Shown here piece after piece: positions 1-64,000 of a DNA stretch of 64,000 nt. The position numbers and the translations under genes are program-made. Every line of letters starts with the position of its first letter. Position 1 is the first letter of the stretch. Below the pieces are notes generated by a model. It was not told where the DNA came from. It ran no database searches and worked only from the letters and a program-made list of their open reading frames with translations. Source of the stretch: Lachnospiraceae bacterium. GTDB lineage: Bacteria; Bacillota; Clostridia; Lachnospirales; Lachnospiraceae. The stretch spans positions 1 through 64,000 of the forward strand of contig SVFL01000014.1 in NCBI GenBank assembly GCA_015056885.1. Reading direction: 5' to 3'.

Positions 1-12
1 CATAATATAATT

Positions 13-1122
13 CTATTGCATACCGGAACCCAATTCATCTGCATATCCAATCTCTCTGAACACCTTTGAAATCGGTGGATTTTTCGGGAACGGTTCAAAT
101 TTGTTAAGCTCCAATTCCCCATATCCATGCGGAAGATTACTATTTTTTGTATAGAGCTTGTCTCTTTCAATTACAAACTGTGCTGTATACGCATTTGCAT
201 AATCTCTGTGTGCCAGGATATTTGATACCACTTCTCTAAGAATTTTGTCTCTGGCACTGATGCTCTGATCACCTTCTGTCACAAACACATCATTCAAATG
301 CTTTTTACCAAAGTCCATCAATCTTCTAAAGCTATCTACAAGGTTTGTGATAATCACTTCTCTATCATCATAGCGATCCATATTTTTCACACGATAGATA
401 GCATCGGTCTTATATTGTGGCAGAACGGACATAATCGTGCTATCTTTGCCAAACAGCAATATAGCAGCCAAAGTAATACCTTCTTTACCTGTTTCCGGGT
501 CTGCCAATATCAAGCCGGAACTTCTAAGGATTTCTTCTTCACTCATATCCGACCATGGATGATTATCTATTCTTGACATTGCCATTTTTTTCGCTCTACG
601 GATAACGTCAAAATCCAAAAACTCCAGTCCCAGCTTCGGATAAACTTTATTTACAAAATAGGTGCTTTGCTTTCTAGCGTACATTTTGTATACCAGTTCC
701 GCATTATCCGTAATATCTATGTCGCCTTCATACGTTCTGTCAAAAATACGACCATTTAATCGTCGGAGCTGTGTTCCTTCCGGAATTCGAATATGAATAA
801 TCTCCTTGCCATCAATCGTATAAGACTTCGGAGTTAAATACAATGGCGGATTAATCTTTTGCGGATTGTTAATAGATGTCGTAAAATCCTTAATCATTTT
901 ATCCACAGACTCAGGATTAACACCTAATATTTTCTTTGTCTTATCCTCTATTCCTAAGAACAAATCTCCTCCATTTCTGTTATTGAACGAGCACACCGTT
1001 TGATAAACATCCTTGTTTAAATCTTTCTCTGCCCGTTTAAACTCGACATCAATTTTCTCGCCTGTAGCTATTATCTTTTTTAATTCTTCTATCATCAATG
1101 CCTCCAATTCTCGGACGGTCAA
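13..1122 (-). CDS. AlbA_2 (Schlafen-like) ATP-binding regulator, truncated at C-terminus
   Basis: The 369-residue product starts with an AlbA_2/Schlafen-type domain (about residues 10-140), recognisable from the EFKRAEKD segment and the FNNRNGGDLFLGI motif. A HATPase_c_4-like region follows, with LREVVSNILAHRDY near residue 300. Such proteins are usually 450-550 residues and continue well past the GYADELGSGM motif. Here a TAG (13-15) ends the frame two codons after that motif, so the C-terminal helix-turn-helix part is missing or lies beyond the window. Proteins of this family are annotated as RecG-like helicases or transcriptional regulators, and some act in phage defence. It is the last gene of a seven-gene minus-strand operon, 66 nt after the preceding gene. 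The family call is firm. Whether the stop is a real mutation cannot be judged from 12 remaining bases. Confidence 0.8.
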   Translation of the reverse strand: MTVRELEALMIEELKKIIATGEKIDVEFKRAEKDLNKDVYQTVCSFNNRNGGDLFLGIEDKTKKILGVNPESVDKMIKDFTTSINNPQKINPPLYLTPKSYTIDGKEIIHIRIPEGTQLRRLNGRIFDRTYEGDIDITDNAELVYKMYARKQSTYFVNKVYPKLGLEFLDFDVIRRAKKMAMSRIDNHPWSDMSEEEILRSSGLILADPETGKEGITLAAILLFGKDSTIMSVLPQYKTDAIYRVKNMDRYDDREVIITNLVDSFRRLMDFGKKHLNDVFVTEGDQSISARDKILREVVSNILAHRDYANAYTAQFVIERDKLYTKNSNLPHGYGELELNKFEPFPKNPPISKVFREIGYADELGSGMQ

Positions 1123-1188
1123 AAAAACTTTACTACCAAATATTATCTGTTTTCTACACTCAAATTATCCAACTTACAAAACCTCATT

Positions 1189-1440
1189 TTACTTAATACT
1201 TTTGCTGTTTTCAACAAAATCAGTTGCGTCACTGAGTCTCAGATCCCAATATTTTTGCAACATTCTAATAATCGTTTCTTCGTCTACACCTGCTTCAATC
1301 ATAGCAGAAGTTGCATTTTGAATACCAAGAGTTCTTTCTTCAAAAGCAGCATCACTCAGTTTTTCATTCTCCGCTTCTCTAATTCTATCTAATAGCTCAC
1401 ATCCAAATCCTGTGAAAGCTTTTCTAAATTCATTGGACAT
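1189..1440 (-). CDS. Small helical hypothetical protein (83 aa)
   Basis: I do not recognise this protein. It is short, acidic and predicted to be almost wholly helical, with no signal peptide or membrane segment. The C-terminal part (ATSAMIEAGVDEETIIRML, then YWDLRLSDA) reads like a compact helical bundle. The start lies 20 nt downstream of the SPFH gene stop and has an AAGGAGCAG-like ribosome binding site. The tight spacing makes co-transcription with the SPFH and zinc-ribbon genes very likely. Function is unknown. It could be an adaptor of the SPFH scaffold or an accessory to the following AlbA_2 protein, but the sequence does not show which. Confidence 0.65.
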   Translation of the reverse strand: MSNEFRKAFTGFGCELLDRIREAENEKLSDAAFEERTLGIQNATSAMIEAGVDEETIIRMLQKYWDLRLSDATDFVENSKSIK

Positions 1441-1460
1441 TATAAACTGCTCCTTCCATT

Positions 1461-2828
1461 TTATTCTTGCGGAATAGGCGGCATTACACCAAACATTGAT
1501 TTCAATTCAGCAATAGCCCCCGCCTTAACCCATTCAGACATTCCCGCTTTCCAAACTAAACTGTCCGCAGAGAACTGTCCTGCTAAAGCCATCTGCTTCA
1601 ATGTATTAATGTCAAACGGACCTGTTGCCTGACCATTGACAGCTACATTATATGCAACTACCGGAACTGGCGGAGGTGTTGCTACACCTTGAGTGGCTTG
1701 ATTCATACCAGCCATCGCACTACTCATAGTTCCAGCAATATTCTGTCCAACAACACCACCTACAGCCATACTTGCCATCATAGCAGCCGGATTAAATCCC
1801 ATACCTCCATTACCACTTAAGTCAATGCTACCTGCACCATTTGCTCCCATTTGTCCAAGCGCCTCAGCTCCTGCAACACCAACCTCCGCCTGTTTCTCCA
1901 CTTGGAACGCTCCTAGGTTAGCTGACTGTGTTGCTTTATGTTGTGCATACTGACTTTCCTCACGCTGAACTCTTAACATTTCTTCATAGTTCTCAGCTTC
2001 TATACGCTGTATATCATGAATATTTTTAATCTTTGCTTCTGTCTCTGCCTTTACTGTTGCTGCGGCTACATCTTTTGTAACACTCATCAAATGTCTATAA
2101 CCTTCACTAGCCTTATCAATTTCAATTGCTCCAATATCAACACCTGAAACAACTACTCCAAAATTCTCTTTAAATCTTTCTTTAATATCCAACTCAACAA
2201 TATCATTAATTTGAGCCGTCTTACTTTCTATTTGGACAATCGGAATATTATTTGCGGATGGAGCATTTGCTACTGCATCCTTTACATATCGAGCCACAGT
2301 ATCCCTTATTTGCATTTGAAAATCATCTAAGTTAAATGAAGACAACCTATGTAATTTAATAAACTCTCTATAATCTTCTATTCCAAAACTAATTGTCCCT
2401 CTAATTGCCACAGGCACACCAAAATCATCAAAACGAGGATCATATACATCAAAAAACGGCACAGCAAACTTAACCTGAATAATACGTGCAAGATTAATAA
2501 AATATATTTCTGCCTGAAAAGGAGTACCACCTTCATATGCTAAACCAACAATACTTGCTAAAACAGGAAAGTTTGCTGTTTTTATTGTTTGGTCGAAAGG
2601 TCCTACAATAAAATCCTGCATAATGCCATTCTTTTGTTTATAGACAAATACCGCTACTTCACCATCTTTAACCCGTAAGGATGAACCCCAGCGTATTGAA
2701 TTTTCTCTTACTGTTTCCCCTAACTGAACTCCTGATGGATGCCATTTCCAAATGAGATATGAAGGCTCGTCACATCTTATCTCATCCATAAATCCACCTT
2801 TGCGGTTGTTTCTATCAAATAATCCCAT
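1461..2828 (-). CDS. SPFH/Band-7 domain protein with C-terminal GYF_2 domain
   Basis: The 455-residue product has an SPFH (Band 7, YdjI/virion-core-like) domain over about residues 20-280, an Ala/Gln/Glu-rich helical stretch, a Gly/Met-rich low-complexity linker (about 310-375) and a GYF_2 domain at the end (NGQATGPFDINTLKQMA through GMSEWVKAG). No membrane segment is visible. SPFH proteins assemble into membrane-associated scaffolds, and GYF_2 domains bind proline-rich peptides. The ATG at 2828 was chosen over an in-frame upstream codon because AAAGGAGG sits 8 nt before it. The gene follows two zinc-ribbon membrane proteins with a 14-nt gap. This recalls the Bacillus ydjG-ydjH-ydjI envelope-stress set, which is an inference from domain order. 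Confidence 0.85.
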   Translation of the reverse strand: MGLFDRNNRKGGFMDEIRCDEPSYLIWKWHPSGVQLGETVRENSIRWGSSLRVKDGEVAVFVYKQKNGIMQDFIVGPFDQTIKTANFPVLASIVGLAYEGGTPFQAEIYFINLARIIQVKFAVPFFDVYDPRFDDFGVPVAIRGTISFGIEDYREFIKLHRLSSFNLDDFQMQIRDTVARYVKDAVANAPSANNIPIVQIESKTAQINDIVELDIKERFKENFGVVVSGVDIGAIEIDKASEGYRHLMSVTKDVAAATVKAETEAKIKNIHDIQRIEAENYEEMLRVQREESQYAQHKATQSANLGAFQVEKQAEVGVAGAEALGQMGANGAGSIDLSGNGGMGFNPAAMMASMAVGGVVGQNIAGTMSSAMAGMNQATQGVATPPPVPVVAYNVAVNGQATGPFDINTLKQMALAGQFSADSLVWKAGMSEWVKAGAIAELKSMFGVMPPIPQE

Positions 2829-2842
2829 AGTATCTGCCTCCT

Positions 2843-3829
2843 TTAACATTTCTTTGAATAATATCTTATAATAATTGTAGAATTTATATTAAATTCATCC
2901 GTAGCACTAAAATCAGAATTCCCAGCAATACTAATACCTTTAATTGCTCCCTCGGTGTCGAGTAATCCTTTTTTTTCAGCTTTTGTAACAATATTTTTAA
3001 ATCCCTGCGTTCTCAAATATTCTACGACATCTTCATAATACTCATTAACAAAATCATCTACTTCCTTACCTACAATTTGGATGTTACTATTGTTATTCCT
3101 TGCCCTTATCTTTTTTGCCACATTATCCTTTTTCTTCATTTCAGTAATATAGAAAAAGCAATACACGCCGCCTAGTGCTAACATACCACCACCCCAACCT
3201 GCTGCAAAATTATCCTCCATTTGTGCAAACAAAATTATTCCTACCGTAAACATAAGAATTCCCGCTAAAATTATAAGTGCAATAATACATGCACTTTTAT
3301 TTTTTCTTATGAAGTTTGACACTCCTCTTTTAGATATTTTTGCACAGGTTTTGCCATATAATTTTTCAATGTATTCAAACTCCGGTGAATTACCAAATGA
3401 AATTCTCGCTTTATGATAAGTTTGTTCCAATTTAGCCTGCCAAGCATCATCCGTGTCATAATTAGTATCTTCCAAATTCGAAACAGCTAAAATGAAGAAA
3501 TCAAAAATATCTTCTTTTGTATTAGGAACATAGAAGTTAGTTATCAGTTCGATTTTCTCGTCAACAGATACCGCTTCCTCCACCTTTTGGGCAAGTTCAT
3601 TAACCGGACTATTAACTTTTACGCTTCGGAGTTCATATCCACAAGAAGGGCAGTTCGTGACAAAAGATTTTAGTAACTCTCCACAATTTGGACATTTATG
3701 CAATTCGCCATCATAAGTCATTTTTCGCTGTGATGCAGTCGCACCTACTCCATCTATCGCCGTGCCACACCCCGCACAAAATTTTGCCCCGTCTTTTAAT
3801 TGTTCCCCACAGTTTGTACAAAAAGCCAT
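2843..3829 (-). CDS. Double zinc-ribbon membrane protein (YdjG-like), copy A
   Basis: The 328-residue product opens with two zinc ribbons. One starts at residue 1 (CTNCG, then CAGCG), the other is near residue 45 (CPNCG, then CPSCGYEL). A helical region and two adjacent membrane segments follow (about residues 180-230), then a cytoplasmic or exported C-terminal domain of about 90 residues. The ATG at 3829 is preferred because AAAGGGGGAT precedes it and the protein then begins exactly like its neighbour. The first 70 residues closely match the next gene upstream, so the two are tandem duplicates with diverged C-termini. It is probably part of a membrane stress or scaffold complex with the SPFH protein. 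The exact role is unknown. Confidence 0.75.
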   Translation of the reverse strand: MAFCTNCGEQLKDGAKFCAGCGTAIDGVGATASQRKMTYDGELHKCPNCGELLKSFVTNCPSCGYELRSVKVNSPVNELAQKVEEAVSVDEKIELITNFYVPNTKEDIFDFFILAVSNLEDTNYDTDDAWQAKLEQTYHKARISFGNSPEFEYIEKLYGKTCAKISKRGVSNFIRKNKSACIIALIILAGILMFTVGIILFAQMEDNFAAGWGGGMLALGGVYCFFYITEMKKKDNVAKKIRARNNNSNIQIVGKEVDDFVNEYYEDVVEYLRTQGFKNIVTKAEKKGLLDTEGAIKGISIAGNSDFSATDEFNINSTIIIRYYSKKC

Positions 3830-3843
3830 AATATTATCCCCCT

Positions 3844-4557
3844 TTACAAAATTATTCCAAATATAAAAATAAATAAGAAAATAATCAAAAAGCCCCCTAC
3901 TATAAACAACGGGAATTGTAACTTTTTCCATTTTAGTTCTTTCATTTTTTTAGTGTATAAATCGTCCAAATATAGGAATTCTGAACTATTTCCAAATGTA
4001 AGTTTGGCTTTTTGATGTGCTTGCTCAAATTTAGCTAACCATGCATCCGAAACAGCTTTTTGTGATGTAACTAACATTCCCTGAAACTGACTACTATCAT
4101 AAGCCATGCTATATAACTTCATATCAATATTAGAAGCTGCCAAAATCATAAATTCATAAATATCTTCCTTAGTATTTGGAATAGCAAAACTACGAATCAA
4201 TGATATTTTCTGCTCATCAATAGGATGTACTTTTCCCAACCCTGTACTATTCTTTTTGGTTCCTTTAAGCAAACCATTATCCGAATTACGCTGCAATTCT
4301 ATTTGTTCTATTTTTTCAGCAAATTCCCTAACTGCATTTGAATTTTTGGCATCTCTTAACTCGTATCCGCAAGCTGAACATTTAGAAACAAAAGCATCCA
4401 CTATTTCTCCACAATTAGGACATTTATGTAATTCTCCATCATAAGTTATTTTTCGCTGAGATGTCTCCGCCCCCACTTCACCTGTTGCCGTACCACATCC
4501 CGCACAAAATTTTGCTCCATTTGGTAACTCTTTTCCACAATTCATACAAAATGCCAT
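3844..4557 (-). CDS. Double zinc-ribbon membrane protein, copy B
   Basis: This 237-residue paralogue of the next gene downstream has the same two N-terminal zinc ribbons (CMNCG/CAGCG and CPNCG/CSACGYEL). A charged helical region follows, and one C-terminal hydrophobic segment (last 25 residues, ending IFIFGIIL) would anchor it as a tail-anchored protein with the ribbons in the cytoplasm. A GAGGT motif precedes the ATG. It lies 6 nt after the cysteine-hydrolase-like gene and 14 nt before copy A, so it sits inside one operon. The ribbons could bind nucleic acid or protein partners, and the sequence does not settle this. Confidence 0.75.
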   Translation of the reverse strand: MAFCMNCGKELPNGAKFCAGCGTATGEVGAETSQRKITYDGELHKCPNCGEIVDAFVSKCSACGYELRDAKNSNAVREFAEKIEQIELQRNSDNGLLKGTKKNSTGLGKVHPIDEQKISLIRSFAIPNTKEDIYEFMILAASNIDMKLYSMAYDSSQFQGMLVTSQKAVSDAWLAKFEQAHQKAKLTFGNSSEFLYLDDLYTKKMKELKWKKLQFPLFIVGGFLIIFLFIFIFGIIL

Positions 4558-4563
4558 ATCATT

Positions 4564-5055
4564 TTACCTCGTATTTCTTTCTATTTTCTGAACAACTGCA
4601 TCATATATCACTTGCAACTTCATTGGAACATCACCACCATACGAATTAATTCCAACGTTATCTATGTAGTGCATCTCCCGACTATCAAAACATTCATAGA
4701 AATAGTTTGTTTTACAAGGTACAGCACAGCAATTTGGAATCGGCTCATATTTTTCAAAGTATGCCTGCCCATTGAACTGGTCTGCACTTATGTCAACATA
4801 AAAAGCATCATTTACAAGTAACCAACAGTGCGTATACCCTTCTTTAATAGTTTTGCATTCAATCATTTTGATATTTCTTTTGGGTATTCCTTTACTCATC
4901 AAATACTCTGCCAGCAAATCGCTTGTATATCGGCAGCATTCCCTAGGAAAATATCTAAAATTGGTCAATCGACCATATAATCCTTTATCAACTACCAACT
5001 CCAATGCTTTACGAAACTCATATGCTAAAGACTCCAGCTTTCTGATATCAATCAT
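4564..5055 (-). CDS. Putative papain/transglutaminase-like cysteine hydrolase
   Basis: I cannot name this 163-residue protein, but its pattern suggests a papain-fold or transglutaminase-like enzyme. A candidate nucleophile Cys lies in FPRECCRYTSDLLAEYL (about residues 37-53), followed by a His in GYTHCWLLV and an Asp in VDISADQF about ten residues later. Cys-His-Asp in that order is the layout of the fold. There is no signal peptide, so it should be cytosolic. Its start overlaps the upstream XRE gene by 8 nt, which implies translational coupling. The pairing of a small repressor with a candidate protease or amidase may be an effector unit, which is inference. Confidence 0.6.
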   Translation of the reverse strand: MIDIRKLESLAYEFRKALELVVDKGLYGRLTNFRYFPRECCRYTSDLLAEYLMSKGIPKRNIKMIECKTIKEGYTHCWLLVNDAFYVDISADQFNGQAYFEKYEPIPNCCAVPCKTNYFYECFDSREMHYIDNVGINSYGGDVPMKLQVIYDAVVQKIERNTR

Positions 5056-5272
5056 CTATTCCTTCCTGCTTTACCCGTACCGCATCACATATATCTCCAA
5101 TATTACAATCAAGATACTCGCATACACGAAGAAGCACAGACAATGCCACTTCTTCATTTTTCCGCATTTTTGTCATTGTTCCAGTAGCTATGTTCAAGTC
5201 CTTCCTAAGCGTAGCTGGCGAAATATCTCTTTCAACTAATAATATCCACATTTTTTTATAACTTATTTTCAT
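5048..5272 (-). CDS. XRE/Cro-type HTH transcriptional regulator (74 aa)
   Basis: A single Cro/C1-type helix-turn-helix makes up almost the whole protein (SPATLRKDLNIATGTMTKMRK is the HTH core). The MKISYKK start at 5272 is supported by AGGTGG 6 nt upstream and by typical family N-termini, so a longer in-frame start at 5293 was rejected. It is the first gene of the accessory operon. A 10-bp palindrome lies between its -35 and -10 boxes, which suggests autoregulation. The 3' end overlaps the next gene by 8 nt. Confidence 0.85.
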   Translation of the reverse strand: MKISYKKMWILLVERDISPATLRKDLNIATGTMTKMRKNEEVALSVLLRVCEYLDCNIGDICDAVRVKQEGIDD

Positions 5273-5320
5273 TGCTGCCACCTTCAATATCATTTACACA
5301 TTTCTACCTACTTACTTTTT

Positions 5321-5348
5321 ATTATACAGCCATTTCTAGAAAAATCAA
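5321..5348 (-). promoter_or_regulatory. Promoter of the XRE operon with internal palindrome
   Basis: Reading the minus strand, TTGATT (5343-5348) is separated by 16 nt from a perfect TATAAT (5321-5326). The spacer contains the palindrome TTTCTAGAAA (5333-5342), a plausible operator for the encoded XRE protein. Between this promoter and the branched repeat at 5440 I see nothing else. Confidence 0.65.
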
Positions 5349-5439
5349 CAGGTTTTGATATGTTTTTATCACTTCTTCTCAACTTCTTGCTAATTCAATG
5401 CACGAAATCACGGCGCATCTTACTGCATCTTTCACTTTA

Positions 5440-5599
5440 GGACTGAGAGCAGTCATAGCCGCCCCTTATTGACTCGCTGCGCTCCTCAATAAGTAGCGTG
5501 CTATGCCTTCAAATAGCCTGGAAAATAAAAAGACAGCCGGCTGAGTACGCAAGCGTCCTCTTCCGGCTGTCTTTTTACTTTCCAGACTGCTCTCAGTCC
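5440..5599. repeat. Branched inverted-repeat element A (three-way junction)
   Basis: A perfect 15-bp outer stem (5440-5454 with 5585-5599) encloses two separate hairpins. Hairpin 1 is 5454-5505, with CATAGC/GCTATG outside and CTTATTGA/TCAATAAG inside. Hairpin 2 is 5518-5585, with CTGGAAA/TTTCCAG outside and a perfect 14-bp inner stem. The whole stretch could fold as a three-way junction in RNA or as a cruciform in DNA. It fills the gap between guaA and the XRE operon. Elements at 14448 and 31959 share the same plan but not the sequence. Confidence 0.8.
5527..5576. terminator. Bidirectional terminator downstream of guaA
   Basis: A perfect 14-bp stem (AAAAAGACAGCCGG with its complement at 5563-5576) ends in a T-run on both strands. 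It lies 35 nt after the guaA stop and is the inner part of the branched element around it. It should end guaA transcription on the minus strand. Confidence 0.85.
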
Positions 5600-5610
5600 A
5601 TTTATGCACT

Positions 5611-7152
5611 TTATTCAAATTCTATCGTCGAGGGCGGTTTCCCCGTGCAATCATACAGCACTCTGTTAACCCCCTTAACCTCATTGACAATCCTACTGGT
5701 CACCTTGCCAATGACCTCCCAAGGCAACTCCGCTGCCTCTGCCGTCATGAAATCGCTCGTCGTAACCGCTCTCAGTGCTACGGCATAATCATAAGTCCTC
5801 TCATCACCCATGCAGCCCACGCTTCTCATGTTGGTCAATGCAGCAAAATACTGGCCCAATCCTTTATCTACACCTGCTTTAGCAATCTCTTCGCGATAAA
5901 TAGCATCAGCATCCTGAACAATGCGAACCTTATCAGCGGTGACTTCGCCGATGATGCGGACGCCCAAGCCGGGGCCGGGGAATGGCTGGCGGTATACCAG
6001 GTACTCGGGAATGCCAAGCTCTAAGCCGGCTTTGCGAACCTCGTCCTTAAAGAGAAGGCGCAGAGGCTCAATAATTTCTTTGAAATCTACGCAGTCGGGA
6101 AGACCACCTACGTTGTGGTGGGACTTGATGACTGCAGACTTGCCCAAGCCCGATTCAATGACATCAGGATAAATGGTTCCCTGTACAAGATAATCCACAG
6201 AACCAATTTTTTGGGCTTCTTCTTCAAATACACGGATAAATTCCTCTCCAATGATTTTGCGTTTTTCCTCCGGCTCAGTAACACCGGCCAGTTTGGAGTA
6301 AAAACGCTCCTGTGCATTGACGCGGATAAAATTCAAATCATAGGAACCCTCAGGGCCAAATACTGCTTCCACCTCATCGCCTTCATTTTTACGCAGGAGG
6401 CCATGGTCTACGAACACGCAGGTCAACTGCTTACCCACTGCCTTAGCCAAAAGAACTGCTGCCACAGAGGAATCCACACCACCGGACAGGGCGCAGAGCA
6501 CCTTGCCGGAACCAACCTTCTCACGGATGGACTTGATGCTTGTCTCCACAAAGGAATCCATCTTCCAGTCTGCCTTGCAGGCACAGATATCCAGCACGAA
6601 ATTAGAAAGCATTTTCATACCTTCCTGAGTATGCATAACCTCCGGATGGAATTGCACAGCATAAAGTCCACGTTCAGGACACTCCATAGCCGCTACAGGG
6701 CACACAGGGGTGTGCGCAATAATTTGAAAATCTGCGGGAGCCTTCTCGATATAATCGGTATGACTCATCCAGCAAATCGTTTTATCCGATACATTCCGGA
6801 ACAAAACGGAGTTGGTATTTACATCTACCTCCGTCTTACCATACTCACTGACAGGCGCAGTTGCAACCTTACCTCCCAACATATGAGCCATAAGCTGAGA
6901 TCCGTAGCAAATGCCCAAAATAGGCACCCCAAGCTCAAACACCGCCATACCGCACAGAGGGGAATCCTCTCCGTACACACTGTTGGGCCCACCGGTAAAA
7001 ATAATTCCCTTGGGATTCAAAGCCTTCAACTCATCAAGACTTAAATTATATGGATGCACTTCACAGTACACATTACATTCTCTGACTCTTCTGGCAATCA
7101 GCTGATTATACTGACCTCCAAAATCCAGAACCACAATCATCTCTCTATCCAT
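5611..7152 (-). CDS. guaA: GMP synthase (glutamine-hydrolysing)
   Basis: GMP synthase converts XMP, glutamine and ATP to GMP in purine biosynthesis. The 513-residue product is full length. The class I amidotransferase domain carries the nucleophile Cys82 in GICYGSQL and its His in QFHPEV. The ATP-pyrophosphatase P-loop is [11 protein letters not shown]. The C-terminal dimerisation domain includes [14 protein letters not shown] and ends PPSTIEFE. An AAGGAGA ribosome binding site precedes the ATG. The gene has its own promoter and terminator and is probably monocistronic. No purine riboswitch is visible in the short leader. Confidence 0.97.
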
Positions 7153-7184
7153 GATCTTCTCCTTTTATCAGAAACTCAGACCTA

Positions 7185-7213
7185 TATTATAAACCTCCAA
7201 AAAACAGATAGCA
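7185..7213 (-). promoter_or_regulatory. guaA promoter
   Basis: On the minus strand TTGCTA (7208-7213) and TATAAT (7185-7190) are separated by 17 nt. The start site would give a leader of about 25 nt, too short for a purine riboswitch. Confidence 0.7.
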
Positions 7214-7253
7214 AGAACCTATTATATCCAAATTTCGACATTAAAATCTTACT

Positions 7254-8882
7254 TTAAAACTCCTCAAAATAGGTGTCCAGCCATTCCATTCTGCGGATTT
7301 GGTAGTCTTCCATTTTGTCAATATTCGTATTCATCTTGTAGTCAGGCCAGCGTTCATTTTCCCTGTCCACCACACCGGAGTTAATCAGGTACTGCTGATT
7401 GTCACGCATGACTTGCAAAATGTTGTCAGTGCTCAAAAAAGTCTCTCTGCACTCTGCCCAGCGCTCCTGCAAAACAGGACGCACCGCCTCGGGCTTCATA
7501 TCCCGCAAGAAAGGCAGGGCTGCCTCTTCATACACCACCGTCTCATCATCATTGTAGGCATTGCCCACCAAAGCGGTAAAGGTCAAATCCAAGTCCCACG
7601 GAATCTGACGCATGGAATAAGTGCCATCTTCACTGACGTCTGCTGCAAAATAGAGGTTACGAAAATGGTTGTCGCTTCCGCTGATGGTCATGTTAAAAAG
7701 AAGCGCATCTACATAGTTGGACACATTCAGCTTGGTTTCAATGGGATTTTCATCACCTTCGCCACGATAGAAGGTATTCAGATAATCTCTCATGGGATAC
7801 CAGCTCTGCCCGTAATCCGTAATATTTTCCGGATAACGGAGCCGTATGTAAGTCATGATTTTCCACTGCATATCCACTGCATACTGGATATCCTCATCCT
7901 CCGGAATCTTCCAGTTAGTAGATTTATAAAGTGCATCATTTTTATCCAGTCCAAGTTTTTTCTCGTCCACCGGCTCTACAATACCGTATAGTCCCACATA
8001 GTCATTGTCAATCACCAGTTCCAGATATTCCATACGGGGACCGGCCTCATTTACAGAAGTATTGGTATTATCGAATTGTTCCCAGAGCTGGCAGGCTGTT
8101 TTCTCACGAATCTTACGGGAATCTGCCACCATGGCCTTAAGCTTCCAGCTGTTGTCGGAACGCATACCCAACAATGATTTGTCCATATTTTCGCCCTTGG
8201 AATCCAAAAGGCTTAATGAATAACTCTGTTTCTCGAAAGAAGAACTGGAAGCACCTCTGAGATAGTAGCGCACTCCCGACTCAAAAATATCGTATTTGCG
8301 AGTCTCATCCCCCGGATCGAAGACCTGAATATCTCCGTAAAAAAGTACATCCGGGTCGAAATGAAAACGGTCCGGGTCTGTCTCATAGTCGCCTAAATCC
8401 TGCTCCTCTGAACGCTCTGTTGAAATACTCATAACAGGCATTCCGCAAGCCACCAGTTTTAATTCATAATAAAAGTCTTCTCCCACCAGCCACAGAGGAA
8501 AAACATGGCCTTCTCTGATACTGGTTGCCTTGTCGGTCCAGGCCTCATCGGAAAGGGTACACAGAAAAGTATCTTTGGAATCAGTCAAAATATCCCCTTC
8601 CCATGCTTCGCGGGTAAAATCCTGGGCAAGATACACAACCCCTTCACTATCATAGGGAAGCAAAGCACCTCCCATTATTACACCGGGATTGGTCTCAGAA
8701 GTTCTCAATTCTTTTCCCTCAAGGAACTCCAGATTATCAACCATCGCCACTCCCATGACACGCCCGGTACTGCTCACCGGCACACGGTAATCCATATATG
8801 TTTTGATACATCGCTGCCCCGCCAAAAACAATACCAGCATAAAGCTCACTGCCAAGGCGAGGTATATTTTCTTTTTTCTCAT
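7254..8882 (-). CDS. CotH-like kinase family protein, membrane anchored
   Basis: The 542-residue product has an N-terminal membrane anchor or signal (residues 5-22) and a CotH-type kinase domain from about residue 200. Visible motifs are YVGLYGIVEPVDEKKL (295-310), DNHFRNLY (404-411) and the metal-binding PWDLD (428-432). Known CotH proteins phosphorylate coat proteins in Bacillus, and secreted relatives are common in Clostridia. The sequence shows an exported enzyme but not its substrate. About 150 residues between the anchor and the kinase domain are unassigned. The ribosome binding site (GGAGC, 13 nt before ATG) is weak. The leader carries a direct repeat. Confidence 0.82.
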   Translation of the reverse strand: MRKKKIYLALAVSFMLVLFLAGQRCIKTYMDYRVPVSSTGRVMGVAMVDNLEFLEGKELRTSETNPGVIMGGALLPYDSEGVVYLAQDFTREAWEGDILTDSKDTFLCTLSDEAWTDKATSIREGHVFPLWLVGEDFYYELKLVACGMPVMSISTERSEEQDLGDYETDPDRFHFDPDVLFYGDIQVFDPGDETRKYDIFESGVRYYLRGASSSSFEKQSYSLSLLDSKGENMDKSLLGMRSDNSWKLKAMVADSRKIREKTACQLWEQFDNTNTSVNEAGPRMEYLELVIDNDYVGLYGIVEPVDEKKLGLDKNDALYKSTNWKIPEDEDIQYAVDMQWKIMTYIRLRYPENITDYGQSWYPMRDYLNTFYRGEGDENPIETKLNVSNYVDALLFNMTISGSDNHFRNLYFAADVSEDGTYSMRQIPWDLDLTFTALVGNAYNDDETVVYEEAALPFLRDMKPEAVRPVLQERWAECRETFLSTDNILQVMRDNQQYLINSGVVDRENERWPDYKMNTNIDKMEDYQIRRMEWLDTYFEEF

Positions 8883-8892
8883 GTATATCTTA

Positions 8893-8957
8893 TTGCTCCA
8901 TCATTGTGTTCGCATACTTTACGCTGATTTCGCTTCGCTCCATCACCGTTCGCGTAC
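8893..8957 (-). repeat. Direct repeats in the cotH-like leader
   Basis: Two imperfect 24-25-nt copies (8934-8957 and 8893-8917) lie head to tail in the 5' leader. On the minus strand each runs GTAyGCGAAC then GATGGAGCrA. The first begins directly after the -10 box and the second supplies the ribosome binding site. They may be a duplicated leader or a regulator-binding pair. Confidence 0.5.
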
Positions 8958-8987
8958 ATTATAGCATAGTAGACAGGGGGTAGGCAA
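8958..8987 (-). promoter_or_regulatory. Promoter of the cotH-like gene
   Basis: On the minus strand TTGCCT (8982-8987) is followed after 18 nt by TATAAT (8958-8963). It is back to back with the AraC promoter on the plus strand, 21 nt away. Confidence 0.65.
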
Positions 8988-9007
8988 TGAAATCGCAAGG
9001 GAAAATC

Positions 9008-9036
9008 TAGGCATCCGAGTCGGAACATGGTATACT
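9008..9036 (+). promoter_or_regulatory. Promoter of the araC-like gene
   Basis: TAGGCA (9008-9013) and TATACT (9031-9036) are spaced by 17 nt. A strong GGAGGTG site (9054-9060) precedes the ATG at 9065, so expression signals survive although the gene is interrupted. Confidence 0.55.
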
Positions 9037-9064
9037 GAAAACAGTAATTTTTTGGAGGTGTAAC

Positions 9065-9904
9065 ATGCCCAAGCCCTTACCACCCAATATAGATGTTTAT
9101 GTAGAAAGAAAGTGTCAGCCCGGCAGTTATTCCATGCCTGCCATGGAGGTTGCATTAGATCATTATTCCATGGCCTATCATGTCAGCGGCGTCCGCAAAT
9201 GGTTTTCTTATGATAAGGTGGAAGTAATGTATCCCGGTGATGTTGGACTTGGCATGATACATGTGTACCATAGAAATCTCTCTATGTCTGACTCGCCCTA
9301 TGACAGATATTTGATTAAATTTCGCAAAGAAGCTTTGTAGCCTGCCATCGACATTATAGGAGAACAGGTTTTTGAGCGTATGTTTTTCAATCATATTTGT
9401 CGTTTCAGCAAGGATACTCAGGCGAAAGTCCACGCACTTTTTCAGGAAATGCTGGAAGAATATGAAAGAAACTCTCCTTTTTCGCAATTTATTTTAAAGG
9501 GAATGTTATGCAGATTGTATTTGACAATGTATGAAGAGAGACTGCCCGACTCCGACGAGGACGCCCTTTTGCCTGCCGCCTATGACGAGCGGATATACAA
9601 TGCAATTATGTACATAGAAGAACACCTGTCTGAGGAATTATCTCTGACCGAACTGGCCGACCATGTGTCCTTGTCCGCACCTTATTTTTCAAAATTATTT
9701 AAAGAAGTTTTGGGAAGTTCCCTTTCAGAATATATAACGAATACCCGCCTGCAGCAGGCTCAGATTCTCCTTGGACAAACCGACCTCTCCATGGAGAAAA
9801 TCGCGGAGAAGGTCGGCTTTGCCAACGGAAATTATTTTTGTAATGTGTTCAAGAAGCGTTATGGTGTAGCACCCTCGGAATTTCGCAGAAGCGCAAGGGA
9901 ATGA
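9065..9904 (+). pseudogene. AraC-family regulator interrupted by an in-frame TAG
   Basis: Two open segments in the same frame (9065-9340 and 9380-9904) are parts of one AraC-type gene. The first 91 codons form the cupin-like sensor domain and end at TAG (9338-9340) after KFRKEAL. Reading on without a frame change gives PAIDIIGEQVFERMFF, which continues the sensor domain and linker. The C-terminal half holds two intact HTH units (LSLTELADHVSLSAPYFSKL and MEKIAEKVGFANGNYFCNVF). A single nonsense change explains the break. Normal genes nearby also stop at TAG, so the codon is not recoded. Its last 46 bp overlap the convergent ABC transporter gene. A restart at the ATG at 9380 could still yield a DNA-binding fragment. 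Confidence 0.85.
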
Positions 9905-11538
9905 GTGCGGTCTGCCAGTGCAATGGTAGAAGGTCTGTGGGCAATCATCAAAAGTGTGCGCTGTCCATGGAGCCCCTTCAGCGCTTCATTTACCAACTGC
10001 TCCGACTCATTATCCAGCGCCGAGGTCGCTTCGTCCAGGAGAATGAGCGGAGCATTTTTGATAATGGCGCGGGCGATGGCAATACGCTGTCTTTGTCCGC
10101 CGGAAAGACGGTTTCCCCGCTCGCCAACCTCAGTATCGTAGCCATTCTCCAGTTTTTCAATGAAATCATGTGCATAGGCAAGCTTGGCTGCCTCTATGAT
10201 TTCTTCGTCCGTGGCGTCGATTCGACCCACACGGATATTCTCCTTGATACTTCCCTGAAAAAGATAGGGCTCCTGGGGAACATAGGCAATCTGCTGTCGG
10301 ATTTCTTCATTGGTCAAATCACCGTAGGACTTGCCAAACAGGCGAATCTCACCGGATTCCACCGGATACAATCCCAAAAGAAGCTTGGACAAAGTCGTTT
10401 TACCACAGCCGGAGGGCCCGATTACCGCCACACTCTCACCGGTCTTAACCTGCATGAAAGCCTTTTCCAAAAGAGGCTTGTCCGCACGATAGGAAAATAC
10501 AATGTCACGCATCTCTACTGCCATATCCCCGTTTTTCTCACATACATTCTGCCCATCTTTGTACCAGTTCACAGGCTCCTCTTCCTCCTCCAGAAAAGCA
10601 AAAATATTACTTGCATTGGCAAGACATCCCACCAGCTCCGGAAGATATCTGCCCAACTGCAGAAACTGATTGGTAAAGCTACCGTAGAGGCTGTAGATGG
10701 CAGTCAGTGAGCCAAGGGTGGTATAACCCTCTCCCACAAAATAAATTCCCACCATCAAAAATGCCAAAGCACAGAGCAAGTCAAAACCGCTGTTGGCACT
10801 CTCCAGACAGGCCGTATAGATGATTTTTCGGCGGCTCTGCTTGGCGTACAAGTGATTTTGCTCCACAAATTCTTCCACCGTCTTCTTGCCTGCAGCATAC
10901 ATTCTGGCCTGCTCCATACCTTGCAAAAGATTAGACAGTTTCTCTGTCATCTTTCCATTGGTGGCAGACAAAGTCTTTGCTACCTTCTGCATGGGTTTGA
11001 TAAACACACCATTGGTCAAAAACATAATCGTATTCACACTAATCAGACACAAGGTCAGCTGCCAGCTTAATAAAAGCATAGGAATCAAAAATACCGTCAC
11101 CTGTAAAATCGGTGTTACCGTACGGCGAAGTCTGGAGCCGTAAATGCTTCCCACCTTTTCCAAATCATAAGAAAGCTTGGACATAAAATCACCACTGTGA
11201 TGCTCTTCGTAGTAGGCATAGGGAAGTCTGACCTCATGAGCATAGAGAAGCTTACACACCTTACCATAGGCGCGCTTAGCCTCCACATTATAGGTAATGG
11301 CAGCCGCACGATAAATCAACATGGATGCAATACCACCTAAAATATTGAGGATAATTACATTCCGCATGCGCTCGGTATCACCGGTCTGGGCTGCATCCAC
11401 CACATTTTTCATAAGGAGGGAGGACATAACCGTAAACATCGCCCAACCGGTACTCATGAAGAAAATCCCCGCCAGATAAATGGGACAACGTTTACCCATA
11501 AGCTTCATGGTTCTGAAAAACACTTTACTCTGCTTCAT
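9859..11538 (-). CDS. ABC half-exporter, permease-ATPase fusion, altered C-terminus
   Basis: The 559-residue product has a six-helix ABC exporter domain (about residues 1-320) and a nucleotide-binding domain with Walker A GPSGCGKTT (374-382), signature LSGGQ (478-482), Walker B ending LLDEAT and the H-loop His534. Up to ALAD (540-543) it follows the family. After that the usual final strand and helix are absent and the last 16 residues are simply antisense of the AraC gene end. The partner transporter has 35 normal residues after the same point. A deletion seems to have joined the two genes tail to tail. The upstream partner gene ends at TAG directly before this ATG, and its last codons carry the ribosome binding site. 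The pair likely forms a heterodimeric exporter of unknown substrate. Confidence 0.88.
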   Translation of the reverse strand: MKQSKVFFRTMKLMGKRCPIYLAGIFFMSTGWAMFTVMSSLLMKNVVDAAQTGDTERMRNVIILNILGGIASMLIYRAAAITYNVEAKRAYGKVCKLLYAHEVRLPYAYYEEHHSGDFMSKLSYDLEKVGSIYGSRLRRTVTPILQVTVFLIPMLLLSWQLTLCLISVNTIMFLTNGVFIKPMQKVAKTLSATNGKMTEKLSNLLQGMEQARMYAAGKKTVEEFVEQNHLYAKQSRRKIIYTACLESANSGFDLLCALAFLMVGIYFVGEGYTTLGSLTAIYSLYGSFTNQFLQLGRYLPELVGCLANASNIFAFLEEEEEPVNWYKDGQNVCEKNGDMAVEMRDIVFSYRADKPLLEKAFMQVKTGESVAVIGPSGCGKTTLSKLLLGLYPVESGEIRLFGKSYGDLTNEEIRQQIAYVPQEPYLFQGSIKENIRVGRIDATDEEIIEAAKLAYAHDFIEKLENGYDTEVGERGNRLSGGQRQRIAIARAIIKNAPLILLDEATSALDNESEQLVNEALKGLHGQRTLLMIAHRPSTIALADRTHSLALLRNSEGATP

Positions 11539-13245
11539 CTATGCCTCCTCCTTTCCGTACATCGCTGCGTATATTCCCCTCTTTTGTATCAGGGAATCGT
11601 GATTGCCGCTCTCCGCTATGGCGCCGTCCTTCATGACAAATATAGTATCGGCGTGGCGCACAGTGGACAGTCTGTGGGCAATAATCACACAGGTTCTGCC
11701 CTCTGAAAGCCGCTCCATGGCCTCCTGTATCAATTGTTCTGTCTCCACATCCACAGCCGAAGTGGGCTCATCCATCAATAAAATCGGGGCGTTTTTCAAA
11801 AAAGCTCTGGCAATCGATATACGCTGTCTTTCACCACCTGACAAAAGAATTCCCCGCTCACCCACCTGGGTATCATACCCTTCCGGCAAGCTCATGATAA
11901 AGTCATGAATTCCGGCATTTTTGCAAGCCTGAACAATGGCTTCCTCTCCTGCACCCGGATTGGCATATGCCACATTTGCCCGGATACTGTCCGGGAACAG
12001 GAACACATTCTGAGACACAAGCGCCATCTGTTCTCTGGCAGCATCAATATCCCACTCCTTAAAGTTTCTGCCATATAATTGATAGTCACCGCCACAAGGC
12101 TTATAAAAGCCGCACAACAAATGGAACACCGTACTTTTGCCGCCGCCGGAATCTCCTACAAAGGCAACGGTACTTCCGCTTGGAATCTCAAAGGAAAGAT
12201 CTTTTAAAACAGGCACACCCTCTGTATAGTGAAAGGACACTTTACGAAAAGCAAGAGCCTTATCCTTATCAGAACCGCTTCTTGCCGTACCGCTTTCCTC
12301 GTCCGGCTCACCCAAAATATCCTCCACACGACGGATACAAACCCAATGTTCTCTGGCCTCCACCATATCAAAAGGCAGACCGATAAAGGCATCTACAAAT
12401 CGTCCCAAAATTAGGATAAAAGTCACCAGACCGCCCACACTGATAGCCCCCTTAGACACCAACACATAAGCATAAATAGCACAGATGATATTGGGCAACC
12501 AGTTTAAGATTCGACGTACCAAGAGCGCACTATTGGAGGTTCTGGTACGTTTTTCCTCATTGGCCACTAAATCATCTGCGGCCTGTTCCAACCTGGCACC
12601 AAAATATTTTTCTGCCCCAAAGCTGCGAAGTACCAGAATACCACTGACACAATCCTGTGCAATCTCGGTGATGCGGTCGGACTTTTGACGATGCACTTTT
12701 TTCAGACTCTTAAGCTTCTCCACCACTCGGTTGGTAATCCACAATACGATGGGATAACAGCACAACATGAGAATCAACAGGCTTACATTGGTCTGCCCCA
12801 CATACACCGCATAGGTTGCCGCCGAAATGGCTCCGGTACACAGAAATGGCAGATTATCGCTCAGAAGCTGGTCCGCTTCTGCAATATCCGTATTCATCTT
12901 GTTGATAATGGCAGCAGAACCTTTTTCATCAAAATATCGATACTCCAGACGGTACAGTTTCCGTGCCACCAGATTCTTGTAACGGGTCTGGACCTTGATA
13001 CTGAATACAGACGCCGCAATGCTTTTGAAAAAAGCTGCTGCAAATCCCACTGCCGTCAGTATCAGCAGATATCGCAGAAAAGGTCCGTACTCTACCTTCT
13101 GCCCTGCAAGCAGAGCGTCCACTGCCGTTCCGATTAGGCTGTTACCCTCCACCACCGCCCGGGCAAGTATCCAGGACAGTAACATTTCCAGAACAAACAA
13201 TGGACTGTATTTTAGAACACATTTTAAAAACACATTTTTTCTCAT
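11539..13245 (-). CDS. ABC half-exporter, permease-ATPase fusion
   Basis: The 568-residue product has six membrane helices in the N-terminal 320 residues, then an ATPase domain with Walker A GDSGGGKST, signature LSGGERQR, Walker B ILLMDEPTS and the H-loop AHRLST. It ends normally. GGGAGGGG precedes the ATG. The stop codon abuts the start of the second half-exporter (TAGATG), so translation is coupled and a heterodimer is likely. The nearby AraC gene suggests regulated peptide or drug export, as in many Clostridia. The substrate cannot be read from the sequence. Confidence 0.92.
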   Translation of the reverse strand: MRKNVFLKCVLKYSPLFVLEMLLSWILARAVVEGNSLIGTAVDALLAGQKVEYGPFLRYLLILTAVGFAAAFFKSIAASVFSIKVQTRYKNLVARKLYRLEYRYFDEKGSAAIINKMNTDIAEADQLLSDNLPFLCTGAISAATYAVYVGQTNVSLLILMLCCYPIVLWITNRVVEKLKSLKKVHRQKSDRITEIAQDCVSGILVLRSFGAEKYFGARLEQAADDLVANEEKRTRTSNSALLVRRILNWLPNIICAIYAYVLVSKGAISVGGLVTFILILGRFVDAFIGLPFDMVEAREHWVCIRRVEDILGEPDEESGTARSGSDKDKALAFRKVSFHYTEGVPVLKDLSFEIPSGSTVAFVGDSGGGKSTVFHLLCGFYKPCGGDYQLYGRNFKEWDIDAAREQMALVSQNVFLFPDSIRANVAYANPGAGEEAIVQACKNAGIHDFIMSLPEGYDTQVGERGILLSGGERQRISIARAFLKNAPILLMDEPTSAVDVETEQLIQEAMERLSEGRTCVIIAHRLSTVRHADTIFVMKDGAIAESGNHDSLIQKRGIYAAMYGKEEA

Positions 13246-13291
13246 TTGTCCCCTCCCTCAAATTACTCCTATGTATTAACCGAATAGTAAC

Positions 13292-13319
13292 AGTATAGCA
13301 TATAAAAAAGCACATTCAA
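13292..13319 (-). promoter_or_regulatory. Promoter of the ABC exporter operon
   Basis: On the minus strand TTGAAT (13314-13319) and TATACT (13292-13297) are 16 nt apart. This separates the exporter pair from the deacetylase gene upstream. Confidence 0.6.
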
Positions 13320-13349
13320 TGAAATATATTACGTTTTTCATGCTCCAAT

Positions 13350-14363
13350 CTATAATTTTTTAACATCTGCAGCCGGCAGATTCTCAGGTTTACTTTCCTG
13401 AGATTTTCCGTTGGAGTCTAAAAGTTCCTCCAAAGTCCCAAAGGAATACCCCATCTTTTCCCACTCTGTCAGCAGCTCATCCAAAACCTCTGCATTGGTC
13501 TTAGAGGTATTATGTAGCAACACTACCGCACCGGGATGGACACGCTTGGTCAACTTTTCCATAGCCACCGATTTGGCCGGCTGGTCATCCACATTCCAAT
13601 CCACATAAGCCAGACTCCAGAAAAAAGTAGAATAACCCAAATCCCTGGCCATCTGAAGATTAGAGAGACTGTATTTTCCCTGAGGAGGACGGTAATACAT
13701 GGGCATCTCTTCTCCAATGAGCTCCTGATAACAGGTCCGCACATCGTCCATTTCCTTTTGGAAGGCAGCCGCATCGGAAATCTTGGACATGTCCGGATGA
13801 TGATAGGTATGATTTCCTATAGTGTGCCCCTCAGAAACCATGCGCTTTACGATGTCCGGTGCCGTTTCCAAATAATGTCCCACCACAAAAAAAGTAGCTT
13901 TGGCATTATGCTTTTTTAAAGCATCCAACATCGCCTCTGTATTACCATTTTCATACCCACAGTCAAAAGTAAGATATATCTTCTTCTCCTCCGTGTCTGC
14001 CACATAATAGGCATTGTACTTGGCAAGCTCCTCTGCAGAGCTGTTACCCGTGGGACACTTGCCGGATTCCCCAAATCCCAGCCCCCAATTCTCCGTAAAT
14101 AAAAGCCCCCATGTCTGCGGCTGATTCAAGGTGGATTCCATTGACGGATTCAGCACCTGACCGGACTGTGCACTCGCCGCAGCCGCTGTATCCGCCTCTT
14201 TGACCTCGGCCAGCTTCTGCAACTCATTCAGACTATTTTCCTTAACCGAATCCGCCAGACTCCCGCCCAACAAAAAAGCCGCCGCCAGAAAACAAAGCGT
14301 AGGAATCACATTCGTAGAAAAAACCCTACTCCCCCACAAATAATCTTGTAAACTATCCTTCAT
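13350..14363 (-). CDS. pdaA: PdaA-like polysaccharide deacetylase
   Basis: This 337-residue protein belongs to carbohydrate esterase family 4, close to PdaA, which removes acetyl groups from muramic acid during spore cortex formation. Evidence includes an N-terminal membrane anchor (about residues 15-37), the metal-binding and catalytic motif TFDCGYENG, the HTYHHPD motif, RPPQGKYS, WSLAYVDW, and HPGAVVLLHNTS near the end. The start MKDSLQDY at 14363 was chosen because the longer frame adds 22 residues that do not fit the family. The ribosome binding site is weak. A low-complexity Ala/Ser segment links the anchor to the enzyme. PdaA rather than another CE4 member is the best fit but not certain. 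Confidence 0.85.
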   Translation of the reverse strand: MKDSLQDYLWGSRVFSTNVIPTLCFLAAAFLLGGSLADSVKENSLNELQKLAEVKEADTAAAASAQSGQVLNPSMESTLNQPQTWGLLFTENWGLGFGESGKCPTGNSSAEELAKYNAYYVADTEEKKIYLTFDCGYENGNTEAMLDALKKHNAKATFFVVGHYLETAPDIVKRMVSEGHTIGNHTYHHPDMSKISDAAAFQKEMDDVRTCYQELIGEEMPMYYRPPQGKYSLSNLQMARDLGYSTFFWSLAYVDWNVDDQPAKSVAMEKLTKRVHPGAVVLLHNTSKTNAEVLDELLTEWEKMGYSFGTLEELLDSNGKSQESKPENLPAADVKKL

Positions 14364-14447
14364 ATCCCATTCTCTAAATAATATTTTAGAACAATATATG
14401 AGTTGTTTATTACAGGTATTCGTAACCACTTTGGGATGTCAAATATC

Positions 14448-14664
14448 CCCCATTCGCTTATTTGTGTCCAGAGATGTCAGATTTATCGATTAGACGGCTT
14501 ATGTCCTACCACAGGACCTTGAAAAACGCCGGCACTTAGATTGCGTACTGTGCAATCTTATGTGCCGCTGCGCTTTTTCACGGAGCGGAAGCGTTCCGTG
14601 GTAGGACATAAGCCGTCTCAATCGATAGGACTGCCACTCCCCTAACACAAATAAGCGAATGGGG
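14448..14664. repeat. Branched inverted-repeat element B, 217 bp
   Basis: A perfect 20-bp outer stem (14448-14467 with 14645-14664) encloses a second stem of 29-30 bp with one bulge (14484-14512 with 14598-14627). Inside are two more hairpins. One joins GAAAAAcGCcgGCAC to its near complement and has AGATTGC/GCAATCT at its tip. The other is CACGGA/TCCGTG at 14579-14600. The element lies in the 309-bp gap between the subtilase and deacetylase genes and starts only 8 nt before the subtilase stop codon. It may end transcription, but there is no terminal T-run of note. The remaining 80 bp of the gap hold no clear promoter. Confidence 0.85.
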
Positions 14665-14672
14665 AGGCCTAT

Positions 14673-16421
14673 TTACTCCCGTAGGCTTTCGAATGCCCCT
14701 TCGATTTGGAGGCGTCCATAGCCCCAGTCACGATTGGGATAATTCAGGCTATCGGAACGGGCTGCCCCGCGAATCAAATAGCTTTTTAATTCTCTGCTCT
14801 CCGCATAGAGGCTACGTTTTTCCACAACTGCCCACTGAAATAACTGGGCCACCGCGCCTGCCGTAATGGCAGCTGCCAGAGCAGATCCGCTTTGTGCCCC
14901 CCGAATGGTTGTCACATTAACACCGGGAGCTGCCAGATCCGGACGAATAATACCGGTACGGGCAAATCCTCTTCCGGAATCAATGGCAAAGCTGAGATTG
15001 GCTGAGTTATATGAAGTGACTGCAATAACCTCCAGTGCCATGGCCGGCTCTGTAATGGTAATGTATGGGTCCGGCCTCAGAAAATACACCGGTGCATCCA
15101 GAAATTCCGTAATGGGTAACCACATATCAAAAGTACCGTTATAGAGTGTCCCGGGAGAAGTTACCTCAAAGGTCCAGATGCCCGGAGTAGGATTCTGAAG
15201 CCAGAATCGAAGAAGCTGTTCTCCCGAGGAAGGCTCCACCAAGGTGGTGCTGAGCGTAATAATAGTATCCTCATAAACCAGACGATAAGTAATGGCCTGA
15301 CCACTGTTAATACGAAGCGGCGGAATTTCTTCACCCCCGGGAGATCGCACTCCCACCTGAAGCGTATCCGGCAGACTGCTCCAGCACTCCATTACAAAAC
15401 CACTGCATCCGTCTGCTACCCGCACCTCCACATTCATATCACTCTCGTCGGATGCCTCATTTGCTGCCCTTCCCCTCGGCTGACGCCCCCGGAAATGATG
15501 AGCTGCATTCCCCTCATCACCACCACAGACTACAACCGCCCTGCTTCTGCGTACTGCAACTGTATTCAAATAGCGTGATAATACAGAGTTCCCCGCATGA
15601 TCTCCCATATTGGTGCCCAACCCAAGACAAATAATTACAGGACGGTTCAACACCTCCGTAAATCGCTCCGCGTATTGTACCGCCAACATAATATCATTTT
15701 CCTGATAGGCCGCTGCACCCGGTGGAATGAGTAACATTCTGCGCAAATACTGCTTGCACTCCTTTAATTTAACAACCACAATATCTGCCTCCGGAGCGGC
15801 TCCCACGATACGCTCCGGCTCCGTCGACCTACTGCCTGCAGCCAAGGAGGCCATAATGGTACCATGGCCATTATCATCCCTGCTGGAAACCACTGCGTAC
15901 GGGTCCTCTGCACTCAAAGCCCGATTAATCTCCTCGCGTCTGTACTCGCTTCCGTATAAGAATCCCTCCGGCGGCGTGCCTGTCTGAATCGTCTGGTCCC
16001 AAATTGCCAGAATACGACTATTCCCCGAATCGTCCCGAAACACATCCAGTGTATAATCAATTCCGGTATCAATAAAACAAATGACACAGCCTCTTCCGGT
16101 TAGACTCAACGGCTCCCTTTGTACCTGTAAAATTCCACTGGCTATCAATGCATCCGGACTGAACCCTCCCGTTCCGCCTTCAATGGCTGAGAGTCCGTAA
16201 AGCTTGGGAACACTCTGATATTGAAATGCCTCCGCTCCCCAGTCCGGTATATTTGCCCTGTCCAGATACACGATATTATACGTATCATCAACATTTGCAT
16301 AACAAAAAGCTTCTCCCATTCCAATAAAATCAGAAAGGGAGAAGTCCGTAATATAATCATATGTATTTTCTGAAAGCACAGCCTCCTTACAATCCCGGAA
16401 ATTTACTACATTACTATCCAT
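14673..16421 (-). CDS. Csp-like S8 subtilase, probable pseudoprotease
   Basis: The 582-residue protein has the layout of clostridial Csp-type subtilases, which process or sense signals in spore germination. The Asp (FIDTGID, D118) and His (NGHGT, H186) of the triad are present. The usual GNEG oxyanion motif reads GDEG (D302), and the usual GTSxAAA motif reads GSALAAA, so the catalytic Ser is Ala514. A large inserted beta domain lies at about residues 325-460. The C-terminus (YLIRGAARSD, then NRDWGYGRL) is typical of the family. No signal peptide is present. Codon checks at 14880-14882 (GCT) and 15516-15518 (GAT) confirm both substitutions. In C. difficile the pseudoproteases CspA and CspC act in germinant sensing. 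A similar role here is inference. Confidence 0.85.
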   Translation of the reverse strand: MDSNVVNFRDCKEAVLSENTYDYITDFSLSDFIGMGEAFCYANVDDTYNIVYLDRANIPDWGAEAFQYQSVPKLYGLSAIEGGTGGFSPDALIASGILQVQREPLSLTGRGCVICFIDTGIDYTLDVFRDDSGNSRILAIWDQTIQTGTPPEGFLYGSEYRREEINRALSAEDPYAVVSSRDDNGHGTIMASLAAGSRSTEPERIVGAAPEADIVVVKLKECKQYLRRMLLIPPGAAAYQENDIMLAVQYAERFTEVLNRPVIICLGLGTNMGDHAGNSVLSRYLNTVAVRRSRAVVVCGGDEGNAAHHFRGRQPRGRAANEASDESDMNVEVRVADGCSGFVMECWSSLPDTLQVGVRSPGGEEIPPLRINSGQAITYRLVYEDTIITLSTTLVEPSSGEQLLRFWLQNPTPGIWTFEVTSPGTLYNGTFDMWLPITEFLDAPVYFLRPDPYITITEPAMALEVIAVTSYNSANLSFAIDSGRGFARTGIIRPDLAAPGVNVTTIRGAQSGSALAAAITAGAVAQLFQWAVVEKRSLYAESRELKSYLIRGAARSDSLNYPNRDWGYGRLQIEGAFESLRE

Positions 16422-16508
16422 GAAAAGCCTCTGAATGCTTTTACACCTAGTATATGCAGGAAAGCCTGCAAATATCCCGGCTTGTAAGGACCGCTGCCAC
16501 TTTGCTTT

Positions 16509-18386
16509 TTACACCTTCATATGTTTTACATTCAGGCATCGTATCGCATTCAACACTGCCAACACCATCACACCCACGTCTGCAAAAATGGCAATCCACA
16601 TATTGGCGATACCTATAGCCCCCAAAATCAGGCATATACCCTTAACACCTAGGGCAAACACGATATTCTGGTAAACAATACGTAGACATTTTCGGGAAAT
16701 CTTAATGGCCTGTGCAATTTTCAATGGATTATCATCCATAAGCACAATATCCGCCGCCTCAATAGCCGCATCGGAACCCATGGCTCCCATGGCGATACCA
16801 ATATCTGCTCTGGAAAGCACCGGCGCATCATTGATACCATCTCCCACAAAGGCCAGCTTGTCTTTTTTCCCTTTGGCCGCCAGAAGCTTTTCCACCTGCT
16901 CCACCTTATCTCCGGGCAAAAGCTCACTGTGCACCTCTTCTATAGAAAGCTCTGCCGCTATATAATCTGCCACAGGCTTGGCATCTCCGGTGAGCATGAT
17001 GCTTTGCTTCACTCCTGCTGCCTTCAATGCTTTGATGGCTGCCTTAGAAGTCTCTTTTACCACATCTGCTATCAGTATATAACCTGCATAGGCTTCATCT
17101 ATAGCCACATGTACAATCGTACCGATACCGGCATTCTCTGCATAAGCAAGCCCTAACTTCTTCATCAGCTTGGAATTGCCTGCTGCTACACTATGCCCCT
17201 CCACTTTCGCAGTAATACCGTGACCACCGATTTCCTCCACCTCTGTCACAGCATCACGATTAATACTCTGTCCATATGCCGTCTGCAGACTCTTGCTGAT
17301 AGGATGGCTGGAATAACTTTCTGCGTGGGCTGCATAAAAAAGCAACTGCTCTTTCGTATATGCAGCGGAGGGCTTTACCTCCTGCACCTCAAACACACCC
17401 TTGGTAAGAGTACCCGTTTTATCAAATACCACATACTTAGTTTGGGCCAATGCTTCCAGATAATTAGACCCCTTCACCAGAATACCACATGCGGAAGCGC
17501 CACCGATTCCACCGAAGAAACTAAGTGGTATCGAAATAACCAATGCACAGGGACAACTGATAACCAGGAAGGTAAGAGCCCTGATAATCCAAGTGCTCCA
17601 TGACGCCGGATTGCCCATAATCAAATTGAAAACAGGAGGCAAAACTGCCAGCGCAAGGGCTCCGTAACATACCGCCGGTGTGTAGTACTTGGCAAACTTG
17701 GTAATAAAGTTCTCGGAGCGGGATTTCTTCATACTGGAATTCTCCACCAGCTCCAAAATCTTGGAAACCGTGGACTGACCAAATTCCTTGGTAGTCCGAA
17801 TCTTTAAAAGGCCGGAATTGTTCACGCAGCCACTGATGATTTCGTCCCCTACCGTCACATCTCTTGGTGCACTTTCGCCGGTAAGGGCTCCGGTATTTAA
17901 CGTGGAAGTACCTTCCACCACCACGCCGTCAATGGGTACCTTTTCACCGGGGCATACCACAATAGCCGTGCCAATGGCAACCTCATCAGGGTCTACCTGA
18001 GTAAGTTCTCCTGCATCATTCTCCACATTGGCATAGTCCGGTCGAATATCCATCAGGGCACTGATATTACGTCGGCTCTTACCAACGGCAACTGCCTGAA
18101 AGAGCTCGCCTATCTGGTAAAACAGCATAACTGCCACGCCCTCCTGATACTCACCCAGAAGAATGGCACCTACTGTAGCTACCGCCATCAGGAAATTCTC
18201 ATCGAATACCTGCTTGTTCAGAATACCCTTCCACGCTTTACGCAAAATATCATATCCGATAATAATATAGGGCACCATGTAAAGCAGAAACTGCCACGGT
18301 TGGCCCAAAGGAAGAAATGCCAGACCTACCATAAGCACCGCTGCCATAATAATGCGGCGTAAAACCTTTTTTTGCTTCTTTGTCAT
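16509..18386 (-). CDS. P1B-type metal-transporting ATPase (Zn/Cd/Pb type)
   Basis: This 625-residue heavy-metal P-type ATPase pumps divalent soft metals out of the cell. The membrane metal site is CPC (278-280), the phosphorylation site DKTGT (D322), the actuator TGES (169-172), an HP motif in SSHPISKSL and the hinge GDGINDAP. The last helix has FADVGVMVLAVLNAIR, which fits the Zn/Cd/Pb group (P1B-2). The usual N-terminal metal-binding domain is missing and is encoded separately by the preceding 72-aa gene 12 nt upstream. No ArsR/CadC regulator gene is adjacent, although an operator-like palindrome precedes the operon. Confidence 0.93.
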   Translation of the reverse strand: MTKKQKKVLRRIIMAAVLMVGLAFLPLGQPWQFLLYMVPYIIIGYDILRKAWKGILNKQVFDENFLMAVATVGAILLGEYQEGVAVMLFYQIGELFQAVAVGKSRRNISALMDIRPDYANVENDAGELTQVDPDEVAIGTAIVVCPGEKVPIDGVVVEGTSTLNTGALTGESAPRDVTVGDEIISGCVNNSGLLKIRTTKEFGQSTVSKILELVENSSMKKSRSENFITKFAKYYTPAVCYGALALAVLPPVFNLIMGNPASWSTWIIRALTFLVISCPCALVISIPLSFFGGIGGASACGILVKGSNYLEALAQTKYVVFDKTGTLTKGVFEVQEVKPSAAYTKEQLLFYAAHAESYSSHPISKSLQTAYGQSINRDAVTEVEEIGGHGITAKVEGHSVAAGNSKLMKKLGLAYAENAGIGTIVHVAIDEAYAGYILIADVVKETSKAAIKALKAAGVKQSIMLTGDAKPVADYIAAELSIEEVHSELLPGDKVEQVEKLLAAKGKKDKLAFVGDGINDAPVLSRADIGIAMGAMGSDAAIEAADIVLMDDNPLKIAQAIKISRKCLRIVYQNIVFALGVKGICLILGAIGIANMWIAIFADVGVMVLAVLNAIRCLNVKHMKV

Positions 18387-18398
18387 AACAAGACCCTT

Positions 18399-18617
18399 CT
18401 ACAAATAAATCTCACAGTCGTCCTCTACCACTTTACAAGCCTTTACAACTGCCTGCATAACTGCTTTCTCATCCGCACCGTCCTCAAATTCTACATTCAT
18501 CTTCTGAGTCATAAAGCTAACCACCGCATCTTTAACACCATCTACAGACTTGGTAGCCTCCTCCATCTTCATTGCACAGTTTGCACAATCTACTTCAATT
18601 TTGTAAGTTTTCTTCAT
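18399..18617 (-). CDS. Stand-alone HMA metal-binding protein
   Basis: The 72-residue protein is one heavy-metal-associated domain with the metal-binding loop CANC near residue 11. Two further Cys residues lie near the C-terminus (ACKVVEDDCEIYL). It resembles the N-terminal domain missing from the ATPase encoded directly downstream and may deliver metal to it or sense metal for it. AGGAGG precedes the ATG. It is the first gene of the metal operon. Confidence 0.88.
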   Translation of the reverse strand: MKKTYKIEVDCANCAMKMEEATKSVDGVKDAVVSFMTQKMNVEFEDGADEKAVMQAVVKACKVVEDDCEIYL

Positions 18618-18685
18618 GATAAAATCCTCCTGATTTCATTCTTATTTTGGTATTTGCAAATGCTTCTCATTCGCGTTCACTTTCA

Positions 18686-18707
18686 CAATCATTCATATGA
18701 ATGATTG
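18686..18707. promoter_or_regulatory. 22-bp perfect palindrome, probable ArsR-family operator
   Basis: The half-site CAATCATTCAT is followed at once by its perfect complement. It lies just downstream of the metal operon promoter, where an ArsR/SmtB/CadC repressor would block transcription. The AT-rich TCAT/ATGA core is typical of that family. The regulator is not encoded in the window. Confidence 0.7.
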
Positions 18708-18718
18708 TTCATATATTT

Positions 18719-18746
18719 ATCGTACCATACTTTATTTATATGTCAA
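18719..18746 (-). promoter_or_regulatory. Metal efflux operon promoter
   Basis: On the minus strand a perfect TTGACA (18741-18746) is followed after 16 nt by TACGAT (18719-18724). The palindrome starts about 12 nt after the -10 box. Confidence 0.65.
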
Positions 18747-18821
18747 TAGAGATTTTATATTTTTTTCCATTTGTTTTACATGACAAATGGGCAGCTCTAT
18801 GAGCCACCCACCTTTAATTAA

Positions 18822-20357
18822 TTACATTTGTGAAATCGTATTCATTTCCTCCACGGGCACATGGTTAATCTGATTACTGCGAATGTCAATTATCGGACCA
18901 CCGTTTCCTTCGATATACTCTCTGGTAATAGTTACCTTACCGATATTGTCATCCTTGGGAATCTCATACATGATATCCAGCATAAATTCCTCTATGATAG
19001 AGCGAAGTGCACGGGCGCCGGTATCATGTTTCAAAGCCTTATCTGCAATGGCCTCCAATGCTCCATCCGTAAATTCCAGCTTCACCTCATCAAGCTCCAA
19101 AAGCTTCTGGTACTGCTTTAAAATGGCATTCTTGGGCTCCTTTAAGATTTTCACCATCATATCCTTGCCAAGCCCCTCTAAAGTATAGATGATAGGGAGA
19201 CGTCCGATAAACTCGGGAATCATACCAAATTTGCGGATATCTTCCACGGTTACCTTGGAAAGAATATTTTTCTCTTTGTCGTATTTATCCTTTAATTCAG
19301 AGCCGAAACCAATGGCTGCACTCTTATTCAGACGTTCTTTGATAATGTCCTCCAAATCAGGGAATGCACCGCCACAGATAAAGAGAATATTGCGGGTATT
19401 TACAGTTGCAAGGGGTACCATGGCATTTTTGCTGTTGGCACCTACCGGCACCTCCACCTCAGCTCCCTCTAACAGTTTTAACATCCCCTGCTGTACACTC
19501 TCACCGCTGACATCACGGCTGTGTGTTTCTTTTTTCTTTGCAATCTTATCAATTTCATCAATAAAGATAATTCCCTGCTCAGCCTTCTCCACATCGTTAT
19601 CCGCTGCTGCCAAAAGTTTGGATACCACACTCTCAATATCATCGCCAATGTAACCGGCTTCGGTAAGAGATGTCGCATCTGCAATAGCCAAAGGCACGTC
19701 CAAAAGTCTTGCCAAAGTCTTCACCAGATAGGTCTTACCACATCCGGTGGGTCCAATCATCAGCATATTGGACTTCTCGATTTCGATACTATCCATAGTA
19801 TTGGTAGCAACACGCTTGTAGTGATTGTAAACTGCAACGGAAATTACTTTCTTGGCATGTTCCTGACCTACTACATACTCATCCAGCTGCGCTTTGATTT
19901 TATGAGGCGCCGGAATATTGCGGATATCAATGGCCGGTGCATCGCCTTCTTTTTTCTTTTTTTTCTTGAGCTTCTGCTTGTTGGGAATGCCGCCCTCACC
20001 CTGCAAATCTGCCATATTCACAAAGCGGATATTGGGGAAACCGCTCTGTTTGGAAAACTGCTCCATATCCTGTTGGAAATTGGGATTATTGAGCATCCCC
20101 TGATAATCAAACTGGCTCACAGTCTCCATGGTCTTGTGCATACAGTCGTTGCAGACAGTGATATTATTAGGCAGCTTAAACATTCTGCCGGTCTTAGACT
20201 CCGGTCTGCGACATACAAAACACACGTCCTCATAATCACTGTTCTTATTGGACTCAGAAGTTTCTTCCTTCTCTTCCTTTTCTGAAACGGTGGTAACTAA
20301 ATTGTCGGTATCTACCTCTTTAAAATCATCATTATTGTTATCAAAAATATCTGACAT
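18822..20357 (-). CDS. clpX: ClpX-type AAA+ unfoldase, long form
   Basis: ClpX unfolds tagged proteins and feeds them to ClpP. The 511-residue product is about 90 residues longer than usual. It has a zinc-binding domain (CFVCRRP and CNDC, about residues 45-75), an unusual linker of about 70 residues rich in Asn/Gln/Phe and ending in a run of six Lys, then the AAA+ module with Walker A GPTGCGKT, Walker B IIFIDEIDK, pore loop GYIGD and the ClpP-docking loop IGFG. The docking loop argues for a real ClpP partner. The start at 20357 has AAAGGAGA. A longer in-frame start would overlap the -10 box. No clpP gene is adjacent, so this may be a second ClpX of the genome. Confidence 0.9.
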   Translation of the reverse strand: MSDIFDNNNDDFKEVDTDNLVTTVSEKEEKEETSESNKNSDYEDVCFVCRRPESKTGRMFKLPNNITVCNDCMHKTMETVSQFDYQGMLNNPNFQQDMEQFSKQSGFPNIRFVNMADLQGEGGIPNKQKLKKKKKKEGDAPAIDIRNIPAPHKIKAQLDEYVVGQEHAKKVISVAVYNHYKRVATNTMDSIEIEKSNMLMIGPTGCGKTYLVKTLARLLDVPLAIADATSLTEAGYIGDDIESVVSKLLAAADNDVEKAEQGIIFIDEIDKIAKKKETHSRDVSGESVQQGMLKLLEGAEVEVPVGANSKNAMVPLATVNTRNILFICGGAFPDLEDIIKERLNKSAAIGFGSELKDKYDKEKNILSKVTVEDIRKFGMIPEFIGRLPIIYTLEGLGKDMMVKILKEPKNAILKQYQKLLELDEVKLEFTDGALEAIADKALKHDTGARALRSIIEEFMLDIMYEIPKDDNIGKVTITREYIEGNGGPIIDIRSNQINHVPVEEMNTISQM

Positions 20358-20409
20358 ATTGCTCTCCTTTATCACAGCAGCCTTATACAAAACAGCCACA
20401 TTCTCTCCC

Positions 20410-20438
20410 ATTATACCGAATATAAGAAGTCAGTACAA
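20410..20438 (-). promoter_or_regulatory. clpX promoter
   Basis: On the minus strand TTGTAC (20433-20438) and TATAAT (20410-20415) are separated by 17 nt. It lies just after the htrA terminator, so clpX is transcribed on its own. Confidence 0.7.
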
Positions 20439-20455
20439 GTGAAGTTTTTATAAAG

Positions 20456-20487
20456 CAAAAAAATCCGGACAGCCTACGCCGTCCGGG
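20456..20487 (-). terminator. Terminator of htrA
   Basis: On the minus strand a stem built from CCGGACGGC and its near complement GCTGTCCGG is followed by a run of seven T. It starts 6 nt after the htrA stop codon. Confidence 0.9.
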
Positions 20488-20492
20488 TTTCC

Positions 20493-22022
20493 TTAATTCT
20501 CCTCTACAGGTCTTTCGCCCAAAGTTATCTGCAATTCTACTTCTTTATACTCGCCATTTACAGGACGCATAACCGTTACTGTTGCAGTATCACCTACTGC
20601 ATAATATTGAAGCACTGACTGCAAATCCTGGAATCCGGTAATCTTGTCACCATCAAAATTTACAATAACATCACCCATAACCATGCCTGCAGCCTCAGCA
20701 CCGGTACCTTCCAATACGGAAACTACATACACGCCCTTGGGCATACCATACATCATGGCAATCTGGTCGGTTACATCCTGAAAAGTGATACCCATGTATC
20801 CCAAATCAGATTCACTTACTTTATTGCGAGTCTGTCTCTCCATCAACTCGCCGATAATGGGACTTGCAGTCGTAATGGGAATGGCATATCCCATGCCTTC
20901 GATAGAGCTGCCGCCAATCTTGTTGGAATTAATACCAATAACTTCACCCTTAGCATTCAAAAGAGCTCCACCCGAGTTACCGGGATTGATCGCTGCATCT
21001 GTCTGGATAAAACTGCGCCTAGAACCATCCTCCAGTTCAATCTCTCTGTCTATAGCACTTACATAGCCTACCGTTACGGACTGGCCATATCCAAGTGCAT
21101 TACCAATGGCAATCACCTGCTCACCCAGAATCAGTTCATCACTATTTCCCAAAGTAGCAATAGCAATGGCATTTCTGGTCTCCGGACTCAAATCATCCAA
21201 ACGAATTGCAATAACAGCCAGATCCATGTCTGCATCCACGCCCTTTACATAAGCCTCCACCTGCGTCTCATCGATAAGCGTCACCAAAAGCTGGTCTGCA
21301 TCAGCAATTACATGCTGGTTGGATACAATCAAAAGCTCCTCTTCATTCTCAGAAACAATAATACCGGAACCGCTGGAAGACAACTCTTCTCTGTAAGTCT
21401 GTCCCCAGAAGGAGCTTACTTCCGTATAATTATTGATAATAGAAACCATTGCCGGCATTACATTTTCTACAATAGTAGAAACATGTGTAGAAGAATCCGA
21501 GTATACCATTGTGGTTCCTGTAGGCTGCTGCACTTGAGGAGATACCGCCTCCATGGAAGCTGCTCCTACATCTGCTTCACTCTGAACAGGGTTCTCAAGC
21601 GAAGCCTCCGGCTGTAATGCCTCAGACGCCTGCTGCACACCAACAAAGCCAATTCCCGCAAAAATGCCAAAGAACAATCCCAAGCTGACACTTATCAACA
21701 TCTTCGGGAAAAATCCCATCTTCTTAGGTTCCTCTCCGGAAACATCCTTACGTTCCACACGCTCACGCATACTTTCCGTCCCGGGCGTATTTCCTACTCC
21801 ATTCCAATCCGCAAAAGGCTCCTGCCGGGGGATATCCTGCTGCACAAATCTCCCCTGTGAAGGAATGTTCTGCTGCGCAAAAGGCTCCTGCTGAGGTACA
21901 CTTTGCTGCACTGAAACCTCCGGCTGCGGCATGCTCTTCTGCACAGGCGGCTCCGGCTGTGGCTGCCCATCCATATAATTAAAATAATAATTTTCCTGTC
22001 CGTAATTCTCGTTATCGTACAT
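20493..22022 (-). CDS. htrA: HtrA/DegP-like serine protease with PDZ domain
   Basis: The 509-residue membrane-anchored protease acts outside the cell in protein quality control. A cytoplasmic tail of about 105 residues is rich in Pro and Gln with imperfect repeats (QQ-P-QEPF). One membrane segment covers about residues 108-130. The trypsin-like domain carries His237 (SNQHVI), Asp267 (DMDLAV) and Ser350 (GNSGG). A PDZ domain follows (about 400-495). All catalytic residues are intact. It lies downstream of glmS with a 115-bp gap and has its own terminator. Confidence 0.93.
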   Translation of the reverse strand: MYDNENYGQENYYFNYMDGQPQPEPPVQKSMPQPEVSVQQSVPQQEPFAQQNIPSQGRFVQQDIPRQEPFADWNGVGNTPGTESMRERVERKDVSGEEPKKMGFFPKMLISVSLGLFFGIFAGIGFVGVQQASEALQPEASLENPVQSEADVGAASMEAVSPQVQQPTGTTMVYSDSSTHVSTIVENVMPAMVSIINNYTEVSSFWGQTYREELSSSGSGIIVSENEEELLIVSNQHVIADADQLLVTLIDETQVEAYVKGVDADMDLAVIAIRLDDLSPETRNAIAIATLGNSDELILGEQVIAIGNALGYGQSVTVGYVSAIDREIELEDGSRRSFIQTDAAINPGNSGGALLNAKGEVIGINSNKIGGSSIEGMGYAIPITTASPIIGELMERQTRNKVSESDLGYMGITFQDVTDQIAMMYGMPKGVYVVSVLEGTGAEAAGMVMGDVIVNFDGDKITGFQDLQSVLQYYAVGDTATVTVMRPVNGEYKEVELQITLGERPVEEN

Positions 22023-22137
22023 AAAATCCCTCTTTCCTATATTCCAAACAAACTACACATTTCATCAACAATGTCAGTATAAATGCAAAATGTGTTCAAT
22101 TTGTGATAAGAAAATGAAACAAATATTAAATCAATTT

Positions 22138-23964
22138 TTATTCTACGGTTACTGATTTTGCAAGGTTTCTGGGTTTATCGACATCACATCCCCGCGCCAG
22201 TGCAACATAATATGCAAAAAGCTGCAAAGGAATAATCGCCAATGAATTGGTAAACCAGTTACAGGTCTCGGGCAAATATACCACGTAATCTGCCGCTTTC
22301 TCTATCGCCTTATTTCCTTCATTGGTCACTGCCATGACAAAAGCTCCGCGAGCCTTTACCTCCACAATATTGCTGATGGTCTTGGCAAACAAATCCTCCT
22401 GAGTGGACACTGCCACAACCAGCGTACCGTCTTCAATCAAAGAAATGGTACCATGCTTCAACTCGCCGGCAGCATAAGCCTCTGAGTGAACATAAGAAAT
22501 CTCCTTTAATTTCAAGGAACCTTCCAATGAAATAGCATGGTCTACTCCGCGACCGATAAAGAATATATCCTTTGCGCCCACATAACGGTTTGCAAAATGC
22601 TGGATTTTCTCCTTCTGTGCCAGAAGCATTTCCACCTGATCGGGCAGGCAGCGCAAATCAGACAACAGGCTACCAAACGTTTTCTCATCCACAAGGCCAC
22701 GCACCTTGGCCATCTTCATAGCCAGCATATACATTGCCACAAGCTGGGCACTGTATGCTTTTGTAGTAGCTACTGCAATCTCCGGACCAGCCCAGGTATA
22801 CATAACGCTGTCGGCCTCTCTTGCAATGGAACTGCCCACCACGTTCACAATTCCAAGCACCTTAAATCCGCGGGCCTTGGACTCTCTAAGCGCCGCAAGC
22901 GTATCTGCGGTCTCACCGGACTGACTAATGACAATTACCATGGCCCCCTGTTCCAAAATAGGATTACGATAGCGGAACTCACTGGCCACATCTACTTCTA
23001 CCGGAATACGCGCCAGACCCTCAATTACATATTTGGCGGTCACACCGGCATGATATGCAGAACCGCATGCCACAATATGAATCTTGCGAATCTCACGAAG
23101 CTCTTCATCAGACATATTCAACTCCTCAATCACAATATCATTCTCGTGAATACGGGGCGAAATCGTATCTGTGATGGTCTTAGGCTGTTCATACATTTCC
23201 TTTAACATGAAATGTTCATAACCGGCTTTCTCTGCTGCATCTGCATCCCAGTCAATGGTGACAGATTCCTTAGAAAGTTCCTCCTCATCCACGGAATAGA
23301 ACTGCAAATCATCTGCCTTCAGGCAGGCAACTTCCTGATTATCCATATAATATACCGTACGGGTATACTTCAAAATAGCAGGCACATCAGACGCAATAAA
23401 GCAACCGTCATCATTACGTCCCACAATCAAAGGACTGTCCTTTCGTGCTGCATAAAGCTCTCCGGGAAAATCCGCAAACATAATACCCAGCGCATAGGAG
23501 CCTTCCACACGATGAAGCACCTTCGTCACTGCCTCCAATGGATTGCCCTTGTAATAATAATCCAAAAGTTTTGCCAGAATCTCTGTGTCCGTCTCAGACA
23601 CAAACTCATAGCCTTTTTTCTCAAGCTTTTTCTTAAGAGGAATATAATTCTCAATAATACCATTATGCACCACCGCAATAGTTCCCTGCTTATTGGTATG
23701 GGGATGTGCATTCAAATCGCTGGGCGCACCATGCGTCGCCCATCTGGTATGCCCGATACCGGAAAATCCCGGCATGGTCTCACCGCCACGAGTGAGATGT
23801 TCCAACACCGCGAGACGTCCTGCAGCCTTCTCAGTATGAATCTTACTACCGTCAAAAACAGCCACACCTGCTGAATCATAACCACGATACTCCAGTTTTG
23901 CCAGACCATCCAAAATAATGGGAGCTGCCTGCCTGTTACCAATATAACCTACAATACCACACAT
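22138..23964 (-). CDS. glmS: Glutamine-fructose-6-phosphate aminotransferase
   Basis: GlmS makes glucosamine-6-phosphate for peptidoglycan and surface glycans. The 608-residue product is full length. The N-terminal glutaminase starts with the nucleophile in MCGIVGYIG. Two SIS domains bind the sugar phosphate (ISQSGETADTL, and later TKAYSAQLVAM). It ends PRNLAKSVTVE as expected. It starts 18 nt after a glycosyltransferase gene, so it is probably co-transcribed with it. There is no room for a glmS ribozyme directly upstream. Confidence 0.97.
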   Translation of the reverse strand: MCGIVGYIGNRQAAPIILDGLAKLEYRGYDSAGVAVFDGSKIHTEKAAGRLAVLEHLTRGGETMPGFSGIGHTRWATHGAPSDLNAHPHTNKQGTIAVVHNGIIENYIPLKKKLEKKGYEFVSETDTEILAKLLDYYYKGNPLEAVTKVLHRVEGSYALGIMFADFPGELYAARKDSPLIVGRNDDGCFIASDVPAILKYTRTVYYMDNQEVACLKADDLQFYSVDEEELSKESVTIDWDADAAEKAGYEHFMLKEMYEQPKTITDTISPRIHENDIVIEELNMSDEELREIRKIHIVACGSAYHAGVTAKYVIEGLARIPVEVDVASEFRYRNPILEQGAMVIVISQSGETADTLAALRESKARGFKVLGIVNVVGSSIAREADSVMYTWAGPEIAVATTKAYSAQLVAMYMLAMKMAKVRGLVDEKTFGSLLSDLRCLPDQVEMLLAQKEKIQHFANRYVGAKDIFFIGRGVDHAISLEGSLKLKEISYVHSEAYAAGELKHGTISLIEDGTLVVAVSTQEDLFAKTISNIVEVKARGAFVMAVTNEGNKAIEKAADYVVYLPETCNWFTNSLAIIPLQLFAYYVALARGCDVDKPRNLAKSVTVE

Positions 23965-23982
23965 AATATATCCTCCATTTTG

Positions 23983-24906
23983 CTACTTTTTAAAATACAT
24001 TGGGCTTGCCGTGCAGGCCAATACCATCTTTTGAGGAAGCTTATTGTAATGTTTGCCCAAAAGAAATCCTGCATATTTCCAAAAGCACTGTACATAAAAA
24101 TACGGAATTTTTCTCACCATATGATTCTCTTTAAAATATGCCGTGGCTGCTTTGACCATACGCATTCCTTCCGACTCAGACTTTATACCGGCAAAAACTT
24201 CCGGATGTTGTGCCTGGGAAACTCCCAAATCAAAATTACGGTGGAACTGCTGCCTGCAATTATAATTATGGGAATGAATCACCTGTGCCTCCGCAGCATA
24301 AGCAATTTGATGCCCTGCCTGAATTACTTTTGCAGCATATAACATATCCTCATTAAAAATGGTCCTTTTAACAAATCCACCCTGTCTGTCATAAATTTCC
24401 CTGCGATAAGCAGCGCACACATTAGAACAAAAATATGTTTTAATACCTAAACGCTCCAAATCAGTATATGACTTGACACAGGATTTATCCGGATAATTGA
24501 ACTGTCTGCTAAATCGTTCCAACACACTGCTCTTACTGTCCGCCAGCTGTCGTGCATAGGACACTGCCACATTGCCCTTAAGGGGCTCTGTCAGCTTTTC
24601 CAACAAAAACTCATCTGCCGGAACAGCATCCTGCGTCATCATCACAAATATGGGAGCCGTTGATCTGGATACCCCCAGTCGTCTGGTCCCCCCATGATCA
24701 AACTCCCTTTTGGAGAGGTGAAACACCTCCACATTGCGGTAACGTTTCACAAAATCCGTACCATAGGTTAAAGCTGTAAAATATTTTTCCTCTGTATTTA
24801 ACAAAATAATCTTATGAACCGGAACTGACTGGTTTTCCAGCTTATCCAGCAAAGTAAACAATTCTTTCCCCGGCTTATACAGCGGTATAATAATGTCGAT
24901 TTCCAT
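23983..24906 (-). CDS. GT2 family glycosyltransferase (rhamnosyltransferase-like)
   Basis: The 307-residue enzyme has a GT-A fold with IDIIIPLYKPG at the start and a QDA motif (MMTQDAVPADE) near residue 95 where the metal-binding DxD normally sits. An FNEDMLYAAKVIQAGH acceptor-side motif follows. It resembles rhamnosyltransferases of surface glycan clusters. The ATG at 24906 is chosen because AGGAG lies within the codons of a longer frame. It lies between the LCP terminator and glmS. Confidence 0.85.
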   Translation of the reverse strand: MEIDIIIPLYKPGKELFTLLDKLENQSVPVHKIILLNTEEKYFTALTYGTDFVKRYRNVEVFHLSKREFDHGGTRRLGVSRSTAPIFVMMTQDAVPADEFLLEKLTEPLKGNVAVSYARQLADSKSSVLERFSRQFNYPDKSCVKSYTDLERLGIKTYFCSNVCAAYRREIYDRQGGFVKRTIFNEDMLYAAKVIQAGHQIAYAAEAQVIHSHNYNCRQQFHRNFDLGVSQAQHPEVFAGIKSESEGMRMVKAATAYFKENHMVRKIPYFYVQCFWKYAGFLLGKHYNKLPQKMVLACTASPMYFKK

Positions 24907-24980
24907 GTTGTTACTCCTCATTTCCTATCCCATTATACTCAAATATCACATCACCTACAAGTAGCAGAAATTAGAAACTT

Positions 24981-25027
24981 ATGTATAAAATTTAAGGGAG
25001 CTTTGCACATTTTGCCAAGCTCCCTTA
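24981..25027 (-). terminator. Terminator after the LCP gene
   Basis: A perfect 11-bp stem, TAAGGGAGCTT with its complement (24993-25003 and 25017-25027), is followed on the minus strand by AATTTTAT. It lies 13 nt after the LCP stop. Confidence 0.8.
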
Positions 25028-25039
25028 CTCTACATTATA

Positions 25040-26164
25040 TTAGCGATTGATATAAGATGAAGTGTCCTTCTTAATCTGAGTAGCACATTCCTTAACAGTA
25101 TCAGATACGGTATATTCGGTATCCTCATAAAGGAACTCATGAAGCCATTCTACATTACTCTCCAAATCCAAAGGAATTACACAGCTTCCCTTTGCACCGA
25201 TATTGCCAGTAGTACGCATGGACTCCTCGGGGAAACCAGCCTCATCCTTGATGCGATAATTGTTGATGTTACCTACCAACTCCAACAAATCTTTGCTATC
25301 CATGCTGGTGTATACTTCATCAATTACTTCATTGAATACAGCAGTCAGAGTTGCTGCATCGGTCTTCTTTGCCTGCTCTTCGATTGCCTTAAGAACCTCA
25401 CGCTGGTTGGATGCACGACCGAAGTCACCACCGGGAATATCGTAACGGATACGGCAATAAGCAGTAGCCTGCAGGCCGTTCAGTTTCTGATAACCGGTCT
25501 CCTTAACAGGAGTATAACCGCCAAGATTCAAGTCCTTGTTAATTGTAATCTGATAGTTGTTGATATGCTTTAACTCGTTCTTATCTACGTCAATGTAGAT
25601 ACCGCCCAGACCATCAACCAAATCGATAAGGCTCTGATAGTTTACGGTAACAAAGTTGGTGATGTCCAAGTCAAGGTTCATATTCAGCATCTTAATAGCC
25701 TGTTCTGCACCACCACCTGCATATGCATGGTTACATTTATTATAAGTATCAGTACCAAGGTTCAAGTAGGTATCACGATATACGCTGACAAGCTTGATAT
25801 CACCGGTATCCATATTGATACTTGCAATCATAATACTATCGCTTCGGCTACCCTTGTAAAGACCGTTTGTGGTAATTGCATCTACACCAAAAAGTGCAAC
25901 ATTCATATAACCGGTATCTGCAATCTCACCGGGCTTCAACTCTTTGTCTCCCTCAGCAGTATTACTCTCCAAAACTTCCTCGTTAATCAGCTTGTCCTTG
26001 TCAAGCTCTACCACCTTGGGGCCTTCTCCGCCCTGTGTCATTATAAAATACAAAAATGCCAACATAATCAGAATCAGCAAAATCTCAATCGCAAAAATAA
26101 TTACCTTACTTTTGCTTTTAGATGCCTTCTTGGCACCTGCATTACCTTTGTAGTTCTCAGCCAT
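25040..26164 (-). CDS. LytR-CpsA-Psr (LCP) family cell-wall ligase
   Basis: LCP proteins transfer lipid-linked wall polymers to peptidoglycan outside the cell. The 374-residue product has a short basic cytoplasmic tail, one membrane segment (about residues 21-43) and the LCP domain with RSDSIMIASIN, VYRDTYLN, GLGGIYIDVD, CRIRYDIPGGDFGRASNQ (the Arg residues that bind the pyrophosphate) and the RQREVLKAI-like end. The start at 26164 has AAGGAGA upstream. Its place directly after the initiating sugar-phosphate transferase points to wall attachment of the polymer made by this locus. Confidence 0.93.
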   Translation of the reverse strand: MAENYKGNAGAKKASKSKSKVIIFAIEILLILIMLAFLYFIMTQGGEGPKVVELDKDKLINEEVLESNTAEGDKELKPGEIADTGYMNVALFGVDAITTNGLYKGSRSDSIMIASINMDTGDIKLVSVYRDTYLNLGTDTYNKCNHAYAGGGAEQAIKMLNMNLDLDITNFVTVNYQSLIDLVDGLGGIYIDVDKNELKHINNYQITINKDLNLGGYTPVKETGYQKLNGLQATAYCRIRYDIPGGDFGRASNQREVLKAIEEQAKKTDAATLTAVFNEVIDEVYTSMDSKDLLELVGNINNYRIKDEAGFPEESMRTTGNIGAKGSCVIPLDLESNVEWLHEFLYEDTEYTVSDTVKECATQIKKDTSSYINR

Positions 26165-26190
26165 AACCCACTTTTCTCCTTCATCTTGCA

Positions 26191-27597
26191 TTAATATGCG
26201 TTTTTGTTGATAAATCCTGTAAAGAACGTCAGGAAAATTATTTTCACATCCAGCCCCAGAGTCCAGTTCTCGATGTAATAAATATCATATTCAATACGTT
26301 TGCGAATGGATGTATCGCCACGAAGCCCGTTTACCTGTGCCCAACCGGTAAGTCCCGGACGCACCTGATGTTTTACCATATAACGGGGTATTTCTTCTTT
26401 AAACTTGTCAACAAAATGAGGTCTTTCCGGTCTGGGACCGACCAGACTCATATCACCCTTTAATATATTGAACAGCTGCGGTAATTCATCCAGACTGGTA
26501 CGTCTCAAAATCTTGCCAACCCCGGTCACTCTGGGGTCATTTTTGACGGTCCATGCCTTCTTTTCCTTGTTTGGAGCCTGCTGTTCCATGCTACGGAACT
26601 TATACATGTAGAAAGGCTTATTGTGAAGTCCCACTCTCTCCTGCTTAAAAATGACAGGTCCGGGGCTGCTCAGCTTTACAGCCAAAGCACACAAAAGCAT
26701 CACCGGCGACAAAACAATAATTCCACATAAGGAACCGACAATGTCCACTGCACGTTTTAACAGCATATTGCCGGTGTTAGTCAAAGGCACATAACGAATA
26801 TTAATCACCGGCAATCCCATCAAATCCTCTGTATAAGGTTTCGTAGGAATCAGACTGTTATAATCCGGAATAAATTTGGTATGAACACCTGATTTCTCAC
26901 ATATGTTAACAATATCTGCCAGATGATCATAATCCTTCAACGAAAGAGTAATTGCTATTTCATCCAGCTTGTTTTCCGGAAGGATAATCTCTAAATTACC
27001 CAAACTTCCCAAAACCTTTACTCCCTTGTACACTGTACCTGCCGGAATATTGTCATCCAAAACTCCGCAGACCACATACCCCCACTGGGGATTGTCATGA
27101 AGACGATCAATATAAGCCTCTGTTGCCCGGGAATAACCTACCAGTAAAATATGTTTCAGATTGTATCCCTTGCTGCGAATCGTCTGAAGGCTCTTGCGCA
27201 ACGCCAGTCTTAAGCAACTCGTCAGGAAAATGTTCAACATATAGAAGAACATAATTACTGAACGGGAGTAGTTAATCTCCTTGACAATCATGTAGAGAAT
27301 GATAATCATTGCTGCCAGACCTACAGTATTCGCCTGAACAATACTGTAAATCTCAAATCTGCGTCGTATAGTTCGTTTAGGCGCATAAACTCCACAGCTA
27401 TAATACAGCAACACAAAGCCCGGCACAATAAAGGGCAATAATTCCAAATAATCCTTGGCAGGAAGCACGCCCGGTCCGGGTCCGTCGTTTAATATATAAA
27501 ATTTGAAAAAATAGGCAAGCATAAAAGATGCTGCGATAATCGCCGCATCCAATACGACCAGCAATCTGTTAAATACCTTCTGATTGTCTTTAATCAT
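26191..27597 (-). CDS. Polyprenyl glycosylphosphotransferase (WcaJ/CpsE-like)
   Basis: This 468-residue enzyme starts polysaccharide synthesis by moving a sugar phosphate from a nucleotide sugar to undecaprenyl phosphate. Four or five membrane helices occupy the N-terminal 130 residues, then a Rossmann-like CoA-binding-type domain, one more helix (about 280-300) and the catalytic bacterial sugar transferase domain with FKQERVG, FRSM, LRRTSLDELPQ and VGPRPERP. The ATG at 27597 replaces an upstream GTG because GGGTGG precedes it. It leads the operon wcaJ-LCP and has its own promoter. The sugar transferred is probably glucose or galactose but is not shown. Confidence 0.94.
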   Translation of the reverse strand: MIKDNQKVFNRLLVVLDAAIIAASFMLAYFFKFYILNDGPGPGVLPAKDYLELLPFIVPGFVLLYYSCGVYAPKRTIRRRFEIYSIVQANTVGLAAMIIILYMIVKEINYSRSVIMFFYMLNIFLTSCLRLALRKSLQTIRSKGYNLKHILLVGYSRATEAYIDRLHDNPQWGYVVCGVLDDNIPAGTVYKGVKVLGSLGNLEIILPENKLDEIAITLSLKDYDHLADIVNICEKSGVHTKFIPDYNSLIPTKPYTEDLMGLPVINIRYVPLTNTGNMLLKRAVDIVGSLCGIIVLSPVMLLCALAVKLSSPGPVIFKQERVGLHNKPFYMYKFRSMEQQAPNKEKKAWTVKNDPRVTGVGKILRRTSLDELPQLFNILKGDMSLVGPRPERPHFVDKFKEEIPRYMVKHQVRPGLTGWAQVNGLRGDTSIRKRIEYDIYYIENWTLGLDVKIIFLTFFTGFINKNAY

Positions 27598-27644
27598 AAG
27601 CACCACCCGGTATCTTTCCCAAAAAGCTCTAATCCCATGGTGTA

Positions 27645-27674
27645 ATTTTACAAGAATCCCCCTATTACAGTCAA
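27645..27674 (-). promoter_or_regulatory. Promoter of the wcaJ-like operon, with direct repeat
   Basis: On the minus strand TTGACT (27669-27674) and TAAAAT (27645-27650) are 18 nt apart. A second TTGACT lies 21 nt upstream, each preceded by CTTAAG, forming a direct repeat (about 27669-27703) that may bind a regulator. Confidence 0.6.
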
Positions 27675-27790
27675 CTTAAGTATTTATGAAGTCAATTCTT
27701 AAGATTTCATAAGAATTATTATTCCAACACTGTAATATTTTTATAAACTACACTTTTGTAAATATTATCCACTCCATTCAACACATTACC

Positions 27791-27839
27791 AAAAAAGAGA
27801 GCTCCCGGTTGTCTAAAACCTGTGGAAAGCCCTCTTTTC
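27791..27839 (-). terminator. Terminator after the 102-aa gene
   Basis: On the minus strand AAGAGGGCTTTCC pairs with GGGAGCTCTCTT (one wobble pair) and is followed by TTTTTT. It closes the transcript that includes the two unknown small genes and separates it from the wcaJ operon. Confidence 0.8.
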
Positions 27840-27849
27840 ATTATACTTT

Positions 27850-28158
27850 TTATTTGGACCAGATGATGGTATCATCCTCCAAGGAAATCATCATCGGCGC
27901 TGTATCCGGTGAAATCTCCAATATCGCATTGTACGGATAAGACAAAGAACCTGTATTCTGAATTGTCTTCTTTACACGAAACGCACAAGCGTAAAACTCT
28001 CGATACATGGAAGTTCCTTCCCGCTTGCCATTATCTGTTTCATAAATAGTCTCTATTATACCACCCAGCACCAGACCCTCGTGAGGCCACACCAGCTTAA
28101 TATATGTACCATTGGGGTACTGGCTCAAGGCCAGGAGCATATCACTTATATCATTCAT
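27850..28158 (-). CDS. Hypothetical protein (102 aa)
   Basis: I do not recognise this protein. It is small, soluble and looks beta-rich (GTYIKLVWPHEGLVLGGI and ACAFRVKKTIQN). The start at 28158 is chosen because AGGAGG lies 11 nt upstream and a longer frame would overlap the previous gene heavily. It follows the 174-aa membrane-anchored gene by 16 nt. The two probably work together. No motif ties it to sugar chemistry. Confidence 0.65.
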   Translation of the reverse strand: MNDISDMLLALSQYPNGTYIKLVWPHEGLVLGGIIETIYETDNGKREGTSMYREFYACAFRVKKTIQNTGSLSYPYNAILEISPDTAPMMISLEDDTIIWSK

Positions 28159-28174
28159 TTTTGCAAGCACCTCC

Positions 28175-28699
28175 TCAGTATGGTCTGCAAGGCACAATAT
28201 AAGCACCTTCAGCACTATAATGAATAACACCCATCTTGGTCTCGCGCTTGCTTTGACCATCTACATCCACATATTGCCCAATGACCTGACCGAAATTAAC
28301 AATCTCTTTATCTGCGCCTATAAACTCACCGGTTCCGGCACAATCATCCAAAAGTTTTTGTATTGCAGTTGCATCACGATATATGATACTTCTCAAATTA
28401 CCATTCGTACGCGCCATTTCATATGCGTTACGTCCGGGCATATGTCTGTTCTGACGTTCTGTATCCAATTTCACCAGAAAGCCTTTTACGATACGATATC
28501 CTTCCTCGCTAACACTACTGGCTTCTGCCTGTTTGGCCGCAACATTCAGTTGGACATACGAAGACTGTTGGTTGTTCGCAGACTTTTTTTCATTTCGGGA
28601 CTGCTTCATCATACTAACCAGTCTCCAGACTGCAACAACTGCTATCGCGATTACTATGATACAAAGTATAGCATACATCATTCCATCTAATTTGGCCAT
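28175..28699 (-). CDS. Membrane-anchored hypothetical protein (174 aa)
   Basis: The protein has one N-terminal membrane segment (about residues 7-30), a polar linker rich in Asn, Gln and Ser, and a soluble domain of about 110 residues without a known motif. A GGAGGTG site precedes the ATG. It follows the GT2 gene by 62 nt and is 16 nt ahead of another unknown gene. Whether the soluble part is inside or outside the cell is not clear, since positive residues follow the helix (RLVSMMKQSRNEKK), which suggests the cytoplasm. Confidence 0.7.
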   Translation of the reverse strand: MAKLDGMMYAILCIIVIAIAVVAVWRLVSMMKQSRNEKKSANNQQSSYVQLNVAAKQAEASSVSEEGYRIVKGFLVKLDTERQNRHMPGRNAYEMARTNGNLRSIIYRDATAIQKLLDDCAGTGEFIGADKEIVNFGQVIGQYVDVDGQSKRETKMGVIHYSAEGAYIVPCRPY

Positions 28700-28761
28700 T
28701 ACAACACCTCCCCATGTATATTATGCCTAATTATTTCGTCAATTGCAATTGGTAAATATTA

Positions 28762-29739
28762 TTAATTTTTAGCAATAAATTTTAACAAATTGACATATAG
28801 TTGCCATTGTATGTTGAAATAATGAGACAAATTATTAAATTCAAAACGAACTTTTCGTCCACGACCTTCCTCGGATAAACAGCGCTTCCATCCTGTTTGT
28901 AATCCCTGAAGATACGTTCTGCCCATTCCTTTTCGCACAAAAAACAACCATTTTACAAAAAAACCCAGTAGCAAGCATGGTAAATTCCAAAGAATTTGAA
29001 GAATTGGCATGTTTTTATATATAACGTATAGATTATTTGCAGAAGACAATTTTGTCTTAAATTCATTGTATCTGGAACCGGTAGATGCACTCCCGTAATG
29101 AAGAACCTCCGCCTGAGGCTCATAAATATTGCAATAGCCGTGAATTTGCGCACGATACCCTAGATCCAAATCCTCCAAATAGGCGAAATGAAGTTCATCA
29201 AAGAGGCCAATCTGCTCTAAAATGCTCCGTCTGTAAATAACCGCTCCGCCACAGGAAGAAAAAATTCGGGAAGGTTTATTGTATTTAGAAGCCGAACGAC
29301 CTTTGCCCCTTGCAAAAGCCCACCCTAATACATTGTACAAATCCCCTGCCCCATCCATCAAGTCCGGACGGTCCCACATCAACATACGCGCACTGACCGA
29401 AAAAATTTTTGAATCCTTTTCAATGGCTCTGTAGAGATGTTTTACAAAGGTCGATTTCACCTTTGTATCATTGTTGAGTAATATAATATATGGAGTATCC
29501 GACTCCTGTATGCCAACATTTACGGCATGGCAAAAACCGGTATTGGTTGCAAGACGTATAATCTGCGTCTGTGGAAAAAGTTCTTGCGCCTGCTCTATGC
29601 TACCATCCTTCGATGCATTATCTACAATCAACACATGATATTCCGGTGTTCCTTCCTCCTGTGAATAGAGTGATTCCAGACAGGTTTTCAGGTATTTTAT
29701 TCCGTTATAATTCGGGATAACAACTGTTATTTTAGCCAT
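28762..29739 (-). CDS. GT2 family glycosyltransferase
   Basis: The 325-residue enzyme carries VVIPNYNGIKYL at the start, the donor-site Asp in IVDNASKDGS, and a canonical NNDT (LLNNDTKV) at the metal site near residue 93. YLEDLDLGYRAQIHGY is the typical catalytic-base region of rhamnosyltransferase-like GT2 members. A hydrophobic stretch near residue 250 may attach it to the membrane. GGAGGG precedes the ATG, and the start overlaps the end of the upstream GT2 gene by 8 nt. It is likely to add one residue of the chain on the cytoplasmic side. Confidence 0.9.
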   Translation of the reverse strand: MAKITVVIPNYNGIKYLKTCLESLYSQEEGTPEYHVLIVDNASKDGSIEQAQELFPQTQIIRLATNTGFCHAVNVGIQESDTPYIILLNNDTKVKSTFVKHLYRAIEKDSKIFSVSARMLMWDRPDLMDGAGDLYNVLGWAFARGKGRSASKYNKPSRIFSSCGGAVIYRRSILEQIGLFDELHFAYLEDLDLGYRAQIHGYCNIYEPQAEVLHYGSASTGSRYNEFKTKLSSANNLYVIYKNMPILQILWNLPCLLLGFFVKWLFFVRKGMGRTYLQGLQTGWKRCLSEEGRGRKVRFEFNNLSHYFNIQWQLYVNLLKFIAKN

Positions 29740-31111
29740 TGTCCCTCCTATACCACTGCAGACGATATCCCCGTCTGCGAATTTCTTTACTTAATTTGAT
29801 ACTTAGCTCCTTATAATTGGTTCCCTCCGGCAAAGTACTTACATCAAAAATCTGTGTACCGGGAATTCTGCGATAAGTAACGCCTGTTATTTCTTTAAAC
29901 AAACCCCTAAGTTCCTCTCTCACTACCATGGAACGAATATCTATCGCCTCTGCACTCTGAGTGAGAACCGCACGATGAAGATAACCGCTAAAATGCTTGG
30001 ACAGTCCTTTATAATACACATTTCCCTCCTCATCCATACGTCCGGATACAATCTTACCCTTCTTGGTGAGTGCACTGCCTATAGCACCTATATCTTTTCT
30101 GGCCGCAAACACATCTTCGGAGTACTCCACCTGATAGAATCCCACATGCTTGAGATGTACTGCCTTACCGGGAATGTTATTGCGGTCAATATAGCTCTGT
30201 AAAGCACGCCTGCCTGCCTCATAGGCATATTCCTTGCTACGGGGATTTTCTGCCGTGGAGGAGGCATGACAACGCCAATGGTACAGAATCTTAGGCACAT
30301 GTGCGATGGCCATCTCCTTAGCCGGATTGGTCGGAATCCCCAATTCTGTCACTGCCCGAAGTACCAGGTCATAATCCTGAGCTCCGTCATATTCCGGACG
30401 GAATCCAAGTTTCTGCATCAATTCCCGCCTCATCACCATAAAATGACAGATGTAATTATTACTTAAAATCAAATCGTAATTAAGCTTTTCCTTGTAATGG
30501 GGCTCATAATACTCTGTAGCCTCGCCATTGCATTTATCCTCATCAGAATAAATCAGTTGAAGCTCCTGCCCCTGCTCCCTTGCCTGTCTGATTGTTTCAG
30601 CCATCTCAAACAGAGCATCCGGAGTCAATATATCATCATGGTCCAAAAGACCAATATAGTTCATCTTTGCATAGGGAAGTGCAGCGTTGGTGTTGGCAGA
30701 AATTCCGTCATTAGATGACAAGTGCACATAGCGGATTGCCGGATTTGCCTCATAATCCTTTACAATCTCCCACACACTGTCATCCTCAGTGGCATCCGCC
30801 AGAATCACTTCCCAATAGGGATAGGTCTGAGCCTGCAGGCTTTCAATTAACTCCTTCAAAAATACAGGCTTGGTACGGTATAAAGGCACCACAATGCTAA
30901 AATCAATGCCTTCATGAGTACCGTTTTCTGCCCCCTGCGCCACAACCTGACGCTGTCTTGCAAGCTCCTCCGCTGAAGGAACCACATAGCTATAGGGAGC
31001 CTCCTTGGCCTGCGCAAGACGCTCTTTCGCCGCATACCATGTGTTTTTCAGACCGTTGCGCTGAAAATAATATATAGTTTTTTTGATATTTGCTGAATTC
31101 AGCGCTCCCAT
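29732..31111 (-). CDS. GT2 family glycosyltransferase with extended C-terminus
   Basis: The 459-residue protein has an N-terminal helical region (1-65), a GT2 domain (about 70-300) with FSIVVPLYRTKP, LLDHDDILTPDAL (the DxD-type site), and YDGAQDYDLVLRA. The C-terminal 150 residues look like a reduced second GT domain that has lost its nucleotide-binding half. The paired two-domain GT2 at 35732 shows the full version. It overlaps the following GT2 gene by 8 nt and follows a 267-aa unknown gene by 2 nt. Confidence 0.88.
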   Translation of the reverse strand: MGALNSANIKKTIYYFQRNGLKNTWYAAKERLAQAKEAPYSYVVPSAEELARQRQVVAQGAENGTHEGIDFSIVVPLYRTKPVFLKELIESLQAQTYPYWEVILADATEDDSVWEIVKDYEANPAIRYVHLSSNDGISANTNAALPYAKMNYIGLLDHDDILTPDALFEMAETIRQAREQGQELQLIYSDEDKCNGEATEYYEPHYKEKLNYDLILSNNYICHFMVMRRELMQKLGFRPEYDGAQDYDLVLRAVTELGIPTNPAKEMAIAHVPKILYHWRCHASSTAENPRSKEYAYEAGRRALQSYIDRNNIPGKAVHLKHVGFYQVEYSEDVFAARKDIGAIGSALTKKGKIVSGRMDEEGNVYYKGLSKHFSGYLHRAVLTQSAEAIDIRSMVVREELRGLFKEITGVTYRRIPGTQIFDVSTLPEGTNYKELSIKLSKEIRRRGYRLQWYRRDNG

Positions 31112-31113
31112 GT

Positions 31114-31917
31114 CTAATCCTCGCTTTCCTTATATTTCTTATATCGCAACCTCATATTGGGGCTGTTGGTATCACTTCGCCAAAAACTATTACAATAAGC
31201 ACACTTATACCGAGTCCCCTCCGAATTTTCCTCATAAAAATTCAAACAATCTGCATATTCTCTCAAATATTCCCCGGGTTCATATTGATTGCAATTACAA
31301 CCTATTCGCTCGCCCTTCGCTCCCCGACCTATTATCTGTTCTATCATCAAATAAAAAACAGAATAGTACCACTGCAATTCCGGCGTCATTTCTCCTTTAT
31401 ATGGAATACACTTCGAATCATTGTAAAAACACGTTTTTTGAATATGACTACTCTCATAAACACGGATTCCATGCATCACTCCATCCAGCACAAATGCATC
31501 TTCTTCAAGTACAAATTTATCCGGCAATGCTTTCAGCTTACTGTCAAGATTCTTTACAAATTCCTCTTCTAAATTTGTGATACCACATACAATCTCTCCC
31601 ATCTGTCTGCCATCTTTCTTATTTACTGCACTAGCGTCCTTAAAAAGATACATATAAACCTCTTCCGGATAATACACCGGATGATTTAATATTGGCTTTG
31701 CATAAACAAGACTGTATCTCCCTCCCTGACAATAAAGCTTCCCATAAAAAGCCTGGTGATTACCTGAAGGTATAGCATAAATATCGCAAATCAAATCCTC
31801 ACTCGACACATTTAACATCGCCTCTGATAAAGCCTTATTCGCAAGCTCAATGTCCTGCAGATACTCCTCATATTGTTCCCTCTTGAAATTAGCCAATGCG
31901 GTATTAGAATCCATCAT
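31114..31917 (-). CDS. Hypothetical protein with Cys-rich end (267 aa)
   Basis: I do not recognise this protein. It is soluble, with no signal peptide. The last 70 residues contain GCNCNQYEPGEYL and KCAYCNSFWRS, a pair of Cys motifs that could form a zinc knuckle. The rest is mixed alpha/beta. It sits directly ahead of a glycosyltransferase gene (2-nt gap) inside the glycan locus, so a regulatory or assembly role there is possible but not shown. Confidence 0.7.
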   Translation of the reverse strand: MMDSNTALANFKREQYEEYLQDIELANKALSEAMLNVSSEDLICDIYAIPSGNHQAFYGKLYCQGGRYSLVYAKPILNHPVYYPEEVYMYLFKDASAVNKKDGRQMGEIVCGITNLEEEFVKNLDSKLKALPDKFVLEEDAFVLDGVMHGIRVYESSHIQKTCFYNDSKCIPYKGEMTPELQWYYSVFYLMIEQIIGRGAKGERIGCNCNQYEPGEYLREYADCLNFYEENSEGTRYKCAYCNSFWRSDTNSPNMRLRYKKYKESED

Positions 31918-31958
31918 TCCCTCACTTGCTTCCTAATATTACTTACCTTTATATAACC

Positions 31959-32133
31959 GGTCAAGGGCATATACAAAAAAAACATATCAGATACCCCAAA
32001 TATGAGAGCTTACAGGGTATTTTTGAAAGATTTTCTTACATATACCCATAGTGATCTGTAAACCGAACTTTTTTGATTGAAATAAAAAGTTTTGGGGTGC
32101 TACGCTCGAATTATTCTGTATATGCCCCAACCA
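31959..32133. repeat. Branched inverted-repeat element C
   Basis: Outer arms GGGCATATAC (31965-31974) and GTATATGCCC (32118-32127) extend imperfectly to 31959 and 32133. A second stem pairs ACCCCAAA (31993-32000) with TTTGGGGT (32091-32098). Inside are two hairpins, GGGTAT/ATACCC (32015-32047) and AACTTTTT/AAAAAGTT (32066-32091). The 345-bp gap between 31917 and 32263 holds only this element and the pgm terminator. The plan matches the elements at 5440 and 14448. Confidence 0.65.
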
Positions 32134-32196
32134 TTCCCAATGCCGGAAGCCAACGCTCCATGTTTTACCCAAACTATCTGTTTAATGCAAGGAAAC

Positions 32197-32239
32197 AGCA
32201 AATCCCCTCGCCAGCACTGCGCAAAGAGGATTCGCTGCT
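32197..32239 (-). terminator. Probable terminator of the phosphoglucomutase gene
   Basis: On the minus strand AGCGAATCCTC pairs with GAGGGGATTTGCT (imperfect) and is followed by GTTTCC. The T-run is weak, so termination may be partial. Confidence 0.5.
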
Positions 32240-32262
32240 TCTGTAATACAACTATATTTCTC

Positions 32263-33984
32263 TTAAATTAATGCCTTAATTGCCTCAGTCAGTGCCTCAT
32301 TCTTAGCCACTGCATCCTCGAGGCTCTCACCTTTAACGCCCATGTAGAATTTCAGCTTGGGCTCCGTACCGGAGGGACGTGCACAACACCAGTTGTTGTC
32401 AGGAAGCTCAAAGTAGAGCACATTGGACTTAGGCAAGCCGGTGGAAGTCTTCTCGCCGGACTCCATATCCAGAATTACATCCTCCTGATAATCGCGGAAC
32501 TTCAATACCTTCCAATCGCCAATCTGCTTGGGAGGATTGGTACGAAGCTTGTTCATAATCTCGGTAATCTGCTTAGCGCCCTCGATACCCTTCAAGGTAA
32601 TGGTATACTGGGTCTCCTTGAAGTAACCGTACTTCTCGTACAGCTCCAGCATCATATCCCAGAGGCTCTTGCCCTGCTTCTTGCAGTATGCAGCAACCTC
32701 ACAAAGGCTCATTACAGCTACGATTGCATCTTTATCTCTTGCATGGGTTCCCACCAGACAACCGTAGGACTCCTCAAGACCGAATACATAATTGTTGCTG
32801 CCGGTCTGCTCGAAGAGCTTAATCTGCTCACCAATAAACTTAAATCCGGTCAGCACCTCGATAAGCTTCACGCCATAGCTCTCAGCGATGGGGAAGGTCA
32901 TGTTGGTGGTAACAATAGTAGTAACCATTGCAGGATTCTCAGGCATGGTACCCTTTGCAGCATGCTCTCTCAGAACATACTCCGCAATCAGCATACCGGA
33001 CATGTTACCGCTGAAGGCAACATACTCGCCGGTCTTCAGGTCCTTAGCATATACACCCAGACGGTCTGCATCAGGGTCAGTAGCAAGAACGATATCTGCA
33101 TCCTTCTCCTTAGCCAAATTCAATGCATAAGTAAATGCCTTGGGATCCTCAGGATTAGGATACTCCAATGTAGTAAAGTTGGGATCGGGATTCTCCTGCT
33201 CGGGAACCACATACACATTCTTAAATCCAAGCTCAGACAATACACGCTGTACAGGCTTGTTACCGCTACCGCAGAGAGGTGTGTAAACAATCTTGATATC
33301 ATTAGCCATCTCAGCAATTACATCAGGATGGATAATCTGCTTCTTCAGAGCTACCATGTAAGCATCATCGATTTCCTTGCCGATTACCTGATAGAGTCCT
33401 GCCTTAATAGCTTCCTCTTTATCCATGGTCTTCATGGTGTAATAATCCTTAATCGCCAAAACCTCGGTGATAATCTCTTTGTCCTTGGGTGCAGTTACCT
33501 GTGCGCCGTCCTCCCAATAAACCTTGTAACCGTTGTACTCAGGGGGATTGTGGCTTGCAGTTACCATAATACCTGCAGTACAGCCCAACTCTCTCAGTGC
33601 AAAGGAAAGCTCGGGAGTAGGTCTCAACTCTCCGAAAATGTAAGCCTTGATACCGTTTGCTGCCAGACAAAGTGCTGCAACCTCAGCAAACTCAGTGGAC
33701 ATGCGACGATTGTCATAAGAAATAGCAACACCCTTCGCCTGTGTGCCCTGCTTCAAAATAAAGTTAGCCAGACCCTGAGTAGCCTTGCGCACGGTGTAGA
33801 TATTCATGCGATTGGTTCCAGCACCGATAATACCACGCATACCGCCGGTACCAAACTCAAGTTCCTTGTAGAAACGCTCCTCAATCTCAGCCGCATCATC
33901 CTTAATTGCAGCCAGTTCATCCTTGGTTGCCTGATCAAAATAGGCATCCTCAGACCAGAATTTGTATTCCTCCATATAACCCAT
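32263..33984 (-). CDS. Phosphoglucomutase/phosphomannomutase
   Basis: This 573-residue alpha-D-phosphohexomutase interconverts glucose-6-phosphate and glucose-1-phosphate, the substrate for RmlA. The active-site Ser lies in TASHNPPEYNGYK, the metal-binding loop is DPDADRLG, the sugar-binding loop is GLEESYG, and the phosphate-binding loop near the end is RPSGTEPKLKFY. The start at 33984 has AGGAGG 8 nt upstream, so a longer frame was rejected. It has its own promoter. It supplies precursor for the dTDP-sugar genes about 14 kb upstream. Confidence 0.95.
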   Translation of the reverse strand: MGYMEEYKFWSEDAYFDQATKDELAAIKDDAAEIEERFYKELEFGTGGMRGIIGAGTNRMNIYTVRKATQGLANFILKQGTQAKGVAISYDNRRMSTEFAEVAALCLAANGIKAYIFGELRPTPELSFALRELGCTAGIMVTASHNPPEYNGYKVYWEDGAQVTAPKDKEIITEVLAIKDYYTMKTMDKEEAIKAGLYQVIGKEIDDAYMVALKKQIIHPDVIAEMANDIKIVYTPLCGSGNKPVQRVLSELGFKNVYVVPEQENPDPNFTTLEYPNPEDPKAFTYALNLAKEKDADIVLATDPDADRLGVYAKDLKTGEYVAFSGNMSGMLIAEYVLREHAAKGTMPENPAMVTTIVTTNMTFPIAESYGVKLIEVLTGFKFIGEQIKLFEQTGSNNYVFGLEESYGCLVGTHARDKDAIVAVMSLCEVAAYCKKQGKSLWDMMLELYEKYGYFKETQYTITLKGIEGAKQITEIMNKLRTNPPKQIGDWKVLKFRDYQEDVILDMESGEKTSTGLPKSNVLYFELPDNNWCCARPSGTEPKLKFYMGVKGESLEDAVAKNEALTEAIKALI

Positions 33985-34087
33985 CTGTATGTCCTCCTGT
34001 CTTTTTATTGGCATAGCCGATTTAGGTTGCCGGATAGTCATTTTTAGAATGACCTGTAGGACAATTCCGACACCCTATACTGTTTAT

Positions 34088-34116
34088 ATTTTACCATACT
34101 TTTTATATTATGGAAA
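34088..34116 (-). promoter_or_regulatory. Promoter of the phosphoglucomutase gene
   Basis: On the minus strand TTTCCA (34111-34116) and TAAAAT (34088-34093) are 17 nt apart, giving a leader of about 100 nt. The leader has a small hairpin (GTCATT/AATGAC). The rest of the 33985-34293 gap shows no gene. Confidence 0.55.
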
Positions 34117-34293
34117 TGCTTTTTTCTATTTATCAAATATCTTATCTACTTACGTAATCTTCTATGCAAGCATTTCATCAAAAACTGTTCCATGAAAGAA
34201 ATACACCACTGTATTAGAAGTATTTATTCCATACCTGTCATGGACACTGATAGCCATGCATCAGAATGATTTTTCTTTTACTGTTAATTCTCA

Positions 34294-34893
34294 CTATTTC
34301 GTAATCACCGCAACCGCACAAGGAATCTTTCCTTCAATCAAGAAATATTTCACATTCTTATATCCGGCTTCTTTTATAAATTCTATATATGTATCATAAG
34401 TAAATTGCCTCTTAAAATCAGCTCCTGCTTTTCCTACCGTATTAGCAAATCCGCTTATTTTACCTGTGTCTTTTTTATTCATGTATGTAGGAATGATAAT
34501 CTTTCCACCTATGCGACACACTCTGTCCAATTCTGCCAATGCCTTATACGGTTCATCTAACAAGTGAATTACATTAGCTGCAACCACAACATCAAAGTTC
34601 TCGTCCGGATATTCAATCTGTAAAATATTGCCTTCTCGAAATTCTATATTAGTATATGCACAATGCTTCTTTCTTGCTTTCTTAAGCATCTTTACAGAAA
34701 AGTCCGTTGCCACAAGGCTTTTACATTTCTCCGCTATTACGCCACTAAGCAAACCTGTCCCACATGCACATTCTAAAACCTCATCCGTTTTTAAAATTTC
34801 ATTTTCCACCTTTGCACACAAACCTTTATGTGTCTTTCTATTAATAATATTAGCAAATATATCATATACACCTGCAACATTGTCCCAAAACAT
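34294..34893 (-). CDS. Class I SAM-dependent methyltransferase (UbiE-like)
   Basis: The 199-residue protein is a Rossmann-fold methyltransferase. Motif I is ECACGTGLLSGVI near residue 41, motif II contains VVATDFS-like LVATDFSVKML, and motif IV is FDVVVAANVIHLLDEP. The substrate is not evident. It is 23 nt after a DUF998-like membrane gene and both are more AT-rich than their neighbours. GGAGG precedes the ATG. Confidence 0.88.
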   Translation of the reverse strand: MFWDNVAGVYDIFANIINRKTHKGLCAKVENEILKTDEVLECACGTGLLSGVIAEKCKSLVATDFSVKMLKKARKKHCAYTNIEFREGNILQIEYPDENFDVVVAANVIHLLDEPYKALAELDRVCRIGGKIIIPTYMNKKDTGKISGFANTVGKAGADFKRQFTYDTYIEFIKEAGYKNVKYFLIEGKIPCAVAVITK

Positions 34894-34916
34894 GAATTAA
34901 TCCTCCAACTTTAAAT

Positions 34917-35555
34917 TTAAGCAAAAATATTTCCAATCGCACAATATAGAAACGGCATGTACATAAATAACAAACTTAATCTTTCCCAGAGACCTTCATA
35001 AGTAAAAATTGTACCTTTAAATTTCGCCTTATCACCCATGATAAAAAAGGAAAAGAACATTACTGCTAAAACAAACGCAAGAATACAGAAAATGCCCTTT
35101 ATAACATCACTTCCTTTAAAAGAACTTATCCCCTGTAATAAGGGGAAAAACATCAATGCCATAAAACCAAATGCGGAACCCGCACCATGTATTTTTGATG
35201 CAAAAGTCACTTTATCTTTTGATTCATTAACGCTAAACAAACCAGACAGAATTCCTGCTCCTACTGCAAAAGTAGCAATCGAGATAAATGTCAATACTGC
35301 TAATGCACTTGAAACAGCATTTACATCTTTATAAAACAAAAATGAAGCTCCCAATAAAAAAACACCTAACCACACAAGCCAAATATTATAAATCTTTCTT
35401 ACCGGACTTTCAGGACTTCCTAAAACACTCATTACCATTGTCTTGCTATTATATCCTTTATAAAAATGCTTCAGTATCCAAGGAAGCAAAAACTCGCCAA
35501 TTATTGTTATCAATAAAAGTATGTTAAATAGTTTACTATCGATTATGCCATTCAT
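34917..35555 (-). CDS. DUF998-like membrane protein
   Basis: The 212-residue protein has six to seven predicted membrane segments and no soluble domain. The pattern SVLGSPESPVRKIYNIWLVWLG after the first helix and IHGAGSAFGFMALM in the middle fit the DUF998 family, whose function is unknown. It forms a two-gene unit with the methyltransferase downstream and interrupts the glycan locus. Confidence 0.75.
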   Translation of the reverse strand: MNGIIDSKLFNILLLITIIGEFLLPWILKHFYKGYNSKTMVMSVLGSPESPVRKIYNIWLVWLGVFLLGASFLFYKDVNAVSSALAVLTFISIATFAVGAGILSGLFSVNESKDKVTFASKIHGAGSAFGFMALMFFPLLQGISSFKGSDVIKGIFCILAFVLAVMFFSFFIMGDKAKFKGTIFTYEGLWERLSLLFMYMPFLYCAIGNIFA

Positions 35556-35671
35556 TTTTAGTCTCCATTTCTTTCACGTAAAATTCAAATAATCGCAAGC
35601 TTATATTTTGAGAATTGAACAGATGAGGCTCCCTATTGTAAAGACGCATTTCCTACGTCGGAAGTTGCAAA

Positions 35672-35713
35672 ACCGGAATTTACGGTAATTCCATAAAAAC
35701 CGCAAATTCCGGT
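35672..35713 (-). terminator. Terminator of the upstream glycan operon
   Basis: A 15-bp stem with one mismatch (ACCGGAATTTACGGT at 35672-35686 with 35699-35713) is followed on the minus strand by TTTT. It lies 19 nt after the stop of the 688-aa glycosyltransferase and probably ends the long operon. Confidence 0.8.
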
Positions 35714-35731
35714 ATAAAAACTTCTAACCAA

Positions 35732-37798
35732 CTATTCTTTCCCCTGTCCATTCACATTTAAGGAAAAATCACTTCTGTCCAGTGAAAAATTCGGATTGTA
35801 GTAAGGATCTCCTGCCTCCAGAACTGCCTTCCACTTCTCACGGAATTTCTCAGATTCCTTATTGTAGCGCTCCGCCTTCTCTCCATTATCATCCAGGCCT
35901 CTGGACACAGACTCATGATGGAACAGCTCCGCAAAAGGAGTGAACACATTCAATAGTCCCTTTTCTCTGAGCTTCAAGCACAAATCCACATCATTTAAGG
36001 AGATGGCAAAGCCTTCTTCCAATCCGCCCACAGCATCAAACAGGCTCTTTTTCACCATAAGACAGGCACCGGTTACAGCACTGACATTCTGGGCATAGCA
36101 GAGACGTCCCATGTAGCCCAGATTCTGTCTTGACTGCTTGTAATGTGTATGGCCTGCTGTGCGATGCGCACCCAGACCAATCACCACACCGGCATGCTGA
36201 ATGGTACGATCCCCATAGTAAAGCTTGGCTCCCACAGCACCCACGTCCTCACGCTGGGCGTACATCAGAAGCTCCTCCATCCAGTTGACGGTGATAACCT
36301 CTGTGTCATTGTTTAATAGCAAAATATAGTCGCCGGAAGCATGCTTTACCCCCAGATTATTCACCGCGGAATAGTTAAACGCTCCCTTGAATCGCACCAC
36401 AGAAATCTTTCCATCGGGGCTTGTGCAGACGTCAACTCCTGTCTTTGCACTATATTCGCACTCCAACAGCTCCCCATAATACTTGAAAATATCATCTGTC
36501 TCGCTGTTGTTCTCCACAATAATAATCTCATAATTATCGTAAGTAGACTTCTCTCGAATAGAAGTCACGCAACGGCGCAAATCCTCCACATGATCCTTGT
36601 TGGGAATGACAATACTGATTTTTGGCGTACCGATAATCTCGTATCGGATGCGGAAAATCGTCTCAAAAGCACGTGTTCCCGAAATTTGGAAATGGTCGTA
36701 TCCATGACCACGCAGGTGCTCTGCCACAGCCCCCTTGGCTGCTGCAATAGCATAAGGCTTGGCATCAATACCGGAAGCCACACTACCTGCATGGGAACGC
36801 CAATAATACATCAGCTTGGGCACATGTACAATACACTTTGCATTGTCCGTCAGGCGCAAAATCATATCATGGTCCTGGCTGCCGTCAAACTTGGTGCGGA
36901 ACAGTTCTCCCCCATCCAAAAGGCTTCTGGCAAACACACTGAAATGGCAGATATAATTGTTGGCACGCAGATTGTCCGGTGCATAATCCGGTTTAAAATG
37001 CATGGTCAGCATCTTGTTGATGTCCGTACCCTTAAAGGTGGTTTCATCACAGTAAATATAGTCTGCGCCCTTCTCATTGATGGCCTTTACATACTCATAT
37101 AAAACGGAAGGATGCAAAATATCATCCTGGTCAAAAAGTCCGATATATTCACCTGTTGCAAGTTCCAGGCAGGCATTGGTATTGCCGGAAATACCCATGT
37201 TTTTCTCGAGCTTTTTGTACACAATACGACCACCGGACTTCTCCACATATTCCTTGCAGATTTCGCCCATGTAGGCATGCTCATCATCGGAACCGTCCGC
37301 CAGACAAAGCTCCCAATTCTGATACGTCTGATTCATCACAGACTCCAGCATCTCAATTTGGAACTCACGCTTATTATTCCAAAGAGGCACCAGAATGCTG
37401 ATTTTCACCATACGGGGAAAAACCGTCTCCCGTTCAAGCTTTGCTCTCTCCTCATCGGGAAAGCTGTCCGTGCCATAGCTTTTCATCACGGCACGCTCTC
37501 GTTTTTTATAGTCCAACTTGTGAAAAATTCCACGGATTCCACCGCAGTTGCGCACACGGTCAAGCTGTCTGATAAACCAATGCATCACATTACGCAAAGG
37601 CTTTGACATTTTCCACAAGGGGTTATTCTTGATACGGTTCAACTTCCATGTCAGTTCCTCATTGGCAGATTCCAAATCCGCAATGCGTCCTGCCAGTTCC
37701 GCACACTTTAAATGCTCTCTTTGGTACTCCTCCTGCCAGGAAATTCCGGCATTTGAATTCAAATCTGCATTTGTATCTACATTCACTTTATCTGTCAT
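35732..37798 (-). CDS. Two-domain GT2 glycosyltransferase
   Basis: The 688-residue protein starts with a coiled coil (about residues 20-60), then a first GT2 domain (about 130-370) with ISILVPLWNNK, LFDQDDILHPSVLYEY and FDGSQDHDMILRL, and a second GT2 domain (about 390-640) with ISIVIPNKDHV, LLNNDTEVI and LNDVDLCLKLREKG. Each domain has its own metal-site Asp motif, so both may be active and add two linkages. It overlaps the next upstream gene by 4 nt (ATGA), which implies coupling. It is the last gene before the terminator. Confidence 0.92.
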   Translation of the reverse strand: MTDKVNVDTNADLNSNAGISWQEEYQREHLKCAELAGRIADLESANEELTWKLNRIKNNPLWKMSKPLRNVMHWFIRQLDRVRNCGGIRGIFHKLDYKKRERAVMKSYGTDSFPDEERAKLERETVFPRMVKISILVPLWNNKREFQIEMLESVMNQTYQNWELCLADGSDDEHAYMGEICKEYVEKSGGRIVYKKLEKNMGISGNTNACLELATGEYIGLFDQDDILHPSVLYEYVKAINEKGADYIYCDETTFKGTDINKMLTMHFKPDYAPDNLRANNYICHFSVFARSLLDGGELFRTKFDGSQDHDMILRLTDNAKCIVHVPKLMYYWRSHAGSVASGIDAKPYAIAAAKGAVAEHLRGHGYDHFQISGTRAFETIFRIRYEIIGTPKISIVIPNKDHVEDLRRCVTSIREKSTYDNYEIIIVENNSETDDIFKYYGELLECEYSAKTGVDVCTSPDGKISVVRFKGAFNYSAVNNLGVKHASGDYILLLNNDTEVITVNWMEELLMYAQREDVGAVGAKLYYGDRTIQHAGVVIGLGAHRTAGHTHYKQSRQNLGYMGRLCYAQNVSAVTGACLMVKKSLFDAVGGLEEGFAISLNDVDLCLKLREKGLLNVFTPFAELFHHESVSRGLDDNGEKAERYNKESEKFREKWKAVLEAGDPYYNPNFSLDRSDFSLNVNGQGKE

Positions 37799-39768
37799 AC
37801 TTCCACCATCCGATTACTCCAATTAATTATTCCCGCGCCGTTTACACGGTTTTGGGCCATCATACCCAGCCGGTAACTTCCGACAGGCAGTACGCCCTCC
37901 TCCCATTCCAGGCAGAATCCGCAAAGTCCCACATTGGTCTGGTCCGGCATATTTTCTATCAAATCCGGGCGGTATTGCCCTTCCAATTCAATACTATAAC
38001 ATTTTCCCTCTTTTGAGCAAAGCAACAATCTCTTTAAATAACATGCGTTATTATCTCCTAAAACCACGCTCCATCCGGTCAGAACGTTACTGTTTTCTTC
38101 ATTCAAAACAGATTCCACGCGCACCATAAGGCAGGCATCCTCCCTACACTTATCCGGCAACTTTCCTTCTGTCAACTCAATACTTTGAAGCATTTCCGGC
38201 GTCAATGATTGCGCCGTATTTTTACCGTTCTCATGCACCGGACGAATCCGCGTATCCAGACCATCACGATTCAAATAGGTAGAATAGTAAGGGTCCCTAC
38301 CCTCAAGCCCGGGATGTCTGGCATATAGTTTGGCACGCTCCGCCAGAAGTCTTGCAAGTTTCTCCGAAGCCTCATCATCTCCGCGACTGTAAGACTCGTC
38401 ATGATAGGCATACAGATCACATTCACAGACATTTTCATAACCCAGTTCATATAAGCCGAAACACAAATCCACATCGTTAAAAGCTACCGCAAGCTCTTCT
38501 GCAAAGCCTCCTGCCTCAGTAAATTTGCACTTTTCCACCATAAGACATGCCGCAGTCACCGCAAGCATATTATGTCTACCGCGACTACGCCCCATATAAT
38601 ATTTACCATCGTCCGGACAAAACTGTAGCTTGTGCACCGGTCCCATGGGCAGATTGGTAATTCCTACATGCTGAATCCGCTTGCTTTCGCCTTCTTTACC
38701 GGGGTATAAAAGCTTTAATCCTACCCCGCCGGTAAAGGGTCGGACTGCCAAAGCAGCCATCTTTTCTAAAGTTTCCGGACAGGCAAGCGTTACATCATCA
38801 TTCAAAAAAAGCAAAAGCTCCCCGGAAGATTTTTTCACACCCAGATTGCACATTTTCGAAAAATTAAAATCCTGTGCATCATAATGGTACAAAATACGCT
38901 TAAGACCGTTGCTTCCTGCCTGACGGAATCGATGAAGCACCGCTTCAATCTGACGCCGATTATCCGGTGCTGAACCGTTATCCACAACAATAATTTCAAA
39001 TTTCAGTGGAATACTCGCTACTTTCTGCTCTGACTGCTCTATTGGGGAAAGAGTCATTGCACACTGCAAAATACTTCCAATACACTTCTCTAAAAGCTCC
39101 GAATTATCCTTAGAAGGAATAATAATCGACAACAACATGCCCGCCGGAGTTTCCCCCTCCTTATGCATGTCCGCCCCATATTCCATCCATTCATTCATTG
39201 CCGCTTCACTCTCATTGTGAAACAAAATCCTTGGAATGTGCAGAATATGTTTTCTTCCATCGCCCTTCTCATAGCCTCCGGCAAGCTTAACCGCCTCCCT
39301 CACAAGCAGCTGACATTCCTCCTTGGAACACATACCGCAATCCGCAAGCTCCCACTTTTTAATAATCTCTGCATCCTGTTCCATTAGCCAACTCTTACGG
39401 ACTGCCACAACTCCACCCGGATAAAATTTATCATCCAACAAATCCGGCGACCAGTCCGGCTTAAAATAAGGCGCAGTTCTCTCTTTACCCGTGGCCCGGA
39501 TATCCTCGTCTCCATAGAGCAAAACTGCCTCCGGATACTTGGCAAACCACTCTCCAAGCCACTCTTTTGCCTTTACGGACAACATTCCCTTAGGATTGTA
39601 AACAAGTCGAAAACTGTCCTCATCGCAGACATTTGAAGGCAAAGCTATCCCTGCCTCCTCACCGGTAATCCAAGCATGATAGGAACAAAGTCTACTACTC
39701 AGTTCCTTTTCGTAACGTATGTTATTTTTGTTGATAAGTGCTGATTTTACGAGCTGTTTTAAACCCAT
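37795..39768 (-). CDS. GT2 glycosyltransferase with degenerate first domain and C-terminal beta domain
   Basis: The 657-residue protein resembles the two-domain GT2 downstream, but its first domain is reduced. The region with YGDEDIRATG and FKPDWSPDLL remains while the nucleotide-binding start is missing. The second domain (about residues 210-500) is complete, with LLSIIIPSKDNS, LLFLNDDVTLA and FNDVDLCFGLYELGY. The last 125 residues form an extra beta-rich region that may bind glycan. So one catalytic site is expected. It follows the methyltransferase-kinase gene by 40 nt. Confidence 0.88.
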   Translation of the reverse strand: MGLKQLVKSALINKNNIRYEKELSSRLCSYHAWITGEEAGIALPSNVCDEDSFRLVYNPKGMLSVKAKEWLGEWFAKYPEAVLLYGDEDIRATGKERTAPYFKPDWSPDLLDDKFYPGGVVAVRKSWLMEQDAEIIKKWELADCGMCSKEECQLLVREAVKLAGGYEKGDGRKHILHIPRILFHNESEAAMNEWMEYGADMHKEGETPAGMLLSIIIPSKDNSELLEKCIGSILQCAMTLSPIEQSEQKVASIPLKFEIIVVDNGSAPDNRRQIEAVLHRFRQAGSNGLKRILYHYDAQDFNFSKMCNLGVKKSSGELLLFLNDDVTLACPETLEKMAALAVRPFTGGVGLKLLYPGKEGESKRIQHVGITNLPMGPVHKLQFCPDDGKYYMGRSRGRHNMLAVTAACLMVEKCKFTEAGGFAEELAVAFNDVDLCFGLYELGYENVCECDLYAYHDESYSRGDDEASEKLARLLAERAKLYARHPGLEGRDPYYSTYLNRDGLDTRIRPVHENGKNTAQSLTPEMLQSIELTEGKLPDKCREDACLMVRVESVLNEENSNVLTGWSVVLGDNNACYLKRLLLCSKEGKCYSIELEGQYRPDLIENMPDQTNVGLCGFCLEWEEGVLPVGSYRLGMMAQNRVNGAGIINWSNRMVEV

Positions 39769-39808
39769 ACCTCTCCCTCTTTTTCAACAAATTAAATCTT
39801 GATTAAAC

Positions 39809-41887
39809 CTAGATCAATTTCTTCACTGCTCCTGCCATATCCTGTGCCATGGAAAGGGGAAGTCTCACCACTTCCATGCGTGTATACAAAGTGTTTTCTG
39901 CTTTTCTTTCAAGCAACTGCAAATCAATATTTATATTCGGATCTGTGGTGGGGAACACAATACTGGGCTGATACATATCCCCGGTAGTTTTTTCAGGCCT
40001 ACAGATTCTACCGTTTACCAAGAGAACCTTTCTTTTCTCCAAAGGAACCCTCTCTCCGTTAAAGGTCATCTCCAGAATCTTCACCATACAGGAATCAAAG
40101 GCTGGGTCGATACGCAGAATATGCACATTGCCATCCACTGCAAGCTCCATCTCAATCAGCTGCTCACCCTGATAAGCATCCTTCACAAAATAAGACTCCT
40201 CTTCCTTGCAGCCCTCACCCTTGTCCTCATAAATCTGGACACGATTTACCGACTCCGAATCCTGATATCGGTCAATCCACTTTTGTGGTACCATACAGCG
40301 ATAACCAATATTATCACGCATCTGCGCCATAGACATGCGGTTTCCGGTGACAAATTTCTGAAAATCCATCTCCTGTTCCCGGAAATTCTCTGCATCCTTT
40401 TCCGTAATCTCAAGCTCGCTCAATATCAAATCGAGATTTAACTTATTTCTTTTTTCATCCTCTAACAGATAACAATAAATAGCTCTGAATGCCAATTCCT
40501 TGGTATCAATAGGCTTACCAAAGGTCCACTCATAGTCAATCAGAGTCCAAGTATCTCCATCCACCAGAATATTAGAGAAAATCAAGTCAAAATCTGCCAC
40601 TTCGTAACTTGCATTATAGCCGATTCGCTCCACATACTCTTTAAAATATTTGTGAAAACCATCCAAATCTTCCTCATCCAGACACTTATCCATAAGCTCA
40701 GACAAAGGAATTCCTTCCACAAACTCAAACTCTGCATACAGCAAACCTTCCTCTTCCACGAGAGTACAACGGTTAATCTCCAGATTACCGCCCTCATACT
40801 TCGACACGAGCTGTTCATAGGCATATCCCATGCCTCGCACATGATCTGCTGCCGCCTCTGTCAACGGATACTTCCGAACAAAAGCTTTTCCCTCTGCATC
40901 CTTACCGATTTCCGTACGAATAGCATACTCTGAAGCTCTGTCATTGGAATACTTGGCATATTTTACATCAAAACCTGCTCCCAGCACTGCCACATAAGAA
41001 TTGGCAAACACAGAAAACAAATCCTCCTCTATTACACCGTCAAAAGCTGCTTTTTCTGAAAACAAAAGCATTCTGTCCCGGTCAAAATTGCGCAGATTAT
41101 TGGTCAATTCCCCTTTGCCGGGCTGATAATCGTCGCTGTAAACAGTAGTCATGAACTTATAATCCGGATATGGATAATAAAAATGATACTCAGATACACC
41201 GCATTCTTTGAAAATCTTTTCCAATCCGCCACGACCAAAGGTTCTTACGCCGCCACCGGCCTCATAATTCTCTATTCCGGAGAAATAAGTCCCTAAATGG
41301 TCCTCCTTACAACCGGCAAAATACTTCATTCCGTATTTATTCTCAATGGCAATAATAATTCTGCCGCCCTTTTTCAAATGAGGCATCAGAATCTGCAGAA
41401 AATCCACATAGGGTGTACTACCGCCAATATAACTCTTGCCGTACTCAAATACACCTATAAGACAAATATAGTCATAGTCATTGGGCAAATCAGGCTCAAT
41501 ATCCTTAAAATTGCCCACATGAATGGTTACATTATCGCACTCCGCATGACGATACGCATTAATCATGCTGCGCTTCTTGGATAAATCCACACAAGTCACA
41601 CTGCCGGCCTTTCTGGACAATGCTCCGGTAATGGCTCCACATCCACTGCCTACCTCCAGCACCTTGGCATCCTTATCCATAGGTATCCATTCCACAATAT
41701 TCTCTCTAAGAGGCGACAGATGATACAAAACAGGCCAGCTTGCACGTCTCTCTATCTCTCCTGCATACTCCACCGGAGACATATCCCGCACAATCTGTAA
41801 AATTTCATCCTCAACCGCGCCATCGCAATAAAAGTCTTCCCCCGGATACTTACTGTAATCCAGTGTTACTTTTCCGATTTTCTCCAT
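39809..41887 (-). CDS. WbdD-like methyltransferase-kinase, candidate chain terminator
   Basis: The 692-residue protein fuses a SAM methyltransferase (motif I LEVGSGCG at 77-84) to a protein-kinase-like domain (about 310-480). The kinase part keeps a candidate ATP lysine (FVRKY, K339), a catalytic loop DLIFSN (D434, N439) and a metal Asp in LIDYEW (D451). A beta-rich region of about 190 residues follows. This order matches E. coli WbdD, which phosphorylates and methylates the end of a growing polysaccharide and so sets its length. The coiled-coil ruler of WbdD is not evident. It lies directly after a Wzt-type ATPase with a glycan-binding domain, the known partner type. The ATG at 41887 is preferred because GAGG precedes it. 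The role is inferred from architecture and context. Confidence 0.72.
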   Translation of the reverse strand: MEKIGKVTLDYSKYPGEDFYCDGAVEDEILQIVRDMSPVEYAGEIERRASWPVLYHLSPLRENIVEWIPMDKDAKVLEVGSGCGAITGALSRKAGSVTCVDLSKKRSMINAYRHAECDNVTIHVGNFKDIEPDLPNDYDYICLIGVFEYGKSYIGGSTPYVDFLQILMPHLKKGGRIIIAIENKYGMKYFAGCKEDHLGTYFSGIENYEAGGGVRTFGRGGLEKIFKECGVSEYHFYYPYPDYKFMTTVYSDDYQPGKGELTNNLRNFDRDRMLLFSEKAAFDGVIEEDLFSVFANSYVAVLGAGFDVKYAKYSNDRASEYAIRTEIGKDAEGKAFVRKYPLTEAAADHVRGMGYAYEQLVSKYEGGNLEINRCTLVEEEGLLYAEFEFVEGIPLSELMDKCLDEEDLDGFHKYFKEYVERIGYNASYEVADFDLIFSNILVDGDTWTLIDYEWTFGKPIDTKELAFRAIYCYLLEDEKRNKLNLDLILSELEITEKDAENFREQEMDFQKFVTGNRMSMAQMRDNIGYRCMVPQKWIDRYQDSESVNRVQIYEDKGEGCKEEESYFVKDAYQGEQLIEMELAVDGNVHILRIDPAFDSCMVKILEMTFNGERVPLEKRKVLLVNGRICRPEKTTGDMYQPSIVFPTTDPNINIDLQLLERKAENTLYTRMEVVRLPLSMAQDMAGAVKKLI

Positions 41888-41898
41888 ACCCATCCTCA

Positions 41899-43164
41899 CT
41901 AATTATCCGTCACTTTTACAACGGAATCCATATCATAATATCCCACGGTATTTTTGTCTGACACTACCGTAACATTTAACGCATCATACAACCTGTGGTA
42001 TACCTCAAAAACATCACCATTATAACCGGTCACACCAAAGGACAGCAGATACTCTCCACCCTGAAGACTCATCTTCTGAGTAAAGGTTATATTCTTCACC
42101 TGTCCGGGCTTTGCCGGCTCCAAAAATGCCTTCTCAATCATGGAGTTGGTGCCGGTTATCTCCGTTCCGTGCACATTTTTCACGGAAAAAGCAAATATAG
42201 GTGCAGGTATTGCATCTGTAAACCGCACCTTCATGTGCACGGTAAACTCTGCCCCCTTAATGACCGCCGTAGTGCGCACATCATTGTCATCTGTAATATA
42301 GTATTCCACAATTTCAGCCTGTTTGGTTCCATACTCCAAAGCCTTGGGATTCAGCCCTTCCGCTGCGGCGCGAATCTGGGAATCCTCCACCAGATTCTCA
42401 TCGCTCTCCTCGGGAAGTTCGTACTGTCCTACCAACACACGCTTGTAGGCATCAATCATCTCCTTGGGACTTCCTTCTCCCAAAAGATTACCCTTATTCA
42501 ACAGATACACTCTGTCACAATACTTGCTGATACTGCTCAAATCATGACTTACAAAAATAATGGTCTTACCCATCTCCTTAAACTCTTCAAACTTGTGATA
42601 GCATTTTGCCTGGAAGAATACATCACCCACAGACAATGCCTCATCCACAATCAGAATCTCCGGTTCAATATTGATTGCCACCGCAAATGCAAGACGCACA
42701 AACATTCCGCTGGAATAGGTCTTTGCAGGCTGATATACATAATCACCAATGTCCGCAAATTCCAGAATCGCCGGCAATTTTTCATCAATTTCTTTCTCTG
42801 AAAAGCCCATCATGGTACCATTCAGATACACATTTTCAATACCATTGTATTCCATGTTAAAGCCCGCTCCCAGCTCCAAAAGTGCTGAGATACGACCATC
42901 CACAACAACCTCTCCCTCCGTGGGATTTAAGACGCCGGTAATAATCTTCAAAATCGTAGACTTACCGGAGCCATTGGTACCGATTATACCAACCGTCTCT
43001 CCCCGGCGGATATCCATGCTCACACCATTTAATGCATAATGCACTTTATGAGATTTCTTACCGAATCCCAACGCCTCCTTCACACGATCCTGTGGCTTAT
43101 CATACAATTTATATATTTTGCGGACATCCTTCACCGCAATCGCAATATCATTCTGCTTCGTCAT
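41899..43164 (-). CDS. wzt: Polysaccharide ABC exporter ATPase with Wzt C-terminal domain
   Basis: The 421-residue ATPase powers polysaccharide export with the Wzm-type permease. Walker A is GTNGSGKST (62-70), the signature is YSSGMFVRLA (150-159) and Walker B ends IVDEALSVGD. The C-terminal 140 residues (about 280-421) form the beta-sandwich domain that in E. coli O8/O9a Wzt recognises the capped non-reducing end. Most Gram-positive TagH proteins lack this domain, so its presence points to cap-dependent export. It ends in TAG, 11 nt before the methyltransferase-kinase start. Confidence 0.92.
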   Translation of the reverse strand: MTKQNDIAIAVKDVRKIYKLYDKPQDRVKEALGFGKKSHKVHYALNGVSMDIRRGETVGIIGTNGSGKSTILKIITGVLNPTEGEVVVDGRISALLELGAGFNMEYNGIENVYLNGTMMGFSEKEIDEKLPAILEFADIGDYVYQPAKTYSSGMFVRLAFAVAINIEPEILIVDEALSVGDVFFQAKCYHKFEEFKEMGKTIIFVSHDLSSISKYCDRVYLLNKGNLLGEGSPKEMIDAYKRVLVGQYELPEESDENLVEDSQIRAAAEGLNPKALEYGTKQAEIVEYYITDDNDVRTTAVIKGAEFTVHMKVRFTDAIPAPIFAFSVKNVHGTEITGTNSMIEKAFLEPAKPGQVKNITFTQKMSLQGGEYLLSFGVTGYNGDVFEVYHRLYDALNVTVVSDKNTVGYYDMDSVVKVTDN

Positions 43165-43184
43165 AATTTCCGCCTTATATATTT

Positions 43185-44663
43185 TTATTCCTCCACACAG
43201 ATGACCTCATCCTTGTCATACCACATAGCCAGAGCCATGTTTGACTCATCTGCCGGATTATCACTCAAATCTCCTATACACAAAAACCATGGCCGCCATT
43301 TGTAAGGCTTAAGAACTACCGGCTCTGCATCGGATTTTAACACTTCCACCCTGGCCAGATATTCCTGATAAAAGTTATACGCCTCTCCGGTATGTACATA
43401 ATAATATGCCCCATATGGCGAAAAACTTCCCGCCTGATTAGGCTCTGTTTCAAAAGCAAAAACAGCCGCCAATCCCAGCAGCAGATAAACCCACCATCTG
43501 CACATACGCCTCTGTATCCCTTCCGTATGCCTTGCAATCCAACCACACCAGTATATCAAATTAAGTATTAAAAGCAACTGCCAGGTAAGCTTTACTGCAT
43601 TTAATGACCTGTCCAGCCCTGCATGGCCCAAGGAATACAGGCTCGGTGTAAATCCCGTTGCATAAAGGCAAACAGACCACAAAGTAATCAGTCCCGGAAA
43701 CCGGAAAGCGAAATCCACGCTCTTAACCATATGCATAATCATAGGTATCATCAGTACCAACAAAATCAAAGTCATCCATCCGGTAAACTCCCATGCATGT
43801 CCCAATGCTTCCTTAAAGGAATTCAACACAGACTCTATTGGCGACATTCCCCATCCTACAAAGCTTTTGGCTCGCTTGTCATTACCGGGAGCCGTCACAT
43901 TCAGAACAAAGCCCCCCACATATGCAGCCAACGCAGGCAATAGAAAAAAAGCCTGCCTTCTCCGCACCCAAAATCCTAACATAACAATACTCAAAATCAC
44001 CAATAATCCCTGTAGAGTAGTAACCAGATTACCACCTGCCGTAACAAATGCCAAAAGCGCTGTCACAAGTGCCAAAACATATCTTCTCGCGCCACTCTCC
44101 GCAGTAAGGACCTGCACAGCAACCAGAATAAGTAACATACAAAATCCATGCATACCCACATAATGAACACCGCCGTTATACCAATAAAAACCCTCCTGAG
44201 CAGTATGAATCATCACAACAGCCAGTATAGCACTCACCGCCGAGATTCCCAGCGCATGCTGCCAATCTGTTTTCAACACACTCTTTAACAGAGTATACAC
44301 CAGCATCCCCACTGTCACTGTCATAAACAAAATTAAAAAAATGGGGCCCAAACAATAATACTCTTCTCCCCAGACTCCGGGCATTAATGTCATAAAAAAA
44401 ATAGAGCTATAAGTTCCCTGCCACGCATGCCACGAAATTCGTATACATTCCCAAGTTCCTTTCAACGCACTTCCCCAACCCGGTTGCTGTTCCATGGCAG
44501 TCAGCGCAAAACGGCCGTAAACATAGTCATCATAATAGGGAACTGAGTACTCCGCCAGACGCAGTAGCGGAACAAGCAAGACTGTCAACAACAACACCGC
44601 CCCACAGGAATACTGAACCGGTGTCGGTCGCCAGCCTACAATTTGCTTTATTTTATCTTTCAT
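43185..44663 (-). CDS. Polytopic membrane protein (DUF6056-like, possible GT-C)
   Basis: The 492-residue protein has about eleven membrane segments. Shortly after the first helix it has VPYYDDYVYGRFAL, an acidic loop like the catalytic loop of GT-C glycosyltransferases, and later FYWYNGGVHYVGMH and TAPGNDKRAKS. These fit a DUF6056-type family as I recall it, unverified here. The last 90 residues are soluble. It sits between wzm and wzt with gaps of 11 and 20 nt, so it is surely part of the export operon and may modify the polymer outside the cell. Confidence 0.75.
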   Translation of the reverse strand: MKDKIKQIVGWRPTPVQYSCGAVLLLTVLLVPLLRLAEYSVPYYDDYVYGRFALTAMEQQPGWGSALKGTWECIRISWHAWQGTYSSIFFMTLMPGVWGEEYYCLGPIFLILFMTVTVGMLVYTLLKSVLKTDWQHALGISAVSAILAVVMIHTAQEGFYWYNGGVHYVGMHGFCMLLILVAVQVLTAESGARRYVLALVTALLAFVTAGGNLVTTLQGLLVILSIVMLGFWVRRRQAFFLLPALAAYVGGFVLNVTAPGNDKRAKSFVGWGMSPIESVLNSFKEALGHAWEFTGWMTLILLVLMIPMIMHMVKSVDFAFRFPGLITLWSVCLYATGFTPSLYSLGHAGLDRSLNAVKLTWQLLLILNLIYWCGWIARHTEGIQRRMCRWWVYLLLGLAAVFAFETEPNQAGSFSPYGAYYYVHTGEAYNFYQEYLARVEVLKSDAEPVVLKPYKWRPWFLCIGDLSDNPADESNMALAMWYDKDEVICVEE

Positions 44664-44674
44664 AGTTCTTTTCC

Positions 44675-45511
44675 TTACAATACATCTGCAAAGTGCACCT
44701 TTAAGCGCTTAAAAATAAGAGCTCCAATTCCAAAAAACACCAACGTCACTATCCAGAAGTAAATGGTCGAATACATATCCTCAAAAAACCACCGTTGCTC
44801 GTAAACAGCACTCCTATAACCATTTACGATATATACCAACGGATTCAATTTTAAAACAGCAACGAAACGGCTGTCTGCAAGCGTATTGATATCCCACAGA
44901 ATTGGTGTTGCCCACATACCGATTTGCAGCGCAATGTTGATAATCTGCGCCAAATCCTTAAAGAAGACCACCACCGCACAGGTCGTATAACACAATGCCA
45001 ATACAAAGACAAAAAGGCATGCGCTGTAATACACCAACTGAATCGTATAGATGCTCGGATAATATCCGTAAATTGCAGCCACCACCAATAACACCAACAC
45101 AAAAAACACATGAATAAACGTGGCTGCAATTATTTTAATAATAGGCAGAATACTGATTTTGAAAACAACTTTCTTAACCAGATAATCATACTCCCGCAAC
45201 GCATTTGTACCGTGATTTAGAGCTTCACTAAAGAAAAACCAAGGCACCAGCCCTGCTGTCAGGAACAATACAAAAGGCACCTCCGCCGCTGTCCGGCTGG
45301 CATTTCCGCCCATGATGACATCAAATACAATATAATACATACCGACAGTCACCACTGGCTGTGCCATTGCCCAAAAAGCACCCAGATAGGAACCCACATA
45401 ACGCTTTTTAAAATCATTTTTGGCAAGCTTCCAAATCAAATGTCTGCTCTGCCAAAGTTCCAACAGAAGCACCGGAAATAAAGTGATCCCGGCCTTTTTA
45501 CTGTTATTCAT
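44675..45511 (-). CDS. wzm: Polysaccharide ABC exporter permease
   Basis: The 278-residue ABC-2 type permease has six predicted membrane helices and the typical N-terminal amphipathic start followed by DFKKRYVGSYLGAFWAMAQP. The LVPWFFFSEALNHGTNALREY segment is characteristic of Wzm/TagG. With the Wzt ATPase two genes downstream it forms the exporter that moves the lipid-linked polymer across the membrane. It starts 13 nt after rmlC. Confidence 0.92.
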   Translation of the reverse strand: MNNSKKAGITLFPVLLLELWQSRHLIWKLAKNDFKKRYVGSYLGAFWAMAQPVVTVGMYYIVFDVIMGGNASRTAAEVPFVLFLTAGLVPWFFFSEALNHGTNALREYDYLVKKVVFKISILPIIKIIAATFIHVFFVLVLLVVAAIYGYYPSIYTIQLVYYSACLFVFVLALCYTTCAVVVFFKDLAQIINIALQIGMWATPILWDINTLADSRFVAVLKLNPLVYIVNGYRSAVYEQRWFFEDMYSTIYFWIVTLVFFGIGALIFKRLKVHFADVL

Positions 45512-45524
45512 AAATCAATTTACC

Positions 45525-46082
45525 TCACTTGTTTTCCAGATATTCCTTCAAACCGCCCCATTTGGTATCCTTCTCAGATAAAAGAAGTTGCATGTCCGGA
45601 GCAATAGGCCATTCCACACCGATTTCAGGATCGTCATAACGAAGTCCGCCCTCATCCCCGGGATGATAATAATCGGAGCACTTATAGCAGAACTCTGCAT
45701 AGTCGGACAACACCAGAAATCCATGAGCAAAGTTCTTGGGAATAAAGAACTGTTTCTTGTTCTCCTCAGACAAAAGCACACCAAACCACTTACCAAATGT
45801 AGGAGAACCCTCTCTCAAATCCACTGCCACATCAAATACTTCACCCTTGATAACACGCACCAGCTTGTCCTGAGGAAATTCCTTCTGAAAATGCAACCCT
45901 CTCAATACGCCTCTTGAAGATGCAGACTGATTATCCTGTACAAATACCTCAGGAATGCCGGCTGCCTTATAATCCTCATACTGATAGGTCTCCATAAAAT
46001 ACCCTCTGGCATCGCCGAACACCTTTGGGGTAATAATTTTTAATCCTTCAATTTCACATGTCTCTACTGTTATCTGTCCCAT
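45525..46082 (-). CDS. rmlC: dTDP-4-dehydrorhamnose 3,5-epimerase
   Basis: RmlC converts dTDP-4-keto-6-deoxyglucose to dTDP-4-keto-rhamnose, the third step to dTDP-rhamnose. The 185-residue cupin has the catalytic His in RGLHFQ, the Lys in LVRVIKGEVFDVAVDLR, and FAHGFLVLSD. The start at 46082 is supported by AAAGGA 6 nt upstream. It is separated from rmlA and rmlB by a GH25 gene. Confidence 0.95.
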   Translation of the reverse strand: MGQITVETCEIEGLKIITPKVFGDARGYFMETYQYEDYKAAGIPEVFVQDNQSASSRGVLRGLHFQKEFPQDKLVRVIKGEVFDVAVDLREGSPTFGKWFGVLLSEENKKQFFIPKNFAHGFLVLSDYAEFCYKCSDYYHPGDEGGLRYDDPEIGVEWPIAPDMQLLLSEKDTKWGGLKEYLENK

Positions 46083-46131
46083 TTTTATCCTTTCCAAGTC
46101 CTAATATCTGCAACTTCACAGTCCTACAGAC

Positions 46132-47409
46132 TTACTCATACATAATATTCATATCTACATTGCCCTCAATACCATCAATCCGGCCCTTGGAGCTATATTG
46201 CCACATGCGATAGTACCCCTGATACAACGGTACACTGCGGTATTCTGCAAGCCAGATATAATAATTCTCCAGTTTTTCCACATGAAGATTATTATTGTAC
46301 CAGTTACGACTGGCGTACACACCAGCCTCATATCCTGCATTTTCAATCGTACGGCAAAAAGCCTCACAGACCAAAGTTCTGGTATCTGCGTCCAACTTGT
46401 CCGCCCGTCCGTTTCCGCCGGCACCTTCCGTATCAATAAAAATAGGATAGGCAATCTCATATTCCTGCACCCAGCGAAGCACTGCAGAAGCCTCTTCCAC
46501 TGCTTCCACCTCGTTGGTTGCCTGGGTAAAGAAATACACACCCACAGGAATGCCGGATTTGGCTGCACCCTTCATATTCGTATCAAAATAAATATCCTGC
46601 ACAAGGCTTCCGGTAACAGAACCACGATATCCTGCACGAATAATGGCAAATTCCACTCCGGCATTCTTGACTTTGTCCCAATCAATATCCTTGTTCCACT
46701 TTGAAACATCAATACCAGCCTTTGTCTTGCCCGAAAAGGACTTTAAATCCGTCATCTCCGTAGCATCTGCATCTGCCAGCGCATCGCGCACGCCGCTATC
46801 CTCGGCCTTGGCATCCACCTCATCCTCTGTTTTGATTAACAGAGAAATATCGTCGATTGCCAAATATTCAACTTTATCTTTGACCTTTACACGTGTAGTG
46901 CCTGTCGGCACTCTATAGCCTTCAACAGACTTAAGTGTTACTGCATACTCACCGGCAGTCAGGTCACCGATATAAATAATTCCATCTTTGTCCAAATCTT
47001 TGTACGTGCCTTCTGCATCCGAGTTCTGCATCTTGTCAAGCTCCACAAAAAAGCTTTCACCCTCTACCAACAGGCCCTCATTATTCACAATCTGAATACG
47101 CAAATCTTTCTCCACGGAAGTCACCACAAGGGATAATCGATTCGTCATGTCCTTAGCGGCCTCCAGCACCTGATTACGTTCCGGATCAAAAAAACTGTCA
47201 TCCTGTTCAAATGCCTTCAAATCAAACATTCCCCAATAGTCTCCTGCAGACAGCTGTTGTTCTGATTGTACGGACTCTTGCTCTTCATACGTCTGTGACA
47301 CAACAGGACGCTTATCCGTATCCTGATTGGTCCAAAACACCGCTAAAGATACCACCAGAATCGCAGCCAAACTGGACAAAATGGCTGTTCTTCTCAATTT
47401 AGAGTCCAT
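46132..47409 (-). CDS. Membrane-anchored GH25 muramidase, small form
   Basis: The 425-residue protein has an N-terminal membrane anchor (about residues 8-26), an extracellular beta-rich region (about 85-200) and a C-terminal GH25 lysozyme-type domain (about 230-425) with [14 protein letters not shown], the IRAGYRG strand and the catalytic IFIDTEG. GH25 enzymes cut the glycan backbone of peptidoglycan. The middle region ([15 protein letters not shown]) is similar to one in the large GH25 protein at 51324, so the two are paralogues. The start overlaps the rmlA stop by 11 nt, so it is translated with the dTDP-sugar genes and may open the wall at sites of polymer attachment. Confidence 0.9.
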
Positions 47410-48268
47410 TTGCTACCTCTACCAGATACTGACCGTAATTGGTCTTCATCAAAGGTTCTGCAAGGGCAAGAAGCTGCTCCTTGTCAATAAAACCTTTCTT
47501 GTATGCAATCTCCTCAATACAGGAAATGTAAAGCCCCTGTCTCTTCTGGAACGCTGCCACAAAATCTGCCGCATCCAACAATGCATCGTGGTTCCCTGTA
47601 TCAAGCCATGCGAAACCACGTCCAAGCTGTTCCACCATCAAGGTGCCACGCTCAAGATACTCGTTATTGACACTGGTAATCTCGATTTCGCCACGGGCAG
47701 AAGGTTTTACATTTTTTGCAATCTCTACTACATCATTGTCGTAAAAATACAAGCCCGGTACCGCAAAATTAGATTTAGGATTCTCAGGTTTTTCCTCAAT
47801 GGAAAGAGCCTTACCGTTCTCATCAAACTCTACTACACCATACTCTCTGGGATCTCTTACATAGTAACCGAAAATGGTCGCACCCTTCTCTCTGGAAGCC
47901 GCCTCAGCCAAAACCTTGGAGAAGCTTCTGCCGTAGAAAATATTATCTCCCAGCACAAGAGCAACTCTGTCCTTACCGATGAATTCCTCTCCGATAATAA
48001 ACGCATCCGCAAGACCTCTGGGGCTCTCCTGCACTGCATAAGAAAGCTCCATTCCCAACTGATGTCCGTCTCCCAAAAGCTCTTTAAACACAGGCAAATC
48101 TCTGGGTGTGGAAATGATTAACACCTCTCTGATTCCCGCAAGCATCAGTGTAGACAAGGGATAATAAATCATGGGCTTGTCGTACACCGGCATAATCTGT
48201 TTTGAAATAGCCTTGGTCAAAGGATACAATCTTGTTCCTGAACCACCTGCCAAAATAATACCTTTCAT
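47399..48268 (-). CDS. rmlA: Glucose-1-phosphate thymidylyltransferase
   Basis: RmlA joins glucose-1-phosphate and dTTP to dTDP-glucose. The 289-residue product has the nucleotide-binding loop [13 protein letters not shown] at the start, [20 protein letters not shown] and EKPENPKS. The start at 48268 has GGAGGAG upstream. It follows rmlB after an 83-nt gap that contains a hairpin and overlaps the GH25 gene by 11 nt. Confidence 0.96.
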
Positions 48269-48313
48269 CTGTTTCTCCTCCACATTAAAAACTCATATTT
48301 ATAAAAGCAAAGA

Positions 48314-48347
48314 TAGACTTTTCCGGATTTGCACCCGAAAAAGTCTT
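48314..48347 (-). terminator. Hairpin between rmlB and rmlA
   Basis: On the minus strand AAGACTTTTTCGG pairs with CCGGAAAAGTCT and is followed by ATCTTTGCTTTTATA. It could act as a partial terminator that lowers rmlA and downstream expression relative to rmlB. Confidence 0.55.
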
Positions 48348-48351
48348 ATTC

Positions 48352-49437
48352 TTATCTGTTGCTGTACATATCTTCATAATACTTCTGATAGTCGCCGTTG
48401 GTTACATTTTTCATCCAGTCTTCATGCTCAAAGAACCATGCAATGGTCTTCTTAATACCTTCCTTGAACATGGTCTCCGGCTCCCAGCCAATCTCCGCCT
48501 TAATCTTGTCCGGAGCAATGGCATATCTGCGGTCATGACCCTTACGGTCCTCCACATAAGTAATCAGCTCCTCATTTACAAGAGCCTTTCGGGGGTCACC
48601 CTCAGGGAGCATCTCCTGCAAAGTATCCAGAATAATATGCAGAATCTCAATATTCTGTTTCTCGTTATGTCCGCCGATATTGTAGGTTTCGAACAGTCTT
48701 CCCTGCTCCTGAACCATATCAATTGCCTTGGCATGGTCCTCAACAAACAGCCAGTCACGGACATTCTTACCGTCACCGTACACCGGAAGCTTCTTACCCT
48801 GCAATGCATTGTTAATCATCAGCGGAATAAACTTCTCAGGGAACTGGTAAGGTCCGTAGTTATTAGAACAGTTTGTAATGTTCGCAGGGAACTTGTAAGT
48901 ATCCATATAAGCCTTCACCAACATATCAGAGCTTGCCTTACTTGCTGAATAAGGGCTGTGAGGATCATAGGGTGAAGTCTCATAGAAAAATGCGTTCTCA
49001 TCTTCCGGAAGACTTCCGTACACTTCATCGGTGGATACGTGAAGGAACTTCTTACCCTCCTTAAAGCTTCCGTCCGGAAGCTCCCATGCTGCCTTCGCAC
49101 AATTAAGCATTACCGCTGTGCCCAGTACATTGGTCTGTACAAAAACCTCAGGATTCTTAATACTTCTGTCTACATGGCTCTCTGCTGCAAAATGCACCAC
49201 TCTGTCGATGTCATTCTCTGCAAAAATCTTGCTGATAGCCTCTTTGTCACAGATATCCGCTTTTACAAAAGTATAATTATCGCGGTTTTCCACATCCTTT
49301 AAATTCTCCAAATTACCCGCATACGTAAGCACATCCACATTGATAATACGAATGTCGTTATCATACTTCTTAAACATGTAATGAATGTAGTTGGAGCCGA
49401 TAAACCCAGCTCCTCCTGTCACCAGATAAGTTCTCAT
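48352..49437 (-). CDS. rmlB: dTDP-glucose 4,6-dehydratase
   Basis: RmlB makes dTDP-4-keto-6-deoxyglucose, the branch point to dTDP-rhamnose and dTDP-4-amino sugars. The 361-residue short-chain dehydrogenase fold has the NAD loop GGAGFIGSNY, the STDEVYG motif and the YSASKAS catalytic motif. It starts 21 nt after the diguanylate cyclase stop. Both RmlC and the aminotransferase at 62153 can use its product. Confidence 0.96.
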   Translation of the reverse strand: MRTYLVTGGAGFIGSNYIHYMFKKYDNDIRIINVDVLTYAGNLENLKDVENRDNYTFVKADICDKEAISKIFAENDIDRVVHFAAESHVDRSIKNPEVFVQTNVLGTAVMLNCAKAAWELPDGSFKEGKKFLHVSTDEVYGSLPEDENAFFYETSPYDPHSPYSASKASSDMLVKAYMDTYKFPANITNCSNNYGPYQFPEKFIPLMINNALQGKKLPVYGDGKNVRDWLFVEDHAKAIDMVQEQGRLFETYNIGGHNEKQNIEILHIILDTLQEMLPEGDPRKALVNEELITYVEDRKGHDRRYAIAPDKIKAEIGWEPETMFKEGIKKTIAWFFEHEDWMKNVTNGDYQKYYEDMYSNR

Positions 49438-49458
49438 TTTTTTCTCCTCTATCTCATA

Positions 49459-51276
49459 TTAATTCTCTATTTTATCCGACACCATCATATAGCGCTGAGC
49501 TATAGACCACGCCGCAATATACAAAAGACCTTCTTCACTGGCACTCCACTTGCGATGCCTCTTTACCACATCAAAGAACACCAGCATTTGAGTACCGGAC
49601 GCCGGATTCACTTTGACGGTAACAAAGTTTTCTGTCATCTGACTCTTCAAACCCTCATAAATATCCGGATGAGTATCTTCAAAGGGAAGAATCTTATTGC
49701 GCACCAACACACCTTTTTTGTCAAATAACGGGATTGCATTTTCTCGTGCCCAAAAAGCCATATTATTCAGGGATTCCGGCACATCTGCTCCGGCCTCCGG
49801 ATTCCATATAACCTGTTTGGTACTATAGTCATCTCCCAGACAAATCATCATACGGTCAACATCAAATTTCCGCAAAAACTCCTGCATACTCTCAACAAAG
49901 CGCTGCGGTGTATCTGCTCCAACATCTTCCATGATATTCACTATGGTACTACATGCCTGATCATAAGTCAAAGGCATACGTTTGTTTGCCGTCTCTGCCG
50001 TCATATCAAAATCGGCATGCTTCTCCGGCTTATAAATTATCAGACGGTTTTTGCCTTTTGCTTTCGCAATATACAAACATTTATCTGCAACCTTAAAGAG
50101 TTCGTCGTAATTCGTTGCATCATCCGGATAGGAAGCCATTCCCAAAGAGAGTGTCACTTCCATATTGGACAACAACTCACCGCAACTCCAAGTAACATTC
50201 TTACGGACCGTCTTGAATATTTTAGCAAAATCATCCGCATCCTTCACCTTATCCGTCACAACCATAAACTCATCACCGCCAAAACGCCCTACATAACCTC
50301 TGCGCCCTAACGTTGTTCGTATAATTTCAGCAACCTTGGCAATTACCTCGTCACCGGTCATATGACCAAAGGTATCATTTATATTCTTAAAATCATCAAT
50401 ATCCATTACCGACAACAAAACCTTGTTATCCTTTGCATTGGCAATCAGCTCCATTGCAATTTCTTTGATTGCACGCTTATTGTATATTCCTGTGGCATTA
50501 TCAAAGGCATGAGGGCTCATATAGTACTTGTCATCCTTCTTGACCTCTCCCATAACATCAATAGTGCCTGCCATCATTTCTCTGGAATTATCTATATAAA
50601 TAATTCCACCATTCAACTGCATGTAACCACAATCCAAACCGAAGATTTCACCATCCATCTCCAGTTCCATGGTCTCGGCAAAATTATTCAGATATTCTGC
50701 AAATCCTTCAAATTCCGCCTTCTGCTTAAATGTAAAACTCTCGCTTTCAACTACCTGTTTCTGAAGATTTGCCAGGGTATCATTAAAGCGATTCACCGCC
50801 CGGCTGTTAACATATTCAAAAATACTGATTCTGTCATTTGCATAGCTGTACTCAAAATACAACTTATCACTGAGAGACATATATTTTCTGTATTTCACCA
50901 GCTTAGCAGCATCCGAATCATATTTGTGCTGAATACGCATAATATCCAGTATATTGATGTCAATGAACCGAAATCCATCCTGTTCTCTGCCGTTGTATGC
51001 AATCACTCCATACATATAACGATAACTTCCGTCACCGCACAGCAAACGAAATATCAGGCGCTGCGGTTCCTCATCCAGATGGTCCAGCGCATCTCTTACA
51101 CAATCTGCATCCTCAGGATGTACCAACAACGGAAACGGTTTCGCCGAATTGCCACCTACATATCTGTAAAAGGGCTCAGTAGCATCCACTACCGTATACC
51201 CCTTTTGCAAAGTAGCCCTTCCTCGAAAAATGGGAGACTTCTTATCTTCTATTGAATAGTACTTAGTAATATTCAT
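49459..51276 (-). CDS. Diguanylate cyclase (GGDEF) with PAS-like and GAF-like domains
   Basis: The 605-residue soluble protein makes the second messenger c-di-GMP. A PAS-like sensor lies at about residues 20-110, a central helical/beta region follows, and the GGDEF domain (about 255-425) has the intact active site RFGGDEF (GGDEF at 333-337) and FGHMTGDEV. No RxxD inhibitory site precedes the motif. A C-terminal GAF-like domain covers about 450-600. No membrane segment is seen. It lies 47 nt after the large GH25 gene and 21 nt before rmlB, so c-di-GMP output is wired into the glycan operon. AAGGAG precedes the ATG. Confidence 0.9.
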   Translation of the reverse strand: MNITKYYSIEDKKSPIFRGRATLQKGYTVVDATEPFYRYVGGNSAKPFPLLVHPEDADCVRDALDHLDEEPQRLIFRLLCGDGSYRYMYGVIAYNGREQDGFRFIDINILDIMRIQHKYDSDAAKLVKYRKYMSLSDKLYFEYSYANDRISIFEYVNSRAVNRFNDTLANLQKQVVESESFTFKQKAEFEGFAEYLNNFAETMELEMDGEIFGLDCGYMQLNGGIIYIDNSREMMAGTIDVMGEVKKDDKYYMSPHAFDNATGIYNKRAIKEIAMELIANAKDNKVLLSVMDIDDFKNINDTFGHMTGDEVIAKVAEIIRTTLGRRGYVGRFGGDEFMVVTDKVKDADDFAKIFKTVRKNVTWSCGELLSNMEVTLSLGMASYPDDATNYDELFKVADKCLYIAKAKGKNRLIIYKPEKHADFDMTAETANKRMPLTYDQACSTIVNIMEDVGADTPQRFVESMQEFLRKFDVDRMMICLGDDYSTKQVIWNPEAGADVPESLNNMAFWARENAIPLFDKKGVLVRNKILPFEDTHPDIYEGLKSQMTENFVTVKVNPASGTQMLVFFDVVKRHRKWSASEEGLLYIAAWSIAQRYMMVSDKIEN

Positions 51277-51323
51277 AAGTCAACTCCTTGTCTGTTACTC
51301 CCCACTTACTTGCCCTGTACTGC

Positions 51324-54300
51324 TTAATAACCCAAATAACTAAGATTCATATCAACATTTCCACTAATACCGCTTACCTTACCGGTAGACTTATACTGCC
51401 ACAAATCATATCGTCCGGTATAGGTAGGCGTTGCTGCATACTGTGCCAGCCAGATTTTATAAGAACCCAGCTGTCCCGGATCAATCATGCTTTCAAGCCA
51501 AGTCTTATTAGCATAGACACCAGCCGTATATCCGCCGGAACGTATCGTCTCACAAAACGCCTTACATACTGCTGTTCTTGCTGACTTACTCAGTCCGTCA
51601 GCTCGTCCTCTGTTTCCTGATGCACCACTGTACTCCACATCCAGGAATATGGGATAAGAAATCTTGTAATTCTTCACCGCATCCAATACAAAAGATGCCT
51701 CCTCAACTGCCTCAACTTCATCAACAGCCTGACTAAAGAAATAGACACCAACCTTTAATCCTGCAGAAGTCGCACCTTTGATATTCTGCTCAAACTTCGG
51801 ATCAATAACAAGAGAACCCTGTGTGTATCCGCGGTATCCGCAACGAATAATTACATAAGAAACGCCTGAATTTTTCACTGCATTCCAATCAATATTTCCG
51901 TTATGCTTGGACACATCAATACCCATGGTACCGGAACCTGTTATCAATACACCATCACTGTCAAAGGTATATTTTGCACCCTGAATGACCTGCTCACCGG
52001 TTACTTTCTTACCATTCTTATCAAAGAAATACACCTTGCCGTCAATGGTCTGCCAACCGGTATACTTCGTCTCGCCTTTTTTAAAAAACTGTACACCCTC
52101 TTTATAATAATCGGCATATACCGCTTCCCGGTATTCATCATTTTCCTGAACATATAACTGATTGCCGTCATTATCCTTAAGCTTAGATTTTGTATCATTC
52201 TTAGGATCGGCCTTGACCGTTACAGCGCATTTTGCTTTTACGGTCTCCTCGCCCTTCTTGGCTTTTACGGTAACCGTTGCTGTTCCTTCTTTTACACCGG
52301 TAACAACAATGGATGTACCATCTGCCTTTACCGTAGCAACCTCTTCATCAGAGGAGCTCGCAGAAATCTCTGCTCCTTCACCGGCAGAAGCAGTAATGGT
52401 TGCTGTACTTCCAACGATAACAGTAAGCTCCTTCTTGTCCAGACTGACAGAGCCCTTCTCTGTTACAGTAACTTCAATTACAATAGAAGGAGCATTTGCC
52501 ACAGGATCTTCCTTGTAATTTACACTAACTGTTACATTCGTAGTGCCGGCACTCACTGCCGTAATCGTAACTTTACCCTTTTTGTTGACGGAAGCCTTGG
52601 CAATTCCTTCATCTGCACTACTTACAGTATACGCCAAAGTTCTGTCCTCTTCAAACCCACTTACGGATGTCTGTATTTTGCTTTCTGCTCCCTCAGCAAG
52701 TGTCACCACTGAAGAATCCACAGTTATTGTTCCGTCAAAAGGAGTTGCCAGTTCATCCGTTACTGTAACTTCACAGGTCGCCTCATACTCCTTTTCCTCA
52801 CCATTCTCTAATGCAATAACAGTATAGGTAATGGTTGCTTTTCCGGCGGAAACCGCAGTCACCACACCCTCAGTATCTACTTCTGCAATAGAATTGTCAC
52901 TGCTGCTCCAACTCTCTGCAATCACATTTGCAATATCCGTATAGGAACCTTTTAATGTCAGACTGTCTCCGCCCACTTTAAGTTCGGCAGATTCCTTATC
53001 AAGATTCACCTCTGCAGCCATGCGCATAAAGCTTCCACTCTTCGCTGATGTAGAAGGATCTGTAATCTTACTCTTGGGAACCTCAACATAGGTGTTGGTT
53101 ACCTCTGTACTCTCCACCCACTCAACCGTATCTTCAAGACCGGACTCTTCCTGAGGATTCTGTTTCTTCTGTTCCTCATTGGAGACATCAATCTGATCCT
53201 CCGTTTTAACCTCATCAGATACGTCTACCTTCTGGTAAGCAATATCTTTTCTTACCTCTGCACTGACAGAACTGCCGGGCATCTCATAACTTGCATACTT
53301 TTCACCGCTCAGTTCATTTACATCAAGCTTGTAATTACCGGGTGTAATACCCTTTTTATGAATGATGCCATCCATATCATCGTCAGACCAGGTCTCGGAT
53401 TTACCGTCAGGAGCAGTTACACTTACCGTAAAAGGCACATTTGCAATCAGTTTCTCGCTGCTTTTATTAACAAACTTAATCTTTAAATCCTTTTGAACGG
53501 AGGCAGTCTTTAATGTGACGGTCACATCTTTGTTGTATTCAGCCTCTCCGTAATCCTTTTCAACCTCTTGAAGTTCTTCCTCAGCAGCTTTATTCTTCAC
53601 CGCATCACTCAATGCTAAAAGGCCCTCATCTCCAACAATTTCAATACCTTCCAGCTGCGTTCCCACAGAAGCAAACACCTTGCTCTGATTGGATATATTG
53701 CCTGCACCCATAAAAACAACCAATGTTGCTATGGCCAGCAACAGCACACCCACTCCGGTAGCCAACATTACCTTATCCATTCCGGTCATATTGGCAAACC
53801 ATGCAACTATGCCATTTTCTTCCTCATCGTCTTCTTCATAATCATCTGCATACAGTTCATCTTCATACACCATATCGTCTTCATATACGATGTCATCCTC
53901 ATAAACTGCATCATCTTCATAAACGATGTCATCTTCATATTCAATATCGGCCGTATAAACCGTATCCTCTTCAGATACAACATCATCCTCATAAACTATA
54001 TCGTCTTCGTATGTACCGTCATCCGCATAGACCACATCGTCTTCGTATGCATCGTCATCTTCATAAACGCCGTCATCCGCATAGACTACATCATCTTCAT
54101 AGACGCCGTCGTCCTCATAGACTACATCGTCTTCATAAACGCCGTCGTCCTCATAGACTACATCATCTTCATAAACGCCGTCGTCTTCATAAAATTCAAT
54201 ATCTTCATAATCTGCATCTTCTTCATAAAACCCATCAGACTCTTCTGCTTCATATGCAACAGCTTCTCCAAGCTCCTCATCCCAGTCCACGGATTCCTCT

Positions 54301-54356
54301 TCCCATTCATCCCACTCTTTATCCGCATTCTTAAAACGGTCCAGAAATTTACCCAT
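51324..54356 (-). CDS. Large membrane-anchored GH25 protein with acidic repeats and Big_2 domains
   Basis: The 1010-residue protein has a very acidic cytoplasmic tail (1-190), a membrane segment (about 196-217), an extracellular beta region shared with the smaller GH25 protein, two or three bacterial Ig-like (Big_2) domains (about 460-720), cell-wall-binding repeats (GWQTIDGKVYFFDKNGKKV and one more) and a GH25 domain from about residue 811 (MGIDVSKHNGNIDW, IIRCGYRG, IFLDVEYSG). The tail holds about twenty copies of a YEDD-type hexapeptide. The enzyme should cut peptidoglycan close to the membrane. The ATG at 54356 replaces an upstream TTG. It has its own promoter and heads the operon that continues into the GGDEF and rml genes. 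Confidence 0.92.
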   Translation of the reverse strand: MGKFLDRFKNADKEWDEWEEESVDWDEELGEAVAYEAEESDGFYEEDADYEDIEFYEDDGVYEDDVVYEDDGVYEDDVVYEDDGVYEDDVVYADDGVYEDDDAYEDDVVYADDGTYEDDIVYEDDVVSEEDTVYTADIEYEDDIVYEDDAVYEDDIVYEDDMVYEDELYADDYEEDDEEENGIVAWFANMTGMDKVMLATGVGVLLLAIATLVVFMGAGNISNQSKVFASVGTQLEGIEIVGDEGLLALSDAVKNKAAEEELQEVEKDYGEAEYNKDVTVTLKTASVQKDLKIKFVNKSSEKLIANVPFTVSVTAPDGKSETWSDDDMDGIIHKKGITPGNYKLDVNELSGEKYASYEMPGSSVSAEVRKDIAYQKVDVSDEVKTEDQIDVSNEEQKKQNPQEESGLEDTVEWVESTEVTNTYVEVPKSKITDPSTSAKSGSFMRMAAEVNLDKESAELKVGGDSLTLKGSYTDIANVIAESWSSSDNSIAEVDTEGVVTAVSAGKATITYTVIALENGEEKEYEATCEVTVTDELATPFDGTITVDSSVVTLAEGAESKIQTSVSGFEEDRTLAYTVSSADEGIAKASVNKKGKVTITAVSAGTTNVTVSVNYKEDPVANAPSIVIEVTVTEKGSVSLDKKELTVIVGSTATITASAGEGAEISASSSDEEVATVKADGTSIVVTGVKEGTATVTVKAKKGEETVKAKCAVTVKADPKNDTKSKLKDNDGNQLYVQENDEYREAVYADYYKEGVQFFKKGETKYTGWQTIDGKVYFFDKNGKKVTGEQVIQGAKYTFDSDGVLITGSGTMGIDVSKHNGNIDWNAVKNSGVSYVIIRCGYRGYTQGSLVIDPKFEQNIKGATSAGLKVGVYFFSQAVDEVEAVEEASFVLDAVKNYKISYPIFLDVEYSGASGNRGRADGLSKSARTAVCKAFCETIRSGGYTAGVYANKTWLESMIDPGQLGSYKIWLAQYAATPTYTGRYDLWQYKSTGKVSGISGNVDMNLSYLGY
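53819..54233 (-). repeat. Coding tandem repeat (YEDD hexapeptide, 18-bp unit)
   Basis: An 18-bp unit coding for x-Y-E-D-D-x is repeated about twenty times, with a higher 36-bp period VVYEDDGVYEDD in the best-conserved part (about 54040-54190). The near-identical units suggest recent expansion by slippage. It encodes residues 42-180 of the large GH25 protein. Confidence 0.85.
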
Positions 54357-54392
54357 TTTTCTTCCTATTCTCCTCAAAATATATTCCGTAAT

Positions 54393-54421
54393 ATTATACC
54401 ACTGCGTTTATTCTACTTCAA
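54393..54421 (-). promoter_or_regulatory. Promoter of the large GH25 operon
   Basis: On the minus strand TTGAAG (54416-54421) and TATAAT (54393-54398) are 17 nt apart, giving a leader of about 30 nt. It may drive the genes down to 35732. Confidence 0.7.
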
Positions 54422-54468
54422 GCAATTATCCCATTTATTCACAATTTCTTAAATATTCTGGAATAATA

Positions 54469-54497
54469 TGGACTTTTATTTTCCAAAATAGTAAAAT
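54469..54497 (+). promoter_or_regulatory. Promoter of the SGNH-like gene
   Basis: TGGACT (54469-54474) and TAAAAT (54492-54497) are 17 nt apart on the plus strand, divergent from the GH25 promoter. An AAAGGA site lies 10 nt before the ATG at 54564. Confidence 0.6.
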
Positions 54498-54563
54498 GAA
54501 ACCTATCAGTTGTTTCAGACATTTCGATCCAATCAACAACCCACAAGAAAGGATACATCATAA

Positions 54564-55520
54564 ATGAAACGTTTTATTAACATTCACACAACTTTACTTC
54601 TTGTCTTTGCGATAACGATAGCCGGTTTTGTATACCGTTTTAACAACTGGGGAGTCAAAATAGACCCCAACCAGATTGAAGGCGAAGAAGAACGCCCCGA
54701 CAATCTTGATATGTTCCTTCCCCTTGTAGATGAAGACGGCAATATCATTCATGATACGGATGATGAAACCACCATCGTCTGCTTTGGAAATGCCCCCTTT
54801 GCGGATGACAGAGGCTCTGCCAACAACCTTGCCAACATAATCGCTGCAAAAACAGGAGCTACCGTTTACAACTGTTCCATCAGCGGAAGCTATCTGGCTG
54901 CTGAGAATTATACTCTTGACATCTCACACCGCCCCATAGATGCATACAATTTCTACTGGTTGACACAGCTTGCTGCCAAGGCACCCAATTATGACAAACA
55001 CAAGGATGCTGCGGAAGCCTTGCGCGACAAAACACCTCCTGAGGCAGAGGAAGTCTATAACACCCTTTGGAACTTGGATTTTAACGAAGTAGATATTGTA
55101 GCCATTATGTATGATGCCAGCGATTATTTTATCGGTCATGATATGTATAACGATTCCAACGACACGGATATTGAACAGTTCACAGGAAACTTAGAAGCAG
55201 GTATCGAGGTTATACAGGAGAATTATCCCTGGATCCGCATCATTGTGATGTCTCCCACCTATGCATATGCGATAGATGAAAATGGCAATTATGTCAGCAG
55301 CGATCAATACACTTACGGTTGGGATGTACTCTCCACCTATGCAATCAAACAGCAACAGTCCTGTTCCCGCAGAGGTGTAACCTTCATCGACCACATCTAC
55401 GGCACCATAAATGAAGATAACGCGGATGAATATCTGATTGATCATCTCCACTTAAATCAAGCCGGCAGAGAACTGGTTGCTGACCGTTTTGTAGACGCAC
55501 TCTATTATTACGACGAATAA
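54564..55520 (+). CDS. Membrane-anchored SGNH-like protein with altered nucleophile motif
   Basis: The 318-residue protein has an N-terminal anchor (about residues 7-24) and an SGNH/GDSL-type fold outside the cell. Block I, normally GDS, reads CFGNAPFADDRGS (G75-N76-A77), so the catalytic Ser is not at its usual place. The C-terminal catalytic pair is kept (DHLHLNQAG, D293 and H296). SGNH enzymes often add or remove acetyl groups on glycans. With Ala at position 77 it may bind rather than cut, or use another residue. It is the only intact plus-strand gene in the glycan locus. Confidence 0.72.
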   Translation: MKRFINIHTTLLLVFAITIAGFVYRFNNWGVKIDPNQIEGEEERPDNLDMFLPLVDEDGNIIHDTDDETTIVCFGNAPFADDRGSANNLANIIAAKTGATVYNCSISGSYLAAENYTLDISHRPIDAYNFYWLTQLAAKAPNYDKHKDAAEALRDKTPPEAEEVYNTLWNLDFNEVDIVAIMYDASDYFIGHDMYNDSNDTDIEQFTGNLEAGIEVIQENYPWIRIIVMSPTYAYAIDENGNYVSSDQYTYGWDVLSTYAIKQQQSCSRRGVTFIDHIYGTINEDNADEYLIDHLHLNQAGRELVADRFVDALYYYDE

Positions 55521-55532
55521 AACAGTATTTTT

Positions 55533-55583
55533 TAGCTCATAGAAACCTTACATCATAAGATTTCTATGAGCTAATTATTTTTC
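55533..55583 (+). terminator. Terminator of the SGNH-like gene
   Basis: A perfect 13-bp stem (TAGCTCATAGAAA at 55533-55545 with 55561-55573) is followed on the plus strand by ATTATTTTT. It lies in the short convergent gap and has no T-run on the minus side. Confidence 0.85.
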
Positions 55584-55604
55584 GCATCTCTACTCAGAAG
55601 CATG

Positions 55605-56369
55605 TCAAAAAGTGATTAACTCTGCATTTCGGTAAACATTATAACCATTCACCTCACAAAACCACTCATATCCGGTTTCTGTTAAGTTTCCTTTTATTTC
55701 CCGATTTGACTCCAGCACAATATAGATACAACCATAATCCTTGGCAAGCTTTCCAAGCAGGGCAGCATCCACAACTTCAGCTTCCATGGCCTCGCAGAGC
55801 TCATTCTGGGTAGCCCATTCATTCCAGCCCTCAACCAAAATCTCTCGTCCGTAAGGCATGCACACCACAGGAGAATATTGGCGCACATACTGAATCATCT
55901 CCAAAGGAAATACTGCCGTAACCTCTCTACCCGGAAGTGCAATAGCATCACAAATCCCAACCACACTATCAGGCACATGATATTGATTTTCTGCCCGGGC
56001 AAAATACACATTACTATAAATATAAGCACCGGACACCACTGCCAAAATCACGGAACCCACCGCCCATAAAATCCTCTTTTTCCCGGCCAGTCTGTTCCCG
56101 ATAACCACACAGGTATAAGCGATCACCACCGTCACAGGAAGAAGCCACAAAATCCGGTAATAAATCTCATCCCCCATATACTCGGCCAAAAATCCTGCAA
56201 ACAAGGGATTAAAAAATAACAGAAGCAAAATCACCGGCACATACACAAAAAGGATGCGAATCTGTTTACTCTCCTCCTTCAAAAACAAATATACCAGAGA
56301 GAGAAGAAACCAGATGACGACAAGCCCCGTACCCATATATTCCCGAAACAATTCAATCGCATGACTCAT
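55605..56369 (-). CDS. Membrane protein, possible C-terminal half of a split GT-C protein
   Basis: The 254-residue protein has about four membrane helices in the first 125 residues and a soluble alpha/beta domain after them. The layout copies the C-terminal half of the neighbouring 600-residue GT-C proteins, which also end in a soluble domain. It follows a 356-residue membrane protein by 20 nt and both have good ribosome binding sites (GAGGT here). I do not recognise a named family. It may pair with the upstream protein to form one enzyme. Confidence 0.65.
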   Translation of the reverse strand: MSHAIELFREYMGTGLVVIWFLLSLVYLFLKEESKQIRILFVYVPVILLLLFFNPLFAGFLAEYMGDEIYYRILWLLPVTVVIAYTCVVIGNRLAGKKRILWAVGSVILAVVSGAYIYSNVYFARAENQYHVPDSVVGICDAIALPGREVTAVFPLEMIQYVRQYSPVVCMPYGREILVEGWNEWATQNELCEAMEAEVVDAALLGKLAKDYGCIYIVLESNREIKGNLTETGYEWFCEVNGYNVYRNAELITF

Positions 56370-56389
56370 TTTCTACCTCACATCAAATA

Positions 56390-57460
56390 TCAACTCACCA
56401 CATACAAAAGCATATAGCACACGCAGGGTATGCAGCAAAGCGCCATAGGTATCAGTACCTTCCAGTTGCGGTAGGTTAGCGCTGCGCACAGACCTGTTAT
56501 GGCCACCATCAGGCAGAGGAGAAAAGCTCCCATAGTGCTGCACAGACAGCCTGTCAGCATTACACTACACAACAGCCCCCAATAAGCAACAGAAAGCTTC
56601 TTTTTTTCCTGCAACCTGTCCAGAAGCATCAACATCATAAACAGCAACATCGGTAATACAATACTTCCCAAAGCCGCCTTTCCCTGACGACTCCTCGCCA
56701 GCATAAAATGTTCCATGGTGTACATGGAATAATCTCCGAAAAGCACCAGAATCTCCGTCATAATCATAAAAGGTGCCAGTAACTTCTTACGTTTAATAAA
56801 CAATTTTTTACCCAACAGGTAAAAGATTCCGTAGGTCATGGGAATGAGCATCAGAGGCATAGCAACATGAGCCACACTCACTGCTTTCATGCCGCTGATG
56901 CGGGCAAGAAAAGCTATCCATATAGGAAAAGGTGCCAGCCCGTGGCGGATATCCACCTCTGCACTACCTCCTGTGTAGGGAAGCTTGCGATACATGGTCT
57001 CTGCATCTTCTGTGATGGTAGACACTGCCACATAGTACGCATCATCCCCATCTCCGTAAGCCAGTCTCACCGCCTGCACCAATTGAAATACGAACAGCAC
57101 TCCAAAAACAATCCATTGACAGTTAACCTGCACAGCCCCGGGCGTCACCACCCCAAAACCACTTTTCCTGTCTCGCCAAAACATCACAATTCCTACAACC
57201 ATCAGAAACGCCGATACTCCGGCAAACACCGTCACAACCTGCTGAAATTCCTTTTCCAATAACACAAAAGGAACACACACCAGCTGAAACACCGCCCAAA
57301 GTATCATCTGTCCGCTTATCCACAAAAAAGGCAGACTATACCTGCCACCGTTGCCATGCTCGCGAGCCATACTACTCAGGCTCCCTCCCACTGTAACAGG
57401 AAGTCCATACAGCAAAAGTACCAATATGAAGCTTTGCATTATCAAAGGCATATTTTCCAT
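56390..57460 (-). CDS. Polytopic membrane protein (DUF6077-like), possible N-terminal half of a GT-C protein
   Basis: The 356-residue protein has about nine membrane helices. A loop with YGDGDDAYYVAVSTI and then MYRKLPYTGG and EVDIRHGLAPFPIW sits between helices, where GT-C enzymes carry catalytic Asp residues. It fits my memory of DUF6077, unverified. It ends inside a hydrophobic stretch, which is unusual, and the next gene supplies further helices and a soluble domain. GGAG precedes the ATG, and it lies 12 nt after the GT39-like gene. Confidence 0.65.
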   Translation of the reverse strand: MENMPLIMQSFILVLLLYGLPVTVGGSLSSMAREHGNGGRYSLPFLWISGQMILWAVFQLVCVPFVLLEKEFQQVVTVFAGVSAFLMVVGIVMFWRDRKSGFGVVTPGAVQVNCQWIVFGVLFVFQLVQAVRLAYGDGDDAYYVAVSTITEDAETMYRKLPYTGGSAEVDIRHGLAPFPIWIAFLARISGMKAVSVAHVAMPLMLIPMTYGIFYLLGKKLFIKRKKLLAPFMIMTEILVLFGDYSMYTMEHFMLARSRQGKAALGSIVLPMLLFMMLMLLDRLQEKKKLSVAYWGLLCSVMLTGCLCSTMGAFLLCLMVAITGLCAALTYRNWKVLIPMALCCIPCVCYMLLYVVS

Positions 57461-57472
57461 GTCTTCACTCCG

Positions 57473-59275
57473 TTATCTGTGTTCTACTATAAACACACTG
57501 TCTCCGTAAGGCGCTCCTTCATTCATTAAGGTCTTCACCTCACACAGTCCATATTTTGTCTCCAGAACATGCTCCACTGCATCTCTATCGAGCCCGGCTT
57601 TCACTAAAATTACGGCCTTTGAAAGTTCTGTCAAAGACTCCGTCTCCTGTCTGTCAGAAAGCTCCTGCGTTGTCACCAAAAGAGTTCTGTCATATTCTGT
57701 AAATTCCAACAGATTCTCATAATATCCAACGCCCTGATACACACAGATGCAAGGGTACTCCGAGTATTCCTCCGCAAGCTCCCTCTGAGCATCATAACCA
57801 AGATATAAATACTTACTCTCATGCCCTATAAGTATCAAAAATTGTCCGCATACAAGCACTCCGGCAAGAACCCCTGCAAGAATCTTTGCCAATTTTTCTT
57901 TTTTATGTCTGATACTTACAAAGCCGATTCCCTTGCACACCGCTGCCACCATCACCAGTGTAAATACGGGAAACACCGGCATAATATAGCGATTTACCAG
58001 ATATGGTGACATTCTGGCTGCCAAAAGAAAATACCCTACCAACGGAATCCATAAAACAGCCAGCAAACCTGCACCGTTTCGCATCTTGCTACCTTCTCTT
58101 CCCGAAGGTACAAACCATCTTCTTATGGAAAATCCACACACCACTACCAAAAAGGGTATAAGCAGACATACACTACCTGTCTCTCGTCCCAAAATTCCCG
58201 CAAATGCTGCGAGCCTGCTGCCATAGCCTGCAAAGCCCTCCGACAGATTTTCCAGAGCCTCCACACCTCTTCCGCTGGAAAACACATCCGAAATGGCAAA
58301 GGGAAACAGCCCCACGCCAATTATTGCCGCCAATACCATGGAGCGAATATAACAACAAACTCCCTGTTTACGCTTCTGCATCCACAAAATCACAACGGTT
58401 ACAACCGCCAGAATCAGACAATAAAACAGGAAAAAATACTGCGTCCAAAATCCCAGAACCGTCACCAGAACCAAAAGCTTGTTATGCTCTGTAAAATCTG
58501 TTCCGCCCAGCATATAACTGAAAATTTTACGCACATGTATGGCAAGAAGCGCCACGCACCAGAAAGTCACCATGGCATACATGCGAATCAAAAGGGTGGT
58601 AGATACCGCCCCAACAGACAGTCCATACACTGCAGCTACCACAAATCCGGTAAAACGCCCCCACTCCGGAACACCACGTATCACCATGAACCAACGCCCA
58701 AGCTTCATCAAAAGCACCATAACCACAAGCACACAGACCAGATTAATCACACAGCCCATTAGTGGAGTAATTTCACCCTTAAAGAGAGATGATACCGTAT
58801 GCAACAGCGCAAAATGCAAAGGCGGATGATTGTCATCTTTCACATTAAAATACACGGACAAATAAGAAAAATCATCTGTCTCATCCACTGTAACATAGTC
58901 CACAAAAGTCTCCCGTTCCATCCATACGGGCTCCTCATACACATCCGCCTTGTAAGATAAAAGCTTACTGTTACCACGGTTTTCCACAACATCCTTCACC
59001 GTAGCGACCATGTTATCCACAGTTTCACCAAAACTGTCCCCTCGCAACTCGTTCTCTACAAACTTAGCCAGACGTCCCTGAGGCTGCGTTGGCACAATCC
59101 ATGGATTAAACTCTGCATTAGCCAGTTCAAAACTCAACAACTCATCCATATGATAGCCCTGCTTCTTATCAATATTTCCCAGAAGCAATGCTCCACAGAC
59201 AAGGAGCAGCAAAAGCTCCGGAAAATATGAAATCAGACGTATTCGCTTTGTTTTTCTTTCGCCTTGTCTACTCAT
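57473..59275 (-). CDS. GT39/ArnT-like membrane glycosyltransferase
   Basis: The 600-residue protein has about ten to twelve membrane helices and a soluble C-terminal domain. The first loop carries YHMDELLSFELAN, and a second motif DDNHPPLHFALLH follows near residue 150. Both are typical of GT39-type (PMT/ArnT) enzymes that use polyprenyl-phosphate sugars on the outer face. It would transfer a sugar to the exported polymer or another surface molecule. Its ATG abuts the stop codon of the preceding gene (TAAATG). Confidence 0.82.
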   Translation of the reverse strand: MSRQGERKTKRIRLISYFPELLLLLVCGALLLGNIDKKQGYHMDELLSFELANAEFNPWIVPTQPQGRLAKFVENELRGDSFGETVDNMVATVKDVVENRGNSKLLSYKADVYEEPVWMERETFVDYVTVDETDDFSYLSVYFNVKDDNHPPLHFALLHTVSSLFKGEITPLMGCVINLVCVLVVMVLLMKLGRWFMVIRGVPEWGRFTGFVVAAVYGLSVGAVSTTLLIRMYAMVTFWCVALLAIHVRKIFSYMLGGTDFTEHNKLLVLVTVLGFWTQYFFLFYCLILAVVTVVILWMQKRKQGVCCYIRSMVLAAIIGVGLFPFAISDVFSSGRGVEALENLSEGFAGYGSRLAAFAGILGRETGSVCLLIPFLVVVCGFSIRRWFVPSGREGSKMRNGAGLLAVLWIPLVGYFLLAARMSPYLVNRYIMPVFPVFTLVMVAAVCKGIGFVSIRHKKEKLAKILAGVLAGVLVCGQFLILIGHESKYLYLGYDAQRELAEEYSEYPCICVYQGVGYYENLLEFTEYDRTLLVTTQELSDRQETESLTELSKAVILVKAGLDRDAVEHVLETKYGLCEVKTLMNEGAPYGDSVFIVEHR

Positions 59276-61048
59276 TTATCGCTCATTTACCTCATACACA
59301 AAAATTCGATAATAACTTTCATTCGTCTCAAAAGGTTTCTCCCGGGGCAATGTAAGCCCCAGCTCCTCTGCATTGGCAATATAGGCTGCTGAAAACAGAT
59401 AATCTCCTCCGAGCAAGTCCAATGCCTCTGTATCTAATTCCAAATGAGAAAAGTAAAAACCATTTTTTTCAATGGTATAGTAGCCGGGACACTCCGAACC
59501 AAAAAGATAACAACGATTGCCCCAATCATCATAATAATCCCTAAGGTATTCACTCTCCTGCAAAGCAGGGGCAATCACCTCACGAAAAGCATGCTTATAC
59601 TCCAAAGAATAATTATTAGAATACCCGTCCAGACAATAAAATCCATGATACAACGCAGCTGCCGGGTCTATTCCCAAACTGACTACCCGATACTCCGACT
59701 GCTCCTGTCCGGTGTACTCTGCCATAAAATTTGCCACTTGCTCATAAACACCTATGGCGTAATAATCCTCATAGCTTAAAGCTGCATAATCGGGATTGCG
59801 AAGCTTCTGAACATTGGACTTCACATCACTGTTTTTTAAAATCTGCAGACCGCAGACACACAAAGCCCCCATTAGTACAATTCCACACAATATGGTTGTC
59901 TTTTTGCGCCCTGTCTTCCACAGTTCCATAACAATTGCCAAAATACATCCCAAAAACAGATACCAGAAACAGGGAGACCACCACAGAAAACGATCCACCT
60001 GAAATGCTCCTAAAGCACCCAAATTCTCTCGAAGCATTATGCCAAAGCCACTGTTCCAAAGAGCAGCCACTGCTGCCAAAAGCACATTAACACCTACTGC
60101 CCACAGGGCACTGCTCGCCAGTCTCTTACACACTTCGGATTCTCTCAAAACAATGGCAACCAACATCAAAACAACTAAGCCGGCAATCAGGAAATTTAGG
60201 TGATAATCCTGACTATGCTGTCCGCCGTACAGCAAACCATTTATCCAACCGCTCACAAAGCCATCGGCCGCCAACACATACTCCGTCTTATGAGAAACAG
60301 TGCTTTCTCCAATCCCTAAAATCTGCTTTATCAAAGGCAGATTGGTACCGATATAACCAATCAGAAGCACAAGCCACAAACACACCTGCCTCCATAAACC
60401 GTTCGTTGCATAAGCCTGCTCCTTCACTTCCTTGTCAACTTGTCTTTTTTGTGCTACAAGATTTAGGGCAACTTGGCCCACAAGCCACACGCCCAAAACC
60501 GCCAACACAGCAAAACCCACTAGCGCCAGGGAAGAATTCACCGCAAACAGCGCTCCATAAAACAAGCTCAAAAAAGTATGTTTTCCCTTTTTAAGCCGGA
60601 GCACACACCACACCAGCATAGGCAATCCGTACTGAGAAAAACCATACACCGGCAAAAAGGGCAACGCGCCATACAAGCCACCTGCTACCAGTGCCGCAAG
60701 TCCCTTTCCCGTCACGTCCTTCACCAAAAGAAACATCCCGGCAAATCCCACCAGACTCCCCAAAAGTTGCATAACAAAGAGTGCTGCCTCATACTTGCCG
60801 CTTAAAAACAAAAGCACACTGGCCGGAGCCGGAGGCGTGAGTGCCGTCTTAGACGCACCATTCATAAATTCAGGCAATATCTCTCCGTCAAACAAATGCT
60901 TCGCCTGCAAAATGTAAGCAATCATTTCTCCGTCCAACTGATCATGATAGGTGACAACCGCGCGTTCTCCCAAAATCAGCCACGGAACAAGCAGCATACA
61001 CATAACAGCCATTCCGATTGCCATATAAATCCTGTCAGTTTTTTGCAT
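59276..61048 (-). CDS. Polytopic membrane protein (DUF6044-like, possible GT-C)
   Basis: The 590-residue protein has about eleven membrane helices, then a soluble domain of about 150 residues. The first loop has VTYHDQLDGEMIAYILQAKHLF, where acidic residues replace the usual GT-C DxD. I recall this pattern from DUF6044, unverified. The start at 61048 has AGGAGGTG 6 nt upstream. It overlaps the preceding gene by 14 nt. It may act as a surface glycosyltransferase with the other membrane enzymes here. Confidence 0.7.
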   Translation of the reverse strand: MQKTDRIYMAIGMAVMCMLLVPWLILGERAVVTYHDQLDGEMIAYILQAKHLFDGEILPEFMNGASKTALTPPAPASVLLFLSGKYEAALFVMQLLGSLVGFAGMFLLVKDVTGKGLAALVAGGLYGALPFLPVYGFSQYGLPMLVWCVLRLKKGKHTFLSLFYGALFAVNSSLALVGFAVLAVLGVWLVGQVALNLVAQKRQVDKEVKEQAYATNGLWRQVCLWLVLLIGYIGTNLPLIKQILGIGESTVSHKTEYVLAADGFVSGWINGLLYGGQHSQDYHLNFLIAGLVVLMLVAIVLRESEVCKRLASSALWAVGVNVLLAAVAALWNSGFGIMLRENLGALGAFQVDRFLWWSPCFWYLFLGCILAIVMELWKTGRKKTTILCGIVLMGALCVCGLQILKNSDVKSNVQKLRNPDYAALSYEDYYAIGVYEQVANFMAEYTGQEQSEYRVVSLGIDPAAALYHGFYCLDGYSNNYSLEYKHAFREVIAPALQESEYLRDYYDDWGNRCYLFGSECPGYYTIEKNGFYFSHLELDTEALDLLGGDYLFSAAYIANAEELGLTLPREKPFETNESYYRIFVYEVNER

Positions 61049-62150
61049 CCCGTACACCTCCTGCCATCCATAGCAACCAGACACACAGTACCAACAAAGT
61101 ATTCTTATAATCCATACGTCCCGCACCATCCAGTGCATAATAAGTCACCATGCCTGCGCATGCAACGCCTGCAATCAGCCATTTTCCAAATCCGGGACAT
61201 TTCTTTTCCGCCAATTGTTTCTTGTCCCAAAATTGTAATACATACGCAATAGCAACCGCCACCAGTGCAACACCAAACCACCAACAACTGTAATCCGTGT
61301 AAAATTTGCCAAGCTTCGGCGCCGGATGCAAAAGCTCCCTGTAATTCATGCCTGTATAAGAATCATAGGCTCTGCCTGCAAGCTGCAACTCCACCACCAC
61401 AGGAGATACGCCATAGCCTGCCACATCCCAACAGATTTCCTTCACAATCTGTTTCTTGTTCATCTGCCATGCCATAGCCCGAAACTGACCGAGCACCTCT
61501 AGTGCCTGTTCTTCTCCCAACTTCTCTGCGAGAATAGGACCCAGCAGTTCTCTGATACCGGTGGCCTCATAGGTACTTTCCACCAGCGTATAATAATCAC
61601 AATCCACCAAATCCCGCACGTCTTTTGGAAGCTCCGTATAGGTATCGTAAAGAGTGGTCCACACCATACGTTCCGTCAACCTGGTCTCAATGGGTGTCCA
61701 CCCATTTCGAAGTACATCTGTCCCTACCGTCAGTCCCCCTGTCACAAGCAACAATCCCAAAACTAAAGCAACTTTTTCTTTGCCTTTTCCTTCTTTCCAT
61801 CCGTCAAAGCATCTGCCCAAATATCCCAGATAAAACAGAAGCACTGCGGTGACCACAAGGCGCACATCCGGCTTTACCATACTTTGCATCACAAAAGGAA
61901 AAGTCATAACAACAAGTACCCCAAACAAATCCTTCCACGTGGAAGCATTTTGATAAAATCCACCCTTTGCAAACCACACAGCAGTCCCAAGCAAAAGCAT
62001 CGCACCCACGCAAACAATGCCTTCACCCGGTCCGCTAAACCCGGCGAAAGCATTGCACATCCAGAGCATGCCCAGCACAATCTGAACGCTAAAGCCTATG
62101 AAAATGAAGCTGTTAAGTACAGCCGTACAGTGCTTTAAGATTGCCTGCAT
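61035..62150 (-). CDS. Polytopic membrane protein of unknown function (371 aa)
   Basis: The protein has about five membrane helices in the first 150 residues, a soluble loop of about 130 residues (150-285) and two or three helices at the end. I do not recognise the family. Its position 2 nt after the dTDP-sugar aminotransferase and overlapping a GT-C-like gene suggests a role in making or moving the same sugar. GGAGAG precedes the ATG. Confidence 0.65.
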   Translation of the reverse strand: MQAILKHCTAVLNSFIFIGFSVQIVLGMLWMCNAFAGFSGPGEGIVCVGAMLLLGTAVWFAKGGFYQNASTWKDLFGVLVVMTFPFVMQSMVKPDVRLVVTAVLLFYLGYLGRCFDGWKEGKGKEKVALVLGLLLVTGGLTVGTDVLRNGWTPIETRLTERMVWTTLYDTYTELPKDVRDLVDCDYYTLVESTYEATGIRELLGPILAEKLGEEQALEVLGQFRAMAWQMNKKQIVKEICWDVAGYGVSPVVVELQLAGRAYDSYTGMNYRELLHPAPKLGKFYTDYSCWWFGVALVAVAIAYVLQFWDKKQLAEKKCPGFGKWLIAGVACAGMVTYYALDGAGRMDYKNTLLVLCVWLLWMAGGVRDAKN

Positions 62151-62152
62151 CT

Positions 62153-63283
62153 TTACTCTCCGTAAAATTCAATTACTTTATCACTGATATAATCCACCTG
62201 CTCCAGAGTCAATCCATAATACATGGGCAGACGAAGAAGCTTCTCACTCTCTGCAGTAGTATACACATCTTCCCCATGGAAGCGGCCATATTTCAATCCC
62301 GCTGGAGCTGTGTGCAACGGAATATAATGGAACACTGCCAGAATATCATTTGCCTTCAAATGATTAATCAAAGCCGTACGCTCCTCAATGTCATGAGCCT
62401 TGATATAAAACATATGTGCATTGTGAACACAATCCTCTGGCACCACAGGAAGCTCAATTTTGCCTGCCTTAGCCAATGGAGTCAATCTCTCATAATAACG
62501 GTTCCACGCCGCAATTCTGGCATCATTAATCTCATCTGCCTTCTCAAGCTGGGCATAAAGATACGCCGCATTCATATCACTGGGCAGATAGGAAGAACCA
62601 TAATTTACCCAGGTATACTTATCAATCTGACCGCGGTAATACTTGCTTCGATTCGTTCCCTTCTCACGGATAATCTCCGCATCCTCCACATATTTTTCAT
62701 CGCGAATGAGGAGAGCACCGCCCTCACCCATGCTGTAATTTTTGGTCTCGTGGAAGCTATAACAACCAAAATCTCCGATGGTTCCCAGCGCTTTCCCCTT
62801 ATAAGAAGCCAACACACCCTGAGCAGCGTCTTCAATCACCCACAGATTATGTCTCTTCGCAATATCCATAATAGTATCCATCTCACAGGAAACACCTGCA
62901 TAATGTACCGGAACAATACCCTTGGTCTTCTCCGTAATAGCCGCTTCAATCTTAGTTTCATCAATGTTCATGGTGTCCGGTCTGATATCCACAAACACAG
63001 GCACCGCCCCACGAAGCACAAATGCATCTGCGGTAGACACAAAGGTATAGGCAGGCATAATCACCTCATCCCCGGGTTGCACCTGCACCAAAAGCGCCGC
63101 CAGCTCCGTAGCATGGGTACAAGAGGTAGTCAACAGACACTTCTTGCTGTCTGTACGCTCCTCGAACCACTCATTACACTTCTTCGTATACGGTCCATCA
63201 CCACATATTTTCTGATTCTGTACACATTCCTGTATATAAACGGCTGCCTTATCCACATAAGGCGGAACATTAAAATTAATCAT
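62153..63283 (-). CDS. rffA: dTDP-4-amino-4,6-dideoxygalactose transaminase
   Basis: This DegT/DnrJ/EryC1 family aminotransferase (376 residues) is closest to RffA/WecE, which converts dTDP-4-keto-6-deoxyglucose to dTDP-Fuc4N with PLP. The PLP lysine is K181 in SFHETKNYSMGEGGA, and VIEDAAQGVLASYKGKALG precedes it. The start at 63283 is set by AAAGGAGC 5 nt upstream, which discards 17 extra residues. The substrate would come from RmlA and RmlB of this locus. It is the first gene of the operon ending at 55605. Exact product stereochemistry is inferred. Confidence 0.88.
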   Translation of the reverse strand: MINFNVPPYVDKAAVYIQECVQNQKICGDGPYTKKCNEWFEERTDSKKCLLTTSCTHATELAALLVQVQPGDEVIMPAYTFVSTADAFVLRGAVPVFVDIRPDTMNIDETKIEAAITEKTKGIVPVHYAGVSCEMDTIMDIAKRHNLWVIEDAAQGVLASYKGKALGTIGDFGCYSFHETKNYSMGEGGALLIRDEKYVEDAEIIREKGTNRSKYYRGQIDKYTWVNYGSSYLPSDMNAAYLYAQLEKADEINDARIAAWNRYYERLTPLAKAGKIELPVVPEDCVHNAHMFYIKAHDIEERTALINHLKANDILAVFHYIPLHTAPAGLKYGRFHGEDVYTTAESEKLLRLPMYYGLTLEQVDYISDKVIEFYGE

Positions 63284-63334
63284 ACGCTGCTCCTTTTCGC
63301 TTTGTTTTAATAATTTTATCATAATTCCAGCCAC

Positions 63335-63506
63335 TTGGGTCTAAAAGAAGCTTTTCTGCCTCTGGGACCCAAATTATAGGAACTTCTTGGGTCTAACAAA
63401 GCATTCTTCCTCTCTGAGACCCAAATCCTCTCTAAAAACTGTCTAATTCACCCATAAATTCTTTCATTTTGGGTCTCAGAAACAGAAAATGACTGCCCAG
63501 ACCCAA
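63335..63506. repeat. Three copies of a 38-bp REP-like palindrome
   Basis: Three hairpins share the arms TTGGGTCT and AGACCCAA (first copy with 7 bp). They lie at 63335-63372, 63387-63424 and 63469-63506. The first two are direct copies, including the CCTCTG before the right arm and AAAT after it. The third matches best in reverse orientation (TTTTCTG, then CTGAGACCCAAA on the minus strand). The block fills the 286-bp gap between the aminotransferase and the HAD gene. No promoter was clearly seen there. Confidence 0.85.
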
Positions 63507-63569
63507 CCTACAAAAAAGACTTCATATAGATGGACAACCAGTGCTCCATCCCCGGTATTATTTTTCTCT

Positions 63570-64000
63570 TTATATATAAGTTAACACTTCCATCAAATTT
63601 CCAACATCAGTAACCACTTCCGTAATCTCTTTCCCTTCACGATTGATCCATATGGCTTTTATTCCGGCCAAACCTGCTCCCTTTATATCGCTACTTAGAG
63701 AATCGCCAATGTGAAGAACTTCATTTGCTTTTAATCCACTCATTCTTAATGCCAGTTCAAATATTTCCGTCCTCGGTTTATAGGATTTAGCATCTTCGCT
63801 TGTAAATACACCTTGAGGATTTAGACCATGGTACTCGAGCGCTGCCAACACATCTGCCCTGTCAATATTTGACACAATATAAATGGGTAGCGTACACTCT
63901 TGAAAAAACTGTTTTGACTCTTCGAAAATAGGAGGCCTCATCCAATATTCAAACATCTCTTTACTTAACTTCTCACCATCCTCTGACGAACCAAAATGCG
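63570..64000 (-). CDS. HAD family hydrolase, partial
   Basis: The gene runs off the right edge. The frame is open to position 64000, reading FGSSEDGEKLSKEMFEYW before the first internal Met. The visible 142 residues hold motif II in IYIVSNIDRAD, the motif III Lys in AKSYKPRTEIF, and motif IV in LHIGDSLSSDIKGA. These fit a HAD-IA phosphatase of the YjjG/phosphoglycolate type. The N-terminal DxD nucleophile lies outside the window. The substrate is unknown, and it is separated from the glycan genes by the palindrome block. Confidence 0.88.
   Translation of the reverse strand, partial: HFGSSEDGEKLSKEMFEYWMRPPIFEESKQFFQECTLPIYIVSNIDRADVLAALEYHGLNPQGVFTSEDAKSYKPRTEIFELALRMSGLKANEVLHIGDSLSSDIKGAGLAGIKAIWINREGKEITEVVTDVGNLMEVLTYI

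Follow-up and report, generated by a model that had tools for sequence, protein, structure and literature searches.

We identified, in a stretch of 64,000 nucleotides of DNA from a gut Gram-positive of the Lachnospiraceae (hereafter the window), a gene for a methyltransferase-kinase-beta-domain protein, MK, that is likely to be a chain terminator whose cap is read by the adjacent exporter component Wzt. MK probably adds phosphate and methyl to the end of a surface polysaccharide that contains rhamnose, which would let the exporter recognise finished chains. Homology and gene order give good support, as far as sequence can tell, to this functional class of an end-capping terminator that Wzt reads, and we infer the cap, terminal sugar, wall attachment and length control of the predicted polymer. 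Among characterised enzymes, its closest counterpart is probably ORF6 of K. pneumoniae O7, in its N-terminal half (PMC11231755), and we regard MK as a probable O7-type terminator on the grounds of its domains, its conserved catalytic residues, its homology to the O7-type architecture and the conserved Wzm-Wzt-MK order.

The MK protein

The MK gene (39809..41887; all window genes described here are on the minus strand) starts at an ATG at 41887, 11 nt past the end of Wzt, and encodes 692 aa, the same length as a database copy (P0001). A GTG at 41899 is also possible, giving an ORF (39809-41899) of 696 aa, and residue numbers are counted from that GTG. The protein comprises a methyltransferase (residues ~1-310), a kinase (~310-530/539) and, in the predicted model, a beta-rich third domain (~554-679); the model has no long C-terminal helix, i.e., no C-terminal coiled coil.

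The methyltransferase had Pfam matches (best 2.6e-7). An LE(V/I)G(S/A)GCGA motif is present in 78 of 80 sampled loci, the remaining two reading LDLGSGCGA. Its profile resembles phosphoethanolamine methyltransferases (E 5.7e-6, and also by Foldseek), with other methyltransferases scoring alike. Searched against PDB sequences, MK matched entries of methyltransferase type and, at E 0.4, a maltokinase.

In the kinase part, residues 310-539 had no Pfam kinase match at an E limit of 10, a search in which HMMER filters drop most matches above 0.1. Nevertheless, the kinase profile scored 55.6 over 32 columns against APH (best of 40 shuffles 15.7) and 56.0 over 121 columns against Pkinase (best of 40 shuffles 21.4), and a PDB search with the MK profile found methyltransferases and the kinase GCN2, at 0.017 (within this part of MK) and 0.062. 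Residues K343, D436, D438, N443 and D455 are invariant across 38 aligned sequences (the window and 37 of the 80 loci). Motif scans found a DxDxxFxN-type motif and DYEW each in 79/80 loci, the exception to both being L073, whose ORF ends early. Related genes elsewhere encode the methyltransferase and the kinase separately, which shows that such a fusion can form independently. A stand-alone kinase gave nothing useful as a PDB query, and its protein search found 11 proteins, the query itself among them, with no Pfam domain in any.

The MK locus and its distribution

Upstream of MK are genes for an ABC exporter and for rhamnose precursor enzymes. Wzt (41899..43164) has an ABC ATPase (ABC_tran 2.1e-22) and a C-terminal Wzt_C carbohydrate-binding domain at residues 276-412 (3.1e-39). 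The ABC permease Wzm (44675..45511) had no match in the Pfam search, but was recognised by a below-cut-off match to galactan_ABC_perm (1.2e-14) and by matches to three Gram-negative Wzm proteins. Between them is a membrane protein (43185..44663) with a weak, below-cut-off DUF6056 match (4.4e-4), which is present in 31 of the 80 loci. Next come rmlC (45525..46097; Pfam 3.2e-73), rmlA (47399..48283; NTP_transferase 4.2e-77, 64% to an rfbA-annotated gene in locus L183) and rmlB (48352..49437; GDP_Man_Dehyd 1.1e-92, 50% to an L183 gene annotated dTDP-glucose 4,6-dehydratase), with rmlD found on a different contig of the same genome.

Downstream of MK are the glycosyltransferases GT657 (37795..39768), with a single GT2 domain, and GT688 (35732..37798), with a heptad-like short segment, an NPLWKMSKPLR motif and two GT2 domains. 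Two further GT2 glycosyltransferases (28762..29739 and 29732..31111) belong to the same cluster, as do a WcaJ-type undecaprenyl-phosphate glucose-1-phosphate transferase (26191..27606; TIGR03023, 511 bits versus a cut-off of 410.75) and an LCP (LytR-CpsA-Psr) ligase (25040..26191; PF03816, 5.1e-34), whose genes overlap by one base. LpxC had no match in the genome. A GH25 with choline-binding repeats is also encoded near the MK locus. The initial annotation had described a methyltransferase-kinase fusion with conserved kinase residues, separated by 11 nt from a preceding Wzt that has a C-terminal domain, together with an LCP ligase and a WcaJ-like primer, and all of these elements were borne out by our analyses. 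Absent from it were the beta-rich third domain and the downstream glycosyltransferases, which point to the family of MK.

Of 25 genomes sampled from the genus, 24 have a match to MK below 1e-100, in one case over residues 5-228 only, and the gene set also occurs in many other Lachnospiraceae. Acetatifactor muris DSM 23669 carries it as well (L053). Of the 80 genome loci sampled, 73 bear the name Lachnospiraceae, or that of a genus within it, in their titles. In 78 of the 80, Wzt is upstream of MK on the same strand, the contigs of the other two ending there, and in 69 it is within 300 nt. Three of nine phylum loci (L116, L117 and L120) have the methyltransferase but lack such a Wzt in the stretch read. 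LCP was present in 9/80 loci, or 8/50 of those with 9.5 kb downstream, a count based on flanks of up to 10 kb per locus, whereas the LCP of the window is 13.6 kb from MK.

The gene order extends beyond this group, as Wzm-Wzt-terminator is also the order on P. asturiensis and C. braakii plasmids, where both Wzt proteins carry Wzt_C. The C-terminal part of the window Wzt matches the Wzt of P. asturiensis (7e-17), E. coli HS (2e-9) and C. braakii (2e-7). Such domains are described in ABC transporters whose glycans are capped or terminated (PMC6379404, PMC11127046).

Homology to O7-type terminators

The N-terminal half of ORF6-O7 is reported to place methyl phosphate on O3 of a terminal rhamnose, with orthologues named in alpha- and gammaproteobacteria, cyanobacteria and the archaeon Methanoculleus (PMC11231755). 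Our link to it runs through a homologue, a 1457-aa fusion of P. asturiensis (Pseudomonas plasmid), and through the residue numbers printed for ORF6-O7. MK residues 24-599 match this fusion at E 1.3e-43, with identities of 33% in the methyltransferase, 22% in the kinase and 18% in the beta domain. The fusion has all six of the printed SAM-site residues at their printed numbers (Y28, Y66, G91, G93, E112 and Y158; PMC11231755), to which Y24, Y59, G84, G86, D105 and Y153 of MK align, so that MK has the same letter at five of six, D105 replacing E112. In addition, D438 of MK aligns to D443 of P. asturiensis, close to the printed catalytic D441. The kinase alone matched the P. asturiensis protein only at E 9e-5 and that of C. 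braakii at 1.9. In the alignment, neither K343 nor D436 is conserved in the two Gram-negative relatives, and C. braakii has Glu in place of D455.

As described (PMC11231755), ORF6-O7 shares with MK the order of a methyltransferase and a kinase without recognisable kinase sequence, followed in ORF6-O7 by an Ig-like CBM to which the predicted beta-rich domain of MK may correspond. Also common to both are rhamnose in the polymer, which is predicted here, and two GT2 polymerase modules, both of which are here in the separate gene GT688. That paper also associates terminated glycans with a CBM-bearing Wzt, and the window Wzt has Wzt_C. Judged by its sequence, GT688 corresponds to the polymerase portion of the fusion in P. 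asturiensis (37%, E 4e-109 to its GT2-GT2 half). The two systems differ in that terminator and polymerase are fused in ORF6-O7 and separate here, and in that LCP and WcaJ are part of our cluster, in a genome without an LpxC match. MK and GT688 form a single 1366-aa ORF in L070, and a distant Bacillota locus, L184, has an MK and GT688-type fusion of 1555 aa. Known terminators are described as carrying their own coiled-coil ruler (PMC11231755), whereas the MK model has no coiled coil; a heptad-like segment stands at the start of GT688, the protein fused to MK in L070. A crude heptad score did not separate coils from other helices.

Comparison with WbdD

The initial annotation had called MK WbdD-like, and the likeness to WbdD of E. 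coli O9a and K. pneumoniae O3 (PMC3482155) holds for its architecture, a methyltransferase followed by a kinase and adjoining a Wzt with a C-terminal domain, rather than for its family. The four top Foldseek matches of the MK model among 350,542 chains were all WbdD (4azt, 4azs, 4ax8 and 4azw; E 9e-11 to 1.4e-9, 474-542 columns), and 4azt also ranked first with an earlier, weaker model. The comparison of predicted structures that had been proposed as a check therefore places WbdD first over both domains, but with a TM-score to target of 0.27 and an rmsd of 15.6-19.1. We attribute this ranking to the order of methyltransferase then kinase that is common to both proteins.

That MK is a true WbdD orthologue, moved into Gram-positives by transfer, is scarcely credible. 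The structure search alone would support it, the operon position next to Wzt is alike and the kinase profiles are distantly related (34.2; best of 60 shuffles 19.7), but BLASTP gave no match (best E 1.6), whole-protein profiles aligned in the methyltransferase core only, and the kinase is nearer to APH and Pkinase than to WbdD, which itself scores 109 to Pkinase. In addition, E152-Y153 of MK occupy the place of H132-H133 (HisHis) of WbdD, which belong to its H132/H133/R203 phosphate-methyltransferase site, the model lacks the C-terminal coiled coil, and such fusions can, as noted, arise independently. WbdD orthology was dropped after the BLASTP, profile and kinase comparisons. WbdD was also absent up to E 0.1 from the PDB search with the MK profile; two lists of the 50 best PDB matches were filled by the methyltransferase domain, and the absence of WbdD or a kinase fold there excludes nothing.

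Alternative caps and targets

Other readings of the exact cap and of wall attachment overlap with that of a terminator read by Wzt. It is quite unlikely that MK leaves two separate marks, a methyl on a sugar hydroxyl and a phosphate elsewhere, in place of methyl phosphate. There is a Gram-positive precedent for an O-methyl cap, placed on the Geobacillus rhamnan by WsaE (PMC2943079), and the HisHis site tied to phosphate methylation in WbdD (PMC3482155) is Glu-Tyr in MK. However, the P. asturiensis and C. braakii relatives also have Glu-Tyr at that position, and since methyl phosphate is the reported product of the O7 enzyme (PMC11231755), HisHis is probably not required. We consider it very unlikely that MK, instead of ending the chain, acts on side groups or internal repeats, adding for instance a phospho-base decoration. 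The resemblance to phosphoethanolamine methyltransferases and the nearby choline-binding-repeat GH25 would fit this, but the O7 homology of MK and the linkage to a Wzt with a C-terminal domain in 78/80 loci fit an end cap. Phosphocholine decoration was rejected as both LicD matches of the genome are in another locus (contig C124). A glycan that is capped as proposed, but transferred to protein or released, is unlikely to a lesser degree, given that in Geobacillus the glycan is delivered to an S-layer protein (PMC2943079) and that the LCP role in the cluster is putative; the one-base overlap of LCP with WcaJ argues for the wall.

Proposed mechanism and significance

If MK is a terminator read by Wzt, synthesis of the glycan would begin with WcaJ on undecaprenyl phosphate, and GT688, GT657 and the other GT2 enzymes would extend the chain. 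The MK kinase domain would phosphorylate the non-reducing end, probably rhamnose, so that growth stops, and the methyltransferase would then methylate the phosphate, as proposed by analogy with the O7 enzyme. Binding of the cap by the C-terminal domain of Wzt would allow Wzm/Wzt to export finished chains, which the LCP enzyme may attach to the wall.

The initial annotation knew of no such combination in this group, which was too strong a statement, as Gram-positives already offer an example of a rhamnan that is capped and exported by an ABC transporter: the S-layer rhamnan of Geobacillus stearothermophilus receives a 2-O-methyl cap from WsaE, and Wzm/Wzt were predicted to export the chain once capped (PMC2943079). 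By description, that system resembles the one proposed here in its Gram-positive host, rhamnan, wzm-wzt-terminator order and end cap, and in WsaE joining a methyltransferase to two rhamnosyltransferase domains. It differs in its 2-O-methyl cap, with no kinase reported in that description, and in that the glycan goes to S-layer protein (PMC2943079). What is new is a kinase-bearing terminator beside LCP and WcaJ genes in an LpxC-less genome; our literature search, judged mostly by titles and abstract openings, found no Gram-positive methyltransferase-kinase terminator among the matches listed.

Tentatively, gut Lachnospiraceae may possess a polysaccharide that contains rhamnose and is linked to peptidoglycan, with chains that are measured, end in methyl phosphate and are exported only when capped; the ruler would have shifted to the polymerase, away from the terminator. 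If true, this would represent O-antigen-type quality control in a Gram-positive without LPS, and the polymerase-terminator-export scheme of O7 type, which has been studied for the O antigens of Gram-negatives, would extend to Lachnospiraceae. The MK locus provides a named gene for testing what limits and completes the surface glycan of these bacteria.

Domain Structure of the Wzt-Associated Methyltransferase-Kinase Protein

The genes for Wzt (421 residues) and a methyltransferase-kinase-beta-domain protein, hereafter MK (696 residues from a GTG), together occupy positions 39809–43164 of the minus strand; an alternative MK start, an ATG at 41887 on the same strand, gives 692 residues. The 11-nt gap between the genes noted in the initial annotation was confirmed, counting from that ATG, as was the C-terminal glycan-binding domain of Wzt (Pfam ABC_tran plus Wzt_C, 3.1e-39), and both LCP and WcaJ-type genes are present in the cluster, as it had stated. 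MK has methyltransferase matches in Pfam (best 2.6e-7), and the Pfam search gave no match to a kinase family. The conserved kinase residues previously claimed are nevertheless present, with K343, D436, D438, N443 and D455 (numbered from the GTG) invariant across 38 sequences. An MK kinase profile built by aligning 86 related stretches was compared with APH and Pkinase alignments built from relatives (30 loci each, 24 and 27 readable, 19 and 26 sequences used), scoring 55.6 over 32 columns with APH and 56.0 over 121 columns with Pkinase, against 15.7 and 21.4 for the best of 40 column shuffles. The catalytic DxxxxN and next Asp are in register in these comparisons, and the profile evidence supports a predicted kinase in the middle of MK, albeit one without a Pfam match. 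The AlphaFold model from 38 sequences (mean pLDDT 87.2, versus 71.6 in an earlier run with 40 less diverse rows) has a beta-rich C-terminal domain with no coiled coil.

Comparison with WbdD and the O7-Type Terminator

The earlier description of MK as "WbdD-like" was examined using a gene from the E. coli HS O9 locus (order wzm, wzt, methyltransferase, wbdA), annotated as a class I methyltransferase, which we take to be WbdD from its position and 708 residues. MK had no BLASTP match to this protein, and between the MK profile (38 rows) and WbdD relatives (30/121 rows) the methyltransferase core alone aligned. The two kinase profiles scored 34.2 (best of 60 shuffles, 19.7), lower than MK scored with either APH or Pkinase. 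In favor of the description, four WbdD entries were the top Foldseek matches of the MK model (E 9e-11 to 1.4e-9, 474–542 columns), ahead of lone methyltransferases, which ranked from 1e-8. Those matches, however, had TM-scores to the target of 0.27–0.29 and rmsd >15 Å, indicating that the domains are arranged differently or that the match is domain by domain. In addition, a HisHis site reported as essential in WbdD (PMC3482155) is Glu-Tyr in MK. The likeness to WbdD stands as a structural ranking; the missing BLASTP match, the more distant kinase and the different residues at the HisHis site, together with the beta-rich C-terminus, led us to reject MK as WbdD itself.

A more likely counterpart is ORF6-O7, the K. 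pneumoniae O7 terminator-polymerase, in which PMC11231755 reports a methyltransferase, a kinase and an Ig-like CBM, then a coiled coil leading to two GT2 modules. Its kinase is described there as a 223-residue domain without recognisable kinase sequence, inactive as D441A and different from that of WbdD, and the enzyme as placing methyl phosphate on O3 of a terminal rhamnose, with partial methylation in vitro. We made the comparison through a P. asturiensis homolog and the printed residue numbers. MK and the GT2 glycosyltransferase GT688 (35732–37798, minus strand) form a single 1366-residue ORF in one of 80 loci (L070), and in tblastn this fusion matched 427 plasmid records, one of which covered 80%; among the matches listed, those after the first were to the glycosyltransferase half alone. 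That record encodes a 1457-residue P. asturiensis protein annotated merely as a glycosyltransferase, which is matched by MK residues 24–599 (E 1.3e-43) and, in its C-terminal half, by GT688 (37%, E 4e-109). At the aligned SAM-site columns it has Y28, Y66, G91, G93, E112 and Y158, which agree in residue and numbering with those published for ORF6-O7; its catalytic Asp is D443 versus the published D441. A single ORF of this type (1555 residues) also occurs in a distant Bacillota locus (L184). Since MK and GT688 match the halves of the P. asturiensis fusion and are fused elsewhere, the pair reads, from sequence, like an O7-type terminator-polymerase split between two genes.

MK alone matched two plasmid records. 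A Citrobacter braakii plasmid carries rml genes, Wzm, Wzt and a 649-residue MK relative (E 9e-36) in the order seen in the window, followed by glycosyltransferases with no match to GT688; Wzt_C is present in the Wzt of both this and the P. asturiensis plasmid. The O-antigen-like C. braakii locus lies on a plasmid (pF217-3) typed as conjugative.

Gene Order and Distribution

A scan of genome contigs yielded at least 523 MK relatives among at least 597 stretches, and the best 80 loci were compared with the window's proteins by tblastn. The usual order is rmlB, rmlA, GH25, rmlC, wzm, (membrane protein), wzt, MK, GT657, GT688 and, where the stretch is long enough, phosphomutase, GT459, GT325, wcaJ and LCP (GT numbers denote GT2 glycosyltransferase genes), with exceptions such as GT688 preceding MK in L092, L096 and L107. 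Wzt, matched by its C-terminal domain, lies upstream of MK in the same orientation in 78 of the 80 loci, the other two contigs having <150 bases there, and lies ≤300 nt from the MK match in 69. Where ≥4.2 kb of sequence follows MK (63 loci), GT688 is present downstream in 59. Two genes of the GH25 lysozyme type are interspersed with the glycan genes, at 46132–47409 and, with choline-binding repeats, at 51324–54377; a GH25 gene separates rmlA and rmlC in 58 of the 65 loci showing both. The membrane protein between Wzm and Wzt (43185–44663, weak DUF6056 match) occurs in 31 of the 80 loci, and a 1155-nt interval between GT325 and WcaJ (27607–28761) contains ORFs of 136–192 residues.

Most of these loci (73/80) are titled Lachnospiraceae or belong to Acetatifactor, Roseburia, Blautia or Lachnoclostridium, genera we placed in that family for the count, with the isolate Acetatifactor muris DSM 23669 and one complete genome (GAM79) among them. 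Of the 25 genomes examined from the window's genus, 24 match MK at <1e-100, one of these at residues 5–228 only, and the exception is 70% complete. Outside the family but within the order, the best match in 16 genomes was 4.2e-5. Twelve of 398 phylum genomes, including that of the window, match at 1e-40 or better, near full length only in the latter and G142; a single methyltransferase-kinase ORF was also found in G210 and G149 by closer comparison and in G383 by profile. Three congeners (G406, G422, G426) have extra 568–590-residue frames, 40–41% identical to the MK methyltransferase and otherwise unmatched, that are perhaps other terminators. In one metagenome-assembled genome (L073, 9992–11023) the MK frame stops early.

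Variant forms appeared among nine phylum loci that were read (L113–L121). Methyltransferase and kinase genes are adjacent but separate in L114, L115 and L117, the pair directly following Wzt in L115 and two genes after it in L114; the L117 stretch showed no Wzt of this type, and the L117 kinase matches, with full identity across 97% of its length, a protein named from Selenomonas sp. F0473. In L118 a protein with a weak APH-type match (E 0.0049, below the cut-off) comes straight after consecutive Wzm, Wzt and methyltransferase genes. Wzm, Wzt and an MK relative follow one another in L113, L119 (with one intervening gene) and L121, and L116 and L120 have a methyltransferase with no such Wzt in the stretch.

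Proposed Mechanism and Precedent

The rmlA, rmlB and rmlC genes in the cluster, with rmlD elsewhere, point to dTDP-rhamnose, and WcaJ suggests priming with glucose-1-phosphate. By homology, MK would phosphorylate and then methylate the non-reducing chain end, Wzt_C would read this cap, and LCP may ligate the chain. Any length ruler might, as a guess with the L070 fusion as its only support, be the heptad-like segment with which GT688 begins. No LpxC match was found in the window's genome (86% complete). Another contig of that genome (C124, ~9857–63318) has two LicD matches, several sugar-nucleotide dehydratase-like matches and a 795-residue frame weakly similar to MK residues 166–338, and is perhaps a second glycan locus.

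The initial annotation was not aware of such a combination having been described in this group, but a capped, ABC-exported rhamnan is already known in a Gram-positive, Geobacillus. There, as reported in PMC2943079, the wzm, wzt and wsaE genes overlap; WsaE, a methyltransferase joined to two rhamnosyltransferase domains, caps the chain with a 2-O-methyl group, and the capped chain is the predicted ligand of Wzt. Nor is Wzt_C rare in the phylum, being over the cut-off in 20 of 199 genomes. A literature search, mostly of titles and abstract openings, found no published description of a kinase-bearing terminator in a Gram-positive; as far as that literature extends, it is this type of terminator that is new.
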